A stretch of 56,004 bases of DNA from Acidobacteriota bacterium (GTDB taxonomy: Bacteria > Acidobacteriota > Vicinamibacteria > Vicinamibacterales > JAFNAJ01), in contig JAHDVP010000006.1 in the NCBI GenBank assembly GCA_023384575.1, forward strand, positions 110,011 through 166,014. The letters run 5' to 3'. The position numbers were made by a program, and so were the translations under genes. How positions within the stretch are numbered: the stretch's first letter is position 1; each line of letters opens with the position of its first letter. Under the pieces are notes generated by a model. The model saw only the letters and a list, made by a program, of their open reading frames with translations, did no database searches and was not told the DNA's origin. This document shows positions 1-56,004 of the stretch, piece by piece.

Positions 1-22
1 GGCTACAGGCTACACTACAGGC
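1..22. repeat. Short tandem repeat at window edge (GGCTACA units)
   Basis: GGCTACA occurs twice in tandem at 1-14, followed by CTACAGGC. The reverse complement of the same words (TAGCCTGT, TGTAGCC) occurs in the intergenic gap at 22521-22556. It looks like a dispersed low-complexity intergenic repeat that probably continues upstream of the window. Confidence 0.5.
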
Positions 23-115
23 CGGCTCGATCTGGCGCGAATGGGGCGCTCGTGTCAGGATGCTCGCGTTCGGCGTCGTCGATACGATGTCGACGCGGCC
101 CATTGAGGCTTGACC

Positions 116-646
116 ATGCGGATCGCCTGCCTCGTCGGCGTGCTGGTTCTGGGACTCTCGCTGCCGGCGTTCGCCCAGTCCGCGCCCGCCTTCGAGCTGT
201 CGGCCGGGTATTCGCTCCTGCGGGACGAAGATCAGGACTTCCACGGCTGGGTGGCGTCGGGTGCAGTGCACCTCTCGCGCTGGATCGGCGTGGTCGGCGA
301 GGCCGGGGGGAACTACGCGACCCTGAGGGCCTTCACGACCGATATCGACTTCAGCGTCCATACGTTGCTGGGAGGGGCTCGGGTCTCGGTGCCCCTCGGC
401 AGGCGCGTGACGCCGTTTGGCCAGTGCCTCGTCGGTGCCGTCCGCCTCGGCGCGAGCGCCTTCGACGAGACGTACGCCGAGACCAGGCTCGCCGTGCAAC
501 CGGGCGCCGGCGTCGACGTCTGGCTGCGCCCGACGATCGGCGTGAGGGTGGGCGGCGACTACCGACGCGTGCGGCGCGACCAAGGTTGGGGAATCGAGGA
601 GGTTCGTCTGCACATCGGCGTCGTCGTGATGCGCGGACGGCGCTAG
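116..646 (+). CDS. Small outer-membrane beta-barrel protein
   Basis: A secreted protein of 176 residues, probably an eight-stranded outer-membrane barrel of the OmpA/OmpW-like size class. The N-terminus is a classical signal peptide ending in AFAQS. The rest alternates short amphipathic strands (FELSAGYSLL, HGWVASGAVHL, LAVQPGAGVDVW, IGVRVGGDYRRV) typical of porin-like barrels, and the last strand ends in basic residues instead of the usual aromatic residue. ATG at 116 was preferred to an in-frame TTG at 110 because it starts the signal peptide directly. No enzymatic motif is visible, so only the structural class can be given. It stands alone upstream of the sigma-54 regulator. Confidence 0.7.
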   Translation: MRIACLVGVLVLGLSLPAFAQSAPAFELSAGYSLLRDEDQDFHGWVASGAVHLSRWIGVVGEAGGNYATLRAFTTDIDFSVHTLLGGARVSVPLGRRVTPFGQCLVGAVRLGASAFDETYAETRLAVQPGAGVDVWLRPTIGVRVGGDYRRVRRDQGWGIEEVRLHIGVVVMRGRR

Positions 647-730
647 ACCGCCGCCCGCTCGCGCGTGCCGGGCGGTGGTAGAGCCTGCACCAGAGGCCGG
701 TCGGTGCCGAAACAGGCTACCATCGAGTCG

Positions 731-2086
731 ATGGGCGACGATCGATTCACCCGGGTCATCCTCGACTCCGTCGCCGACGGCGTGTTCACGGTCGATCGCG
801 ACTGGCGGATCACGTCGTTCAATCGGGCCGCCGTGCGGATCACCGGCGTGCCGCGGGAAGAAGCCATCGGCAAGCCCTGCTGGGAGGTGTTCCGCGCCAG
901 CATCTGCGAGACGGACTGCGCGCTCCGGAAGACGCTCGACACGGGGCGCGAGGTCGTGAGCCAGCACGTGTTCATCATCGACACCAGGGGACGGCGCGTC
1001 CCCATCAGCGTGTCGACCGCGGTGCTCCGGGACACTGCGGGGACCGTGCTCGGCGGGGTCGAGACCTTCCGCGACTTGAGCGAGGTCGAACAGTTGCGCC
1101 GCCGCCTCGACGCGAACTACACCCTGGGCGATCTCGTTGGACGCAGCGCGTCGATGCGCCGGCTGTTCGAACTGGTGCCGGTCGTGGCCGCGAGCGACTC
1201 GACCGTCCTCGTCGAGGGCGCGAGCGGCACGGGCAAGGAGCTGGTGGCACGGGCCATCCACGGCGGGTCCCGGCGCCGCCGCCGGCCGTTCGTGGCGGTC
1301 AACTGCGGGGCGTTGCCCGACACGCTGCTCGAGTCGGAGCTGTTCGGCTACAAGGCCGGCGCCTTCACCGACGCACGGCGTGACAAACCGGGCCGCTTCG
1401 CGCTCGCCGAGGGCGGCACCCTGTTTCTCGACGAAGTCGGCGATGTGTCGCCGGCCATGCAGGCCAAGCTCCTTCGGGTGCTGCAGGAGCGCGCCTACGA
1501 GCCGCTCGGGGCGGTTCGTCCGGTCGCGAGCGACGTCCGCGTGATTGCCGCCACCAACCGGAACCTCGAGCGACTGATGCGGGAAGGAACCTTCCGTCAG
1601 GACCTCTTCTACCGGCTCGACGTCATTCGGCTGAGGGTGCCGGAGCTGCGCGAGCGACGCGACGACATCCCGCTGCTCGTCGACCATTTTCTCGCCAAGT
1701 TCAACGCGCTCCGCCATCGTGCGATCGAGGGCCTGTCGACGGCCGCCATGGCGTGCCTCATGGCCCACGACTTCCCGGGCAACGTCCGCGAGCTCGAGAA
1801 CGCCATCGAACACGCGTGCGTCCTCTGCCCCGGCAGCGTCATCGAGCTCGAGCACCTGCCGCACGCCCTGGCCGAGCGCCACGACTGCCCCGTGTGTGCC
1901 GGCGGGGCCCGAGCCGACCTCAGGCAGATCGAAGCCAGCGTCCTCACGGCGCTGCTCGAGCGACATCGTGGCAACAGGGCGGCCGCCGCCCGCGAACTCG
2001 GCGTGCACCCGAGTACGATGTTCCGGAAGATCAGGGCGCTCGGCATACGGGTGGCCGGCTACCACTCGCACCCGACCGACCCGTAG
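731..2086 (+). CDS. PAS-domain sigma-54-dependent transcriptional activator
   Basis: A cytoplasmic enhancer-binding protein of 451 residues that opens sigma-54 promoters by ATP hydrolysis. Residues 1-120 form a PAS sensor domain carrying Cys50, Cys59 and Cys63. Residues about 135-365 form the AAA+ domain, with Walker [10 protein letters not shown] near 162-170, a GAFTDA loop at 210-215 (GAFTGA in the classical family) and the Walker B stretch LFLDEVGD. A Fis-type helix-turn-helix ends the protein ([17 protein letters not shown]). A CPVC motif lies in the linker before the helix-turn-helix. There is no receiver domain, so sensing is probably direct, and the cysteines suggest redox or metal sensing (inference). 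ATG at 731 fits the PAS start better than upstream in-frame codons. Likely regulator of the genes that follow. Confidence 0.9.
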
Positions 2087-2272
2087 CCCCGCCGGGCCTT
2101 CCAACCTCTCCTTGCCCGGCGCCGCCGGTGTGCCGCCAGGTCGGCCTCGACCCTTGCAGAACTGCGTTGGTCCGTGCGTTGACCGTCGCATTTCTGCACC
2201 GGTCGTTCTGATCGTTCCCCGTCGAGGCCCCGGTTTCCGCACGCCGGCGGTGATGTACGCCGAGCCCTTTCC

Positions 2273-2288
2273 TGGCATCGGTTTCGCC
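2273..2288 (+). promoter_or_regulatory. Possible sigma-54 promoter
   Basis: TGGCATCGGTTTCGCC has the invariant GG and GC separated by 10 nt and matches 8 of 10 consensus positions. It would place transcription start almost on the ATG at 2301, leaving no room for a ribosome binding site, so it is a weak candidate. Confidence 0.25.
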
Positions 2289-2300
2289 GTGGAAGTCAGC

Positions 2301-2786
2301 ATGACGCGGATTGCCTTGCCCACCTGGGAGGGGCGGGTCTCGCCCGTGTTCGACGTGGCCGAGCACCTCCTCATCGTCGACCTGGATGGTGTCAGCCAGC
2401 GCAGACGACAGTCGCGCCGACTCGGCGACGCGGAGCCCCTCGTGCGTGCGCACGTCCTGGCGTCTGAAGAGGTCGATGTGCTGATCTGCGGCGCCATCTC
2501 GAGGCCGCTCGAACACGTGCTGGCCGGTGCCGGCGTCGAAGTCGTGTCGGGCATCTGCGGGCGGGTCGACGATGTGCTCCGGGCGTTTTCCCTGAGCCTG
2601 CTGACCAGCGACACTGCCCTGCACCTGCCAGGATGTCAGCCGGCGGCGACGACGATCAGCTCGCGCAGCGGAGCATCACGGGCGGGCCGGGCGGGGCGGG
2701 AAGAGCGGCCGGTGACCGGGGAGAATCGCCGCTCCGGCACGGGGGCGGAATCCGGGGCCACATCTGGGTCGAGGAGGGGAACGTGA
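2301..2786 (+). CDS. NifX/NifB-type dinitrogenase FeMo-cofactor-domain protein
   Basis: A soluble protein of 161 residues with a Nitro_FeMo-Co domain in the first 105 residues: it starts TRIALPTWEGRVSPVFDVAE, has the central VDVLICGAISRPLEHVL and then GVEVVSGICGRVDDVL. The family (NifX, NifY, the NifB C-terminus and the MTH1175/orange-protein group) binds metal clusters or cofactor precursors. The C-terminal tail (LPGCQ, then Gly/Ser/Arg-rich) is low complexity and has no known role. No nif structural genes are present here, so a role in nitrogen fixation is not implied. In-frame alternative starts exist at 2253 and 2289. The stop overlaps the GTG of the next gene by 4 nt, so translation is probably coupled. 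Confidence 0.8.
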   Translation: MTRIALPTWEGRVSPVFDVAEHLLIVDLDGVSQRRRQSRRLGDAEPLVRAHVLASEEVDVLICGAISRPLEHVLAGAGVEVVSGICGRVDDVLRAFSLSLLTSDTALHLPGCQPAATTISSRSGASRAGRAGREERPVTGENRRSGTGAESGATSGSRRGT

Positions 2787-3016
2787 GATCGCCGGCCGCG
2801 AAACCGGATTCCAGGATCGAGTCGCTCGTTCGCCGCGTCCGCAGCGAATACCGCGAGATGCCTGGCCTGCAGTTGACGCCGCTCCAGTTCTGCCGCCTGT
2901 TCGGGATGAGCCCGGCGGAGTCGGAAGACGTGATTGCCTGCCTGATCGCGGACCACTTCCTGCTCCGGACGAGTCACGGCGGGTACGGAAGGGCCGAGCC
3001 GTGGAGGATGCCATGA
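2783..3016 (+). CDS. Small helix-turn-helix-like protein
   Basis: A protein of 77 residues. The GTG start at 2783 follows a strong GAGGAGGGG ribosome binding site and overlaps the upstream stop. The core (IESLVRRVRSEYREMPGLQL, then TPLQFCRLFGMSPAESEDV and a short C-terminal strand) reads as a winged-helix-like DNA-binding fold: the helix pair around LTPLQFCRLFGMSPAE resembles a recognition helix-turn-helix. It is small and has no effector domain. Its stop overlaps the ATG of the universal stress protein, which places it firmly inside the operon. It may be a local transcription factor. The fold assignment is inference. Confidence 0.7.
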   Translation: MRSPAAKPDSRIESLVRRVRSEYREMPGLQLTPLQFCRLFGMSPAESEDVIACLIADHFLLRTSHGGYGRAEPWRMP

Positions 3017-3459
3017 GAGTACTGCTCGCCGTCGACGCATCGCCCTGCAGCGATGTCGCGGTCGAGGACGTGTGTCATCACGCCTGGCCGCCAGAGACCG
3101 AGTTCGAGATCGTGTCGGTGGCGCACACGCGGGTGCCCCGCATTCTCGAACCCACCTGGTTCCTGATGGCCTTTCACGAGGAGGCGCTCGAGCAGGCTCG
3201 TCACGAGGCGGCCGCCTGCCTCGAACACGCCCGGGCCCGCCTGGCGGCCACCGTGCCCGAAGCACACCTGACGGCCACGCTGCTCGAGGGCATGCCGTCG
3301 AGGGAGATCGTCGGCGAGGCGCGGCGCTGGCACGCCGATCTGGTCGTCGTCGGGTCGCACGGCCGTAGCCTGCCGGGCCGCCTGATCCACGGTTCGGTCT
3401 CGACAGCCGTCGCGCGGCGGGCCCCATGCCAGGTAGACGTGGTGTTCGCTGCGCATTGA
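3013..3459 (+). CDS. Universal stress protein, UspA family
   Basis: A cytoplasmic protein of 148 residues with a single Usp domain. The N-terminal strand RVLLAVDASPCSD carries the conserved VDxS, and the C-terminal ATP-binding signature is intact (VVGSHGR, with the G-x2-G-x9-G-S pattern ending in HGS). Members of this family that carry the signature bind ATP and modulate stress or redox responses. ATG at 3013 was chosen over GTG at 3001 because it starts the first beta strand and gives the ATGA overlap with the preceding gene. Context suggests an accessory role in the metal/cofactor operon. Confidence 0.88.
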   Translation: MRVLLAVDASPCSDVAVEDVCHHAWPPETEFEIVSVAHTRVPRILEPTWFLMAFHEEALEQARHEAAACLEHARARLAATVPEAHLTATLLEGMPSREIVGEARRWHADLVVVGSHGRSLPGRLIHGSVSTAVARRAPCQVDVVFAAH

Positions 3460-3505
3460 GCCCCTCGGGGCGTCCCGTGCTCCTCGATCCAGCCGAAGGC
3501 GTTCG

Positions 3506-4249
3506 ATGCTGCTGGTTCTGATTCTCGCCTTCGCCCTGCTCGGCAGCGTGGTCTCGCTGATCTTCGCGGGCCTGGTTCTGCTGCTGCCCGACCGCGTGCA
3601 CCCCGTGGTGCTCCCCTGCCTCGTCAGCTACGCGATCGGGACCCTGCTCGGTGCGGCGCTGCTCGGTCTGGTGCCTCACGCGCTCGCCGGAGCCCCGGCC
3701 CGCGTCGTGACGTCGATGCTCCTCGTCGGCGTGCTGGGGTTCTTCGCGCTCGAGGCGGCACTGCTGTTCCGTCACTGCCACGACGACACCTGTCCGAGTC
3801 ATAGCATGGCCGGGCCGCTCATCCTGGTGGGGGATGCCCTGCACAACTTCGTCGACGGCGTCGTCATCAGCGCGGCGTTCCTGGCATCGACACCGCTCGG
3901 CGTGTCGACCTCGCTGGCCATCGTCAGTCACGAGGTGCCGCAGGAAACCGGTGACTTCGCCATCCTGCTGCACGGTGGGTACAGCCGGGCCGAAGCCCTC
4001 GCGTACAACCTGCTGTCGAGCCTCGCCACGCTCGTGGGGGCTCTGGGCGCCTACTGGTGGCGCGAGGTGATGGCCCCCGTCTTGCCGCACGTCATGGCGC
4101 TCGCGGCGGCAAGCTTCTTGTACATCGCGCTCGCCGACCTGGTGCCCCTAGTGCATCAACAGTCGAACCGGCGCAGTCTCCGCCGGCACCTGCCGCTCAT
4201 GCTCGCAGGCGTCGCGACCATCGTCCTGCTGCATCGGGGGGTGTCATGA
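3506..4249 (+). CDS. ZIP-family divalent metal transporter
   Basis: An integral inner-membrane protein of 247 residues with about eight transmembrane segments. The metal-site helices are clear: HNFVDGVVISAAF (TM4, HN..DG) and SHEVPQETGDFAILL (TM5, HEVPQE..D), the hallmark of ZIP transporters that import zinc, iron or manganese. A His-containing stretch (FRHCHDDTCPSH) in the loop after TM3 is the usual variable metal-binding loop. Its last four bases overlap the start of the radical SAM gene. In this operon it probably supplies a metal for cofactor or Fe-S assembly (inference). The transported ion cannot be told from sequence. Confidence 0.9.
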   Translation: MLLVLILAFALLGSVVSLIFAGLVLLLPDRVHPVVLPCLVSYAIGTLLGAALLGLVPHALAGAPARVVTSMLLVGVLGFFALEAALLFRHCHDDTCPSHSMAGPLILVGDALHNFVDGVVISAAFLASTPLGVSTSLAIVSHEVPQETGDFAILLHGGYSRAEALAYNLLSSLATLVGALGAYWWREVMAPVLPHVMALAAASFLYIALADLVPLVHQQSNRRSLRRHLPLMLAGVATIVLLHRGVS

Positions 4250-5217
4250 CGGCGCCCGATCTGGTGTTCGGCCCGATGTCCTCCCGGCGCCTCGGTCGCA
4301 GTCTGGGCGTGAACAACGTCATCGGGAAGACGTGCAGTTACTCCTGTGCGTACTGCCAGGTCGGGCGTACGACCTGTCTTCGAGTCGATCGCGGGCCCTT
4401 TCATCCCCCGGAGGCGGTGGAATGCGCCGTCGTCCGCCGCCTCGAGCGCGCGGCGGCGATGGGCGAGCGCGTCGACTACGTGACGTTCGTGCCAAACGGC
4501 GAACCGACGCTCGATGTCCACCTCGGGCGGGTGCTCCGCCGCCTGAGGGGCGCCGGCCCGCGACTGGCGGTCATCACGAATGCCTCGCTGCTGTGGCGCC
4601 CCGATGTTCGCGAAGAGTTGGCCGAAGCCGACTGGGTGTCGATCAAGATCGACACGGTGCAGGGCGCGACCTGGGCCCGACTCAATCGGCCGCAGGGGCG
4701 GTTGTCGCTCGACCGCGTCCTCGACGGGATCGAGCGGTTCGCGCGCGGCGCCTCCTGCACGCTGACGACCGAGACGATGCTCGTCGCCGGCCTGAACGAC
4801 CGTGACGACGAGATGGACGCCGTGGTCCGGTTCGTCTCGACGTTGCGCCCCGAGACCGCGTACCTCGCGGTGCCCCTGCGGCCGCCCGCCGAGCGCTGGG
4901 TGCGCGCGCCAGGCCTGCCGGCACTGCTCCGCTTCCGCGACGTGTTCGAGCGCTCGCTTCGCCGCGTTCGATGGCTGAAGGAGGACGACGCGGGGCCGTG
5001 CGTCGACCACGGCGATCCCGAGGCGGCGCTGCTGTCGATCGCGGCCGTGCACCCCGTGCCGTCGAGCGACGTCGAGCGTCTCCTCGCGTCGGTCCGCGGC
5101 CACTGGTCGACCGTCGAGCGCCTCGTGCGGCAGGGCCGCCTCGAGCGCGTGCGATACCGGCGTCGCGACTTCTACCGCGCGAGCGCGGCCCCGACGCCTT
5201 CCGACCGACCCGAATGA
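4246..5217 (+). CDS. Radical SAM protein (COG0731-like)
   Basis: A protein of 323 residues with a radical SAM core. The 4Fe-4S motif C-x3-C-x2-C is at Cys30, Cys34 and Cys37 (CSYSCAYCQ), preceded by the characteristic MSSRRLGRSLGVNN. The motif VTFVPNGEPTLD follows as the GGE-equivalent. This arrangement is that of the COG0731 group related to wyosine-base synthases, whose bacterial members mostly have no assigned reaction. A C-terminal region of about 80 residues looks like a winged helix (AVHPVPSSDVERLLASVRGH). The start overlaps the ZIP gene stop (ATGA). It could modify a peptide, tRNA or cofactor; the substrate is unknown. Confidence 0.85.
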   Translation: MTAPDLVFGPMSSRRLGRSLGVNNVIGKTCSYSCAYCQVGRTTCLRVDRGPFHPPEAVECAVVRRLERAAAMGERVDYVTFVPNGEPTLDVHLGRVLRRLRGAGPRLAVITNASLLWRPDVREELAEADWVSIKIDTVQGATWARLNRPQGRLSLDRVLDGIERFARGASCTLTTETMLVAGLNDRDDEMDAVVRFVSTLRPETAYLAVPLRPPAERWVRAPGLPALLRFRDVFERSLRRVRWLKEDDAGPCVDHGDPEAALLSIAAVHPVPSSDVERLLASVRGHWSTVERLVRQGRLERVRYRRRDFYRASAAPTPSDRPE

Positions 5218-5230
5218 CACGGGGGACACC

Positions 5231-6175
5231 ATGCAGGAACGACCGTTGGCAGGTTCCCGGCTGGGCATCTTCGGCAAGGGCGGATCCGGGAAGAGCACCG
5301 TCACCGTGTTCCTCGCAGGCGCGTTGCGTCGAATGGGCTACGAGGTCGCGGTTCTCGACGCGGACTCGACCAACGTCGGCCTGGGAAAGGCGTTCGGGTT
5401 GGCGTGCGATCCCGACCCGCTCCTCGAATACTTCGGAGGGATGGTCTTCAGCGGCGGGCCGGTCACCTGTCCCGTGGACGATCCGCTCCCGCTCGCCGAC
5501 GCCTCCGTCGAGATCGACGAGCTCCCGCGTCGCTTCATCGACTGTAGCGCCGACGGCGTGTGGGTCCTGGTGGCCGGCAAGCTGGGCTCACTCGGTCCTG
5601 GAGCCGGATGTGACGGGCCGATCATCAAGATCGCGCGAGACTTGCGGCTGCGTGGCCTCGGCGCGGAGAGCGTGACGCTCGTCGACTTCAAGGCCGGCTT
5701 CGAGGACCCGGCCCGCGGCGCGCTGACGACGCTCGACTGGGCCCTCACGGTCGTCGACCCCACGCCCGCGGCGGCGCAGTTGGCTGGCGACCTCGCACGC
5801 CTGGTGCGCGACATGCGTGGCGGCGTCGCGCCGGCGACGCGCCACCTGGGCGATGCCCGCCTGGTCGATGTCGCGGTGCGCGGGTACCGTGACGCACCGA
5901 TCCGCGACGCCGTCGCGATCGTCAACCGCGCGGACTCACGGGAGACGGAGGGGCACGTGCGAGCGGCCCTCGATCGCGACGACGTCCGGGTCGTCGGCGC
6001 GCTCGAAGACGATGCGGCGATACCGCGGCAGTGGCTGCTCGGGCAGCCGCTGCGGTCGGGTCGCCTCGAATTGAGCGCGCTGACCCTCGCACGGGCGCTC
6101 GAACAGGCGATGCGGCGCGAACATCGACAGACGGTGGCCGCCGGTGGCATCAGCGGGCACAAGGGAGGTGAGTGA
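5231..6175 (+). CDS. CooC/MinD-like P-loop ATPase
   Basis: A soluble SIMIBI-class ATPase of 314 residues. The deviant Walker A is GKGGSGKST (residues 15-23, signature Lys16), followed by VLDADSTNVGLGKAFG and a switch-like VDFKAGFEDPARG, then VVDPTPAA. This layout matches CooC, the nickel-insertion ATPase of carbon monoxide dehydrogenase, and related Mrp/MinD cofactor-maturation ATPases. A single GAGC replaces the CxC metal motif of true CooC, so the metal role is uncertain. It lies 13 nt after the radical SAM gene, and its stop overlaps the next ATG. Likely role: nucleotide-dependent metal or cluster delivery in this operon (inference). Confidence 0.82.
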   Translation: MQERPLAGSRLGIFGKGGSGKSTVTVFLAGALRRMGYEVAVLDADSTNVGLGKAFGLACDPDPLLEYFGGMVFSGGPVTCPVDDPLPLADASVEIDELPRRFIDCSADGVWVLVAGKLGSLGPGAGCDGPIIKIARDLRLRGLGAESVTLVDFKAGFEDPARGALTTLDWALTVVDPTPAAAQLAGDLARLVRDMRGGVAPATRHLGDARLVDVAVRGYRDAPIRDAVAIVNRADSRETEGHVRAALDRDDVRVVGALEDDAAIPRQWLLGQPLRSGRLELSALTLARALEQAMRREHRQTVAAGGISGHKGGE

Positions 6176-6621
6176 TGACGAGTCCGCTGCGTGTCGGGAT
6201 CATCATCTGCGACCGCTACCGGAGCTGCGCCGGAGGCAAGTGTTTCCGCGCGCTCAGGGAACGGGAAGGCGCGTTCGGCGCCTATGCAGACCGTGAAGTG
6301 GAACTCGTGGGCTTCACCAGTTGTGGGGGCTGTCCCGGGGGGAACGTCGAATACGCCCCCGAGGAGATGAAGAAGAACGGGGCCGACGTCATTCACCTGG
6401 CCACGGGCTTCGTCGTCGGGTACCCGCCGTGCCCGTACATCGAGCACTTTCGCCGGTTCATCCCCGAGAAGTACGGGATACCCGTCGTCATCGGGACACA
6501 TCCCATTCCGGAAAAGTACTTCCAGACGCATGCCCGATGCGAGACCTGGGTGGGCGCCGCGTGGGACGAGTGGCTCGAGCCCACCCGGGCCGACCAGGCG
6601 GTGCGGCTGAAGTACGACTGA
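6175..6621 (+). CDS. CGGC-domain metal-binding protein
   Basis: A protein of 148 residues with a CGGC domain. Conserved cysteines are at 12, 18, 23, then TSCGGCPGG at 50-53, and PPCPY at 86, with two or more clustered histidines (HLATG, IEHF). The family is assumed to bind a metal or Fe-S cluster but has no proven function. The ATG at 6175 overlaps the ATPase stop; a GTG at 6172 is also possible. It is the last gene of the operon, and the palindromic repeat at 6696-6740 follows. Its Cys richness fits the metal/cofactor theme of the neighbours. Confidence 0.85.
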   Translation: MTSPLRVGIIICDRYRSCAGGKCFRALREREGAFGAYADREVELVGFTSCGGCPGGNVEYAPEEMKKNGADVIHLATGFVVGYPPCPYIEHFRRFIPEKYGIPVVIGTHPIPEKYFQTHARCETWVGAAWDEWLEPTRADQAVRLKYD

Positions 6622-6695
6622 ACGGGACCGAGGCGGCGGCGAGGCCCCCTCGCAGCGGGCTTCCCGAATGAGTGTGGTCAACGCGCTGCGAGCGA

Positions 6696-6740
6696 TGGGG
6701 TCAGGTCGTGAAAAACGCCACACTTCAAGACCTGACCCCA
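6696..6740. repeat. REP-like palindromic element between convergent genes
   Basis: A perfect 12-bp inverted repeat (TGGGGTCAGGTC at 6696-6707 and its complement at 6729-6740) surrounds a 21-nt loop. It sits between the 3' ends of the CGGC gene and the minus-strand BNR gene, only 5 bp from the latter's stop. It has the form of a REP or small MITE-like element and could act as a bidirectional terminator. Confidence 0.6.
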
Positions 6741-6745
6741 ACCGG

Positions 6746-9700
6746 CTACGGTACTCGCGGCACCGGCCGGCCCGGCGTCCACGGCGCGCCCGCCGCCTCG
6801 AGCTGCTTCTCGAAGGCGGGCAGCCGCTGCTCGAGCACCACGTTCAAGCGCTCGCGGACCGTGGCGAGCTCGCTCGCCGCGATCTCGAGGCTGCGCCGGT
6901 GCGTCGGCGTCGGGCCGTAGGTCGACCACGCCGTGCCCATCTGGGCAGCCGCCAGCCGCCGGGCGATCGTGTGCGGGCCGTCGGCATCGATCTCGCTGCG
7001 CGCGCGGTTGCCGACGAGCGCTTCGTCGATGGCGTGCAGCTCGCCACGAATCGCGTGCAGCTCGGCATCGAGGCCGTCGGGCGCCGAACGCGACCGGCCG
7101 AGGGCGGTCCGGAGCAGCTCGACGCGCGCGAGCGCCTGGCCGGTCGCTTCGACCGCCGCCGTCGTGCTGCGGGTGACGTCAGCGAGGCGTTCGAGGAACG
7201 CGGCCGTTTCAGCCGGGGCGCTCCCCGGGAGCGCGCCTCCGCGCATCCGGACGACGTCGAACTCCACCGGTCCCGCGAGCTCGGTCGTCTTGCCCTCCAC
7301 CACCTTCGCGAGCGAGACGCTGTAGCGCCCCGGCGCCGCCAGCGCTCCGGAGGGGCCGAACGGCCCTTCGTCGGCGGGTCGGCCGCCGGCGCTCACGGGC
7401 TGCACGGGCGGCAGGCGCAGGTCCCACGCCACGCGATGGAAGCCCTTCGTGGTCTGGCCGTCGATGCGCCGCACCACGTTCCCCGATGCGTCCTTCACGG
7501 TGAGCACGATGGCCGGCTTCGCCTCGCGACGCTCGGCCTCCACCGCCGTCCAGCCCGGAAACGGCGTGTCCTTGCCCGCCGCAATCAGCGGCTTCTCGGC
7601 CTGTTGCCGACCTTCGGCGCGGCTCTGCAGCCCGTCGGCCAGGTGATACGTGAAGACGGCGCCAAACGGCGGGTTGGGCGCCATGAAGGACGCCGAACCC
7701 TGGAACGCGCGGCCGGGCCACCCCAACGTGTCGCGCTGCACGTACCACCAGGCCTTGCGCACGGGGAACAGCGCCGCTTCCCTCGCCAACGCGGTTTCGG
7801 ACGCCTCGCGCAACGGGGAGTAGTCGTCGAACACGTAGAAGCCCCGTCCGAACGACGCCCCGACGAGGTCGTTCTCGCGGCGCTGGATGGCGAGGTCACG
7901 AAACGAAATCGTCGGCACGCCGCCGCCCAGCTTCAGCCAGCGGCGTCCGCCGTCGACGGTGAAGAAGAGGCCGAACTCCGTGCCGGCGAAGAGCAGGTCG
8001 GGCTTGACGTGATCCTGCACCACGCGCCACACGAGGTGGCGGTCAGGCAGATCGCCGGCAATCGACTGCCACGTCCGGCCTCGATCGGGGCTCTTCACCA
8101 GATAGGGCTTGAAGTCGCCCGACTTGTGGTCGTCGAGCGCGACGTACACCGTATTCGGATCGAAGAGGTCGGCCTTGATGTCGTTGACGAACGCCGAGGC
8201 GGGCACGCCAGGCAGCGCCTTCACCTCGACCCGCCGCCAGCTTGCTCCGCCGTCCTCCGACACCTGGATCAGTCCGTCGTCCGTACCCGCGTACAGCAGG
8301 CCCTCGACCTTTGGCGACTCGGCGAGCGACGTGATCGTGTTGTAGGTCGACATGGCCACCATGTCCCACGGCGAGTCCCAGCTCCACTGGCGTCCCATGA
8401 GCGGCAGGAGCATGCGGTCCTGGTCGCGCGTGAGGTCGCCCGACACCGCGCGCCAGCTGTCGCCCCGATCGTCCGACCGCCACACGCGCTGCGAGGCGAA
8501 GTAGAGGCGCGTCGGCGAGTGCGGGCTCACCAGGATGGGCGCATCCCAGTTGAAGCGCTCAGGGGGATCGCCAGCGTCTGGCTGGGGCTGAATGTGCACG
8601 CGTTCGCCCGTCGTGCGATCGAAGCGCACGAGGTTCCCCTGCTGCCACTCCGAGTAGACGATGTCGGGGTTGCCGGGCTCGGTGGCCGGTTGATGGCCGT
8701 CGGCGAAGATCGTGATGAACCAGTCGGCGTTGCGGATGCCGTTGACGCTGTCGGTGCGCGACGGCCCGCCCTGGGTGCTGTTGTCCTGCGTGCCGCCGTA
8801 GACGTTGTAGAACGGCGTGTCGTCGTCGACGGCCACCTTGTAGAACTGCGTCACCGGAAGGTTCGCCACGAACTTCCACGTCTTCGCGAGGTCGAAGCTC
8901 TCGTAGAGCCCGCCGTCGGTGCCAATCAGCAGGTAGTCGGGATCGTCGGCTCGGAAGGCGAGTGCGTGGTCGTCGGGGTGTTTGTCGGTGTCGCCAAGAC
9001 GCCTGAACGTCGCCCCGCCGTCGTCGGAGACCTGCATGCGCCAGTCGACGAGGTAGATGCGGCCCTCGGCGTGGGGGCTCGCGAAGAGCTCCTGGTAGTA
9101 GTGCGGACCGGTGGCCCCGGCTACCGCCTCGGAACGCTTCTCCCACGAGGCCCCGCGATCGGTCGACCGGTACACCGCACCCGCGCGGCGATTGAGCTCG
9201 ATGGCGGCGTATACCACGTCGGGGTTCTGCGGCGAGATCGCGAGGCCGATCTTCCCGAGCGGACCGGTGGGCAGTCCCCTGGTGAGCCTCTCCCACGTCG
9301 CGCCACCGTCGGTCGAGCGGTGGAGCCCAGACTCCGGCCCGCCGCCCATGTACGCCGCGACCGTGCGGTGGCGCTGCCAGGTCGCCGCGTAGAGCCGGTT
9401 CGGATCGCGCGGGTCGACGACGACGTCGGTGACGCCGGTCCACTCACCGGCACCAAGGCTCTTCGTCCAGCTCTTGCCGCCGTCGGTCGTCTTGAAGAGC
9501 CCACGATCGCCACCCTTCGACCAGAGCGGCCCCTGGGCGGCCACCCAGACGACGTCGGGGTCGTCCGGGTGCACGACGATGCGGGCGATGTGCTGGGAGT
9601 CGCGGAGGCCGAGGTGTTCCCAGCTCGCGCCGCCGTCGCGGCTGCGATAGACGCCGTCGCCGAAGCCGACGTGACGGCCACCGACGTCCTCGCCCGTGCC

Positions 9701-10045
9701 GACCCAGACCGCGTTGGGATTCGAGGGGTCGAGCGTGACACAGCCAATCGAGTACGACCCCTGGCCGTCGAACACCGGCGTCCAGGTCGTGCCCGCGTTC
9801 ACCGTCTTCCACAGGCCTCCCGACCCAACGGCGACGTACCACGTGCTCGGACGCGACGGGTCGATGGCGATGTCGGCGATACGCCCCGACATGAACGCCG
9901 GCCCGAGGCCGCGCAGTTCGAGCCCGTCGAAGGCCGCGCCTGTGAGGCGGGTGGTCTGCGGATCCGTCTTCTCCTGGCTGGACGGGGCCGTCTGGAGTAT
10001 CAGCAGGGCAGTGGCGACGAGCGAGACGAGGAGGCGAGCGCGCAT
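6746..10045 (-). CDS. Secreted BNR/sortilin-like beta-propeller protein
   Basis: An exported protein of 1099 residues with a signal peptide (MRARLLVSLVATALLILQTA). The first two thirds are BNR/Asp-box propeller repeats, for example GLWKTVNAGTTWTPVF, GVYRSRDGGASWEHLG, GLFKTTDGGKSWTK and GLHRSTDGGATWERL, as in the VPS10/sortilin and sialidase-type propellers. The last third holds a FlgD-like Ig segment (VLTVKDASGNVVRRIDG) and an alpha-helical tail. ATG at 10045 follows a GGAGAAG ribosome binding site. Large families of these proteins occur in Acidobacteriota; substrates are unknown and no catalytic residues can be defended. A second member lies at 42261-45626. Confidence 0.88.
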   Translation of the reverse strand: MRARLLVSLVATALLILQTAPSSQEKTDPQTTRLTGAAFDGLELRGLGPAFMSGRIADIAIDPSRPSTWYVAVGSGGLWKTVNAGTTWTPVFDGQGSYSIGCVTLDPSNPNAVWVGTGEDVGGRHVGFGDGVYRSRDGGASWEHLGLRDSQHIARIVVHPDDPDVVWVAAQGPLWSKGGDRGLFKTTDGGKSWTKSLGAGEWTGVTDVVVDPRDPNRLYAATWQRHRTVAAYMGGGPESGLHRSTDGGATWERLTRGLPTGPLGKIGLAISPQNPDVVYAAIELNRRAGAVYRSTDRGASWEKRSEAVAGATGPHYYQELFASPHAEGRIYLVDWRMQVSDDGGATFRRLGDTDKHPDDHALAFRADDPDYLLIGTDGGLYESFDLAKTWKFVANLPVTQFYKVAVDDDTPFYNVYGGTQDNSTQGGPSRTDSVNGIRNADWFITIFADGHQPATEPGNPDIVYSEWQQGNLVRFDRTTGERVHIQPQPDAGDPPERFNWDAPILVSPHSPTRLYFASQRVWRSDDRGDSWRAVSGDLTRDQDRMLLPLMGRQWSWDSPWDMVAMSTYNTITSLAESPKVEGLLYAGTDDGLIQVSEDGGASWRRVEVKALPGVPASAFVNDIKADLFDPNTVYVALDDHKSGDFKPYLVKSPDRGRTWQSIAGDLPDRHLVWRVVQDHVKPDLLFAGTEFGLFFTVDGGRRWLKLGGGVPTISFRDLAIQRRENDLVGASFGRGFYVFDDYSPLREASETALAREAALFPVRKAWWYVQRDTLGWPGRAFQGSASFMAPNPPFGAVFTYHLADGLQSRAEGRQQAEKPLIAAGKDTPFPGWTAVEAERREAKPAIVLTVKDASGNVVRRIDGQTTKGFHRVAWDLRLPPVQPVSAGGRPADEGPFGPSGALAAPGRYSVSLAKVVEGKTTELAGPVEFDVVRMRGGALPGSAPAETAAFLERLADVTRSTTAAVEATGQALARVELLRTALGRSRSAPDGLDAELHAIRGELHAIDEALVGNRARSEIDADGPHTIARRLAAAQMGTAWSTYGPTPTHRRSLEIAASELATVRERLNVVLEQRLPAFEKQLEAAGAPWTPGRPVPRVP

Positions 10046-10302
10046 GGGCTTCTCCGTTCGAAAGGGCGACCGCGCAGACGTTACCAGAAAACTCCAACCG
10101 ATCCGAAGCGCGCCTGGCGGCCGCGACCCACCGCCCGGACGAGCGGCTCGCCCGCCTCGGGCCGCTCCGCGCACCGGATGTCGTCGGCTGGACCGTGCAC
10201 CGCTGGCAACCGGTCGTGATCCGCGCGCTCCGTTCGTTCGTCCAATGCTCCGGATGCGCCACCCGCACCCTCCGTCGAATCGCCGATCGCAGGAGGACCG
10301 AC

Positions 10303-11817
10303 ATGAACCGCGCGCTCTCGCAAGGCCACGCCCGAATCTGGGCCCTCGCGGCCACGATCGTCGCCCTGGCGGCGGCGATGGTCGTCGCTCAGCCGGCCCC
10401 GGCCGACTTCACGGACGACTCGACCTTTCCTGCAGGGCGGCGCGGCGAACGCATCCGCCAGGTGATCGCCGCTATCAACTCCGGCGACCCGTCGCAGGTG
10501 CAGGCGCTCGCGAGCGACGCGTTCGGGGGACGCTTCCGCGAGATTCCGGTCGAGCAGCACGTGAACGCGCTCCTCGGTCTCCACGATCGCTCGCGGGGTC
10601 TCGACTTCCACGGCGTGCGCCGGTATGCCGACGGGAACCCGCCCGAGCGTGAAGTGGTCATCGTCAGGAACCGCCTGACGCTCGGCTGGCACGGTCTCAC
10701 CTTCACCTTCGACGACACACCCGACCAGCGCGTCGTCGGCATGCAGATTCAGCCGGCGCGACCGCCGAAGGACGTGCCCGCGCTTGCGCCGCTGACCGAG
10801 GGGGAGGCGAAGGCGGAGCTCGACGCCTTCCTGGACCGGCTCGCCGAGGCCGAGGTGTTCTCGGGCACGGTGCTGCTCGCGCGCGACGGCCGGGTCGTGT
10901 TCGAGGGCGCGCGAGGGATCGCCGACCGCAACCACGGCGTGCCGATGCGCCTCGACAGCAAGCTCAACCTCGGTTCGATGAACAAGATGTTCACGGCGGT
11001 CGTCATCGGCCAGCTGGTCGACGAGGGCACGATCGCGTTCCAGGATCCCGTGTCGAAGTACCTCGGGGGGAAGGGCTGGACGAAGGCCGATCTCACGAAG
11101 GTGCGGGTCGAGCACCTGCTCAGCCATACCTCGGGCCTCGGCTCGTACTTCAACGACACGTACGCGCGCCTCGCCCGTCATCACCTGCGGCGTATCGACG
11201 ACTACAAGCCGCTCGTGGCCGACGAGACGCTGGCCTTCGAGCCCGGTACGCGCTGGCAGTACAGCAATACGGGCTTCCTGCTCGCGGGCGCCGTGATCGA
11301 GGCTGCAACCGGTCGCGACTACTTCGATGTCGTCCGCGAGCGCGTCTACGCGAAGGCGGGCATGTCGTCGAGCGATGCCTACGACATCGATCTCGTCGTC
11401 CCGCAGCTCGCCATCGGGTACGCACGCGAGCGGACCGCCGATGGGCCTCGCTGGCGCGCGAACACGTTCGAACACGTGATCCGCGGCGGGCCGGCCGGCG
11501 GAGGGTACTCGACGGTGCGAGACCTGCTCGCCTTCGGTGAGGCGATGCGGAAGTCACGCCTCGTGAGCGCCGCGACCGCCGAACGACTCTGGTCGGCGAA
11601 GCCCGAGCTCGCCTCGCCCGACTACGGCTTCGGCTTCGGTGTCGGCCATGACGCCCTCGGCCGCGTGGTGGGCCACAGCGGCGGATTCCCGGGCATCTCT
11701 TCCGTCCTCGACGTCTACCTCGACACGCGGTGGACCATCGTCGTGCTGTCGAACGTGGACGGTGGCATGCAGCCGGTGGCGCAGAAGCTGCGCGAGGTCG
11801 CGGGCCGGCTGAGATGA
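10303..11817 (+). CDS. Secreted serine hydrolase, beta-lactamase/esterase family
   Basis: A protein of 504 residues with an N-terminal hydrophobic export signal. Residues about 35-155 are an unassigned N-terminal domain of the kind found in other hydrolases of this group. The class C beta-lactamase-like domain follows: the nucleophile motif SMNK (Ser225, Lys228), the tyrosine motif YSN (Tyr320) and a third motif HSGGFPG near the end. Family members are D-aminopeptidases, esterases or penicillin-binding-like enzymes; the substrate cannot be predicted. ATG at 10303 follows an AGGAGG ribosome binding site. It is divergent from the BNR protein gene. Confidence 0.88.
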   Translation: MNRALSQGHARIWALAATIVALAAAMVVAQPAPADFTDDSTFPAGRRGERIRQVIAAINSGDPSQVQALASDAFGGRFREIPVEQHVNALLGLHDRSRGLDFHGVRRYADGNPPEREVVIVRNRLTLGWHGLTFTFDDTPDQRVVGMQIQPARPPKDVPALAPLTEGEAKAELDAFLDRLAEAEVFSGTVLLARDGRVVFEGARGIADRNHGVPMRLDSKLNLGSMNKMFTAVVIGQLVDEGTIAFQDPVSKYLGGKGWTKADLTKVRVEHLLSHTSGLGSYFNDTYARLARHHLRRIDDYKPLVADETLAFEPGTRWQYSNTGFLLAGAVIEAATGRDYFDVVRERVYAKAGMSSSDAYDIDLVVPQLAIGYARERTADGPRWRANTFEHVIRGGPAGGGYSTVRDLLAFGEAMRKSRLVSAATAERLWSAKPELASPDYGFGFGVGHDALGRVVGHSGGFPGISSVLDVYLDTRWTIVVLSNVDGGMQPVAQKLREVAGRLR

Positions 11818-11940
11818 CGCCGCAACGGGCGGGCGGCGCATCCGCCGGTGGACCGTGAGCGTCGACCGGGCGTGTCCGGATCGCACGGGTCAAGTCCTCA
11901 CGGCGGGGAATCGTCAGCTCGCGGCTGATGGCGGTGGAGG

Positions 11941-11946
11941 TACAAT
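11941..11946 (+). promoter_or_regulatory. Possible -10 element upstream of membrane-protein gene
   Basis: TACAAT about 60 nt before the ATG at 12004, in an otherwise GC-rich gap. No convincing -35 box is seen. Confidence 0.2.
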
Positions 11947-12003
11947 CACGCGCCCTGCGTCCGGCGGACGTTCGGCCGGGCTGAAACCGCATCCTCGACC
12001 GTG

Positions 12004-13476
12004 ATGGCGCCATCCCCACGCCTCGGGCACCGGGACGATCGCTGGTGGGCGGTCGGCTTCGTGCTGTTCGGTGCCGGGGGGCTGCTCCACGGCCTGGCCA
12101 CCACCTACGCCGACGCCGACCTCTGGATGCACGTGCGGGCCGGGCTCGACATGTGGCAGGCGGGGCGCCTGCCCCGTCACGACCCGTACAGCTACCTCTC
12201 AGACCAGGCCTGGATCAACCACACCTGGCTGTTCGACCTCGTGGCCGGCGGCCTCTTCGACGCCTGGGGCGCCGCCGCGCTGACCTGGGGCCGCCTGGCG
12301 ATCGTGCTCGGGCTGGCCGGGCTCGTGTGGCACACGTGGCGCCGGACCGGCTGGCCAGTGCTGCCTGCGACCCTGGCGGCGGCCGTCACGATGGTGGCCT
12401 GCTCGCCAGGGTTGAGGACGCTGCGGCCGCAGCTTCTGTCCTACCTCCTGTTTGCGACCCTGCTGCTCATCCTGCGCCGCCGGCGTCCGTGGGCGATGGT
12501 CGCGGTCGTTCCCGTCTTCGTGGTGTGGGCCAACGTGCACGGCAGCGTGCTGCTCGCGGTGGCCGCCGCGGCGGCGTGGCTGCTGGCGTCGATCGCCGAC
12601 CGCCGCTGCCCACCTCGGTGGTGGGAGGCCGGGACGATTGGGCTCGCGGCGCTGGCCACGCTCGCGACGCCTTATGGCACCGACCTGTGGCAGTTCCTCC
12701 TCGCCAACGTGGGCCCGCGCCTCGACCTGGCCGAGTGGCAGCCGATCGGACTGCCATCCGTCATGGGAGGCGTGTGGCTCGCGGCCATCGCTGTCGGCGC
12801 TGTCGTCGTCGTCCGCGCGCGAGAGCGCATCACGCCAGGTCTGGCCACCATCTGGATGTTCACCGCGGCGCTGCCCTGGCTGGCCGAACGGCACCTCCCG
12901 TACTTCGTGCTCGCGTCGGCGCTGGTCGTTCTGCCCCACGTGTCTCGCGAACCGGACGCAGACGTCGCGACGGAGGGCCAGGCGAGGCGTCGCCTCGGCC
13001 AGGCCGCGGCCGCCATCGGGTTGGCACTCGCCCTCGCGGCGTTGCCCGCGACGTCGACCGTGGTGGTCGAGGGCCATCGCGTCCCCGAGGGCGCCGTCGA
13101 CTGGCTGCGTCGCCAAGGGGCGAGGGGACGCATGGTCGTGCCCTTCGACTGGGGCGGGTACGTCATCTGGCATCTCGGTCCGCAGCTGCGCGTCTCGATG
13201 GACAGCCGGCGCGAAACGGTGTACTCGTTCGACGTGCTTCGGGCACACGAGGCGCTCGAGGCCGGGTTGGCGTCGCCGATCCTGGACGAGCGGCCCGACT
13301 TCGTGCTCTGCGTGGTCGACTCGCCGTTGATGCAGCGGCTGGCAGGCGACCTGTCGTGGCGCCTGGCGTACCGCGACACGACGAGCGCCGTCTGGATCGG
13401 CGCCGACGACACGAGCCCACCAGTGCGCCCACACGTCGAGACCACGGCACGACCCGCACGGGTGACGTTCCCGTAG
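12004..13476 (+). CDS. Multi-pass membrane protein, possibly GT-C glycosyltransferase-like
   Basis: An integral membrane protein of 490 residues with about ten hydrophobic segments and a soluble C-terminal region of about 120 residues. An acidic pair in the first loop (Asp37 and Asp39 in YADADLWMH), followed by DPYS and WINHTWLFD, resembles the first-loop acidic motif of GT-C polyprenyl-linked glycosyltransferases, but no family hallmark is complete. The C-terminal part (VDWLRRQGARGRMVVPFDWG) is typical of a group of uncharacterised bacterial membrane proteins. An in-frame GTG at 12001 directly precedes the ATG. Function is unassigned; the glycosyltransferase idea is inference. Confidence 0.75.
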   Translation: MAPSPRLGHRDDRWWAVGFVLFGAGGLLHGLATTYADADLWMHVRAGLDMWQAGRLPRHDPYSYLSDQAWINHTWLFDLVAGGLFDAWGAAALTWGRLAIVLGLAGLVWHTWRRTGWPVLPATLAAAVTMVACSPGLRTLRPQLLSYLLFATLLLILRRRRPWAMVAVVPVFVVWANVHGSVLLAVAAAAAWLLASIADRRCPPRWWEAGTIGLAALATLATPYGTDLWQFLLANVGPRLDLAEWQPIGLPSVMGGVWLAAIAVGAVVVVRARERITPGLATIWMFTAALPWLAERHLPYFVLASALVVLPHVSREPDADVATEGQARRRLGQAAAAIGLALALAALPATSTVVVEGHRVPEGAVDWLRRQGARGRMVVPFDWGGYVIWHLGPQLRVSMDSRRETVYSFDVLRAHEALEAGLASPILDERPDFVLCVVDSPLMQRLAGDLSWRLAYRDTTSAVWIGADDTSPPVRPHVETTARPARVTFP

Positions 13477-13589
13477 GTCGGCGTTCAGGCATAGGCCGCC
13501 GCGGATGACCACGAGCAGGCCGGGCGGAACGGACGCCGCCGCCGGCGTGCGGCATACTGGAGTCCAGATGGACGGTCGACCCGGAGATC

Positions 13590-14774
13590 ATGCCTCGCCG
13601 CACGGCTGACGTCGTCGTCATCGGCGGTGGGTGCATGGGCGTGAGCACGGCGTACCACCTGGCGAGGCGCGGCGCGCGGCACGTCGTGCTGCTCGAGCGC
13701 CAGCCGCAGCTCGGCGCGGGCTCGACCGGGCGGAACGCCGGCGGGTTCCGGCATCAGTTCTCGCACGAGGCGAACATCCGGCTCTCGATCGAGTCGATTC
13801 GCGTGTTCGAGCGCTTCAGGGAGCAGTTCGGCGTCGTGATCGACCTGCGCCAGGACGGCTATCTCTTCCTGTTGTCGAGCGAAGAGACGGTCGCCGCGTT
13901 CCGGGCGAGCGTGGCATTGCAGCGGCGCTTCGGCGTCGACGTGCAGTGGCTCGATCCGCGCCAGGCGGCCGGCCTCGTGCCAGGCCTCGAGCCGGAGGGC
14001 GTGCTCGCAGCGACGTACTGCGCCGCCGACGGCATCGCGGATCCGAACGGCGTGACGATGGGCATGGCAGCCGCCGCGCGCGCGGCCGGCGTGGAGATCC
14101 GCACCGGGACCGAGGTCGTCGACCTCGGACTCGAACGTGGTCGGATCACCAGCGTCGTGACGGCACGCGGCGCCATCGCGACACCCGCGGTGGTCGACGC
14201 CGCTGGTCCATGGGCGGCTCGCATTGGACGAATGGCGAACGTCGCGCTCCCTGTCGAGCCCCTCCGGCGCCACATCTTCCTGGCGCAGCCAGCGGGTGGC
14301 GGGTCGTGGGATGCTCCAGCCCTGAGGGGTCGCGTTCCCTCGAGCCGCATCATGGTGATCGACGTGGCGACCTCGTTCTACTTCCACCGCGAAGGCGGCC
14401 GGCTGCTCTTCGGCATGGGCGATGCCGCTGAGCGCCCCAGTTTCGACACCTCGGTGAACTGGGACTTCCTCCCGCAGGTCGTCGACGTCGCGACGCATCG
14501 CTTGCCCGTGCTGGCCGATGCGGAGGTCTCGCACGCGTGGGCCGGCCTGTACGAGATGACGCCGGACGCGATGCCGATCATCGGTGCGGTGCCGGAGCGT
14601 CCCGGGTTCTACGTCGTCGCGGGCTTCAGCGGGCACGGGTTCCAGCACTCGCCGGCTGCCGGGCGCGTGCTCGCCGACCTCCTGACGGGGCGCGATCCCG
14701 GGTGCGATGTCTCGCCGTTCGCGTACGAGCGGTTCGCCGGCCGCTCCGTCGAGGGCGAGCGGCACGTCGTCTGA
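13590..14774 (+). CDS. FAD-dependent amino-acid/sarcosine oxidase-like oxidoreductase
   Basis: A protein of 394 residues of the DAO (D-amino-acid oxidase/sarcosine oxidase) fold. The Rossmann dinucleotide motif is VVIGGGCMGVSTAYHLARRG (Gly12, Gly14, Gly17), with the acidic end of strand two in VLLERQ. Downstream elements include STGRNAGGFRH and the C-terminal YVVAGFSGHGFQHSPAAGR, which closes over the flavin. Such enzymes oxidise secondary or primary amines of amino acids such as sarcosine, proline or glycine. It has no signal peptide and is probably cytoplasmic. It precedes, in the same direction, a methyltransferase and carbamate kinase; a shared amino-acid catabolic role is possible but unproven. 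Confidence 0.88.
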   Translation: MPRRTADVVVIGGGCMGVSTAYHLARRGARHVVLLERQPQLGAGSTGRNAGGFRHQFSHEANIRLSIESIRVFERFREQFGVVIDLRQDGYLFLLSSEETVAAFRASVALQRRFGVDVQWLDPRQAAGLVPGLEPEGVLAATYCAADGIADPNGVTMGMAAAARAAGVEIRTGTEVVDLGLERGRITSVVTARGAIATPAVVDAAGPWAARIGRMANVALPVEPLRRHIFLAQPAGGGSWDAPALRGRVPSSRIMVIDVATSFYFHREGGRLLFGMGDAAERPSFDTSVNWDFLPQVVDVATHRLPVLADAEVSHAWAGLYEMTPDAMPIIGAVPERPGFYVVAGFSGHGFQHSPAAGRVLADLLTGRDPGCDVSPFAYERFAGRSVEGERHVV

Positions 14775-14867
14775 GTTCGGCGCGCGCGGCACGACGCGCG
14801 ATCAGCGAGCGGGTGGAGCGTGACGGTCGCCCCGAGCGCATTCGGGACGAGGGAAGGGCGCAGGGCG

Positions 14868-15623
14868 ATGAGCCACGACGAGACTCCCACGTTGTTCTTC
14901 GAGCTGTTCGACGGCCTCCCGCGGCAGGGGCCCGGCGATGCGGCCAGTACGCGGCGCGCCCTGGCTCTCGTGCCCGGTGTCGGACCCGACACGCGCGTGC
15001 TCGACGTGGGGTGCGGCACGGGCACGCAGACGCTCGTGCTGGCTGCGCAGTGCGCGGCGTCGTTCGTGGCCGTCGACAACCATCCGCCGTTCATCGAGGA
15101 GGTGAGACGACGCGCGCGGGCGGCCGGCGTCGCCGGCCGCATCGAGGCCCGCGTCGGCGACATGCGCCAGCTCGACTTCCCCGACGCGTCGTTCGATGTG
15201 ATCTGGTCCGAAGGCGCAATCTACGTCATGGGCTTCGAGGAGGGCCTGCGCTCGTGGCGGCGCCTGCTCGCGCCGGGCGGACACGTCGCCGTGACGGAGG
15301 CCTGCTGGCTCAGGCCCGACCCGTCGCCCGAGTGCGCGGCGTTCTGGGCCGCCGAGTATCCCGCCATCCGCGACGTAGCGACCTGCCTCGCCAGCGTCGC
15401 GGCGTGCGGCTACGAGATGGTCGGGCACTTCGGCCTGCCCGCCTCGGCCTGGTGGGACGACTACTACCGGCCCCTGCAGGACCGCGTCATCGCGTTTCGC
15501 AAGCGGCATGCTGACGAGCCGGACGCGCAGCGGCTGGCCGACCAGGTCCAGCGGGAGATCGACGTGTGGCGCGCGTACTCGGACGTCTACGGCTACGTGT
15601 TCTTCGTGATGCGCGCGGCCTGA
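14868..15623 (+). CDS. Class I SAM-dependent methyltransferase
   Basis: A cytoplasmic protein of 251 residues. SAM-binding motif I is VLDVGCGTGTQT (residues about 44-55), motif II is the acidic VAVDNHPPF, and the post-motif region has FDVIWSEGAIYVMGF. This is the Methyltransf_11/25 type acting on small molecules. The ATG at 14868 was preferred to GTG at 14820 because a GC-rich extension without conservation lies between them. It lies 93 nt after the FAD oxidoreductase. The acceptor substrate cannot be read from sequence. Confidence 0.85.
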   Translation: MSHDETPTLFFELFDGLPRQGPGDAASTRRALALVPGVGPDTRVLDVGCGTGTQTLVLAAQCAASFVAVDNHPPFIEEVRRRARAAGVAGRIEARVGDMRQLDFPDASFDVIWSEGAIYVMGFEEGLRSWRRLLAPGGHVAVTEACWLRPDPSPECAAFWAAEYPAIRDVATCLASVAACGYEMVGHFGLPASAWWDDYYRPLQDRVIAFRKRHADEPDAQRLADQVQREIDVWRAYSDVYGYVFFVMRAA

Positions 15624-15706
15624 CGACGCCGAACGACACTCGGATCGGGCGATGGGGCCCCTCGTTGGTCGAGACGGCGCCGGTCGCCGTGACTGGAGCG
15701 TGACCC

Positions 15707-16645
15707 GTGCTGGTCGTCGTCGCGCTTGGCGGCAATGCTCTCCTTCGCAGAGGAGAGGCGATGACCGCCGAGAACCAACGCCGGAACGTGCGAACCGCCG
15801 CGGAGGCGCTCGCTCCCGTGGCGGTTCGCCATCAACTGGTCGTCGGGCACGGCAACGGGCCGCAGGTCGGGCTGCTCGCGCTGCAGGCGGCGGCCTTCGG
15901 CGAGGTCGACGCCTATCCGCTCGACGTGCTGGGCGCCCAGACCGAGGGCATGATTGGCTACATGATCGAGCAGGAGCTGGGTAACCTCCTGCCGTTCGGC
16001 CGTCCGTTCGCGACGCTCCTCACGATGGTCGAGGTCGATCCGGACGACCCGGCCTTCGAGCACCCGACGAAGTTCATCGGCCCCGTCTACTCGAAGGCCG
16101 AGGCCGACCGACTCGCCGCGGAGCGGGGCTGGGTGTTCAGGCTCGATGGCGATCGCTGGCGGCGCGTCGTCCCGTCACCGCAGCCGAAGCGGATCTTCGA
16201 GATGCGCCCGATCCGGTGGCTGCTCGCCCACGACACCATCGTGATCGCCGCTGGCGGCGGGGGCATCCCGACGATGTACGAGAAAGGCGCCGCCCGGAAG
16301 CTCGCTGGGGTCGAGTGCGTGATCGACAAGGATCTGGCGTCGGAACTGCTGGCACGCGAGCTCGACGCCGACGTCTTCCTGATGCTCACCGACACCGACG
16401 CCGTCTATGCGGACTGGGGAACGCCGGCGCAACGTGCGATCCGGCGGGCATCGCCCGATGCCCTGGCGTCGCGGCATTTCGCGGCTGGGTCGATGGGGCC
16501 GAAGGTGGAGGCGGCGTGCCGCTTCGCGTCGGCGACGGGCCGGCGCGCCGCCATTGGCGCGCTCGAAGACGTCGAGCGAATTCTCGCCGGCGAGGCCGGC
16601 ACCACGGTGAGTCGCGAGTTCGAGGGCCTCGTGTTCGCCGGCTGA
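15707..16645 (+). CDS. arcC: Carbamate kinase
   Basis: A protein of 312 residues of the amino-acid kinase fold. It interconverts carbamoyl phosphate plus ADP with carbamate plus ATP, the ATP-yielding end of arginine, purine or cyanate breakdown. Diagnostic segments are [11 protein letters not shown] at the N-terminus, [11 protein letters not shown] near 45-55, [15 protein letters not shown], the nucleotide site [18 protein letters not shown], and [10 protein letters not shown] near the C-terminus. The length is normal for the family. The GTG start at 15707 begins the first strand directly. No arcA or arcB neighbour is present, so the source of carbamoyl phosphate is unclear. Confidence 0.95.
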
Positions 16646-16899
16646 CACCGGAGGCCGGAAGGCCGCCACCGGCGCGGAACGCTGTCAGGAGCCCTGCGAT
16701 GCCTGCGCCAGCAGGGCGGCTTCGTATGCCCCCATCAGCTGCACCCGCAGACCTTCGTCCCACGCCCGGTGAGGTTTCGCCACGGGCTCGATTCGTCGCG
16801 TCAGGTCGAGTGGGGCCGCCAGTCGCTGGCCGCCAGTCGGCAGCCGTCTTGACGCATCAAGGCGAGCTCCTGCTCGAGCACGACCCGTGAAGCGTGGTA
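16646..16899. other. Intergenic gap with short repeat
   Basis: No defensible gene. The segment GGCCGCCAGTCGCTGGCCGC around 16812-16840 resembles the dispersed intergenic repeats near 41487 and 45744. A minus-strand open frame ending near 16685 has a plausible-looking tail (AWDEGLRVQLMGAYEA) and may be a gene remnant. Confidence 0.4.
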
Positions 16900-17118
16900 T
16901 CAGGCCGCGTGGGGTCGCCTGGCGCGAGGGCGCCTCTTCTGTTCGTGCGCCGGATCCGGCTCGCCCAGCGACTGCTCGAGACGCCACAGCTCGGCGACGG
17001 CCTCGATTTCGCGATCGCCGGCATCCGAGGCCTCGGCCTCTTCGACCGACAACGTGCGATAAGAGTCGATGATGGCGCGGAGTTCAGTGATGCGGGTGTT
17101 CTGGCGGATCGGGTGCAT
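16900..17118 (-). CDS. Small charged hypothetical protein
   Basis: A predicted protein of 72 residues beginning MHPIRQNTRITELRAIIDSY, preceded by a GAGGA ribosome binding site 6-7 nt upstream. Composition is protein-like for about 55 residues (amphipathic, rich in Glu, Ala and Leu, probably a helical hairpin), then ends in a basic tail rich in Arg. It is not recognised. It lies alone in a 900-bp region between carbamate kinase and carbonic anhydrase. It may be genuine; confidence rests only on the ribosome binding site and helix pattern. Confidence 0.4.
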   Translation of the reverse strand: MHPIRQNTRITELRAIIDSYRTLSVEEAEASDAGDREIEAVAELWRLEQSLGEPDPAHEQKRRPRARRPHAA

Positions 17119-17549
17119 AGGTGTCCTCGTCTTTCTTCCGGTGGCCTCCCGTCACAGTGCCGCCGGGCCGACACCCGTGGGGTGTGCCTGGTCGGCGAAG
17201 GGCAACCTGCAGACCGGTTCCGAGGGCCGAGCCAACGGACCGGTGATGCTGATACGGACGTATGCATGTAGCGCGCCAGACCACAAGCCGATGGGGTGGA
17301 GAATCACCAGGCCGCCACAAATGGGGCTTCCGCCGCTCGCGAGACCTGCCGATCAGCAGCAGCGGGGGCCGAGTCGATGGCCCGCCGTCCGGACGGCACC
17401 ACCTGCCGGTGCGCGACGGTGACCTTCCCGTGGCGGGCCGGGTCGGGCGGCCGCGGTATACTGCCGCGTTGCCAACCCCGGCTGGTGGCGTCAGCGGACG
17501 GGCGTCGTCTCGCGGCTCGTGCCAGCCCTACCCGTGAGCGTGGGTCCGT
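17119..17549. other. Intergenic region without a supported gene
   Basis: Several open frames cross the region, but none has a family resemblance or a convincing ribosome binding site. Apart from the -10-like TATACT at 17457, nothing was seen. Confidence 0.4.
17457..17462 (+). promoter_or_regulatory. Possible -10 element of carbonic anhydrase gene
   Basis: TATACT about 90 nt upstream of the ATG at 17550, standing out in GC-rich sequence. The -35 region is not recognisable. Confidence 0.3.
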
Positions 17550-18167
17550 ATGGAGCGACTGATCGAGGGGTTCCGCAGGTTTCGCCGCGACTATTTCGAA
17601 GAGCATCGCTCCAGGTTCGAGCGCCTGGCCGAGCGCCGCCAGCACCCGCGCTACGCCGTGGTGACCTGCTGTGACAGCCGCATCGACACCACGCGCATCT
17701 TCGACGCGATTCCCGGCGAGATTTTCCTCATCCGGAACATCGCGAACCTCGTGCCGCCCTACCGTCCCGACGAGCGCCAGCACTCGACGTCGGCGGCCAT
17801 CGAGTACGCCGTCAGGATCCTGAAGGTCGGGCAGTTCGTCGTGCTCGGCCACGCGGGGTGCGGGGGCATCAAGGCGCTGCTCGATCCGCCCGCGGAGGCG
17901 ACCGACTTCGTGTCTTCGTGGCTCGAGATCGCGGCGCCGGCCCGGGAGCGGCTCGCACGCCGAACGGACCTCACCGAACCCGCAGAGCGGCAGCGCACCT
18001 GCGAGCTCGAGGTGCTCAAGGATTCGCTCGAGAACGCGCTGTCGTTTCCCTGGGTGGCCGAGCGCGTGGACGACGGCAGCCTGCTGGTCGATGCCCTGTA
18101 CCTCGATCTCGAGCAGGGCGAACTCCTGCTCTACCACCGCGCGAAGGACAGCTTCGACCCCGTCTGA
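17550..18167 (+). CDS. Beta-class carbonic anhydrase
   Basis: A zinc enzyme of 205 residues that interconverts carbon dioxide and bicarbonate. Zinc ligands and catalytic dyad are intact: CCDSR gives Cys41, Asp42 and Arg44; GHAGCGG gives His101 and Cys104. The stretch IFLIRNIANLVPPY is the conserved dimer/active-site segment. Length is normal for the cytoplasmic prokaryotic form, and no signal peptide is present. It stands alone between two gene-poor gaps. It may supply bicarbonate to carboxylases or to carbamate metabolism. Confidence 0.95.
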   Translation: MERLIEGFRRFRRDYFEEHRSRFERLAERRQHPRYAVVTCCDSRIDTTRIFDAIPGEIFLIRNIANLVPPYRPDERQHSTSAAIEYAVRILKVGQFVVLGHAGCGGIKALLDPPAEATDFVSSWLEIAAPARERLARRTDLTEPAERQRTCELEVLKDSLENALSFPWVAERVDDGSLLVDALYLDLEQGELLLYHRAKDSFDPV

Positions 18168-18325
18168 GCCCATCGCGGGCGAGGCCTCGCCGCCACCCAG
18201 ACCGTCGCCTCGGCCACGGGTCCGGCACGGCAACTGCTGGAGAGCTGTCGCCAGCGACGACATTCCGACACGCGAAGCTCCCGACGTCCGGTCCGTGTCG
18301 AGTCGATCGCGACGCGGTTCACGAT

Positions 18326-18348
18326 AACTCATTCGTCAGAAATGAGTT
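18326..18348. promoter_or_regulatory. Inverted repeat, candidate regulator binding site
   Basis: AACTCATT and AATGAGTT form a perfect 8-bp inverted repeat with a 7-nt spacer in an AT-rich island. Its centre is about 66 nt upstream of the start predicted from the sigma-54 match at 18377, so it could bind the nearby NtrC-type regulator. Confidence 0.4.
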
Positions 18349-18376
18349 GCCAGGTCGGCGCCAGGAGCCATTGGCG

Positions 18377-18392
18377 TGGCCCGAGTTGTGCA
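18377..18392 (+). promoter_or_regulatory. Candidate sigma-54 promoter of split-Soret cytochrome gene
   Basis: TGGCCCGAGTTGTGCA has GG and GC 10 nt apart and matches most of TGGCAC-N5-TTGCA. It lies 211 nt upstream of the ATG at 18604. Confidence 0.4.
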
Positions 18393-18540
18393 CGTCGTAG
18401 GCGAACGAGCCCCCAAGGCTGCTTGCGCGTGGGGTGCCGTCTCTTTCGTGGCTCAGCGAACGCCGTGCCGCGATCGTCCACGTCGCCACCCGCCGGCACC
18501 GTTTCCCCCACAGTTCAGCCCCCGTCACGCAGTCGTCTCC

Positions 18541-18557
18541 ACCAGGCGTTGCCTGGT
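18541..18557 (+). other. Leader hairpin
   Basis: ACCAGGC, a GTT loop and GCCTGGT form a perfect 7-bp stem about 45 nt before the ATG at 18604. It could affect leader stability or translation; the role is unknown. Confidence 0.35.
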
Positions 18558-18603
18558 CGACACGACGTCTTCGCGCCACCTCGCGCGATGAGAAAGGGCG
18601 ATC

Positions 18604-19449
18604 ATGAAGGACGGATTCACCCGGAAGGAGTTTTTCGACACGACGGCACGTTCCGCGGTCGCCGTGTCCCTCGGCGTCTTCGGCGGAAGCCTGGTGGCCA
18701 GGGCGTCGGCACAAGAGCGCCAGGTGCCGATCACGGCAAACGTGGCGAGCCAGTCGTACCCCTGGCCTTGGCCCTACACCAGACTGGACCCTGAGGACAT
18801 CAGGAAGCGGGCCCACAAGGGCTACTACGATGGCGGCTGCGGGTACGGCGCGTTTCACGGTCTCGTCTCGGCGCTGGCGGATGCCATCGGGGCCCCGTTC
18901 ACCGTGGTGCCCTCGCAGATGCTGTATTTCGGCGGCGGAGGAGGGGCGGGGTGGGGCACGCTGTGCGGCGCCCTCAACGGGGCAGCGGCCGCGATGAGTC
19001 TGGTGGTCGACCGGAGCAACGCCGCAAGCCTCATCAGCGAGCTGTTCGGCTGGTACACGGCCGTCAAGCTGCCCACCGACATCAGCAACGACTACGCGGT
19101 CAGGCGCGTGTTCCTCGTCAACCGCAACGACAAGGCCCTGACGCAGACCGTCAGCAGCACGCCGTTGTGCCACGGCTCCGTCAGCAAGTGGTGCACGGAG
19201 ACGCGCCTCAGGGTGACATCGCCGGAACGCGCCGAGCGCTGCGCGCGGCTGACGGGCGACACCGCGGCCCGGGCCGTCGAGCTGCTGAACGACTTCGCCG
19301 AGGGGCGGTTCCGCGCGGCGTTCGTGCCGCCGAAGTCTGTCACCGAGTGCATGACCTGCCACGACCAGACGGCGCAGGGGCAGGTGCTCTCCGGGGTGAA
19401 GATGGACTGCAAGCAGTGCCACGACGACAATTGGGACCACCTCTGGTAG
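18604..19449 (+). CDS. Split-Soret-like diheme cytochrome c (C_GCAxxG_C_C family)
   Basis: An exported protein of 281 residues with an N-terminal signal sequence (cleavage plausible after ASAQ; only a single Arg, so not a clear Tat signal). The middle matches the C_GCAxxG_C_C family: GGCGYGAFHG (Cys79), GTLCGALNGA (Cys121), and further Cys at 189, 197 and 213. Two haem c attachment motifs end the protein, CMTCH (249-253) and CKQCH (269-273). In the split-Soret cytochrome of Desulfovibrio such domains bind stacked haems; some also carry an Fe-S cluster. Probably periplasmic. Position directly upstream of the haem-sensing kinase suggests it is part of the electron transfer locus. Confidence 0.82.
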   Translation: MKDGFTRKEFFDTTARSAVAVSLGVFGGSLVARASAQERQVPITANVASQSYPWPWPYTRLDPEDIRKRAHKGYYDGGCGYGAFHGLVSALADAIGAPFTVVPSQMLYFGGGGGAGWGTLCGALNGAAAAMSLVVDRSNAASLISELFGWYTAVKLPTDISNDYAVRRVFLVNRNDKALTQTVSSTPLCHGSVSKWCTETRLRVTSPERAERCARLTGDTAARAVELLNDFAEGRFRAAFVPPKSVTECMTCHDQTAQGQVLSGVKMDCKQCHDDNWDHLW

Positions 19450-19585
19450 GAGGTGGCGAGCCGACCCGGTGGCTGGCGCCGCTCCGCGCGGGGCCGGCCG
19501 ACCCGGGGAGGCAAGGTGACGAGACTGAGCGCGCGATGCCCGGCGCGCGAGGTGGCCCGCTCGCGGGTGCGTGCGGCGGTGCTGA

Positions 19586-19591
19586 TACAAT
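19586..19591 (+). promoter_or_regulatory. Possible -10 element of sensor kinase gene
   Basis: TACAAT about 80 nt upstream of the ATG at 19670; no clear -35 box. Confidence 0.25.
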
Positions 19592-19669
19592 GCGCGTGAG
19601 CCCGACCCGTCCGCGAGCTCACGCCCGCCTGTCCACGGAAGGGACTGGCCGTCTCGTCGCCCCTACCGC

Positions 19670-21130
19670 ATGTCGAAGGGCAGCCTCTTCAGGCGACTCA
19701 TCCCCCCGCTCGTGGCGGTCATCGCCCTGTTGACGGCCGTGGTCACGTTCGTCGGCACCTCGATGATGAACGACGCGCTCGCCGACCGCGCCCGGCGCCG
19801 GGCCGAAGGCCTGTCGGTCGTGCAGCGCGACGGCCTCCTGGCGCTCATTCGCGCCACCGACCACCGCGATCTCCAGGACGTCGCCGTGGTGTTCGGGCGC
19901 CACCCCGACATCGGCGCTTTGCGGATCCTGCGCCCGGACGGCACGGTGGCGGCCTCGTCACGGCCCGACGAGCGCGGGCGCCTCGTGGCCGACCACCTCG
20001 GCCAGGCGAGCGAGCGCGGCGACCTCAGATCGAACGACGGCGACCCCGGGCGCAGTAGCGGCGTGGTGCACGTCGTGCGGCCGTTCACCAACTCGGCGGA
20101 GTGCCAGGCGTGCCACAGCGACGCCGGGCCGGTCGTTGCGTGGCTCGACATCGACGTCGACGTCAACGAGCACCGCGTCGGGTTCACGACGTTCACCGGC
20201 CTGAGCGCGGCCCTTGGCGGGCTCTACCTCCTCGCCGCGATTGCCATCCTCGTCCCGGGACTCGCGGCGGTCGTCCTCCGGCCGCTCAAGCGCCTGACCG
20301 ACGCGATGGGCCGCGTGCGCGATGGGGACCTGACAGTGGCGGTCGAGCCCGGTGGCACCCGCGAAATCGACATGGTCGTCAGCGGCTTCAACCAGATGGT
20401 CGGCGACCTCAGACGGGCGAAAGTCATCGAGGAAGACGCGCGCCGCCTGCAGATGGAGCGGGTGGAGCAGCTCGCCGTGGTGGGCGAACTGGCCGCCGGA
20501 CTCGCGCACGAGGTCCGCAACCCGCTGTCGGGTGTGAAGGCCGTGGTCGACGTGCTGGCGCGCGAGAGCCACGACCAGTCGCGGCGGCACGTGCTGCACG
20601 ATGCCTCCGGCGAGCTGGTGCGGATCGACCAGATCCTGAAGGAACTCCTCCAGTTCGCGAGACCGAAAACTCCCGCACTCGCGCCGTTCGACCTCAACGC
20701 CCTCGTGCGCGACGCCGTGGCGTTGACCTTCCCGCCGGATCCCGACGAGCCGCGGGCGCGGTGCACGCTGGCGAACGGGTTGCCCGCCGCGATGGGCGAC
20801 GCAGGCCAGATCCGACAGGTGCTCGTCAACCTCCTCCTGAACGCCCGGCAGGCCGCGACGCCCGCCGGCGAAATCGTCGTCTCTACCGGCCAGCGCGATG
20901 CTGAGCTCTGGTGCCGCATTCAGGACGATGGCGCCGGGGTCCCCGTGGACCGGGCCGACGCCATCTTCCGGCCGTTCGTCACGTCGAAGACGAGGGGCAC
21001 CGGGCTCGGGCTGTCGATCACCCGGCGGATCGTGGAATTGCACGGCGGACGCCTCGTGCTCGACAATCCGGGCGAGCCGGGCGCGTCGTTCACGTTCACC
21101 CTGCCCCCCGCGCTGGCCGACTCGCACTGA
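19670..21130 (+). CDS. Membrane sensor histidine kinase with c-haem sensor domain
   Basis: A protein of 486 residues. TM1 lies at about 10-30 and TM2 at about 177-202, enclosing a periplasmic sensor domain that carries one haem c attachment motif, CQACH (145-149). A HAMP linker follows (RPLKRLTDAMGRVRDGD), then HisKA with phospho-acceptor His280 (GLAHEVRNPLSGVK) and an HATPase domain with the N box NLLLNARQAA, DDGAGVP and GTGLGLSI. The haem in the sensor domain suggests detection of redox state or a gaseous ligand (inference). Its stop is 5 nt before the NtrC-type regulator, so the two form a two-component pair. Confidence 0.92.
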   Translation: MSKGSLFRRLIPPLVAVIALLTAVVTFVGTSMMNDALADRARRRAEGLSVVQRDGLLALIRATDHRDLQDVAVVFGRHPDIGALRILRPDGTVAASSRPDERGRLVADHLGQASERGDLRSNDGDPGRSSGVVHVVRPFTNSAECQACHSDAGPVVAWLDIDVDVNEHRVGFTTFTGLSAALGGLYLLAAIAILVPGLAAVVLRPLKRLTDAMGRVRDGDLTVAVEPGGTREIDMVVSGFNQMVGDLRRAKVIEEDARRLQMERVEQLAVVGELAAGLAHEVRNPLSGVKAVVDVLARESHDQSRRHVLHDASGELVRIDQILKELLQFARPKTPALAPFDLNALVRDAVALTFPPDPDEPRARCTLANGLPAAMGDAGQIRQVLVNLLLNARQAATPAGEIVVSTGQRDAELWCRIQDDGAGVPVDRADAIFRPFVTSKTRGTGLGLSITRRIVELHGGRLVLDNPGEPGASFTFTLPPALADSH

Positions 21131-21135
21131 TCGCC

Positions 21136-22520
<1,385 letters not shown>

Positions 22521-22521
<1 letters not shown>

Positions 22522-22556
22522 GCCTGCAGCCCGTAGCCTGTGAACCTGTAGCCTGT
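22521..22556. repeat. Short dispersed repeat (CCTGTAGCC words)
   Basis: TAGCCTGT and CCTGTAGCCTGT words in the gap after the response regulator; the reverse complement of the repeat at 1-22. Confidence 0.45.
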
Positions 22557-22589
22557 CCCCGGCACGGAACTTGTGTACTCGCCGAGTCG

Positions 22590-22976
22590 ATGGTCCGGGC
22601 ACCCTCGCGCGCAGCCGTCCTCGTGGCCGACGACGAGCCGCTCACTCGCTGGGCGTTGCGACAGACCCTCGAGCGCGCCGACCTCGACGTGACGCTGGCC
22701 AGCTCGCGCCACGAGGTGTGCCACCTCCTCGAGTCGGGGCACTTCCAGGTGGCCATCGTCGCCAACGAACTCGGCCACGTGCCGATGAACGACGTGCTCG
22801 AGGCCCTCGCGAAGGCCGGGCCGCCGCAAGGCCTGGTGATTCTCTACGATGGTGACAGCCCCGAGGAGTTCGGCCAGGCGTTCCCGGCGGCGACCCTCGT
22901 CCAGAAGCCGTTCGGCCTCGAGGCGCTGACGTCGGCAATCGAGGCATGCCTCGCCGCGAAGGGCAAGGCGCGATGA
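22590..22976 (+). CDS. Receiver-like protein lacking the phospho-acceptor Asp
   Basis: A stand-alone receiver-fold protein of 128 residues. The acidic pair and following turn are kept (VLVADDEPLTRW), as is the conserved lysine (LVQKPFGLEAL). The strand that should end in the phosphorylated Asp reads VAIVANEL, so the acceptor is Ala or Asn and ordinary phosphorylation is not possible. Such pseudo-receivers usually work by protein-protein contact. It lies 68 nt after the NtrC-type regulator, and its stop overlaps the ATG of the NHL protein. It probably modulates the same regulatory circuit. Confidence 0.82.
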   Translation: MVRAPSRAAVLVADDEPLTRWALRQTLERADLDVTLASSRHEVCHLLESGHFQVAIVANELGHVPMNDVLEALAKAGPPQGLVILYDGDSPEEFGQAFPAATLVQKPFGLEALTSAIEACLAAKGKAR

Positions 22977-23953
22977 AGGCCATGGCCCGTCCGCTACGCC
23001 ATCTCGCGCAGGGCTGCGTGGAATCGCGCACCTCTCGAGCGACCGCACTCGTCGTGGCGGCGCTCGTGACGCTGGCCGTGACCGGCCCCGCGCTCGCCCA
23101 GGTGCAGCCGAAATACCTCTACACGCTGGCGAACTTCGAGGGGCGGTTGCCGTACGACTGGGCCAGGATTCACGTGGACCAGGAGCGGGACGAGACCTAC
23201 GTCATATATCAGAATCTGATCCGGATCTTCGGTCCGAGCGGCATGGAGGTGTTCAGCTTCGGCGACGATCTCGACCTCGGGCGGATCGTCGACGCCGTGG
23301 TCGACGGCCAGGGCGACATCATTCTGCTCTCCCACGTTGACGGCCGCCCCCTCGTGACCCGATGCGACTTCCGCGGCGTTCCCATCGGCCCGGTCGACAT
23401 CGTTGGCCTGCCGGCGGAAGTCCCGTTCGAGCCGAACCGGGTCGTGCATCGCAACGGCCTGCTCTACTTCGTGTCGGGCGGCCTGCGCGTCGTTGTGACA
23501 GACTCGTCCGGCGGGGTCCGCGAGCACATCGATCTGTTGCCCCTCCTCGAACTCGACGAGAAGCAGCGCAGCGACGTGGAGCTGATCGGGTTTGCCGTGG
23601 ACGCTGACGGGAACATCTGGTTCACCGTCCCGGTGCACTTCAAGGTCTACAGACTTGCTGCCGACCGCGCGTTGACATCGTTCGGCCGCGCGGGGGCCGC
23701 ACCCGGCCGGTTCGGCATCGTGGCCGGGGTCGTGACCGACAGCCGGGGCCACGTGCTCGTCGCCGACAAGCTGCGCTGCGTGATTCTCGTCTTCGACAGG
23801 GACTTGAACTTCCTCACCGAGTTCGGCTATCGCGGATCCCAGCCGGAGAACCTCATCGTCCCGGACGACCTGGCCATCGACACCCAGGACCGGGTCTACG
23901 TGACGCAAGGCCGTCGCCGTGGTGTGAGCGTCTTCGCCCTCGCGGGGGGCTGA
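22973..23953 (+). CDS. Exported NHL-repeat beta-propeller protein
   Basis: A protein of 326 residues with a signal peptide ending in GPALAQ. The body has NHL/SBBP-type propeller blades: LGRIVDAVVDGQGDIILLSH, GRFGIVAGVVTDSRGHVLVA and DDLAIDTQDRVYVTQGR. No catalytic residues are recognisable. NHL proteins are scaffolds or ligand binders and recur beside multihaem cytochromes in metal-reducing bacteria. The start overlaps the pseudo-receiver stop (ATGA). A related NHL protein ends the locus at 39246-40154. Confidence 0.8.
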   Translation: MKAMARPLRHLAQGCVESRTSRATALVVAALVTLAVTGPALAQVQPKYLYTLANFEGRLPYDWARIHVDQERDETYVIYQNLIRIFGPSGMEVFSFGDDLDLGRIVDAVVDGQGDIILLSHVDGRPLVTRCDFRGVPIGPVDIVGLPAEVPFEPNRVVHRNGLLYFVSGGLRVVVTDSSGGVREHIDLLPLLELDEKQRSDVELIGFAVDADGNIWFTVPVHFKVYRLAADRALTSFGRAGAAPGRFGIVAGVVTDSRGHVLVADKLRCVILVFDRDLNFLTEFGYRGSQPENLIVPDDLAIDTQDRVYVTQGRRRGVSVFALAGG

Positions 23954-24034
23954 GCACGCGCTCCCCGCCAACGCTCGGCTGCGCGATTTCACCCACCTGC
24001 GGGGAATCACCCAGTACTTCTGTGGCCGCAGTTC

Positions 24035-24053
24035 AACGCCGGAGGTAGGCGTT
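24035..24053. promoter_or_regulatory. Inverted repeat upstream of omcS promoter, candidate enhancer site
   Basis: AACGCC, 7 nt, GGCGTT, centred about 94 nt before the start predicted from the sigma-54 match at 24112. Position suits an NtrC-type activator; the sequence is not the same as the repeat at 18326, so the assignment is weak. Confidence 0.3.
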
Positions 24054-24111
24054 CGAGTACAAAGTGTTGTCTTATCTGGACTTCGAGGCAGGCGCTCGGT
24101 CGTCGGCCGCT

Positions 24112-24127
24112 TGGCCTTCGTGTTGCA
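24112..24127 (+). promoter_or_regulatory. Sigma-54 promoter of the OmcS-like cytochrome
   Basis: TGGCCTTCGTGTTGCA: GG and GC are exactly 10 nt apart, and the -12 part TTGCA is perfect. It predicts a transcript starting near 24138 with a leader of about 280 nt that includes the riboswitch at 24306-24386. Confidence 0.6.
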
Positions 24128-24140
24128 GTTGGCTGAACGG

Positions 24141-24216
24141 TGCGGAGGAGTCCGCATTGCGGCATGTGCGCGAACCGGTGTGGCGGAAGGTCGCACCGGG
24201 CCCACACGAGCTTCCG
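24141..24216 (+). ncRNA. Structured 5' leader upstream of the riboswitch
   Basis: TGCGGA/TCCGCA (24141-24156) forms a hairpin near the predicted 5' end. Further on, GTGTGG (24178-24183) pairs with CCACAC (24202-24207), while the adjacent CGGAAG (24184-24189) pairs with CTTCCG (24211-24216). The two pairings are interleaved, so they are either alternatives or a pseudoknot. It matches no RNA family known to me. Confidence 0.35.
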
Positions 24217-24305
24217 GCAGACGGCTTGGGCAGCCGGACAGAAGGAGGTGAAGCGGGCACGAGTTGCCGAGTCGTCGCACGAGCCTTTCGAACGGGTTCA
24301 TCGTC

Positions 24306-24386
24306 CTCCGAAAAGGGCAACTCCATCGTGAGGTGGAGACGCAAAGCCGACGGATCCAGCGAACCTGGATGGCCGGGCTGCCGGAG
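24306..24386 (+). ncRNA. GEMM-I (cyclic di-GMP-I) riboswitch
   Basis: All hallmarks are present. P1 pairs CTCCG (24306-24310) with CGGAG (24382-24386). GGGCAA (24315-24320) opens the ligand pocket, and GGC pairs with GCC in the invariant ACGCAAAGCC (24339-24348). The P2 stem CTCCATC/GGTGGAG is capped by a GNRA tetraloop GTGA (24328-24331), and the P3 stem ATCCAG/CTGGAT is followed by the GGGCTGCC closing segment. The nucleotide before GGC is G (24315), the identity linked to cyclic di-GMP rather than cyclic AMP-GMP selectivity. It lies 34 nt before the omcS-like ATG. The 5' strand CCTCC (24305-24309) could also pair with the Shine-Dalgarno GGAGG. Confidence 0.93.
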
Positions 24387-24401
24387 AGCCACACGGGGAA
24401 T

Positions 24402-24416
24402 CATCCTTGGAGGATG
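24402..24416 (+). promoter_or_regulatory. Shine-Dalgarno and hairpin of the omcS-like gene
   Basis: GGAGG at 24409-24413 is 7 nt before the ATG at 24421. It lies in the loop and stem of a small hairpin CATCC/GGATG, so it may be masked; CCTCC at 24305-24309 is a second complement. Confidence 0.55.
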
Positions 24417-24420
24417 GGGA

Positions 24421-25659
24421 ATGAAAACACTGCGCGTAAGTGTCGCCCTCTTCGGGGCAGCACTGCTGGTGCTGGCGTACTCCGGGACGCCAGAGGCCTT
24501 CCACTCGGGCGGCGTCGCCGAATGCGGCGGCTGCCACTCGATGCACAGTCCCGCGCCCGCCGGCACCTTCCTGCTCGTCAAGAACGACGCGTCGAGCACC
24601 TGCCTCAACTGTCACGAGGGAAGCGCCGGCAGCTACCGTGTCTCGACGGCCCCGGGGAGTCTCGGCGCCGGCCAGGCACCGATCCAACGGGGGCCGGGCG
24701 GTGACTTCGGCTGGCTGAAGAAGGACTACACCTTCACCATCCGCGGCACCACGTCCACGGAGTTCGGCTACACCCACGGCCACAACATCGTCGCGGCCGA
24801 CTACGGGTATCTCGCCGACCCGGTCAAGACCACGTCGCCGGGCGGCGATTTCACGTCGGCAAACCTCAGCTGCGTGACCTGCCACGACCCGCACGGGCAG
24901 TACCGGCGTCTGTTCAGCGGGAACGTGAGCACGACCGGCGGCCCCATCAAGGGCTCCGGTTCCTTCCCCGGCGGTGAACCAGACGCCAATAACGCCGTCG
25001 GCGTGTATCATCTCCTCGCCGGCGCCGGCTACAGCCGCGCCCCGTTCCCCGGCGTGCCCGCGGCCAAGGCGCCGAGCACGTACAACCGGAGCGAGGCGTC
25101 GACGCAGACCCGCGTGGCGTACGGCCGGGCCACGACTACGGGCCACACGACGTGGGGGAACTGGTGCGGCACGTGCCACACCGACATGCACTCGAGCGGC
25201 AGCTACGTCCACCCGGTGGATCAGAACCTCAGTTCGGCGACGAGGCTCAACTACGAGCGTTACGTCAAGACCGGCGACATGACGGGATCTGCGGCGACCT
25301 CGTTCACCTCGCTCGTGCCCTTCGTGACCAACTCGGGCGACTACGCGGGGGTTCTGTCAACTCTCGCCGTCAACAACAACTCCCAGCTCGGCGGACCTGC
25401 GGGGAGCGATCAGGTGACCTGCCTCTCGTGCCACCGCTCCCACGCCTCCGGTTTTAGGAACGCGCTGCGCTGGAACGGAGACAGCGACTTCCTGACCTAC
25501 AGCGGGAACTACCCGGGCACCGACACGACCCCAACGTTGCCGCAGTACGCACTCGGCCGGACCAGCGCCGAGACGCAGGCGGCTTACTACGACCGCCCGC
25601 CGAGCACCTTCGCGAGCTACCAGCGCTCGCTCTGCAACAAGTGTCACGCGAAAGACTGA
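24421..25659 (+). CDS. omcS: OmcS-like hexahaem nanowire cytochrome
   Basis: An exported protein of 412 residues with a signal peptide cleaved before FHSGG. Six haem c motifs: CGGCH (35), CLNCH (61), CVTCH (151), CGTCH (249), CLSCH (334), CNKCH (405). It is collinear with Geobacter sulfurreducens OmcS as I recall it: FHSGGVAEC at the mature start, GGDFGW, GHNIVA, CHDPHG, APSTYNR, TQTRVAYG, SCHRSHASGF and an identical CNKCHAKD end. OmcS polymerises into filaments that carry electrons outside the cell; there His16 of the mature chain ligates a haem of the next subunit, and the equivalent His42 is present here (CHSMH). Controlled by the leader riboswitch and probably sigma-54; followed by a strong terminator. 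Confidence 0.93.
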   Translation: MKTLRVSVALFGAALLVLAYSGTPEAFHSGGVAECGGCHSMHSPAPAGTFLLVKNDASSTCLNCHEGSAGSYRVSTAPGSLGAGQAPIQRGPGGDFGWLKKDYTFTIRGTTSTEFGYTHGHNIVAADYGYLADPVKTTSPGGDFTSANLSCVTCHDPHGQYRRLFSGNVSTTGGPIKGSGSFPGGEPDANNAVGVYHLLAGAGYSRAPFPGVPAAKAPSTYNRSEASTQTRVAYGRATTTGHTTWGNWCGTCHTDMHSSGSYVHPVDQNLSSATRLNYERYVKTGDMTGSAATSFTSLVPFVTNSGDYAGVLSTLAVNNNSQLGGPAGSDQVTCLSCHRSHASGFRNALRWNGDSDFLTYSGNYPGTDTTPTLPQYALGRTSAETQAAYYDRPPSTFASYQRSLCNKCHAKD

Positions 25660-25692
25660 TCGCCTCGTCCGGCAACTGACGTCGTTAGAATG

Positions 25693-25718
25693 GGGGCCGG
25701 CTCGCGCCGGCCCCTTTT
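25693..25718 (+). terminator. Rho-independent terminator after omcS-like gene
   Basis: GGGGCCGGC, loop TCGC, GCCGGCCCC, then TTTT: a perfect 9-bp stem with T-tract, 33 nt after the stop codon. Confidence 0.9.
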
Positions 25719-25742
25719 GTCAGAGGCGCCATCACCTGGCGC

Positions 25743-25768
25743 GACGTCCCGGCATCCCGCCGGACGTC
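25743..25768 (+). other. Hairpin before the downstream operon
   Basis: GACGTCCCGGC (25743-25753) pairs with GCCGGACGTC (25759-25768) with one bulge, ending 32 nt before the ATG at 25801. It may be a leader structure or the remains of an operator; no promoter was identified here. Confidence 0.3.
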
Positions 25769-25800
25769 ACGGGCACCACTGGAACAGCGAGCCACTGACG

Positions 25801-27210
25801 ATGGAGCGTCGACTTTCCCTCCTGCTGGTTGTCCTCCTGCTCGGCGCGCCCAACGCGGCCGACAGCGGGCGGGTCTCCGGCGCGCAGCCGGCAGGTGAGG
25901 GAGAGGTCTACATCTACTTGCAGCCGCTGCCCTTCGAGGCAGAGGCCGTGACGTTCTCCATCGGCACGATGTCGGCGGCAGACGGCCAGGGCGCCGAGCG
26001 TCGCCTCGAGGTGGCGTTGACGACCGTCGCGCACCCCGAGGCGCGACGGCAGCGACTGCTCGGATCGGGCCGCCTGCCTGAGGGGCAGTACACGGGGTTG
26101 ACGATCGCGGTGAGAAACGCCTCGTTGCGGCGCGACGGCGCCGAGGCCGCCCTGCTCGTGCCCGACGAGCCAGTACGAGTGGACGTGCCCTTTCTCGTGA
26201 TCCGGGGGCGGGCCGTCGTGCTGTGGCTCGAGTTTCGCTCTGCCGACTCGCTCGCCCCGGGCACCGTGGACTTCACGCCGGTCTTCACCGCCTATCAAGC
26301 GCCGCGACCGATGCTGAGCCTGGCCGGGTTCGTGTCCAGCTCGACATCGAACGCCGTCACCGTGTTCGACAAGAAGCGTCGGCAGGTGGCGGCCGTCGTG
26401 CCGACGGGGAGCCGCCCCGCCGGGATGGCGCTCGATCAGCGCGCGGGCCGGCTGTACGTGGCGTGTCCCGACGAGGACGAGATCCTGGCAATCGACGTGG
26501 CCTCGACGGAAATCGTCGAGCGGACGCGCCTCTTCCCCGGCGACGGGCCGCGCGAGATCGCGCTCACCCCCGACGGCCGGACGCTCGTGTCGGTCAACCC
26601 CGGGTCGAACAGCGTCAGCGTCTTCGACGCGTCGCCGCTCACCCGGCTCGACCGGGTCGGCGTCGACGATGGTCCGGGCGCGCTGGCCATCGACCCGGCC
26701 GGTCAACGCGCGTTCGTGTTCAACGCCCTCTCGGGTTCGGTGTCGGTCGTCGACCTCGCGCAACGCAGGGTCGTCACGACCATCTCGATGGACTCCGCGC
26801 CGCTCAGGGGGCAGTTCAGCGCGCGTGGCGACCGGCTCTTCGTGATCCACGAGCGGTCTCCCTATCTCACCGTCGTCGATCCGGCGGGCCTGACCGTCGT
26901 CAGGCGCGAACGGCTGCGCACGAGTGGGAGCGCCATCAAGGTCGACACCAGGCGGGGCTGGATTTCCATCGGCAGTCCCGGCAGCACGACGGTCGAGTTC
27001 TACGAACCCAGCACGCTGCTGCCCCTCGATGCGATGACGGTCGAGGGAGGGGTGGCCCACATGACCATCGATGCCGAGGACAACAGCATGTTCCTCGTGA
27101 GCCCGGCGACGGGGCGCCTGCTTGTCGCCAGCGTCGCCGACAGGAGGGTGGCCACCGCGATCGACGTGGGCAAGGGGCCCTCCTGGGTGGTGGTCATGGG
27201 AGAGAAGTAG
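25801..27210 (+). CDS. Exported YVTN-type beta-propeller protein
   Basis: A protein of 469 residues with a signal peptide. Residues about 35-165 are an Ig-like region (EGEVYIYLQPLPFEAEAVTF, ending in PGTVDFTPVFTAY), and residues about 180-469 are a seven-bladed YVTN propeller (VAAVVPTGSRPAGMALDQRA, IALTPDGRTLVSVNPGSNS, VSVVDLAQRRVVTTI). No haem motif or catalytic residue is seen. It is first in a nine-gene operon; the next gene starts immediately after its stop. A surface scaffold or filament-anchoring role is possible (inference). Confidence 0.8.
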   Translation: MERRLSLLLVVLLLGAPNAADSGRVSGAQPAGEGEVYIYLQPLPFEAEAVTFSIGTMSAADGQGAERRLEVALTTVAHPEARRQRLLGSGRLPEGQYTGLTIAVRNASLRRDGAEAALLVPDEPVRVDVPFLVIRGRAVVLWLEFRSADSLAPGTVDFTPVFTAYQAPRPMLSLAGFVSSSTSNAVTVFDKKRRQVAAVVPTGSRPAGMALDQRAGRLYVACPDEDEILAIDVASTEIVERTRLFPGDGPREIALTPDGRTLVSVNPGSNSVSVFDASPLTRLDRVGVDDGPGALAIDPAGQRAFVFNALSGSVSVVDLAQRRVVTTISMDSAPLRGQFSARGDRLFVIHERSPYLTVVDPAGLTVVRRERLRTSGSAIKVDTRRGWISIGSPGSTTVEFYEPSTLLPLDAMTVEGGVAHMTIDAEDNSMFLVSPATGRLLVASVADRRVATAIDVGKGPSWVVVMGEK

Positions 27211-29415
27211 GTGGGACGAGGCGCGACGGCGCGCCGCGTGGTGCTGACCGGGGTGTTGACCCTGGCTCCCGCGGGCGTGTCGGCGCAACAGGGCCTCGCC
27301 GAGGGCTTCAGGGCGGTCCTGGACACCAACGTCAGCGTCATCACGACCACGGTCACCACCGACGCCAGCACGGTCACGACGACGACGCGCACCCTGTTTC
27401 CGCGGCTCACGGTGGACACGCACGCTCTGGTGCTGCCCGCGTTGAGGCTGAATGCGGGGGGCACGTTCGAGGTCAACCGGTCGTTCATCGACAACGACCT
27501 CCTCTTCGCCGGGGCTGGCGGCGGCACGACGTCGTCGATTACGCAGCTGCGCCCGTTCTTCGAACTGCGGTCGACCAATCGCGTGCTCTCTCCTGGATTC
27601 GGGTACTACCGGCGGGAGATTCGCACCAGCGTTGGCCGCCTGCCGAGCCTGAAGCTCGTGAGCGAGGACGTCGCCGGCTACCTGGGGTGGAAGCCGGAGG
27701 GGCTGCCGGAGTCCGACGTCCAGTTCGTGCGCACGACGACGTTCGACGGTGGGCGGGTGTTCCAGGACACCACGAAGGACTTCGGGTCGATCATCTCGCG
27801 CTACGCCTACAAGAACCTGAACCTCTACTACCGTGGGGCGTATCTCGACACGACCGAGCGGGTGAACCAGCTCGACACGCGCCAGTGGTCGAACGCGGCC
27901 AGGACCGACTACGCGGGGGACTTCCTGAAAGATCGGCTCCGCTGGAACGTGACCTACAACGTGAGCCGCCAGGACCTGACGACCGTCGCTCGCGGCGAGG
28001 GGGGCGAGGTTCCGCTGCCCGTGAACGCGTTCGCCGGGCTGTCGGCCCTCAGCGACACGCCCGTCACGACGACGCTCAGTCCGAACCCTCCGCTCATCGA
28101 CGGCAACCTGACGGCGAGCGCCGGCCTCAACCTCGGCGTGACCGGTGCGGGCGCCGACGCGCAGGCCAGGAACATGGGCCTCGACTTCCTGAGCCCGACC
28201 GAAGTCAACCGGATCCTCGTCTGGGTCGACCGCGAGCTCCCGGCCAGCATCGCCGCCACGTTCTCGTGGGAGGTCTACACCAGCGTCGACAACCTGGTGT
28301 GGACGCGGGAGACGCTGGTCTCGACGGCGCCCTTCGGGCCGTTCGAGAGCCGTTTCCAGGTCGATTTTCCGTCCGTCACCGCGCGCTACCTCAAGCTGGT
28401 GACCCGACCGCTCTCGGGCGCCGTGCTCGACGCGTCCCGGTACCCGGAGATCTTCGTCACGGAGTTGCAGGCGTTCCTCACGCGGTCGCCGGGCGAGGTG
28501 CCGACCGAGTTGACCCGGACGAATCAGATCTTCAGCACGGACGTCCGGCTGCGGCTGCTCGAGAAGCCGTCGCTCTACTACGAGGGAAACTACTGGTACA
28601 ACGGGTTCGACGCGCCGGTGCCCGACCGGGACACCCTGTCGAACGGCTTGTCGGTGAACCACCGGTTCAATCGCGTGATGGCGGCCTACGCGCGGGGCGC
28701 GTACGAACAGGGCCGGGAGCTCGAGGGGCGCCGGACCGCCACGGTGACGAACGCAACGCTGACGCTCGACCCGATTCCCACGCTGACGAGCTCGGTGCTC
28801 TTCTCGGGCGTGGACGAGACGATTGGCGACCGGCTGAACGACCGGAAGGGTTTCCTGGTCCAGACCGCGGCACAGGTGTACCGCGGCGTCGACGTGCAGT
28901 TCGGCTTCGGCTGGAATTTCACGACGAGGGAGGGCGACGAGCACCTGCGCGATCGGCTCCTCAACCTCAATGCCAGCATCGTCCCGCGGCAGAACCTGAC
29001 GCTGACGCTGAACTACATCGACACGACGACGACGCGGTCGGGCACGTTCACCGGCGACCCGCGCTACCACGCCCGCCGGGGGTTCCTCACGCTCGCCTTC
29101 GACCCGATTCGGACGCTCCACCTCGTCGTGTCGGAGGAAATCGTGGCCATCACCGGCGAGAAGACCCGGACCACGCACAACGTCGGCGCCAACTGGACGC
29201 CGTTCCCCGACGGCGCGTTGCAGCTGACCGTGGCGTACAACGAGAACGTGCGGCCGCTCGCGTACGGCACCGACCGGGTGTTCAGACCAGGCGTGCGCTG
29301 GACCTTCTCGCGGCAGTCGTACGTCGACGTCTCGTACCAGGTGCTGGAGACCGAGTTCGTGGGACTGAAGACCGAGTCGAAGATCTTCGGCGTGGACCTG
29401 AAAGTGTTCTTCTGA
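27211..29415 (+). CDS. Large outer-membrane beta-barrel with discoidin-like domain
   Basis: A protein of 734 residues with an export signal (cleavage near VSAQQ). Long runs of alternating strands and a terminal aromatic residue (GVDLKVFF) indicate an outer-membrane barrel of porin type. An F5/8C-like domain is inserted at about residues 300-425: NMGLDFLSPTEVNRILVWVD, SWEVYTSVDNLVWTRE and ARYLKLVTRP are typical of that fold. The GTG start directly abuts the upstream stop, so translation is coupled. In porin-cytochrome conduits a barrel sheathes a multihaem cytochrome; this is a candidate for that part or for the filament exit channel (inference). Confidence 0.82.
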   Translation: MGRGATARRVVLTGVLTLAPAGVSAQQGLAEGFRAVLDTNVSVITTTVTTDASTVTTTTRTLFPRLTVDTHALVLPALRLNAGGTFEVNRSFIDNDLLFAGAGGGTTSSITQLRPFFELRSTNRVLSPGFGYYRREIRTSVGRLPSLKLVSEDVAGYLGWKPEGLPESDVQFVRTTTFDGGRVFQDTTKDFGSIISRYAYKNLNLYYRGAYLDTTERVNQLDTRQWSNAARTDYAGDFLKDRLRWNVTYNVSRQDLTTVARGEGGEVPLPVNAFAGLSALSDTPVTTTLSPNPPLIDGNLTASAGLNLGVTGAGADAQARNMGLDFLSPTEVNRILVWVDRELPASIAATFSWEVYTSVDNLVWTRETLVSTAPFGPFESRFQVDFPSVTARYLKLVTRPLSGAVLDASRYPEIFVTELQAFLTRSPGEVPTELTRTNQIFSTDVRLRLLEKPSLYYEGNYWYNGFDAPVPDRDTLSNGLSVNHRFNRVMAAYARGAYEQGRELEGRRTATVTNATLTLDPIPTLTSSVLFSGVDETIGDRLNDRKGFLVQTAAQVYRGVDVQFGFGWNFTTREGDEHLRDRLLNLNASIVPRQNLTLTLNYIDTTTTRSGTFTGDPRYHARRGFLTLAFDPIRTLHLVVSEEIVAITGEKTRTTHNVGANWTPFPDGALQLTVAYNENVRPLAYGTDRVFRPGVRWTFSRQSYVDVSYQVLETEFVGLKTESKIFGVDLKVFF

Positions 29416-29433
29416 CCCCTTGAGAGGCGATCC

Positions 29434-30021
29434 ATGAAGACAGCGCCCTGGCCCGTCACCTTCGCCACGTTCCTCCTGGCGCTCACGGCCTGTCCCGTCT
29501 CGGCACAGGTGACCGACGTCTTCCGGGACCCGCGAATGGACTTCGGCATCATCAAGACGGTGGCCGTGATGCCGTTTGCGAACCTGACGCGGGACCAGGT
29601 CGTCGCCGAGCGGGTGCGTGACGTCTTCATCAACAAGCTCCTGTCGAGTGAGGCCGTGTACGTGCTGCCGGTCGGCGAGGTGGCGCGCGGCATCACGCGG
29701 GTCGAGATCCAGAGTCCCACCGAGCCGACGGCGGAGGAGGTCGTCAAGCTCGGCGCCTTCCTCGGCGCCGAAGCCGTCATCACGGGCGTCGTCCGGGAAT
29801 ACGGCGAGGTCCGGTCGGGGGCGACCTCGGCCAACGTCATCTCGATGAGCATCCAGTTGGTCGAGGCGCAGACGGGCCGGATCGTCTGGAGCGGGTCGTC
29901 GACCAAGGGGGGCATCACGTTCATGAACCGCCTGTTCGGCGGCGGGGGGCAGCCGCTGAACGTGGTGACCGAGCAGGCCATCGACGCCCTCTTCGACAAG
30001 CTGCTCGGCCCGCCCGAGTAG
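29434..30021 (+). CDS. CsgG/TolB-N-like exported protein, possible lipoprotein
   Basis: A protein of 195 residues. The signal sequence contains LTAC, which fits a lipobox (lipid anchor at that Cys), although cleavage after VSAQ is an alternative. The mature part begins with the CsgG/LpoB-type core: IIKTVAVMPFANLTRDQVVAER, then VGEVARGITRV, KLGAFLGAEAVITGVVREYG, and VEAQTGRIVWSGSSTKGG. CsgG proteins form outer-membrane secretion pores for curli; related short lipoproteins act in envelope assembly. The gene lies 18 nt after the barrel gene. A role in exporting or docking the nanowire cytochrome is inferred from position. Confidence 0.8.
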   Translation: MKTAPWPVTFATFLLALTACPVSAQVTDVFRDPRMDFGIIKTVAVMPFANLTRDQVVAERVRDVFINKLLSSEAVYVLPVGEVARGITRVEIQSPTEPTAEEVVKLGAFLGAEAVITGVVREYGEVRSGATSANVISMSIQLVEAQTGRIVWSGSSTKGGITFMNRLFGGGGQPLNVVTEQAIDALFDKLLGPPE

Positions 30022-30030
30022 GAGCGCCAG

Positions 30031-33000
30031 ATGGGTGCGATGACGCCCCCGGTCTTCTTCGGCCTGATCTACCTGCTGTTCTTCCTGTCGGGCGCGGCCG
30101 CGCTCGTCTACCAGGTGGTGTGGGTCCGGTCGCTGACGCTGATCTTCGGCGGCTCGCACCTCGCCGTGACCGCGGTCCTGTCCATCTTCATGGCCGGCCT
30201 GGCGATTGGCGGGTACGTGCTCGGGCGTCGCGTCGATCGAGTCGAGAAGCCGCTTCGCCTTTACGGCTACCTCGAGTTCGGGATCGCGGCGGGCGCTCTG
30301 GCCTTCGCCGCGCTGATGACGGTCTATCCGTCCCTTTACGTGGCGCTCGCGCGCGGGCGAGACGAGGCGACGTTCTATCTCTCGGCCGTGCGCATGCTGT
30401 TCGCCGTTGTCGCGCTGATCGTGCCGACGATCCTGATGGGCGGCACGCTGCCGGTCGTCTCGCGCTTCGTCTCACGCCAGCCGGAGCAGCTGCGCAGTCA
30501 CCTCTCGTTCCTCTACGGGTTCAACACCCTCGGCGCGGTGCTCGGTGCACTGCTCGCCGGGTTCGTCTTCCTCCGGGTCTACTCGGTCAGCACGACGCTC
30601 TACATCGCCGTCGTCACCAACGTGATCATCGGGGTCCTCAGCCTCGTGCTGCAGGAGAAGGCGGCCGCGATCTCCGCCCCGGGCCTTGCCGACGCAGAGC
30701 CCGCCGCGGCCCGGGCAGGATCGCCACCCCGTGGAGACGAGGGGCGGGAAGCGCCGCGCCGGCGCTCGCTCGAGCTGGTGCTCTGGGGCATCGGGATCAG
30801 CGGCTTCTGCGCGCTGGGCTACGAGGTGCTCTGGACGCGGGTCCTCACGATCGCCATCGGCGCCAGCGTCTACGGCTTCACGATCATCCTCGTCGCCTTC
30901 CTGACCGGCATCGCGCTCGGCAGCGCCTCGTACGGTGCGTTCGTCAAGGTGTTCAGAATCGGGCTCCCGTCGACGCGCACGCTCGTGCTCTGGTTCGGGC
31001 TCACGCAGGTGGTCATCGGCGCGACCGCCCTGCTCGTCACGGTGTACCTCCGCGACATCCCGGCCAACTCCATCAGGGTGCTGAACTACTTCGTCGAAAC
31101 GGGACTGGCATCGTTCGGCGCGCGCGCCTGGGCCCACTTCGCGCTCGCCTTCCTGTACATGGTCGTCCCGGCGTTCTTCATGGGCGTGGCGTTCCCGATC
31201 GCGGGCGAGGCCCTCGCACGGCATCGAAGGGCGGTGGGCCGGGCCGTCGGAGAGGTGCTCGCGTACAACACCGTCGGTGCCATTCTGGGCGCCGGCGTCA
31301 GCGGCCTCGTGCTGATGCACCTCGTCGGCATCGAGCGGTCGCTGCAGGTCCTGACCGTGGTCAACATCGGCCTGGGGCTGGCGGTGGTGGCCAGCCTGCT
31401 GCGGCCGACATGGGCGCCGGCCGCCGTCGGGGCCGCCAGTCTCGCCGTCGTCGCCTTCCTGGCGCTCGCCCCCGACGTCGCGCGTGTCTGGGATCGGAAC
31501 TACTTCGCCATCTTCCGGAGCAACCAGCCCGAGGCCTTTCGCACGCCGGAGATGGTGCGCGAGGCCGTCGAGAACACCGACGTCCTGTACTACGCCGAGG
31601 GGGTCGAGTCGATCGTGAGCGTGATCCGGGTCAAGGGCGGCGAGAAGGCCTTCCTGACGAACGGACGCGTCGAGGCGTCGTCGCACCTGCAGGCCCAGCA
31701 GGTGCAGTACACGCTCGGTCACCTCCCGATGCTCCTGCACCCCGGGCCGAAGGACGTCCTCGTGGTCGGGATGGGCAGCGGGATGACGGCTGGCGCGACC
31801 GCGGTGCACCCGAGCGTCGAGCGCGTCACCATCGTGGAGATCGAGAAGGCGGTGTTCGGCGTGGCGCGGGCGTTCGAGGAGTTCAACCACGGGGTGCTCG
31901 ATCACCCGAAGGTCCGCGTCGTCGTGAACGACGGGCGGAACTTCCTGCTGACCACCGACAGGACGTTCGACGTCATCACGGCAGACCCGATCCACCCGTG
32001 GTTTCGCGGCGCCGGGTACCTCTACTCGAGCGAGTACTTCAGGCTGGCGGCGACGCGCCTGCGTCCCGGCGGCGTCATCGCGCAGTGGCTGCCCATCTAC
32101 GAGCTGACGCCGAAAGACCTCGAGTCGGTCGTCAGGACCTTCCGGGAGCACTTCGCCTACACGCTGATGTGGCTCACCCACTACGACGCGGAGATCGTCG
32201 GCAGCAACTCGCCCTTCGTCATCGACGAGGCGGAACTCGACCGGCGAATCGCCGAGCCGGACGTCGCCAGCAGCCTGCGACGCGTGATGATGGGCTCGGC
32301 CACCGACCTCCTGAGCTATTTCGTCATGGGCACCGAGGGCATGAAGCGCTTCGGGTGGAACGGCATCCTGAACACCGACGACTACCTCTATCTCGAGTTC
32401 TCGGCGCCGTTCTCGATTGCGACCTCGGCCGTGATGGCTGCCAACGTCGAGGCGATCGCCGCCCAGCGCGAGAGCCTCCTGCCCTACCTGAGACCCGCAC
32501 CGGACGAGGCGGCGCGCGAGGCGCAGCGCGATCGGTGGAACCGCCAGCTCGCGGCCGGCCGGCTGAACGACCCGGCGCTCGCCCTGTTCCTCGGCGGCCG
32601 AAGGGGCGACCCGCGGTTCACGCAGCTGCTCGGTCGGCTCGATGTCGAGCACCCCTCGTTCGCTCCCGCGAGGTTCCTGAGCAACGAGTACCAGCTCGCG
32701 GTTGCCCTCGAGCCCAGACTCCTCCAGCAGGCCACCTTCACGTTCGTGAACGAGAACGGCATCACGACGGCCGTCGAACTGTCGGCCGTCCTCGTGCCGG
32801 TGAGCCGCACCCGGGCCTCGGTGATGTTCGTCGACAACCAGGCGCGGGTGGTGCACGGGCAGGTGTACCTCGACGACTACGACCGCGACGACCTGGCCAG
32901 CCGCTTCGCCAGCGACGTCATGGGGGCCGTCCACGTCGCGTACCAGAAGGACGCGATCGCCGCGTTCGAGGGCGGGCAGGCCCTGCCGCCTGCTGACCAG

Positions 33001-33063
33001 ACCTTGCGAAGGATCCGGGCCGTCATCGCGTCGAAGACACAGGGCGTACAGCAGGCCTCGTAG
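30031..33063 (+). CDS. Membrane-bound spermidine synthase-like protein
   Basis: A protein of 1010 residues. Two groups of transmembrane helices (about 5-215 and 245-490) precede a cytoplasmic spermidine-synthase-like Rossmann domain (about 530-780) with DVLVVGMGSGMTAG for the nucleoside site and VVNDGRNFLLTTDRTFDVI after it. A C-terminal region of about 200 residues has no assignment. The fused transporter/spermidine-synthase family is widespread in environmental bacteria, and its reaction is mostly unproven. GGAG precedes the ATG at 30031; a second ATG lies three codons later. Its place inside a cytochrome operon is unexpected. Confidence 0.85.
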   Translation: MGAMTPPVFFGLIYLLFFLSGAAALVYQVVWVRSLTLIFGGSHLAVTAVLSIFMAGLAIGGYVLGRRVDRVEKPLRLYGYLEFGIAAGALAFAALMTVYPSLYVALARGRDEATFYLSAVRMLFAVVALIVPTILMGGTLPVVSRFVSRQPEQLRSHLSFLYGFNTLGAVLGALLAGFVFLRVYSVSTTLYIAVVTNVIIGVLSLVLQEKAAAISAPGLADAEPAAARAGSPPRGDEGREAPRRRSLELVLWGIGISGFCALGYEVLWTRVLTIAIGASVYGFTIILVAFLTGIALGSASYGAFVKVFRIGLPSTRTLVLWFGLTQVVIGATALLVTVYLRDIPANSIRVLNYFVETGLASFGARAWAHFALAFLYMVVPAFFMGVAFPIAGEALARHRRAVGRAVGEVLAYNTVGAILGAGVSGLVLMHLVGIERSLQVLTVVNIGLGLAVVASLLRPTWAPAAVGAASLAVVAFLALAPDVARVWDRNYFAIFRSNQPEAFRTPEMVREAVENTDVLYYAEGVESIVSVIRVKGGEKAFLTNGRVEASSHLQAQQVQYTLGHLPMLLHPGPKDVLVVGMGSGMTAGATAVHPSVERVTIVEIEKAVFGVARAFEEFNHGVLDHPKVRVVVNDGRNFLLTTDRTFDVITADPIHPWFRGAGYLYSSEYFRLAATRLRPGGVIAQWLPIYELTPKDLESVVRTFREHFAYTLMWLTHYDAEIVGSNSPFVIDEAELDRRIAEPDVASSLRRVMMGSATDLLSYFVMGTEGMKRFGWNGILNTDDYLYLEFSAPFSIATSAVMAANVEAIAAQRESLLPYLRPAPDEAAREAQRDRWNRQLAAGRLNDPALALFLGGRRGDPRFTQLLGRLDVEHPSFAPARFLSNEYQLAVALEPRLLQQATFTFVNENGITTAVELSAVLVPVSRTRASVMFVDNQARVVHGQVYLDDYDRDDLASRFASDVMGAVHVAYQKDAIAAFEGGQALPPADQTLRRIRAVIASKTQGVQQAS

Positions 33064-33089
33064 CGGCCGCCCACTCTGGAGGACTCCAG

Positions 33090-34190
33090 GTGCCAGGACT
33101 CCCGCGCTCGCTCGTCATCGCTGCTGCGTTCGTCGTGGCCTCGGCCGCGGTCGGCGCCGGCCAGGCGTGGACGAGCGAGCGGATCCCGACCCTCGCGGTG
33201 TTCCCCGTGGAGAACCTGAGTGGCCGCGGCATCCCCGCCGACGAGATCCGGCAGGTCATGGTCGAGCGGCTGGTCTCGCAGGGCGTCACCGTGCTCTCCG
33301 ACGAGGCGCTCGACGATTTCATGAAGCGCCACCGCGTCCGGTACGCCGCGGGCGTCGACGCCGCCACGGCGGCCTCGCTTCGGGAGGAGACGGGCGTCGG
33401 AGGCGTCGTGATTGCCTCGGTGGGTCTGTCGAGCGACACCGCGCCCCCCAAGATCTCGCTCACGGTCAGGCTGATCTCGACCGGCGATGTCCCCGTTGTC
33501 GTCTGGGCCGACGACGCCGGCCTGTCTGGAGACGACGCCCCGGGCCTGCTGGACCTTGGCCTGGTCGACGACTACGCGGTCCTGCTCGCGCGGGCCCTGG
33601 ACGGCCTCGCGGACTCGTTGCTCGCGTACCTGACGACGGGGCAGGCGAAGGCGGGCCCGAGGCCGGCCTCGAAGTTCAGGCCGAAGGTCGTGTACCGGAA
33701 TCTCGCGCTCGAGTCGGGCCGGACGTATTCCGTGGCCGTGCTGCCGTTCTTCAACCTGAGTGGCCGCCGGAACGCCGGCGAGCTGCTCGCGGGGCTCTTC
33801 ATGCGGCACCTCTCGGCGTTCGACGGGTTCCGCGTGGTCGACACCGGCGAGGTGAGGCAGCAACTGCTCGAGGCCCGGGTCATCATGGACGGCGGCATCT
33901 CACTGAGCGATGCCGAGCGCGTGGCGACCGTGCTCGACGCCGACTTCGTCCTCGCGGGCCGGGTCCTCGCCTACCAGGACTACGACGGCCCGGAGGGCCA
34001 GACGCGGGCCGATTTCTCGACGATCCTGATCGAACGCCAGAGCGGCCGGGTGGTATGGAGTTCGCATAGTTACAACGATGGCCAGGATGGGGTGCGCTTC
34101 TTCGGCCGCGGCCGGTCCGCGACCGCCCACCGGATGGCGACCCAGATGGTCGGCCTCGCCACCGCCATGATCGTGAACGGCCGGGAATAG
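33090..34190 (+). CDS. Exported protein with two tandem CsgG/TolB-N-like domains
   Basis: A protein of 366 residues with a signal peptide (cleavage near GAGQA). Two similar halves are visible: PTLAVFPVENLSGRGIPADE at about residue 33 and YSVAVLPFFNLSGRRNAGEL at about residue 213, each followed by DEAL/TGEV-type segments and a GVGGVVIAS or DADFVLAGRV strand. This is a tandem duplication of the fold also present in the protein encoded at 29434. GTG start at 33090 with GGAGGA upstream. Likely periplasmic or outer-membrane associated; partner of the smaller CsgG-like protein in an export or assembly apparatus (inference). Confidence 0.78.
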   Translation: MPGLPRSLVIAAAFVVASAAVGAGQAWTSERIPTLAVFPVENLSGRGIPADEIRQVMVERLVSQGVTVLSDEALDDFMKRHRVRYAAGVDAATAASLREETGVGGVVIASVGLSSDTAPPKISLTVRLISTGDVPVVVWADDAGLSGDDAPGLLDLGLVDDYAVLLARALDGLADSLLAYLTTGQAKAGPRPASKFRPKVVYRNLALESGRTYSVAVLPFFNLSGRRNAGELLAGLFMRHLSAFDGFRVVDTGEVRQQLLEARVIMDGGISLSDAERVATVLDADFVLAGRVLAYQDYDGPEGQTRADFSTILIERQSGRVVWSSHSYNDGQDGVRFFGRGRSATAHRMATQMVGLATAMIVNGRE

Positions 34191-34230
34191 GCGAAACACG
34201 CGGCCCCGCAGGCCGCTTCTCAGGAACGGC

Positions 34231-35889
34231 ATGACACCACGTCTCCTCGTCGCGACCGCGCTCTGTCTCGTCTCGATTCCCGCGCAGGTCCTGCTGGATG
34301 CCCAGAAACCGGTGCTTCCCGAGCGTGAAGGCCGGCCGGTCGTCGCCATCGTCAACGACGACTGGATCTCGCTCGACGAGCTCGTCGCCGAGCTGTCCCC
34401 GTCGGTCGACACGAAACGCCTGCTCGAAGGCCGCGCCACGGTGCCAGAATTCGAGACGCTCGAGCGCCTGATCACCGTGAGGCTCATCGTCCAGGAGGCC
34501 GCCACGATGGGCCTCGCCGATCTGCCGGAAATCCGGAAGCAGGTCGACGTGGCGTCGCGCCAGATCCTGCGCGACGTGCTGATGGAGCGGGCCGTCAAGG
34601 GTGTCACGCCCGACGAGGCGGCCATCGAAGCGCTGGCCAGGGACATGGTCAGGGAGTGGAAGACGTCTTCGCTGCTGTTCGCCGAGGAGGAGCCGGCCCG
34701 GAGGCTGCGGGACGAGGTCGCCAGGGGGGCGGCCTACGAGGAGGTCGCCGCGCGGGCAGTGGCGGACGGGAAGGCGAGGGCCGAGGGCGACCCGGGCTAC
34801 CACCGGCGCAAGGACTATCTGCCGCCGATTGCCGAGGCCGTCGCCAAACTCGACGTGGGGCAGGTCAGTCCGGTCATTCGCCTCGAGGCCGGGTTCGTCG
34901 TGGTGAAGGTGCTCGATATCCGTTACCCCGACGTCGCGGCGGCGCGGCCCGAGGCGCGGAAGACGGTCGTGACCCGCCAGCAGGCCGCGGCCTTCAAGGC
35001 CTACGAAGACGCCCTGCGGGCCCAGTACGTCGTCGTTCACGAGGACCTGCTCGAGAGCCTCGACTACGAGGCCGAGAAGCCCGGCTTCGCGGCCCTGCTC
35101 GAGGACCGACGGGTCATCGCCGAGATCAAGGGGGCGAGTCCCGTCACCGTCGGCGACCTGACCGACTACCTGCGCCTGCAGTTCTTCCACGGCGCCGACC
35201 GGCCGGGCCAGGGCGCGCGGCTGAACTCCCGCAAGCGTCTCGCGTTCGACGCGACGCTCGGGCGCCGGCTGCTGAACCGCGAAGCGCTCCGGCTCGGCCT
35301 CGACCGGACGCACGCGTACGTGGACCGGGTCAACGCCTTCGAAGACGGGCTGGTGTTCGATGCCTTCGTGCAGCGGGTGATCGCCCCCACGAGCAAGCTG
35401 AGGGAAGAAGAGATCAAGGCCCACTACGACGCGTTCGTCGGTGAGTACGCCTTTCCCCGCATGCTGAAGGTCCGCAGCCTGGCGTTCACCAGCCGGGCGG
35501 CGGCCGAGGACGCGACGGAGAAGCTGCGCGCGGGAACGGACTTCGGCTGGCTGGCGACCACCGCGCGGGGGCAGGTCGACAGGGCGGCGCCTGGACTGCT
35601 CTCGTTCGACGGGCGGCTGATCACGATCGGCAGCGTGCCGGAAGGCGTGCGGAAGACGCTCGGAGAGGCTCAGGCCGGTGAGGTCCGGTTGTACGCGAGT
35701 CCGGAAGGGCACTTCTATGCTCTTGCGGTGCAAGAGGTCGTCGAGCCGACCCCACGGCCGTACGACGAAGTGAAAGGGACCATCGCACAGAAGCTGTACG
35801 GCGAGAGGGTCCAGAAGGGCGTCGAGGAACACGCCGGCAAGCTGCGCGCCCTGTCCAAGGTCGAGGTCTACCTGAAGAAGGTGCGGTGA
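34231..35889 (+). CDS. Exported parvulin-type peptidyl-prolyl isomerase, SurA/PrsA-like
   Basis: A periplasmic chaperone of 552 residues with a signal peptide. The N-terminal SurA_N-like segment is VVAIVNDDWISLDELVAEL and EFETLERLITVRLIVQEA. Two parvulin-like regions follow: about 145-240 (YEEVAARAVADGKARAEGD, LPPIAEAVAKLDVGQVSPVI) and about 405-515 (RMLKVRSLAFTSRAAAEDA, APGLLSFDGRLITIGSVPEG). Such isomerases fold outer-membrane proteins and secreted substrates, and are regularly encoded beside extracellular cytochromes of metal reducers. It ends 44 nt before the 26-haem cytochrome gene. Probable client: the barrel or the cytochromes of this operon. Confidence 0.88.
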   Translation: MTPRLLVATALCLVSIPAQVLLDAQKPVLPEREGRPVVAIVNDDWISLDELVAELSPSVDTKRLLEGRATVPEFETLERLITVRLIVQEAATMGLADLPEIRKQVDVASRQILRDVLMERAVKGVTPDEAAIEALARDMVREWKTSSLLFAEEEPARRLRDEVARGAAYEEVAARAVADGKARAEGDPGYHRRKDYLPPIAEAVAKLDVGQVSPVIRLEAGFVVVKVLDIRYPDVAAARPEARKTVVTRQQAAAFKAYEDALRAQYVVVHEDLLESLDYEAEKPGFAALLEDRRVIAEIKGASPVTVGDLTDYLRLQFFHGADRPGQGARLNSRKRLAFDATLGRRLLNREALRLGLDRTHAYVDRVNAFEDGLVFDAFVQRVIAPTSKLREEEIKAHYDAFVGEYAFPRMLKVRSLAFTSRAAAEDATEKLRAGTDFGWLATTARGQVDRAAPGLLSFDGRLITIGSVPEGVRKTLGEAQAGEVRLYASPEGHFYALAVQEVVEPTPRPYDEVKGTIAQKLYGERVQKGVEEHAGKLRALSKVEVYLKKVR

Positions 35890-35933
35890 CGCGTCGGGTC
35901 GACCCGGCCCGGTTCGCGTCGGAGGATGGACCG

Positions 35934-37952
35934 ATGTCGTCGCGCAGGCCTGCCATCAGGGCGCTGGCGTGGATCACGGTGATCCTGGTCATCGTGAGCT
36001 TCGAGCTGTCACAAGGCCAGGAGCGCCGGAGGCGCACGCTCGGGGGGGGAGCGCCCAGCGCGAAGCAGGGGCTCGGGAGCCAGGATTGCCTCGCGTGCCA
36101 CAAGGCGTTCGCGGACAAGTACCTCGGCATGAAGACGGTCCATCCCACGGTGAAGCAGGGCCAGTGCGACCAGTGCCACCTGCGCCACGGCCTGGTCACG
36201 AAGCTGGTGCTGAAGAGGGAGGGGAACGAGCTCTGCTACACCTGCCACGCCAGGGACACGATCGGCCTCGACAAGTCTCACGTGCACACGGCGGTCCGGA
36301 GCGGGAGCTGCACGAGCTGCCACAACCCGCACGCCTCCCAGGCGAACCATCTCCTGAAGGCGGAAGGCGGCGAGGCCTGCTACCAGTGCCACCAGCGCGC
36401 CGACTACGAGAAGCCCGTCGTGCACGAGGTGCTGCGGACGGCGGGGTGCTCGACGTGCCATGCCTCGCACGGGGCCGACCAGCCTGGCCTGCTCGTGGCC
36501 GAGGAGAAGGCCCTCTGTCTCGGGTGCCACGCCAGCGACACGGCGGCGTTCAAGACGGCGCACGGCAGCTATCCGATCGAGACGGCATCGTGCGTGGGCT
36601 GTCACACCCCGCACAGCTCGACCGAGGCCAAGCTGCTGAAGGGCAGCGTGCACGCGCCGGTCGCGGGGGGGCAGTGCGACACCTGCCACGCCGCGCCGAC
36701 CTCGGAGCAGCCCTTCGAGGTGACGCAGCCGACAGGCGAGCTGTGCGGCACGTGCCACGACGCCGCCGGCATGGCGGGCACGGGCAAGGTGCAGCACCTG
36801 CCGTTCAAGGAAGGCGAGTGTCTCACCTGTCACAATCCTCACGCCTCCGAGCATCCGACGCTGCTCAATAGCCGGGGCAACGTGCTCTGCGTGACGTGCC
36901 ATCAGGATAGGGGCGAGCCCGTTCCGTTCGCGCACCAGCCCGTTGCCGACGAGAGGGGCTGCCTCTCCTGCCACGGCGCCCATTCGGCCGAGCACGCCGG
37001 GTTGTTGACGGCCGGCACCGACACCCTCTGCGCGACCTGTCACGCTGCCACGCAGGAGGCGGCGCAGAAGGCGACGGTGCCGCACGCGCCGGCCGCCATG
37101 ACCGATTGCACGGCCTGCCACGACGCGCACGGATCGAACGTCAAAGGCATCCTCAAGGCCAGGGCGGATCGTGTCTGTTACGAGTGCCACACCGACGTGC
37201 AGTCGCGCTTCGTCAAGACGTACACGCACCAGCCGGTGCGCGACGGCGCGTGCGCGTCGTGCCACGAGGCCCACGGCTCCGAGCAGGCCAAGCTGCTCAA
37301 GGCCACCGACTCCGCGCTCTGCGAGTCGTGTCACGCCGCGATGATGAAGCCCCTCGACGGCGGGGCCAGGCACGGGCCCTTCGACGCCGGCATGTGCCTG
37401 AGCTGCCACGATGCCCACGCGAGCAATACCCAGGGCATGACCACGGAGCCCTCCGGCACGTTGTGCGCCGGGTGCCACGCCGACGTCAAGGACGCGCTCG
37501 ACACGTCGAGGGCGAAGCACCACCCGGCGGCGAGCGGCGAGTGCACGAAGTGCCACAACCCGCACCAGACCCCCCTCGAGCGCCTGCTGCTCGCGAGGAG
37601 CCCCGATCTCTGCCTGGGCTGCCACCAGGACATCAAGGCGAGCCTGGACAAGCCCCACGTGCACTCGCCGGCCGCCAGCGACTGCCTCGGCTGCCATGCG
37701 CCGCACGCGTCCGCGGAGCTGCGGCTGATGCTGCAGCCCGTGCGCGCCGTGTGCGCCGACTGCCACGACGTGCAGACGCCGGCCTTCAGCACCGCGCACC
37801 TCGAGATCGATCCCGCCCGCATCCGGTGCGAACGCTGCCACGACGCGCACGGATCGGACGATGCGAAGCTGTTCAAGGAGAACGCCCACGCGCCCTTCGC
37901 CCTGAAGTCCTGCCTCGATTGCCACATCGCGCCACAGGGCGCGCCGAGGTGA
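35934..37952 (+). CDS. 26-haem c-type cytochrome
   Basis: An exported protein of 672 residues. I count 26 CxxCH motifs, from CLACH soon after the signal segment to CLDCH near the C-terminus, spaced in repeating doublets of about 45 residues of the doubled-CxxCH type (for example CTSCHNPHASQANHLLKAEG then CYQCH). Many motifs are followed by NPHAS, DAHGS or APHAS, which supply second haem ligands. The signal anchor is ALAWITVILVIVSFELSQG, perhaps uncleaved. ATG at 35934 follows GGAGGATGG. Such rods bridge periplasm and cell surface; here it probably feeds electrons towards the OmcS-like filament (inference). Confidence 0.93.
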   Translation: MSSRRPAIRALAWITVILVIVSFELSQGQERRRRTLGGGAPSAKQGLGSQDCLACHKAFADKYLGMKTVHPTVKQGQCDQCHLRHGLVTKLVLKREGNELCYTCHARDTIGLDKSHVHTAVRSGSCTSCHNPHASQANHLLKAEGGEACYQCHQRADYEKPVVHEVLRTAGCSTCHASHGADQPGLLVAEEKALCLGCHASDTAAFKTAHGSYPIETASCVGCHTPHSSTEAKLLKGSVHAPVAGGQCDTCHAAPTSEQPFEVTQPTGELCGTCHDAAGMAGTGKVQHLPFKEGECLTCHNPHASEHPTLLNSRGNVLCVTCHQDRGEPVPFAHQPVADERGCLSCHGAHSAEHAGLLTAGTDTLCATCHAATQEAAQKATVPHAPAAMTDCTACHDAHGSNVKGILKARADRVCYECHTDVQSRFVKTYTHQPVRDGACASCHEAHGSEQAKLLKATDSALCESCHAAMMKPLDGGARHGPFDAGMCLSCHDAHASNTQGMTTEPSGTLCAGCHADVKDALDTSRAKHHPAASGECTKCHNPHQTPLERLLLARSPDLCLGCHQDIKASLDKPHVHSPAASDCLGCHAPHASAELRLMLQPVRAVCADCHDVQTPAFSTAHLEIDPARIRCERCHDAHGSDDAKLFKENAHAPFALKSCLDCHIAPQGAPR

Positions 37953-37963
37953 GGGAGAACGTC

Positions 37964-39241
37964 ATGCACGCGCGCACGAAGGTGTCGTTGCTCGTCGCCC
38001 TCGCCGTTGCCATCGGCGGGCACTCGCTGGCTCGCAGCCAGCAGGATCAGAACCCGTACCGGCTGAAGGAGCCCAACCAGCAGAAGCTCTGCCTCGACTG
38101 CCACGCCGACTTCGAACAGACGCTGCAGAAGCGCTTCGTGCACACCGCCGTCAAGGACGGGCAGTGCTCGAGCTGCCACAATCCGCACGTCGCGTCGCAT
38201 GGCAAGCTGCTGTCGGCCGAGGCCGGGCAGATGTGCGAGTCGTGTCACGGCAGCGTCGTGCCCGGCAACGCCATGAGCGCCCACAAGATCGTGGCCGATG
38301 GGCAGTGCTCGACGTGCCACGATCCCCATGCCTCGGACAATCCCGGCATCCTGCTCGCGAGGGGCAACGACCTCTGTCTGGGCTGTCATGCCGATCTGGG
38401 GAAAGCGGTCGCGGAGGCCAGGTTCAAGCACCATCCCGTCGAACAGGGCTGCACGACCTGTCACAGTCCGCACGCGTCGGAGCAATCCGTCGGTCTGTTG
38501 AAGAGCGCCGTGCCGGCGCTCTGTGTGAGCTGCCACAAGCCCGATACCGCGACCTTCGCGGCGCGGCACATGAAGTACCCCGTCGCCTCCGCGTCGTGCA
38601 CGTCGTGCCACGATCCCCACGGGTCGAGCCAGTCGGCGCTCATGCTCGACAACGTCCACGCTCCGGTTGCGACCCGCATGTGCGCCCAGTGCCACGAGCC
38701 GCCGGGGTCGCCGACGCCGTTTGCGACCAGGCGTGTCGGCTACGAGCTCTGCCAGGGGTGTCACGACGACATGGTGCGCACGACGCTGGCGCAGCCGCGC
38801 CTGCACTGGCCGGTGGTGGGCGCGGACGGCTGCGCGAGCTGCCACAATCCGCACGCGTCGAAGCAGGCCAATCTCCTCAAGACCGACACCGTGGCGCTCT
38901 GCCGCGAGTGCCATGCGGACACGTCGCGACGGATCGAGGGCACGGCCGTGAAGCACGCGCCGGTCGCCGACGGCATGTGCAGCGCCTGTCACTCGCCGCA
39001 CGGCGCAAGCGGCGTGTACCTGATGGACCAGCCCAACATCCAGCTCTGCGGGACGTGCCACGACTATCAGCTCCACTCGTCGCACCCGATTGGCGAGACG
39101 GCCATCGACCCGAGAAACGCTAACCTGCACGTCGACTGTCTGAGCTGCCACAACGGGCACGGCACCGACGCCAAGTACATGCTGCTCGCGCCGACCAACG
39201 TGGAGCTGTGCACCCCGTGCCACTCGAAGATCTCGAGGTGA
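37964..39241 (+). CDS. 16-haem c-type cytochrome
   Basis: An exported protein of 425 residues with a signal peptide (SLLVALAVAIGGHSLARS). I count 16 CxxCH motifs from CLDCH to CTPCH, again in doublets (CSSCHNPHVASHGKLLSAEA then CESCH). Sequence style is the same as the preceding 26-haem protein, so the two are probably products of duplication. It starts 11 nt after that gene, and the next NHL gene is 4 nt downstream. Likely periplasmic or membrane-associated electron carrier of the same route. Confidence 0.93.
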   Translation: MHARTKVSLLVALAVAIGGHSLARSQQDQNPYRLKEPNQQKLCLDCHADFEQTLQKRFVHTAVKDGQCSSCHNPHVASHGKLLSAEAGQMCESCHGSVVPGNAMSAHKIVADGQCSTCHDPHASDNPGILLARGNDLCLGCHADLGKAVAEARFKHHPVEQGCTTCHSPHASEQSVGLLKSAVPALCVSCHKPDTATFAARHMKYPVASASCTSCHDPHGSSQSALMLDNVHAPVATRMCAQCHEPPGSPTPFATRRVGYELCQGCHDDMVRTTLAQPRLHWPVVGADGCASCHNPHASKQANLLKTDTVALCRECHADTSRRIEGTAVKHAPVADGMCSACHSPHGASGVYLMDQPNIQLCGTCHDYQLHSSHPIGETAIDPRNANLHVDCLSCHNGHGTDAKYMLLAPTNVELCTPCHSKISR

Positions 39242-39245
39242 GTCG

Positions 39246-40154
39246 ATGAAGACGGTGCCGCTCGCCGCGCTGGTCGCGACCGCTCTCGTCCTCGGATACC
39301 CACAGGCGACCGCCGCGCAGGGCGCCAAGCTCAGATACCTGGCCGCGGTGTACGCCGACGACAAGGGCGTCGGCCTGCACCTGCCCGAAGGGGTCGCGTG
39401 CGACGACAAGGGCCAGGTCGTCGTCGCCGACACGGGAAACGACCGCCTGCTTCGTTTCGGGTTCCACGACCGGACGCTCACCGGCGGCGCCGAGATCAGG
39501 ATCGCGCAGCTTCAGTCGCCCACCAGGGTCCGGCTGAACTCGAAGGGTGAGATCTACGCCCTCGACGGCAAGGCGCGGCGCGTCGTCCACTTGAGTGCCG
39601 CAGGCGAGTTCAAGAGGGTGCTCTCGTTCGACGGGGCGCCGCCTCCTTCGACGATCGTGCCGAAGAGTGTCGACATCGGTCCCGCGGACGCGATCTACGT
39701 GCTCGACGTCTTCTCGGCGCGCGTCCTCGTCCTCGACGCCGAGGGGCGGTTCGAGCGGGCGCTCACCGCACCGGCCGAAGCGGGCTTCATCACCGATCTC
39801 GCGGTCGATGCCGTGGGCAACGTGCTGTTGCTCGACTCGATTCGCCGGCGGATCCACGTCGCGGCGGCAGATGCGACGTCGTTCTCCCCGCTCGGCGGCG
39901 ACTTCAAGGACTCGCTGGTCACACTGCCCGTCTCCCTCGCGACCCGGGCGGGCCTCATCCTGGTGGCCGAGGGCAGCGGCGGCGCCATCGCCACCATCGG
40001 GCAGGACGGCTCGTTCCTGGCCAGGCAGCTGACGAAGGGCTGGAGGGAGGGAGCGCTCAACCATCCCTCCCAGATGTGCATCAGCGGCCACGACGAGGCG
40101 TTCGTCGCCGACCGCGACAACAGCCGGGTGCAGGTCTTCTCGCTGAGCCGCTGA
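39246..40154 (+). CDS. Exported NHL-repeat protein
   Basis: A protein of 302 residues with a signal peptide (cleavage after ATAAQ). Five to six NHL blades: LPEGVACDDKGQVVVADTGN, LQSPTRVRLNSKGEIYALDG, PKSVDIGPADAIYVLDVFSA, ITDLAVDAVGNVLLLDSIRR, and NHPSQMCISGHDEAFVADRD. It closes the operon. No haem or catalytic motif is visible. Similar in plan to the NHL protein encoded at 22973; such propellers may organise the surface cytochromes, but there is no direct evidence. Confidence 0.85.
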   Translation: MKTVPLAALVATALVLGYPQATAAQGAKLRYLAAVYADDKGVGLHLPEGVACDDKGQVVVADTGNDRLLRFGFHDRTLTGGAEIRIAQLQSPTRVRLNSKGEIYALDGKARRVVHLSAAGEFKRVLSFDGAPPPSTIVPKSVDIGPADAIYVLDVFSARVLVLDAEGRFERALTAPAEAGFITDLAVDAVGNVLLLDSIRRRIHVAAADATSFSPLGGDFKDSLVTLPVSLATRAGLILVAEGSGGAIATIGQDGSFLARQLTKGWREGALNHPSQMCISGHDEAFVADRDNSRVQVFSLSR

Positions 40155-40273
40155 GTCCTGGTCGTCGCCTCGAGCGTCACCAGCCGCGTTGAGACGCATG
40201 GCGGGCTGTGGCGCCGACCGCGGCCGGGTGTAGAGTGTGGGGATGGCCCCCTCGAGCCTTTGGGGGAGCTGCC

Positions 40274-41260
40274 ATGCCCGCCTCGTTCGCCCCGGGTCGC
40301 GTCGCGTCCGCGATGCTCACCACCGCCGTCGTGCTCGTGCTCGCGCTCGCACCACCGCTTGTGGCCACCTCTCAGGTTCCTGCGCCAGACATGTCCACGC
40401 TCGAGCGCCGGTTGGCGGCGGCCGAGGCCGCGGCCGACTGGGCGGCGGCCCTCGATGCCGCCGTCGCGCTCGCCGAGATGGCCGAGCAGGCTCACGTGGA
40501 GGCGCTCTACCGGATCGCGCGACTCCAGGCCAGGCTCGGCCAGGACGATCGGGCGCTCGACTCGCTCGAACGGTTGTCGCAGGCCGGACTCTTCGACGTC
40601 GGACGGGTACGCGTCGAGGACGCGTTCGGCGCCCTGCGCGAGCAGCCTCGATTCAAGGCCGCCGTGCAGGCCATCTGGCTGAGGGGCTACTTGTGGCTGC
40701 TCGAGCGACCCGAGCGAGACGCCTATCAGCAGCCCGCGAGGGTGATGGAGACGCTGGCGTTTCGTCCGGGCGAGCGCGTGGCCGACATCGGCGCCGGTTC
40801 TGGCTACTTCACCCGTCGGATCGCGCGCGCGGTCGGCCCGTCGAGCGTGGTGTGGGCGCTCGACATCAGGCGGGAGATCCTCGAGTACCTCGAATCAAGG
40901 GCGTCACAGGAGGGGCTGGCCAACGTGCGTGCGCGCGTGGTGGCGCCAGACGATCCGGCGCTGCCGCCGGGGCAGGTCGACACCGTCGTGATGGTCGACA
41001 CGTTCCACTACGTGAAGGACCGGGCGAGCTACGCGCGGAAGCTGCGCGCGGGCCTCGCGCCAGGCGGGCGGGTCGTCATCATCGATTTCGTTCCAAAGCC
41101 GCCCGAAGAGCGCCCCTGGGGCCCGCCACCCTCGCAGTGGATGTCGCGCGAGGAGGTTGACGCCGCCATGGCCGCCGCCGGGCTGGTGCCCGTCCGGGTG
41201 CACGAGTTCCTCACCGAGCAGTTCTTCGTGGAGTACGAAGTCGGTGAGCCGGCCGGCTGA
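40274..41260 (+). CDS. Exported SAM-dependent methyltransferase-like protein
   Basis: A protein of 328 residues with an N-terminal hydrophobic signal (AMLTTAVVLVLALAPPLVAT). Residues about 40-135 are helical, TPR-like (AAADWAAALDAAVALAEMAE, HVEALYRIARLQARLG). The methyltransferase domain has motif I VADIGAGSGYFTRRIA (about 168-183), VVWALDIRREI and VDTVVMVDTFHYVKD. An export signal on a SAM-dependent enzyme is odd, since SAM is cytoplasmic; the hydrophobic stretch may instead be a membrane anchor. ATG at 40274 has GGGGGAG upstream. Confidence 0.8.
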   Translation: MPASFAPGRVASAMLTTAVVLVLALAPPLVATSQVPAPDMSTLERRLAAAEAAADWAAALDAAVALAEMAEQAHVEALYRIARLQARLGQDDRALDSLERLSQAGLFDVGRVRVEDAFGALREQPRFKAAVQAIWLRGYLWLLERPERDAYQQPARVMETLAFRPGERVADIGAGSGYFTRRIARAVGPSSVVWALDIRREILEYLESRASQEGLANVRARVVAPDDPALPPGQVDTVVMVDTFHYVKDRASYARKLRAGLAPGGRVVIIDFVPKPPEERPWGPPPSQWMSREEVDAAMAAAGLVPVRVHEFLTEQFFVEYEVGEPAG

Positions 41261-41367
41261 TCGCTCGGGGCGGGCCGACCGGCTCGCCGTTCGGCTGGCG
41301 GTCGACGCCGAACGCTGTGGCCCGCAGCCCCATCAGGACTAGCCCAAGTACGACCGTCGGCTTGCGA

Positions 41368-41393
41368 CGACCGGCCAGCGGCGACCGGCCAGC
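41368..41393. repeat. 12-bp direct repeat
   Basis: CGACCGGCCAGC occurs at 41368-41379 and 41382-41393, in the gap between the methyltransferase and the minus-strand ferritin-like gene. Confidence 0.5.
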
Positions 41394-41486
41394 ACGATGA
41401 AGATCGCGGCCTTCTCCCCTGATCGGTGACCCCACTGGGAGTCAAGCGAAGGCCGGGCGTCCCCATCGCTGATTTCGCCAACCAGG

Positions 41487-41527
41487 CCGCCAGTCGCGAG
41501 TCGCCAGCCGCCAGCCGGATCGTCACA
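41487..41527. repeat. Dispersed intergenic repeat, copy A
   Basis: GCCGCCAGTCGCGAGTCGCC, then GCCGCCAGCCGGATCGTCAC. A diverged copy is at 45744-45783 and a partial one near 16812. It abuts the 3' end of the ferritin-like gene. Confidence 0.5.
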
Positions 41528-41533
41528 TTGGGG

Positions 41534-42055
41534 CTACTGGCTGACCGGCTCGTCGGCGAAGTCGTCCGGGTTCACGCCGTCGTCGGGCGGCAGCTTCGCC
41601 AGGTGCTGGCCGACCAGCCGCTGGTGCTCGATCTCCTCGTCGCGCAGCTCCTCGAAGAGCGCCTTCACCTCGAGGTCGGTGACGTGCTGGAGGGCGGCCG
41701 CGAAGAAATCGTGGGCCTTCGTCTCGGCGTCGAGCGCGACCTCCATGGCGTGGCGCGCCGACATGAACACGCGCGCCTGGTGGTACTCCGGCGCCTCGAC
41801 GTCCCACAGCATCGCGCGGGTGACGGCCCGGGGCGCCTCGCCGAACAGCTCGCGACGCCGCGCCGACAGCTCCTCGCCGTGCTTGGTCTCGTTGACGGCC
41901 ATGTGGCGGAAGAACTCGGCGGCTTCCGCCGTGTGGTGCAGCTCCAACTGGTCGACGAACTCCTCGTAGCGCTCGCGTGCCTCCTCCTCGATCAGGATGG
42001 CGAGGTCGAGCGCGTCCTTCAGGGAGAGCGCTGCGAAGTCGATGGGTTGTGGCAT
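41534..42055 (-). CDS. Rubrerythrin/ferritin-like di-iron protein
   Basis: A four-helix-bundle protein of 173 residues. Likely di-iron ligands are spaced over the helices: LIEEEARERYEEF, FFRHMAVNETKHGEEL (ExxH), ALDAETKAHDFF and LFEELRDEEIEHQRLV (ExxH). This is the pattern of rubrerythrin-type ferritin-like domains that detoxify peroxide or handle iron. The C-terminal rubredoxin domain of full rubrerythrins is absent. The start is set by the ATG complementary to 42053-42055. Nearby Fur and katG genes suggest an oxidative-stress context. Confidence 0.85.
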   Translation of the reverse strand: MPQPIDFAALSLKDALDLAILIEEEARERYEEFVDQLELHHTAEAAEFFRHMAVNETKHGEELSARRRELFGEAPRAVTRAMLWDVEAPEYHQARVFMSARHAMEVALDAETKAHDFFAAALQHVTDLEVKALFEELRDEEIEHQRLVGQHLAKLPPDDGVNPDDFADEPVSQ

Positions 42056-42260
42056 GACGGTCCTCGTGTCCTCGGGCGCGCGCCCGGCACGCACGCGTGT
42101 CCGCGGCTGGTGGGGGGGTGGGCCGGGGTCTCCAGTGTAGCGCACGTCGGGTCGTTGATTCCGGCCGGGCGCTGCGATATCGTGACGCCGCGCGCTGGCC
42201 CCGTTCCCCAGCCGACGCGTTCGGTTCCCCACCCCCTGTTGGTCCGCCAGGAGCACGCCG

Positions 42261-45200
42261 ATGTCCCGACCCTCCCTCCGCCTCGCGATCTCGTCGACCG
42301 CGCTCGTGCTGGCTGCCGCGCTGACGGCTGGCCACGCCCTCGCGCAGGCGCCCCGTGCGGGGCGGCCCGCGCCGGTGCCGGCCGCACCCTCGGGCCTCAC
42401 GTTCGAGGCGGCAATCGCCAACCTTGCCTTCCGGGAGATCGGTCCGGCCGCGATGGGTGGCCGCGTCGACGACGTCGCCGTCGTCGAGTCGAATCCCTCC
42501 ATCGTCTTCATGGGCCTCGCGTCGGGCGGCGTCTGGAAGACGACCAACGGCGGGACGACGTGGACGCCGGTGTTCGACAACGAGGAGGTGCCGTCGATTG
42601 GCGACATCACGGTGGCGCCCTCCGATCCCGACATCGTGTGGGTGGGCACCGGCGAGCCGAACAACCGGCAGAGCTCGTCGTGGGGCAACGGTGTCTACAA
42701 GTCGACCGACGGCGGCCGCACGTGGTCGCACAAGGGTCTGCGCGACACGCACCACATCGGCCGCATCGTGATCCATCCGAGGAACCCCGACATCGTGTAC
42801 GTCGCCGCCCTCGGCCGGCTGTGGGGGCCGAACAAGGACCGCGGGCTCTTCAAGACCACCGACGGGGGCGCCACCTGGACGCGCGTGCTGGCGATCAGCG
42901 ACGACACCGGCATCGTGGACGTGGCGATGGACCACGCCAGCCCCGACACGCTCTACGCCGCCGCGTACCAGCGCCGGCGCACGGTGTTTGGTTTCGCCGG
43001 CAGCGGGCCCGAAGGGGGCATCCACAAGACGACCGACGGCGGCGCGACGTGGAAGAAGCTGGTGAAGGGCCTGCCGTGGGATCCAGACCCTCCGCGGAGG
43101 CCTGCGGGCGGTCCGGACGGCCTGCCGGCTGGCGCGCTGGCGGCCATGGGGATCACGCTCGCCGAGGCCCCGGCCGCCCCTCGTCCGGCGCCGCCGGCCG
43201 ACACGCGTCAGGAGATCGGGCGCATCGGTCTGAACGTGTACCGAGGCGACACCAGCGTGGTGTACGCGCTCGTCGAGCACGCAAACGGCGGCATCTTCCG
43301 GAGCGACGACAAGGGCGAGTCGTGGACCAGGATGAGCGATACCAACCCGCGGCCGATGTACTACAGCAAGGTCCACATCGACCCGACCAACGACCAGCGG
43401 GTCTGGGTGCTCGGCGCGTCGATGTACTACTCGGAGGATGGGGGGAGGACGTTCGTCACCAACCACGTGCAGCGGATCCACGGCGACTTCCACGCGATGT
43501 GGATCAACCCCGCCAACAGCCAGCACATCGTGCTCGGCTCCGACGGCGGCATCCACTGGAGCTGGGACCGCGGCCGCACGTGGGACTTCGTCAACACGAT
43601 GGCCATCGGCCAGTTCTACGAGATCGGTCTGGACATGCGCCAGCCGTACTTCATCTGCGGCGGACTGCAGGACAACAACACCTGGTGCGGACCGTCCACC
43701 TCGATGAACCCGCGCGGCATCGCCAACAGCGACTGGTTCACCATCGGCGGCGGCGACGGATTCTACGCCCAGATCGATCCCAACGACCCGGACACCGTCT
43801 ACGCCGAGTCGCAGGACGGCAACGTGCTCCGGCGCGACCTGCGCACCGGCGAGTCGCGCAGCATCCGTCCCCAGCCCGCCGAGGGCGAGGCGCCGTACCG
43901 CTTCCAGTGGAACTCGCCGATCGTCATCTCGGCCCACGACTCGAAGACCATCTACTACGCCGGCAACTTCGTCTTCCGGTCGAGGGACCGCGGCGACGGG
44001 TGGACGAGGATCAGCCCCGACGTGACCTCGGGCGCCGACCGCGACGCGCTGCCCATCATGGGCCGCGTGCCAGACCGGCAGACGCGATCGCGGCACGACG
44101 GCGTGCAGCAGTGGCCGGCCACCACGACGCTCAGCGAGTCGCCCCGCTCGCCCGACATCCTCTGGGTGGGCACCGACGACGGGAACCTGCACGTGACGCG
44201 CGACGGCGGCGCGACGTGGAAGAACGTATTCGACCGGGTGTTGGGCGTGCCGAAGGGCACGTACGTGAGCCGCGTGATCGCGTCGCGCCACGCGGATGGG
44301 ACGGCCTATGCCGCCTTCGACGGGCACCGCAGCAACGATTTCGGCATCTACGTGTACGCTACGACCGACTTCGGCGAGACGTGGAGGCGCATCACGACGG
44401 GCCTGCCCGACAACCAGGGCATCGTCAACGTCGTGCGTGAGCATCCGAAGAATCCCGACCTGCTCTTCGCAGGGACCGAGTTCGGCGCGTTCGTCACCTT
44501 CACCCGCGGCGAACGATGGCTGCCGCTGAAGCTGAACCTCCCGACCGTGCCGGTGGACGACATCCAGATCCACCCGCGAGACAACGACCTCGTCTTCGGC
44601 ACGCACGGCCGATCGATCTGGATCCTCGACGACATCACGCCGCTCGCCGAGCTGACGCGGGCGGTACTGGGCAGCGACCTGCACGTCTTCTCGACTCGGC
44701 CCGCGATCCAGTGGCGGCCGTGGGGCAATACCGGGTCGACGGGCCACAAGGCCTTCTTCGGGGCCAACGCCCCCTCGGGCGCCCTCATCCACTATCTGTT
44801 GCGCGAGCCGCTCGCGAATGACGAGCGCGTGCGCCTGACGGTGACCGACGCCACGGGCAAGCAGGTGCGCTCGCTGACGGGCCCCGGCGCGGCGGGCATC
44901 AGCCGCGTGGTCTGGGACACCCGTGCCGATCCGCCGGTCGCCCCGGCGCCTCCGGGCTCGGGCGGCCCCGGTGCCGGCGGGTTCGCGGCGCTCGCCGCCA
45001 GCGTGGGACCGCGCGTCGAGCCGGGCGAGTACAGCGTGAAGGTCGCCGCCGGGGGGAAGGAGTCCACGACCACGGTGACCGTGCTGGAAGATCCGCGTAT
45101 CACGATGACGACGGCCGACCGCGCGACCAGGCGCGCGGCGCTCGACCGGTTGATGCCGAAGCTGGCGCCGATGGTCATGGCGCAGAGAACCATCCAGCAG

Positions 45201-45626
45201 ATGCGGCAGGTGCTCGGCTCGGAGGTGGAGCGCTGGAAGCGACCGGGCGCGCGCGTGCCGGACAACGTGCGCCAGGCCGGTGACGCGCTGCTCGGGAAGG
45301 TCGACGCCCTGTACCCCAACTTCGGGACGCCGCCGGCGGAGCAGCGCGGGCTGGGCGATGCCGGACCGCCGCTTGTCGCGCGGCCGACGCCCTACTCGCA
45401 GCGCCTGCTGCAACTCTATGCCGCCATCGGCAACATGAGCGCGGCGCCGACCGCCTGGCAGCTCGAGCAGGTGGATCTGCTCACCGCCAAGGCCGACGAA
45501 CTGTCGGCGGCCGTGCGGGCGCTCGCCGACGAGCTCGAGACGCTCAACACCCTGATGAACCAGGCGGGGCTGCCGCACATCGTCGTGTCGCCGGCGGGCG
45601 GTCGTCCCAACGAGCGCCAACCGTGA
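42261..45626 (+). CDS. Secreted BNR/sortilin-like beta-propeller protein
   Basis: An exported protein of 1121 residues with signal peptide (cleavage near ALAQA). BNR/Asp-box repeats fill the first two thirds: GVWKTTNGGTTWTPVF, GVYKSTDGGRTWSHKG, GLFKTTDGGATWTRVL, GIHKTTDGGATWKKL, NLHVTRDGGATWKNVF. A C-terminal Ig-like segment (RLTVTDATGKQVRSLTG) and a helical tail follow. It is the same architecture as the minus-strand protein at 6746-10045, with clear blade-by-blade similarity. Ligand and activity unknown. It lies between the ferritin-like gene and the Fur-family gene with no sign of cotranscription. Confidence 0.88.
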   Translation: MSRPSLRLAISSTALVLAAALTAGHALAQAPRAGRPAPVPAAPSGLTFEAAIANLAFREIGPAAMGGRVDDVAVVESNPSIVFMGLASGGVWKTTNGGTTWTPVFDNEEVPSIGDITVAPSDPDIVWVGTGEPNNRQSSSWGNGVYKSTDGGRTWSHKGLRDTHHIGRIVIHPRNPDIVYVAALGRLWGPNKDRGLFKTTDGGATWTRVLAISDDTGIVDVAMDHASPDTLYAAAYQRRRTVFGFAGSGPEGGIHKTTDGGATWKKLVKGLPWDPDPPRRPAGGPDGLPAGALAAMGITLAEAPAAPRPAPPADTRQEIGRIGLNVYRGDTSVVYALVEHANGGIFRSDDKGESWTRMSDTNPRPMYYSKVHIDPTNDQRVWVLGASMYYSEDGGRTFVTNHVQRIHGDFHAMWINPANSQHIVLGSDGGIHWSWDRGRTWDFVNTMAIGQFYEIGLDMRQPYFICGGLQDNNTWCGPSTSMNPRGIANSDWFTIGGGDGFYAQIDPNDPDTVYAESQDGNVLRRDLRTGESRSIRPQPAEGEAPYRFQWNSPIVISAHDSKTIYYAGNFVFRSRDRGDGWTRISPDVTSGADRDALPIMGRVPDRQTRSRHDGVQQWPATTTLSESPRSPDILWVGTDDGNLHVTRDGGATWKNVFDRVLGVPKGTYVSRVIASRHADGTAYAAFDGHRSNDFGIYVYATTDFGETWRRITTGLPDNQGIVNVVREHPKNPDLLFAGTEFGAFVTFTRGERWLPLKLNLPTVPVDDIQIHPRDNDLVFGTHGRSIWILDDITPLAELTRAVLGSDLHVFSTRPAIQWRPWGNTGSTGHKAFFGANAPSGALIHYLLREPLANDERVRLTVTDATGKQVRSLTGPGAAGISRVVWDTRADPPVAPAPPGSGGPGAGGFAALAASVGPRVEPGEYSVKVAAGGKESTTTVTVLEDPRITMTTADRATRRAALDRLMPKLAPMVMAQRTIQQMRQVLGSEVERWKRPGARVPDNVRQAGDALLGKVDALYPNFGTPPAEQRGLGDAGPPLVARPTPYSQRLLQLYAAIGNMSAAPTAWQLEQVDLLTAKADELSAAVRALADELETLNTLMNQAGLPHIVVSPAGGRPNERQP

Positions 45627-45743
45627 GCGCGCCTTCGAAGGACTGCGCAGCGTCTCCGTCTTCTCCGTGTCCGGGGACTTCGGGGGCGGTGACTGCCTCC
45701 CAGGTGTCCAGGCGCTGATTTCTCCGACGGCGCTGGCCGCACC

Positions 45744-45783
45744 GGCCGCCGGTCGCGAGCGCCAGTCGCCACCGGATTGTGAC
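45744..45783. repeat. Dispersed intergenic repeat, copy B
   Basis: GGCCGCCGGTCGCGAGCGCC followed by AGTCGCCACCGGATTGTGAC, a diverged match to the copy at 41487-41527. Confidence 0.45.
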
Positions 45784-45801
45784 ACCTGGACTGCGTTTGG
45801 A

Positions 45802-45823
45802 GTAACTCAATAATTTGATGTAA
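45802..45823. promoter_or_regulatory. Candidate Fur/PerR operator
   Basis: GTAACTCAA and TTGATGTAA form an imperfect inverted repeat (6 of 9 positions) around TAAT, the most AT-rich spot nearby, directly at the Fur-family start. It overlaps possible -10 hexamers, which fits autorepression. Confidence 0.45.
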
Positions 45824-45824
45824 T

Positions 45825-48592
<2,768 letters not shown>

Positions 48593-48608
48593 TCCCCCCG
48601 ACCTTCGA

Positions 48609-48642
48609 CGCTCAGGTCGGCCGTCGCCGGCCGACCTGAGCG
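48609..48642 (+). terminator. Hairpin terminator after katG
   Basis: A perfect 15-bp stem (48609-48623 with 48628-48642) with loop TCGC, 16 nt after the katG stop. No T-tract follows, so it may act as a transcript 3' end stabiliser as well. Confidence 0.7.
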
Positions 48643-48719
48643 TGCCTTGCCCTCCTTCGAGCCTCTGCACGTCAACTTCCAGGGCCACGGTCTCGTCCAA
48701 TAGCGAGTGGAGGGGCCCG

Positions 48720-51116
48720 ATGCTCCACGACCTGAGGCTCGCGTGGCACAACCTGACGAGGCAGCCCGCGTTCACGGCGCTGGTCGTGGGGATTCTGGGG
48801 ACGGCGATCGCCGCCAACACCGCCATCTTCGGCCTGATCGACGCAGCGCTCCTGCGCACCCTGCCGTTTGACGAGCCAGGCCGCCTGGTGATGGGGCAGG
48901 CGACGTTCGGAGGGCGCGTCAACCCCTGGGTCTCCGGCTACGATTACTACGACTACCGGGAGCAGAGCCGCACGCTGGAGTCGTTCGCCTCGCTGGGCGG
49001 TGGCGCCAGCCGCGTCACCGTGCTCGGCGGGCCCGAGCCCGAACTGGTCGAGGCGGCCTTCGTCAGCTGGGACCTCTTTCAGACGCTTCGCGTGCGTCCG
49101 AGCGCCGGACGGCTGTTCACGGAGGAGGATGCCGTGGCCGGTCGTGCGGACGTCGTGATGATCAGTCACGACTTCTGGCAGCGCCGGTTCGGAGGGGCAC
49201 CCGGCGCCGTGGAGAGCACCCTGTCGATTGACGGCCGGCCGCGCCCGGTGATCGGCGTCCTGCCGGCAGGGTTTCACTTCCTGTACCGCGCCGACGTGTG
49301 GGGCCTGACCTACCGTGACGGCCCGCTCGCCTCCGCGCGACGCTGGCACAACCTGCTGCTCGTCGGCCGCCTGAAGCCCGGCGTGTCGATCGAGGAGGCC
49401 CAGAGCGAGATCGACGTCATCTCGGCACGCCTCGAGGCCGAGTATCCCGACACGAACGACGGCAAGGGGTTGCTGCTGACCGGGCTCCACGACGCGCTCG
49501 CCGAGGGCGTTCGCGACAGCCTGCTGATGCTGATGGCCGCCGTCGGGCTCCTGCTGCTCATGGCGTGCGGGAACGTTGCGGGCCTGCTGCTCGCGCGAGG
49601 TCAGACCCGCGCCAGCGACCTGGCGGTGCGGGCCGCCCTCGGAGCGTCCCGCCTCCGTCTCGTGCGCGAGCTTCTCACGGAAAGCGTCGTCCTCGGGCTG
49701 CTGGCCGGTGTCGCCGGCATCGGCCTCGCGTTCGTGTTCGAAGACCTGGCGATCGCGCTGCTGCCAGTCCACCGGCTCGGTATCACCGGCACGACGCTCG
49801 GCCATGGCGCTCTGCTCTTCGCGCTCGGCCTCGCGCTGGCGACCGGCGTGATTTTCGGCACGCTGCCAGCGCTTCGAGAATCGGTCGTGGAACCGTCGCA
49901 CCACTTGAGGGCCGGATCGAGGTCCACCGAGTCGCGTGGCGGCGTCCGGCTGCGCCGGGCGCTCGTCGTCGCGCAGGTCGCCATCTGCTTCGTCCTGCTC
50001 ACAGGGGCGGGCTTGCTCATCCGCAGCTACTCCCGTCAGATGTCGGTCGATCTCGGCTTCGATCCGGCATCGCTCCTGGCGGGCCAGATTCGGCTGGGCG
50101 CCGATGCCTACCCTGAACCGGACGCGCGAATCGCCTTCTTCTCGACGTTCCTGGCGCGTGCGCGGGCACTGCCGGGCGCCACCTCGGTCGGGCTGATCGA
50201 CCGGCTGCCGATCCGGCAGCCAGCGGGCAACATCTACATACGGCGGCCCGACCAGCCGGCCATCGCGAAGATGGAGCTGTCGGCCGACTTTCGTGTGGCC
50301 GACCCGGGCTACCTGCGCACCATGCGGATTCCGCTGCTCGCCGGCCGCGATCTTGCCGAGACCGACACGGCGACGACGCCGCGCGTGATGATCGTCAGCG
50401 CCTCGCTGGCCAACCTCGTCTTCCCAGGGCAGAACCCGATCGGGCAACGCCTCGTGGTGGACATGGGCGACCCCGTCGAGCACGAGGTGGTCGGCGTCGC
50501 GGGCGATGCCCGCCTGCGACACGTACGCAACCGGCCGTTCCACGCGATGTACATGCCGTATCGCCAGTACCCGCGACCGGTGATGCACGTCGCGATCCGC
50601 ACGACTGGCGATCCCACCTTGCTCGTCTCCCCGCTCCGGGCGCTGCTGCGAGAGATGGATCCGAACATCCCGTTTGCGGAACCGGCGACGATGCAGGGGA
50701 TCGTCGACGACGCCGTGGCCGACACGCGGGTGGTGACCGTGTCGCTCGCCGTGTTCTCCGGCCTCGCGTTGCTCGTGGCCCTCCTCGGGATCCACGCGGT
50801 GCTGGCCTATCACGTGAGCCAGCGGGCGCACGAGTTGAGCGTCCGCCTTGCGCTCGGGGCCACGCCGGCGGGCCTGCTGCGCCAGGTCGTGGGCCAGGGA
50901 TTCGTGCTCGTGGGCATTGGCCTCGTGCTGGGAGGCGCCGGTGCCCTGGCGGGAGCGGGCGTGCTGGACCGGCTGCTCTTCGACACCGCGCCGAAGGACC
51001 CGGCGACCTTCGCGGCCGTGACGACGTTCCTGCTGCTGACGTCGTTGATCGCGTGCCTGTTGTCCGCCCGGCGCGTCACTCATCTCAATCCGGTCGACGC
51101 GCTACAGGCTGAGTAG
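48720..51116 (+). CDS. MacB/FtsX-type ABC permease, acidobacterial duplicated family
   Basis: An integral membrane protein of 798 residues with two MacB_PCD/FtsX units. The first TM is ALVVGILGTAIAANTAIFGL, then a large periplasmic domain, three TMs (LLMLMAAVGLLLLMACGNVA region), a second TM and periplasmic domain, and three final TMs ending LNPVDALQAE. No ATP-binding partner gene lies nearby, as is usual for these orphan permeases, whose substrates are unknown. It lacks the N-terminal prefix domain seen in the other copy at 52038-54767. ATG at 48720 follows GGAGGGG. Confidence 0.9.
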   Translation: MLHDLRLAWHNLTRQPAFTALVVGILGTAIAANTAIFGLIDAALLRTLPFDEPGRLVMGQATFGGRVNPWVSGYDYYDYREQSRTLESFASLGGGASRVTVLGGPEPELVEAAFVSWDLFQTLRVRPSAGRLFTEEDAVAGRADVVMISHDFWQRRFGGAPGAVESTLSIDGRPRPVIGVLPAGFHFLYRADVWGLTYRDGPLASARRWHNLLLVGRLKPGVSIEEAQSEIDVISARLEAEYPDTNDGKGLLLTGLHDALAEGVRDSLLMLMAAVGLLLLMACGNVAGLLLARGQTRASDLAVRAALGASRLRLVRELLTESVVLGLLAGVAGIGLAFVFEDLAIALLPVHRLGITGTTLGHGALLFALGLALATGVIFGTLPALRESVVEPSHHLRAGSRSTESRGGVRLRRALVVAQVAICFVLLTGAGLLIRSYSRQMSVDLGFDPASLLAGQIRLGADAYPEPDARIAFFSTFLARARALPGATSVGLIDRLPIRQPAGNIYIRRPDQPAIAKMELSADFRVADPGYLRTMRIPLLAGRDLAETDTATTPRVMIVSASLANLVFPGQNPIGQRLVVDMGDPVEHEVVGVAGDARLRHVRNRPFHAMYMPYRQYPRPVMHVAIRTTGDPTLLVSPLRALLREMDPNIPFAEPATMQGIVDDAVADTRVVTVSLAVFSGLALLVALLGIHAVLAYHVSQRAHELSVRLALGATPAGLLRQVVGQGFVLVGIGLVLGGAGALAGAGVLDRLLFDTAPKDPATFAAVTTFLLLTSLIACLLSARRVTHLNPVDALQAE

Positions 51117-51412
51117 ACGGTCTGGCTGCGGCGCGCGAACGGCGAGCCCGGGTGGGGCCCGTCCACCCCTCTCCGGTGAGCCGTTGATTTGGATCCGCGC
51201 CGCGCGAGAGCCGCTCTCCGAGAACCGTTGGTCGGATGTCGGTTCAAGGCAGCCAGGCTCGGCCGCGCCTTGCACCCGTGACCGGGACCGGCAATACTCG
51301 GGGGTCCGCTGAGACCAGACCGCGCCTGGCGTTCCGCCGGCGGACGCCGCGCCCCTGGGTGGCACGACGTGACGGGCGGCACCGCCTCGGCCGGCGCAGA
51401 AGGAGCAGGAAC
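51117..51412. other. Intergenic gap, nothing recognised
   Basis: Roughly 300 nt without a supported gene, repeat or promoter. Confidence 0.4.
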
Positions 51413-51895
51413 GTGAACAGACTCACACGGCTCGCCCTGGTTTCCGCCATGCTCGCGACGCCTGTTCTCGCGCAGGCGCAGACCACACCGGAGCAGACCA
51501 CACCGCCGTCGACCTACGACGACGCGCTCGCTCGATCGCTCGGCGCGGACGACTACGGGATGAGACGCTACGTCCTGGTGGTGCTGAAGACGGGCCCCAA
51601 CAAGATCCCTGCCGGGCCCGATCGCGAGGAGATGTTCCGCGGCCACTTCGCGAACATGACGCGTCTGTCGGCCGAGGGCAAACTCGCGCTGGCCGGCCCG
51701 TTCGATGGCACCGACGGCTGGCGGGGGCTGTTCATCCTGGCCGTGTCGGACATCGACGAAGCCAGGGCGCTCGTGGCCACCGATCCGGTGGTCATGAAGG
51801 GGGAGATGGTCGCCGAGTACCACAAGTTCTACGGGTCGGCAGCCTTGATGATCGTCCGCGACGCCCACGAACGGATTGCCAGGAAGTCGTTCTGA
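51413..51895 (+). CDS. Exported YciI-like protein
   Basis: A protein of 160 residues. The GTG start follows AGGAGCAGGA, and a signal peptide ends in LAQAQ. The mature domain (MRRYVLVVLKTGPNKIPAGP, HFANMTRLSAEGKLALAGPF, FILAVSDIDEARALVATDPV) is a dimeric alpha/beta YCII-type fold. YciI members are small enzymes or accessory subunits of uncertain reaction; the His in GHFANM is the usual conserved one. Secreted versions are common in Acidobacteriota and Bacteroidota. No functional link to neighbours is visible. Confidence 0.82.
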   Translation: MNRLTRLALVSAMLATPVLAQAQTTPEQTTPPSTYDDALARSLGADDYGMRRYVLVVLKTGPNKIPAGPDREEMFRGHFANMTRLSAEGKLALAGPFDGTDGWRGLFILAVSDIDEARALVATDPVVMKGEMVAEYHKFYGSAALMIVRDAHERIARKSF

Positions 51896-52037
51896 TCCGG
51901 CCGACGATGCGCCCTGCGGCATGGCGCCCGATCGAGGGTCGGGCTGGCCGACGGCCGCGATGTCTTCGTCCGAGCCGTTCAGGGGGCGCGGACTTGAGAG
52001 GGGGCTGACAAGCCGACCGCCAGCCTGGTCGAGGCCG

Positions 52038-54767
52038 TCAGTCGTGGCGCAACGCCACGACCGGATCCATGCGTGTTGCTCGACGCACCGGCACGAATGC
52101 CGCGGCCGCGCCGACGAGTGCGGTCAGCGCGGCGATGGCCAGCAGCGCCATCGGATCGATGCTCGGGCGATGCACGTCGATGTTGCCGATGCCGATGCTG
52201 GCCGATCCGGACGACGACGCCCGCATCGCGAGCATCAGCAACACGGAAAGACCGAGCCCGATGCCAGTGCCGATTCCGACCAACCCTGCCGCCCCCCGCG
52301 CAACGCTCCACAGCACCTGCGGCCTGCGGGCGCCGAGCGCCACGCGAATCCCTATCTCACGTGTTCGCCTCGCGACGGCGAAGGCCACGACCGCATAGAG
52401 GCCGATACTGGCCATCAACAGCCCGAGCCCGGCCAGCGCACCAAGGGCCCAGGCGACCGCCCGTGGTGCCGCCTGTTCGCGTGCCAGAACCTGCGCCATC
52501 GTCCGCGCGGTGATCACGGGCAGCACGGGATCCACGGCACGCACCTCTCCCTGCATCGCCGCAAGGAGGCCAGCTGCATCACCAGAGGTCCTGGCGATGA
52601 CGGTCGTCGGCGCGTGGCCCGACTGCGTGTACGCCAGATAGAACTCGCCGCGCGGCCGATCGGGCACGTCGGCGGCGGAAACGCCCGCCGTCGCCGTGTC
52701 GCGGACGACGCCGATGACCTCCGTCCACGTCTCTGGCTCGGTCTGGCGGCGGAAGCGTCGACCGACGGCGTCCACCGCGCCGAAGTACCTCTTGGCCATC
52801 GTCTCGGAAATGACGGCGACCCTGGGGGTGCCTGGCCGATCGCGTTCGTCGAAGACGCGTCCATGGAGCCGCGGGATGCGCATCGTGTCGAAGAAGCCGG
52901 GTCCTGCCCAGATCATCGAGGGCGCCACCTGCGCCTGTGCGTCGGTGGCGGCTCCCTCGACAGCGATCGGCGTGCTGGCGCTCCGCATCGGCAGACCGTA
53001 TGACAGCGCCGCGGCCTGCACGCCCGGGATGGCGGCGGTCCGCCGCAGGAGGTCGCCGTAGACGTTCGTCGCGGCACTGGCCTGGTACCCGGCAAACCCC
53101 GCGTCGGCCTCGATCATCGCCACACCGTCCACCGCATGACCAACGCGCACTGCCGCGCCCGCTGCCGCCTGCTGCAGGAAGATGCTCGTGCCGCCGAGGA
53201 GCAGTACCGAGGCCGCGACCTGCACGACGATCAGCGCGCTCTTCAGCGTCAGCCGCCGATGATCGAGCGGCGGGACGCCTTCGTCGCGCAGCGCCGGCAG
53301 CAGATCGACGCTCGTCGCGTTCAGCGCCGGCGCCAGGCCGAAGAGGATGCCCGTGACGACCGACAGGCCGATCGTGAAGGCGAGCACATGGTAGTCTGGC
53401 GTCAAGGCCACCGTCACCGGAAGCTCGACGCCCTGCAGTGATTGCAGGGCGCCCCACGCAAGGACGAAGCCGGCAATGCCGCCGGCCAGGGAAAGCAGCA
53501 GGCTCTCGGTCAGCAGGTGCCCGACGATCTGACGCCGTGTGGCGCCCATGGCCAGGCGAACCGACACCTCCCTGAGCCGTGCGGCGCCGCGGACCAGCTG
53601 CAGCGTGGCGATGTTGCTGCATGCGATGGCGAGGACGAGGCCGACGACGACGAGCATCAGCGAGGCGAGCGCCATGAGCGGCACGTCGGCCTGCGGATGG
53701 ACCCGCACCTCCCTTGTCGGGATCACGGAGATTCCCTGGCCAACGGCCAGTTCGCCCCCGGTGCGGAACCCGTCCGGATCGTCGGCCTCGAGGTGACGGG
53801 CGAGCACGTCCATCGCCGTCCTGGCCTGCGTCACGGTGGCTCCGTCACGCAAACGGGCCTTCACCAACAAGGGCACGGGCGTCGAGCCGGCGGCGCGGGC
53901 CTGCGGCATGGGGTTCACGTCCGGGAGTGCGGTGAGCGGCATCCAGACGTCCGTGACGAGACCGAGGTTCAGCGTGCCAGGGTGATGGGCGGGACCGACA
54001 CCGACGATCGTGACGGGCACTTTTCCAAACCGGACGACGCGACCGATGACCTCGGGATCGGCATGGAAGACACGGATCCACGCGCGATACCCCAGGACAG
54101 CCACGACGGCCGCCCCGGGTCGCTCCTCCGTGTCGTCGAACCACCGGCCCAGCGAGGGCCGCAGCCCGAGGACATCCAGGTAGGTTGCCGTCGCGAACTC
54201 GGCGGTGCCGCTGCGAATGACTCCCTCGTGGAGGTATCGGGAGGGGAACGGGATGGTGGTGGCCATGGTTGCCGCAAACACGCCGGTGTCTGCCACTCGC
54301 CGGTAGACGTCGTGGGAGACGACGATCAGCGGCTTGCCGTTGGGATCGTTCTGGTAGATGTCGACGAGGCGATCGGGATTGGCGAACGTCTTGGCGCGGA
54401 ACAGTACCGCGTTGACGATGCTGAAGATCGCGGTGTTGGCGCCGACGGCGAGGCCGAGGATCAGCACCGCGGCCGCGGTGAAACGCCACTCGCGCACCAG
54501 GCGGCGAAGGCCGTAGCGCGTGTCGCGCGCCACGGCGTCGAACGCCGCCATGCCGCGCGCGTCCCGGCAGGCTTCCTTGACCTGCTCGACCCCGCCGAAC
54601 AGGCGCAGCGCCTGATGGCGTGCCTCGTCCGGTCGCAGGCCAGTCGCCTGCAGACGTTCGGCCTCGCGGTCGAGATGCGCCTGCAGCTCTTCGCGCAGAT
54701 CGGATTCGCGACGGCCGCGGAAGAAGAGCGACCGGAGACGGCTGCGCAGGAAGGTGAAGGTGCGCAT
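52038..54767 (-). CDS. MacB/FtsX-type ABC permease with N-terminal prefix domain
   Basis: An integral membrane protein of 909 residues. It begins with a soluble permease-prefix domain (ESDLREELQAHLDREAERLQ, ARHQALRLFGGVEQVKEACR), then the two MacB_PCD/FtsX units (first TM FTAAAVLILGLAVGANTAIF; C-terminus TRMDPVVALRHD). This is the classic form of the acidobacterial duplicated orphan permease. Its start is 2 nt after the PadR gene stop, so the two are an operon. PadR-linked permeases are thought to respond to toxic or surface-active compounds (inference). The start was set at the Met of MRTFTFLRSRL. Confidence 0.92.
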   Translation of the reverse strand: MRTFTFLRSRLRSLFFRGRRESDLREELQAHLDREAERLQATGLRPDEARHQALRLFGGVEQVKEACRDARGMAAFDAVARDTRYGLRRLVREWRFTAAAVLILGLAVGANTAIFSIVNAVLFRAKTFANPDRLVDIYQNDPNGKPLIVVSHDVYRRVADTGVFAATMATTIPFPSRYLHEGVIRSGTAEFATATYLDVLGLRPSLGRWFDDTEERPGAAVVAVLGYRAWIRVFHADPEVIGRVVRFGKVPVTIVGVGPAHHPGTLNLGLVTDVWMPLTALPDVNPMPQARAAGSTPVPLLVKARLRDGATVTQARTAMDVLARHLEADDPDGFRTGGELAVGQGISVIPTREVRVHPQADVPLMALASLMLVVVGLVLAIACSNIATLQLVRGAARLREVSVRLAMGATRRQIVGHLLTESLLLSLAGGIAGFVLAWGALQSLQGVELPVTVALTPDYHVLAFTIGLSVVTGILFGLAPALNATSVDLLPALRDEGVPPLDHRRLTLKSALIVVQVAASVLLLGGTSIFLQQAAAGAAVRVGHAVDGVAMIEADAGFAGYQASAATNVYGDLLRRTAAIPGVQAAALSYGLPMRSASTPIAVEGAATDAQAQVAPSMIWAGPGFFDTMRIPRLHGRVFDERDRPGTPRVAVISETMAKRYFGAVDAVGRRFRRQTEPETWTEVIGVVRDTATAGVSAADVPDRPRGEFYLAYTQSGHAPTTVIARTSGDAAGLLAAMQGEVRAVDPVLPVITARTMAQVLAREQAAPRAVAWALGALAGLGLLMASIGLYAVVAFAVARRTREIGIRVALGARRPQVLWSVARGAAGLVGIGTGIGLGLSVLLMLAMRASSSGSASIGIGNIDVHRPSIDPMALLAIAALTALVGAAAAFVPVRRATRMDPVVALRHD

Positions 54768-54769
54768 CT

Positions 54770-55099
54770 CTACGTCCGCTGCAGCACGAGGTTGACGCCG
54801 GCCGAGAGGCGCTCCCACTTCGCGACCTCGACTTCGAGTTGCCGGCGCCCCGCCCTGGTCAGCGTGTAGAAGCGCGCGCGTCGGTTGTTCTCCGACATGC
54901 CCCACTCCGCAGCGATCCAGCCCTGGTGCTCGAGCCGGTGCAGTGCAGGATAGAGCGAGCCTTGCTGAACGCGCAGCAACTCGTCCGAGATCTGCTGAAT
55001 CCGCTGCGCGATTGCCCACCCGTGCATCGGCTGGAGGGCCACGGTGCGGAGGATCAGGAGGTCAAGGGTGCCCTGAAGGACGTCGGTCTCGTCGCTCAT
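54770..55099 (-). CDS. PadR-family transcriptional regulator
   Basis: A protein of 109 residues with the PadR winged helix: TDVLQGTLDLLILRTVALQP, HGWAIAQRIQQISDELLRVQ, GSLYPALHRLEHQGWIAAEW, and the wing NNRRARFYTLTRAGRRQLE. This is the short subfamily-2 form with a single C-terminal helix for dimerisation. It lies directly upstream of the prefix-domain permease and is expected to repress that operon. An AT-rich segment at about 55110-55133 upstream of its start may hold its promoter and operator. Confidence 0.95.
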   Translation of the reverse strand: MSDETDVLQGTLDLLILRTVALQPMHGWAIAQRIQQISDELLRVQQGSLYPALHRLEHQGWIAAEWGMSENNRRARFYTLTRAGRRQLEVEVAKWERLSAGVNLVLQRT

Positions 55100-55109
55100 G
55101 TCGGCTCTC

Positions 55110-55133
55110 TTGTAGATTCACATATGGAGCATA
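55110..55133 (-). promoter_or_regulatory. AT-rich promoter/operator candidate of padR operon
   Basis: Contains TGT-N6-ACA (in TGTAGATTCACA) and CATATG, immediately upstream of the PadR start; the composition contrasts with the surroundings. Confidence 0.3.
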
Positions 55134-55323
55134 CGCCGGTGAGCCGGTGTCGGCTCCACGGCCGGCCATCCTCCGTGTCACGCCTGAGTTGTTGACGACG
55201 CTGGACTGTGAGGGTGGTGAGCCGCCTTTTCGCCAGTTGGAACCAGCTCGGCGGGTGGCTGCGGCAGGTCGACAGGCTTTGGCGTGCCGCGTAAGGGCCC
55301 GTGCGATGCTGCCGCGGAGACCG

Positions 55324-55683
55324 TCAGCGCGATACCTTCGTCCGGGTCGTTAGTGCGGTGGCGGTCTTAGGAGGGCGCCCGCCGAGCCGGCCATTGGCAC
55401 GCGAGGCTCGTGCCTTTGCGTCGCTGCGCTTCGCGCCTACCAAAGCGGCAGCACCAACGACGCTGACTCGCGTCTTTCCTTGTTGGGACACGCGTGCGAC
55501 ACGGACTCGTGCGCCTGGACGACTCGCCGGGTGCGCGATCAGGTACTCGGTCAGCACCGCACGGATGGCGCGCTCGGCTTTCGCGTGTGAATCGGCTGCG
55601 GCATACACCGGCAGCCCAGGCACGTACGCGCTCACGGCGCCGTTCTCTTCGGTTTCGAGGACGATCGGGTAGAGCATAGTCAT
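55324..55683 (-). CDS. hicB: HicB-family antitoxin
   Basis: A protein of 119 residues. The partial RNase-H-like HicB fold is at the N-terminus (YPIVLETEENGAVSAYVPGL, ADSHAKAERAIRAVLTEYLI). The C-terminus is a long basic tail ending GRLGGRPPKTATALTTRTKV, with a GRP motif like those of DNA-contacting tails. It neutralises HicA and represses the operon. Its ATG (55681-55683) overlaps the hicA stop. The gap to the next feature on the left is about 220 nt without a gene. Confidence 0.85.
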   Translation of the reverse strand: MTMLYPIVLETEENGAVSAYVPGLPVYAAADSHAKAERAIRAVLTEYLIAHPASRPGARVRVARVSQQGKTRVSVVGAAALVGAKRSDAKARASRANGRLGGRPPKTATALTTRTKVSR

Positions 55684-55865
55684 TCGACACCCGCCTCGCG
55701 CAGGATCCGATTGCCGAGCCGCCCGGCATCCTTCTTGGTGTGCACCGCCACCCACACTTCCTTGCCTGTGGTGGGGTGCTTCAGCAGCAAGTGGCTGCCC
55801 TTCCCGGACCGGACCTCGACGAACCCCGCAGCCTTCAGCTTACGGATCACCTCAGCCCAGGTCAT
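55680..55865 (-). CDS. hicA: HicA-family mRNA interferase toxin
   Basis: A protein of 61 residues with a double-stranded RNA-binding-like fold: MTWAEVIRKLKAAGFVEVRS, the catalytic His in GKGSHLLLKHP, and VHTKKDAGRLGNRILREAG. HicA cleaves mRNA during stress unless bound by HicB. The start at 55865 (ATG) is preferred to an upstream TTG at 55901 because the operator palindrome lies between them. The order hicA-hicB with a 4-nt overlap is typical. Confidence 0.9.
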   Translation of the reverse strand: MTWAEVIRKLKAAGFVEVRSGKGSHLLLKHPTTGKEVWVAVHTKKDAGRLGNRILREAGVE

Positions 55866-55877
55866 TTCGGTGATGAT

Positions 55878-55895
55878 AAACCTAACGCTAGGTTT
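55878..55895. promoter_or_regulatory. Palindromic operator upstream of hicA
   Basis: AAACCTA, ACGC, TAGGTTT: perfect 7-bp inverted repeat 12 nt before the hicA ATG, the expected place for HicB binding. Confidence 0.6.
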
Positions 55896-56004
55896 CGTCA
55901 ATTCGTGCGAGGTCGGGTGCCGGACGGATTCGATTCCCGTCTGCGATGGCGGTCGCGACCGCCCGCAAGTGCTTGACGATGTTGACTGAGATGGCTGGTG
56001 AGCC

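Follow-up and report, generated by a model that had tools for sequence, protein, structure and literature searches.

Directly 3' of a homologue of omcS, the Acidobacteriota genome investigated here carries a gene cluster which is well supported as an osc-type machinery, that is, as a close relative of the published Geobacter system in a bacterium other than Geobacter. We consider it probable that this cluster is an operon by which an OmcS-family nanowire is matured, secreted and electrically connected. The window, i.e. the whole stretch of DNA that was analysed, is 56,004 nt long, and its features are compiled in Table 1. The idea of an operon for the export and assembly of OmcS is already published for Geobacter (Shen et al. 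2025, as cited in PMC12977616 and PMC13194489), and the sequence-only reading of the window, which had called the export of OmcS-type filaments unsettled, was outdated in this point. Our results suggest a variant of a known machinery, with a single nanowire gene, a putative PelC-like ring/barrel exporter and an extra gene, here called M.

In G. sulfurreducens, the osc (omcS companion) operon reaches from GSU2501 to GSU2493, according to these two papers, which refer to Shen et al. 2025. All Geobacter genomes in the set of PMC12977616 with the OmcS-like GSU2501 have the eight-gene block GSU2500–GSU2493, which that paper, referring to Shen et al. 2025, connects with the maturation and secretion of OmcS; the same paper gives 26 haems for GSU2495. 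As cited in PMC13194489, Shen et al. 2025 proposed a role in folding for OscH and in morphology for OscD, and suggested that OscE, OscF and OscG are needed for OmcS secretion; OscI (GSU2495) and OscJ (GSU2494) are listed in PMC13194489 as periplasmic cytochromes. The letters D to K were given to the window genes by their position relative to this block. Kinds and order of these genes agree with GSU2500–GSU2493 and with the Geobacteraceae loci, M being additional between F and G. Proteins of Geobacteraceae other than G. sulfurreducens can be aligned with proteins of the block. In Geobacter sp. L1geo and C. bremense R1, both belonging to the published set, the series D-E-F-G-H-26haem adjoins an OmcS-like gene.

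Table 1. Features of the osc-type locus and its upstream region, in window positions.
Feature	Position	Strand	Remarks
Sensor histidine kinase	19670..21130	+	relatives in 37/76 OmcS loci
NtrC-type (sigma-54) response regulator	21136..22521	+	relatives in 35/76 OmcS loci
NHL-repeat-like protein U	22982..23953	+	alternative starts 22946 or 22973; usually first gene 5' of omcS
Sigma-54-like site	24112..24127	+	310 nt 5' of omcS; 2 mismatches; chance level in window alone
omcS homologue S, hexahaem cytochrome, predicted nanowire subunit	24421..25659	+	51% identity to OmcS; 6 CxxCH
Terminator-like hairpin and T-run	25693..25722	+	9-bp stem, 4-nt loop; between omcS and osc genes
D, OscD-position YVTN/YncE beta-propeller, signal peptide	25801..27210	+	Pfam, synteny
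E, OscE-position outer-membrane beta-barrel, ~28 strands, discoidin-like insert	27211..29415	+	AlphaFold model
F, OscF-position PelC/GNA1162-like lipoprotein, lipobox LTAC	29434..30021	+	profiles, fold
M, extra gene: MFS-type membrane domain, spermidine-synthase-like domain, C-terminal region of ~200 aa; osc-linked	30031..33063	+	
G, OscG-position protein, tandem PelC/LpoB-like domains	33090..34190	+	Pfam, profile
H, OscH-position periplasmic parvulin, two PPIC domains	34231..35889	+	Pfam
I, OscI-position 26-haem cytochrome	35934..37952	+	CxxCH count; alternative GTG start 35886
J, OscJ-position 16-haem cytochrome	37964..39241	+	CxxCH count
K, NHL-repeat protein, end of block	39246..40154	+	Pfam

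The ORF calls and translations confirm nine same-strand genes between 25801 and 40154, as had been described in the sequence-only reading; the gaps of 0, 18, 9, 26, 40, 44, 11 and 4 nt keep within its range of 0–44 nt, and a high GC3 coding bias is found in all nine ORFs. Its assignments of a propeller, a parvulin and an NHL protein were also right, with Pfam identifying a YNCE/YVTN propeller in D, two parvulin domains in H and NHL repeats in K, and so were the 26- and 16-haem cytochromes, as judged by the number of CxxCH motifs in I and J. The N-termini of the block proteins resemble export signals except in M, which is polytopic. The start of D was set at 25801, since a reading frame opened at the earlier in-frame ATG (25690) would run across the hairpin preceding the gene. 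Farther upstream (18604–19449) lies a gene for a split-Soret cytochrome-like protein with two CxxCH motifs (NF047622, 201 bits, below the cut-off); since no homologue was found near osc in the other OmcS loci, it was excluded from the system. Proteins with 11, 10, 10, 10, 9 and 5 haems, some of them DmsE/MtrA-like, are encoded on four other contigs of the genome.

Conservation of gene order was studied by an OmcS-based scan of named genomes, which yielded 76 loci, 57 of them with at least 7.5 kb of downstream sequence. D-E-F come next on the same strand in 43 of these 57 informative loci, and the full series D-E-F-G-H in 37. The order S-D-E-F-G-H-26haem-16haem-NHL recurs in at least five phyla; carriers include Rokubacteria, Acidobacteriota, Nitrospirota, Myxococcota (Anaeromyxobacter), Geobacteraceae and other Thermodesulfobacteriota. 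Where the sequence extends far enough, the 26-haem gene usually follows, and then the 16-haem and NHL genes. Several Nitrospirota loci have H-I-J-K as a separate unit on the opposite strand while E stays with F and G, which suggests that the block may consist of two sub-modules.

Among 396 genomes of the window's phylum, a strong match to the barrel profile (>500 bits) was found in eight and a match to the OmcS profile in seven. Six genomes have both (Fisher 4e-11), and there the two genes are always adjacent and co-directional. In the two barrel-only genomes the contigs end at D, and in the one OmcS-only genome the contig is 3.1 kb long. Five weaker barrel matches were fetched with their surroundings, and all five are accompanied by F-, G- and H-like genes and by hexahaem or larger cytochromes. 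Homologues occurring mainly without omcS-like genes, named beforehand as a finding that would speak against the system, were not seen: strong barrels adjoin omcS or sit on contigs ending before it. This holds because the barrel-only contigs end at D and the five divergent barrels adjoin multihaem cytochromes. Two of the checks proposed in the sequence-only reading, the synteny comparison with OmcS-positive genomes and the co-occurrence statistics, came out in its favour. Chance adjacency of the nine genes was rejected on the basis of the order conserved in the 43 loci and of the co-occurrence in the 396 genomes. The five weaker matches represent a second, divergent type of osc-like cluster in this phylum, in which the hexahaem or larger cytochromes are distant ones and some clusters also have 26- and 16-haem cytochromes.

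The putative substrate of the machinery is encoded before the nine genes. A link to an OmcS-like filament had been suggested, and a homologue indeed exists, but its gene lies outside the interval to which the suggestion referred. The protein matches OmcS of G. sulfurreducens (PDB 6ef8; phmmer 1.7e-93) and is the single OmcS-family copy in the 5.9-Mb genome. Across 19 homologues including OmcS itself 12 histidines are invariant, six from the CxxCH motifs and six distal ones. Among the distal ones is the histidine just after haem motif 1, the intersubunit ligand in OmcS. A tree of 102 OmcS-family proteins, obtained by a quick search and rooted at the midpoint, places the window protein in a clade of 36 members (SH-aLRT 99) outside the sister groups of proven OmcS and of proteins at the OscC position, and hence outside the proven-OmcS clade under this rooting. 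Because of this separate clade and of the one hexahaem gene in the genome, the protein is probably best seen as a co-orthologue of OmcS and OscC and not as OmcS sensu stricto. In the same tree it does not cluster with four other Acidobacteriota OmcS, whereas D-H and M of the window are closest to one of those four loci (54–75% identity); the subunit gene may therefore have been replaced or exchanged. These similarities also point to an acidobacterium of Vicinamibacteria-like affinity as the organism. In Anaeromyxobacter soli, an ORF for a 49-haem cytochrome adjoins an OmcS-family gene.

The hairpin separating omcS from the block begins at 25693 and reads GGGGCCGGC-TCGC-GCCGGCCCC-TTTTGT. A terminator scan did not flag it, as its T-run falls short of the scan rule. 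Hairpins with a T-rich sequence within 100 nt after the omcS stop codon were present at 31 of 51 S-D and 14 of 22 S-S boundaries (45/73), compared with 5 of 231 for the other boundaries (U-S, D-E, E-F, F-G and G-H) and 3 of 255 for shuffled sequences. Across phyla, a histidine kinase and NtrC-type regulator pair accompanies about half of the 76 OmcS loci. When the region 5' of the U gene was scanned in 53 loci, 15 had a sigma-54 site with no more than one mismatch (0.5% in shuffles). The window itself has just one two-mismatch site of this kind before omcS, which is at chance level.

The two proteins F and G had been labelled CsgG-like, and here the label has to be replaced. Their CsgG scores in Pfam (14.7 and 18.6 bits) are both below the cut-off of 20.8, F belonging to LpoB/GNA1162 and G to LpoB. 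Profile searches of the PDB, based on 25 sequences of F and 18 of G, gave PelC and GNA1162 as matches (for F, 9h80 with E 3.1e-6 and GNA1162 4hrv with E 1.5e-6), and neither profile found a CsgG chain at E values up to 1. The model of F (195 aa, pLDDT 86) has PelC of Geobacter metallireducens (5t0z) as top match by both Foldseek and VIA (VIA Z 15.6, 2.7 A); PelBC (9h80) follows with Z 13.7, compared with a Z of about 11 at 4.6 A rmsd for CsgG. No membrane hairpins appear in this model. The cysteine at the end of the signal peptide is kept in most F proteins and fits a lipobox in the window version. By sequence profile as well as by fold, F thus belongs with the PelC family, and from these comparisons we regard F and G as PelC-like, not CsgG-like proteins.

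For E, no Pfam family scored above its cut-off, and the discoidin-like domain it had been credited with appears solely as a weak F5_F8_type_C_2 match; the barrel itself was confirmed by an AlphaFold model (pLDDT 85), in which the discoidin-like insert is preceded by 11 strands and followed by 17, giving about 28 in total. Outer-membrane barrels typically end in an aromatic residue, and such a residue stands at the C-terminal end of E. According to strand parity in the model, the discoidin domain would face outside. Searched against the PDB, the E profile found no barrel relative, just weak carbohydrate-binding matches to the insert. The first Foldseek match of the model was MtrB (6r2q_B, E 4e-8) with a TM-score of only 0.35; VIA returned generic barrels, many unrelated ones ranking above MtrB. 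The PelBC complex has twelve PelC lipoproteins, arranged as a ring on its PelB barrel (PMC12141448). PelC-like F and G next to a barrel of about 28 strands suggest, as the simplest reading by analogy, that F and E may form an export gate of the PelB/PelC type, with F in a ring.

M is a protein of 1010 aa; one half is an MFS-type membrane region, and the remainder comprises a domain resembling aminopropyltransferases and about 200 further residues at the C-terminus. Its claimed similarity to spermidine synthases was upheld by the Pfam spermine synthase family, next to a sub-threshold MFS match, and by the fused MFS/spermidine synthase family NF037959 (116.8 against a cut-off of 40); it does not belong to the common block, however, but is an extra component. 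A true spermidine synthase was considered and rejected: TIGR00417 gave 93 bits against 249.55, and although one catalytic Asp of spermidine synthase has its counterpart in D652, the second Asp is replaced by His655, which is invariant in seven homologues. Homologues scoring above 1000 bits are sharply set apart: the next best match has 634 bits, and the matches at this lower level stop near profile position 780–850. M occurs in 3 of 396 genomes of the window's phylum, all three with osc and with M beside it. In the phylum of a Nitrospirota MAG it occurs in 4 of 246 genomes, all four with an OmcS-family gene, which in one case is a fragmentary match at the end of a contig; three of the four also have the barrel, and in three of the four the contig ends or M is flanked by genes other than osc. 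Genomes with paralogues only had strong osc in 1 of 22 cases in the first sample and OmcS or the barrel in 0 of 6 in the second. Taking both phylum samples, M tracks osc/omcS in 7 of 7 genomes versus 1 of 28 (Fisher 1e-6), and in 5 of 5 without the two profile-building genomes (2.5e-5). It is present in 15 of 50 OmcS genomes, and in 14 of these 15 an osc or omcS-family gene lies no more than 1.5 kb away from it, with varying positions and strands; this figure is biased by genome choice. M is, then, an osc-linked extra component in several phyla outside the common block. Literature searches for a connection between spermidine-synthase-like genes and cytochrome nanowires brought no specific result. 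In the literature searched, where Shen et al. 2025 is represented by the papers citing it, we also found no description of M, of the post-omcS hairpin or of the sigma-54 and HK/NtrC pattern. Tentatively, we put forward a twofold idea: M could be an unrecognised component of nanowire biogenesis outside most Geobacter, an inner-membrane, MFS/aminopropyltransferase-like protein whose product or cargo is a small polycation, or which introduces a modification into the subunit, as a requirement for filament folding, export or bundling; and the operon could be the pre-duplication form, with a single hexahaem protein in the place of both OmcS and OscC.

Put together, these data would be consistent with the following course. 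If transcription mostly stops at the hairpin that follows omcS, OmcS would be made in excess. The periplasmic double parvulin H, judged by homology and by the OscH role cited in PMC13194489, would help the hexahaem subunit to fold. F and its tandem cousin G would form a periplasmic ring below the outer membrane and pass the subunit to the barrel E in the manner of PelB/PelC, with propeller D shaping the filament, as cited for OscD. The 26- and 16-haem cytochromes would carry electrons across the periplasm to the filament, and M would serve as an inner-membrane accessory, its linkage to the system in several phyla being observed.

The earlier claim of an export and assembly operon is thus partly supported, by synteny, co-occurrence and the osc operon as described in the citing papers, but not by its CsgG basis. 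The route of export is still something we infer, be it a barrel gate, a cytochrome conduit or a pilus-dependent path. MtrB sheathes MtrA and is a cytochrome sheath, not an exporter. By analogy, E could sheathe the 26- or the 16-haem cytochrome and wire electrons to an OmcS filament exported otherwise. This role stays a live rival, as MtrB heads the Foldseek list, if at a low TM-score and with generic barrels in VIA, and as the barrel, in loci with enough sequence, is usually found together with the 26- and 16-haem genes. We regard it as unlikely: the resemblance to MtrB is no closer than that to many unrelated barrels, the PelC-like F and G are expected for export, OscE/F/G were suggested to be necessary for secretion, and in several Nitrospirota loci the barrel keeps company with F and G while both cytochrome genes lie in the opposite-strand unit.

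Still less probable appears an export via a type IV pilus or a type II secretion-like system, with the osc proteins just folding, tethering or capping the filament. PilA-N was reported to be necessary for extracellular OmcS and OmcZ (PMC12307469), but the same review treats the export route as unsettled, and a dedicated barrel with PelC-like proteins, strictly omcS-linked in the 396 sampled genomes, would be left without explanation. That F and G form a pore by themselves, like curli secretion and as implied by the CsgG label, is hardly credible; their distant fold similarity and sub-threshold CsgG scores are outweighed by profiles which find PelC and no CsgG, and by an F model which lacks hairpins and fits PelC better. 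We therefore prefer the PelB/PelC-type gate.

The passage of folded multihaem cytochromes through the outer membrane, by which nanowires are formed, was still called speculative in a 2025 review (PMC12307469). The locus described here is a simple version of the system, with one subunit gene and one machinery, and from it a specific structural hypothesis can be drawn, namely a ring and a barrel like those of PelB/PelC. It also points to an additional gene that tracks the machinery across phyla, and its conserved hairpin could set the ratio of subunit to machine. Furthermore, it is relevant to whether the secretion cluster is older than OmcS, a point raised in PMC12977616.

Compared with known systems, the likeness to the curli channel CsgG is confined to a distant fold similarity of the soluble domain, in view of the transmembrane hairpins missing in the F model and of the profile searches. 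With MtrB of MtrCAB (6r2q) the window shares a large barrel beside multihaem cytochromes and the top Foldseek match; unlike MtrB, E has a low TM-score, no sequence match, and PelC-like proteins and a parvulin as partners. M differs from the members of NF037959 by His655 in place of the second catalytic Asp, the C-terminal extension and its linkage to osc. The PelB/PelC exopolysaccharide exporter (9h80, 5t0z) has in common with the window a PelC-fold lipoprotein, an outer-membrane barrel and the two-part logic of periplasmic ring and barrel, where the ring of the window is a prediction; the barrel of the window, however, is without detectable sequence relation to PelB, has about 28 strands and a discoidin insert, and its presumed substrate is a folded haem protein. 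Closest is the Geobacter osc system, with an OmcS-like gene followed by an eight-gene block of propeller, secretion proteins, foldase, 26-haem and second multihaem cytochrome; from this the window differs by its single hexahaem gene, which branches apart from both the OmcS and the OscC clade, by M between F and G, and by the hairpin that separates the subunit gene from the machinery.

What the first reader, a model, noticed from the sequence alone, without database searches (positions are those of the whole stretch)
35934..39241. Tandem 26-haem and 16-haem cytochromes
Direct counting gives 26 and 16 CxxCH motifs in adjacent genes with the same doublet pattern and His-rich followers. Forty-two haems from two genes, plus six in the filament subunit, indicate a large conductive route.
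Basis: seen in the sequence. Interest (0 to 1): 0.72.

Follow-up and report, generated by a model that had tools for sequence, protein, structure and literature searches.

The report
26- and 16-haem OmcS-companion cytochromes
An acidobacterium carries a known kind of gene cluster for building protein "wires" that move electrons out of the cell, and its two giant haem proteins (26 and 16 haems) look like two halves of one 42-haem wire, because several relatives have joined them into a single gene.

Summary
Gene c26 (35934-37952, +, 672 aa) has 26 CxxCH motifs and c16 (37964-39241, +, 425 aa) has 16; both are intact, 11 bp apart. They lie in an Acidobacteriota (Vicinamibacterales-like) genome inside a cluster with an OmcS-like hexahaem cytochrome, a YncE propeller, a probable outer-membrane barrel, two LpoB-like proteins, a PpiC isomerase and an NHL propeller. 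This matches the Geobacter omcS-companion (osc) cluster, where GSU2495 (OscI, 26 haems) and GSU2494 (OscJ) hold the same places. A four-gene core (26-haem, 16-haem, isomerase, propeller) was published in 2017, so the pair is known in kind; its function is untested. What I add: the numbers 26 and 16 hold in 55 distinct loci of at least three phyla; 14 further sequences fuse the two genes into one 42-haem ORF, with haems 26 and 27 spaced like ordinary neighbours, at three places on a quick tree; one ligand histidine is conserved per haem in c26. Best reading: c26 and c16 form one fixed-length, MtrA-like 42-haem conduit serving the OmcS filament. Placement across the envelope is inferred; AlphaFold models failed (pLDDT 42 and 39).

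The parts
35934..37952 (+). c26: secreted 26-haem c-type cytochrome (OscI position), Sec signal without lipobox
   Evidence: 26 CxxCH; Paired_CXXCH E=2e-143; DmsE/MtrA decahaem model 304 bits; 59-63% identical orthologues with exactly 26 motifs
37964..39241 (+). c16: secreted 16-haem c-type cytochrome (OscJ position), in register with haems 1-16 of c26
   Evidence: 16 CxxCH; Paired_CXXCH E=7e-91; highest-scoring register is offset 0 in 7 of 8 loci
24421..25659 (+). OmcS-like hexahaem cytochrome, the likely filament subunit (ORF from 24064; a start at 24421 gives a signal peptide and a mature N-terminus at the same Phe as OmcS)
   Evidence: 6 CxxCH; PDB 6ef8 OmcS E=2e-93, query residues 146-531 to chain 1-407; sequence
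25801..27210 (+). YncE-like beta-propeller (OscD-like position; ORF from 25690)
   Evidence: Pfam YNCE E=4e-16; sequence
27211..29415 (+). 734-aa probable outer-membrane beta-barrel with an embedded galactose-binding-like domain (OscE-like position)
   Evidence: Signal peptide and C-terminal beta-signal ending in Phe; 24 of 26 homologues end in F, L, I or Y, unlike neighbour families; weak F5_F8 domain; one homologue hits Porin_4 weakly
29434..30021 (+). LpoB/GNA1162-like protein (OscF-like position)
   Evidence: Pfam LpoB E=7e-11
30031..33063 (+). MFS-type membrane protein with spermidine-synthase domain; accessory, absent from several homologous clusters
   Evidence: Pfam Spermine_synth E=1e-24; no match in L029 and L039
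33090..34190 (+). second LpoB-like protein (OscG-like position)
   Evidence: Pfam LpoB E=1.5e-7
34231..35889 (+). PpiC-type peptidyl-prolyl isomerase (OscH-like position)
   Evidence: Pfam Rotamase_2 E=4e-27
39246..40154 (+). NHL-repeat beta-propeller, last gene of the conserved block
   Evidence: Pfam NHL E=1.5e-15; follows c16 in relatives
22946..23953 (+). beta-propeller-like protein upstream of the omcS-like gene, found near many homologous clusters
   Evidence: Weak SGL match; recurs in homologous clusters

Best explanation
c26 and c16 are the OscI and OscJ homologues of an omcS-companion cluster in an acidobacterium. They are secreted, bis-histidine multihaem cytochromes built by repeating the paired-haem unit seen in MtrA and NrfB. 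Together they make one continuous 42-haem electron conduit of fixed length, which carries electrons between periplasmic donors and the base of the OmcS filament, probably with the barrel-like protein at 27211-29415. Shown: haem counts, intact genes, conserved ligands and register, cluster identity, natural fusions. Inferred: that the two proteins dock end to end, that the chain is extended, its place in the envelope and its partners.
For: Exactly 26 plus 16 motifs in 55 distinct loci (56 rows, one region listed twice), and single ORFs of 42 motifs in 14 loci, 12 of them uncut. Haem-to-haem spacing is nearly invariant (23/25 alternation, a 28-residue step at haem 8-9 in both proteins); in fusions haem 26 to 27 is 23-28 residues, like any other step. 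Fusion L117 has lost the stop and the signal peptide but keeps the mature start of c16. The fused state needs three changes on the tree. In c26, 25 non-motif His are invariant in 9 sequences and His334 makes the 26th in most, giving 9 ligands for haems 1-9 and 17 for haems 10-26. The MtrA chain of PDB 6r2q is the best solved relative, E=1.5e-28; it carries 10 haems over 80 A (PMC7198977). Cluster context.
Against: No usable structure: mean pLDDT 42 and 39. A G. sulfurreducens GSU2494 mutant is listed with wild-type phenotype (PMC9248073). Homologues were reported as not expressed during metal respiration (PMC5539420), although PMC9248073 lists GSU2494 as upregulated on Fe(III) oxides. The host also has three MtrB-family porin genes, each beside a decahaem gene, that could serve as the conduit instead. 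Some Acidobacteriota with fused genes show no OmcS-like gene within about 8 kb (L104, L176, L178).
Confidence: 0.58

Rival explanations
1. Porin-cytochrome sandwich (OetABI-type model): one of the two cytochromes sits in the periplasm and the other outside as a surface lipoprotein, with the barrel protein between them.
For: OetABI is described as a periplasmic cytochrome, a porin and an extracellular lipoprotein cytochrome, found beside omcS-like genes (PMC10553843). A lipobox precedes c26 in 16 of 29 sequences of the L038 phylum and in L043. The cluster has a barrel-like protein.
Against: Neither window protein has a lipobox. Fusions with no added linker put both halves on one chain, which needs the chain to thread the barrel. 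The paper text read here does not give haem numbers for OetA and OetB.
Confidence: 0.2
2. Electron store: the 42 haems act as a periplasmic capacitor or redox buffer, not a directed wire.
For: Very high haem density with little other protein (about 26 residues per haem, from the lengths); no lipobox in the window proteins.
Against: Haem number and register are fixed in nearly all complete loci, whereas a store should tolerate changes in number; linkage to the filament assembly genes.
Confidence: 0.1
3. Assembly factor: the pair helps oxidise, fold or export OmcS and other cytochromes rather than carrying respiratory electrons.
For: The neighbours are an isomerase, propellers and channel-like proteins that two papers, citing Shen 2025, link to OmcS folding, secretion and morphology.
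Against: A folding role does not explain 42 conserved haems in one register.
Confidence: 0.1

Closest known systems
omcS-companion (osc) cluster of Geobacter sulfurreducens: OscI (GSU2495) and OscJ (GSU2494)
   Same: 26-haem protein beside a second large cytochrome; omcS-like gene, propeller, channel-like proteins and isomerase in the same block (PMC12977616, PMC13194489, PMC2996986)
   Different: Acidobacteriota host; MFS-spermidine-synthase gene inserted; only one omcS-like gene in the genome. Geobacter sequences were not compared directly, and the primary paper (Shen 2025) was not held.
26/16-haem core operon of SEEP-SRB1 and other Deltaproteobacteria (Skennerton et al. 2017, PMC5539420)
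   Same: Adjacent 26-haem and 16-haem genes with a peptidyl-prolyl isomerase and a six-bladed propeller
   Different: Described there in Deltaproteobacteria and Thermodesulfobacterales; the words Acidobacteria, fused and fusion do not occur in its text.
MtrA (DmsE-family decahaem cytochrome) of MtrCAB
   Same: Paired bis-His repeat; best PDB relative; c26 scores 304 bits on the DmsE model
   Different: 10 haems, sheathed by MtrB; no MtrB-family gene in the window, the host's own MtrB genes lie on other contigs.

Membership tests
osc / omcS-companion cluster | OmcS-like hexahaem gene at the head of the block | tested here: met
   24064-25659, 6 CxxCH, PDB 6ef8 E=2e-93
osc / omcS-companion cluster | beta-propeller, channel-like proteins and prolyl isomerase between the omcS-like gene and the large cytochromes | tested here: met
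   YncE propeller, 734-aa barrel-like protein, two LpoB-like proteins, PpiC; that these equal OscD-H is read from order and domain type
osc / omcS-companion cluster | 26-haem OscI followed by OscJ | tested here: met
   Counts 26 and 16; Geobacter 26-haem count from PMC2996986
osc / omcS-companion cluster | direct sequence orthology to GSU2493-GSU2501 | not tested
   No named Geobacter locus was returned by the genome scan
osc / omcS-companion cluster | needed for OmcS filament formation | not testable with these tools
   Needs genetics
26/16-haem core operon (PMC5539420) | 26-haem, 16-haem, isomerase and propeller genes together | tested here: met
   Order PpiC, c26, c16, NHL at 34231-40154; conserved in relatives
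OetABI porin-cytochrome conduit | outer-membrane barrel in the cluster | tested here: inconclusive
   C-terminal beta-signal and a weak Porin_4 hit in one homologue, no solved relative
OetABI porin-cytochrome conduit | one cytochrome is a surface lipoprotein | tested here: not met
   No lipobox in either window cytochrome
MtrA / DmsE decahaem family | ten haems with an MtrB-family porin partner | tested here: not met
   26 and 16 haems; PF11854 hits only on other contigs

The most novel reading that the evidence does not exclude
The 26- and 16-haem proteins form a single 42-haem wire whose haem number is fixed by the distance it must span (about 360 A if it extends like MtrA), reaching from the periplasm across the outer membrane to the OmcS filament; several lineages have fused it into one 42-haem protein.
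Probability: 0.35. Interest if true: 0.75.

Novelty: new member of a known kind. Interest (0 to 1): 0.45.

Why it matters
How electrons pass between cytochrome filaments and the cell interior is described as not well understood (PMC10553843). A strictly conserved 26+16 haem count and natural 42-haem fusions give a concrete hypothesis and ready-made single-chain proteins for structure work, and show that the cluster reaches well into Acidobacteriota and Myxococcota.

Tried and rejected
AlphaFold2 on c26 and c16 with 9 and 8 sequences gave mean pLDDT 42 and 39, so no fold search was run. Frameshift or motif loss: rejected. A chance motif run: rejected. An MtrB-type porin in the window: none; the three PF11854 hits lie on other contigs. 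A solved relative of the 734-aa protein: none. The primary osc paper (PMC11845295) is not held. A literature search for 42-haem cytochromes returned 41 papers, of which the 12 listed were irrelevant.

Full report
Observation. c26 runs from 35934 to 37952 and c16 from 37964 to 39241 on the + strand. They hold 26 and 16 CxxCH motifs, with no other haem motif type in c26 and no frameshift. Shuffled sequences of the same composition hold 0.34 and 0.21 motifs on average, at most 3. The two genes are 11 bp apart, and c16 ends 4 bp before the next gene, so co-transcription is likely (inference from spacing).

Surroundings. Upstream on the same strand lie an OmcS-like hexahaem cytochrome (PDB 6ef8, E=2e-93), a YncE-like propeller, a 734-aa protein, an LpoB-like protein, an MFS protein with a spermidine-synthase domain, a second LpoB-like protein and a PpiC isomerase; downstream lies an NHL propeller. 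The 734-aa family ends in F, L, I or Y in 24 of 26 homologues, as outer-membrane barrels do, while neighbour families do not; this is suggestive only, with no solved relative. A histidine kinase and a sigma-54 activator lie further upstream.

Host. Named relatives in the genome collection are Vicinamibacterales and Acidobacteria MAGs, and five genomes of the same order carry full-length c26 at 59-63% identity. The host has one OmcS-like gene, three MtrB-family porin genes, each beside a decahaem gene, and NapC-type cytochromes, so it has other parts of an extracellular electron transfer system.

Relatives. In same-order genomes with complete genes the counts are again exactly 26 and 16, in the same gene order. 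Searches of 396 Acidobacteriota genomes, 195 genomes of the phylum of Anaeromyxobacter oryzae and 247 genomes of the phylum of a Deltaproteobacteria MAG (L038; the tool does not name the phylum) found matches at E<=1e-60 in 29, 26 and 47 genomes. These include shorter and partial matches, so they are not counts of the full pair. Among fetched loci, 56 rows (55 distinct loci, as L038 and L135 are the same region) show 26 then 16, and 12 show one uncut ORF of 42. Departures exist: a 43, a 27+16, a 26+11, a frame-broken 7+19, a few other counts and a separate 28-haem group. The Pseudomonadota locus L043 has 25 CxxCH and one CX4CH next to a 16. The loci were chosen by similarity to c26, so the invariance is within this family.

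Fusion. In all 14 fused sequences with 42 motifs (12 uncut, 2 running off a locus end), haem 26 to haem 27 is 23-28 residues, the same range as ordinary steps. The join resembles the haem 9-10 step inside c26 and c16. In L117 the c26 stop and the c16 signal peptide are gone while the mature start of c16 remains. On a quick tree the fused state needs three changes; some could be splits rather than fusions, but L117 is nested among split genes with strong support. The fused genes keep cluster neighbours in several genomes (L096, L098 with L175, L167, L165).

Architecture. Most haems come in pairs, the second being CxxCHxxH. In c26, haems 9 and 26 stand unpaired, and the conserved non-motif histidines number 9 for haems 1-9 and 17 for haems 10-26, as expected if every haem is bis-histidine. 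c16 aligns best in register with haems 1-16 of c26 in 7 of 8 loci. A 9+17+9+7 module grammar for the 42 haems is my reading of these patterns.

Mechanism. The MtrA chain is the closest solved relative; its 10 haems span 80 A (PMC7198977). At that step, 26 haems would span about 220 A and 42 about 360 A (arithmetic; an extended shape is assumed). I therefore favour one conduit of fixed length that serves the filament. AlphaFold models were unusable, so continuity rests on sequence register and fusions. Against it stand a GSU2494 mutant listed with wild-type phenotype and reports that homologues are not expressed in metal respiration. The main rival is the OetABI-type arrangement with one cytochrome on each side of the outer membrane; the linker-free fusions make it less likely unless the chain threads the barrel.

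Known and new. A core of 26-haem, 16-haem, isomerase and propeller genes was described in 2017 (PMC5539420). The Geobacter genes are named oscI and oscJ in PMC13194489, and the eight-gene block is linked to OmcS maturation and secretion in PMC12977616, citing Shen 2025, which I could not read. The window is therefore a new member of a known kind. The count invariance across phyla and the 42-haem fusions were not seen in the papers I could search; that is not proof that they are unreported.

Noticed in passing
L068, L070, L076, L117, L123, L124 and others: Single ORFs with exactly 42 CxxCH that join the 26- and 16-haem genes, at three places on the tree.
   Followed up: yes
window 30031-33063: An MFS protein with a spermidine-synthase domain sits inside the cluster in some Acidobacteriota, after the NHL gene in L038, and is missing in L029 and L039.
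   Followed up: partly
host genome G000 contigs C29, C33, C49: Three MtrB-family porin genes elsewhere in the host genome, each beside a decahaem MtrA-like gene.
   Followed up: partly
L125-L128: A related 28-haem single-gene group in the Anaeromyxobacter phylum.
   Followed up: no
L039 and L133: Anaeromyxobacter oryzae carries two separate 26+16 pairs.
   Followed up: no
L104, L176, L178: A lineage with fused 42-haem genes beside a PpiC isomerase but no OmcS-like gene found within about 8 kb.
   Followed up: partly
L075 / L103: A 21-haem ORF at the c26 position in a 74% complete single-contig genome, possibly a sequencing frameshift.
   Followed up: no
window 45825-48592: Fur-family regulator next to a peroxidase-family gene, apparently unrelated to the cluster.
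   Followed up: no
window 18604-19449: C_GCAxxG_C_C redox-type protein with two CxxCH motifs upstream of the kinase and sigma-54 activator.
   Followed up: no
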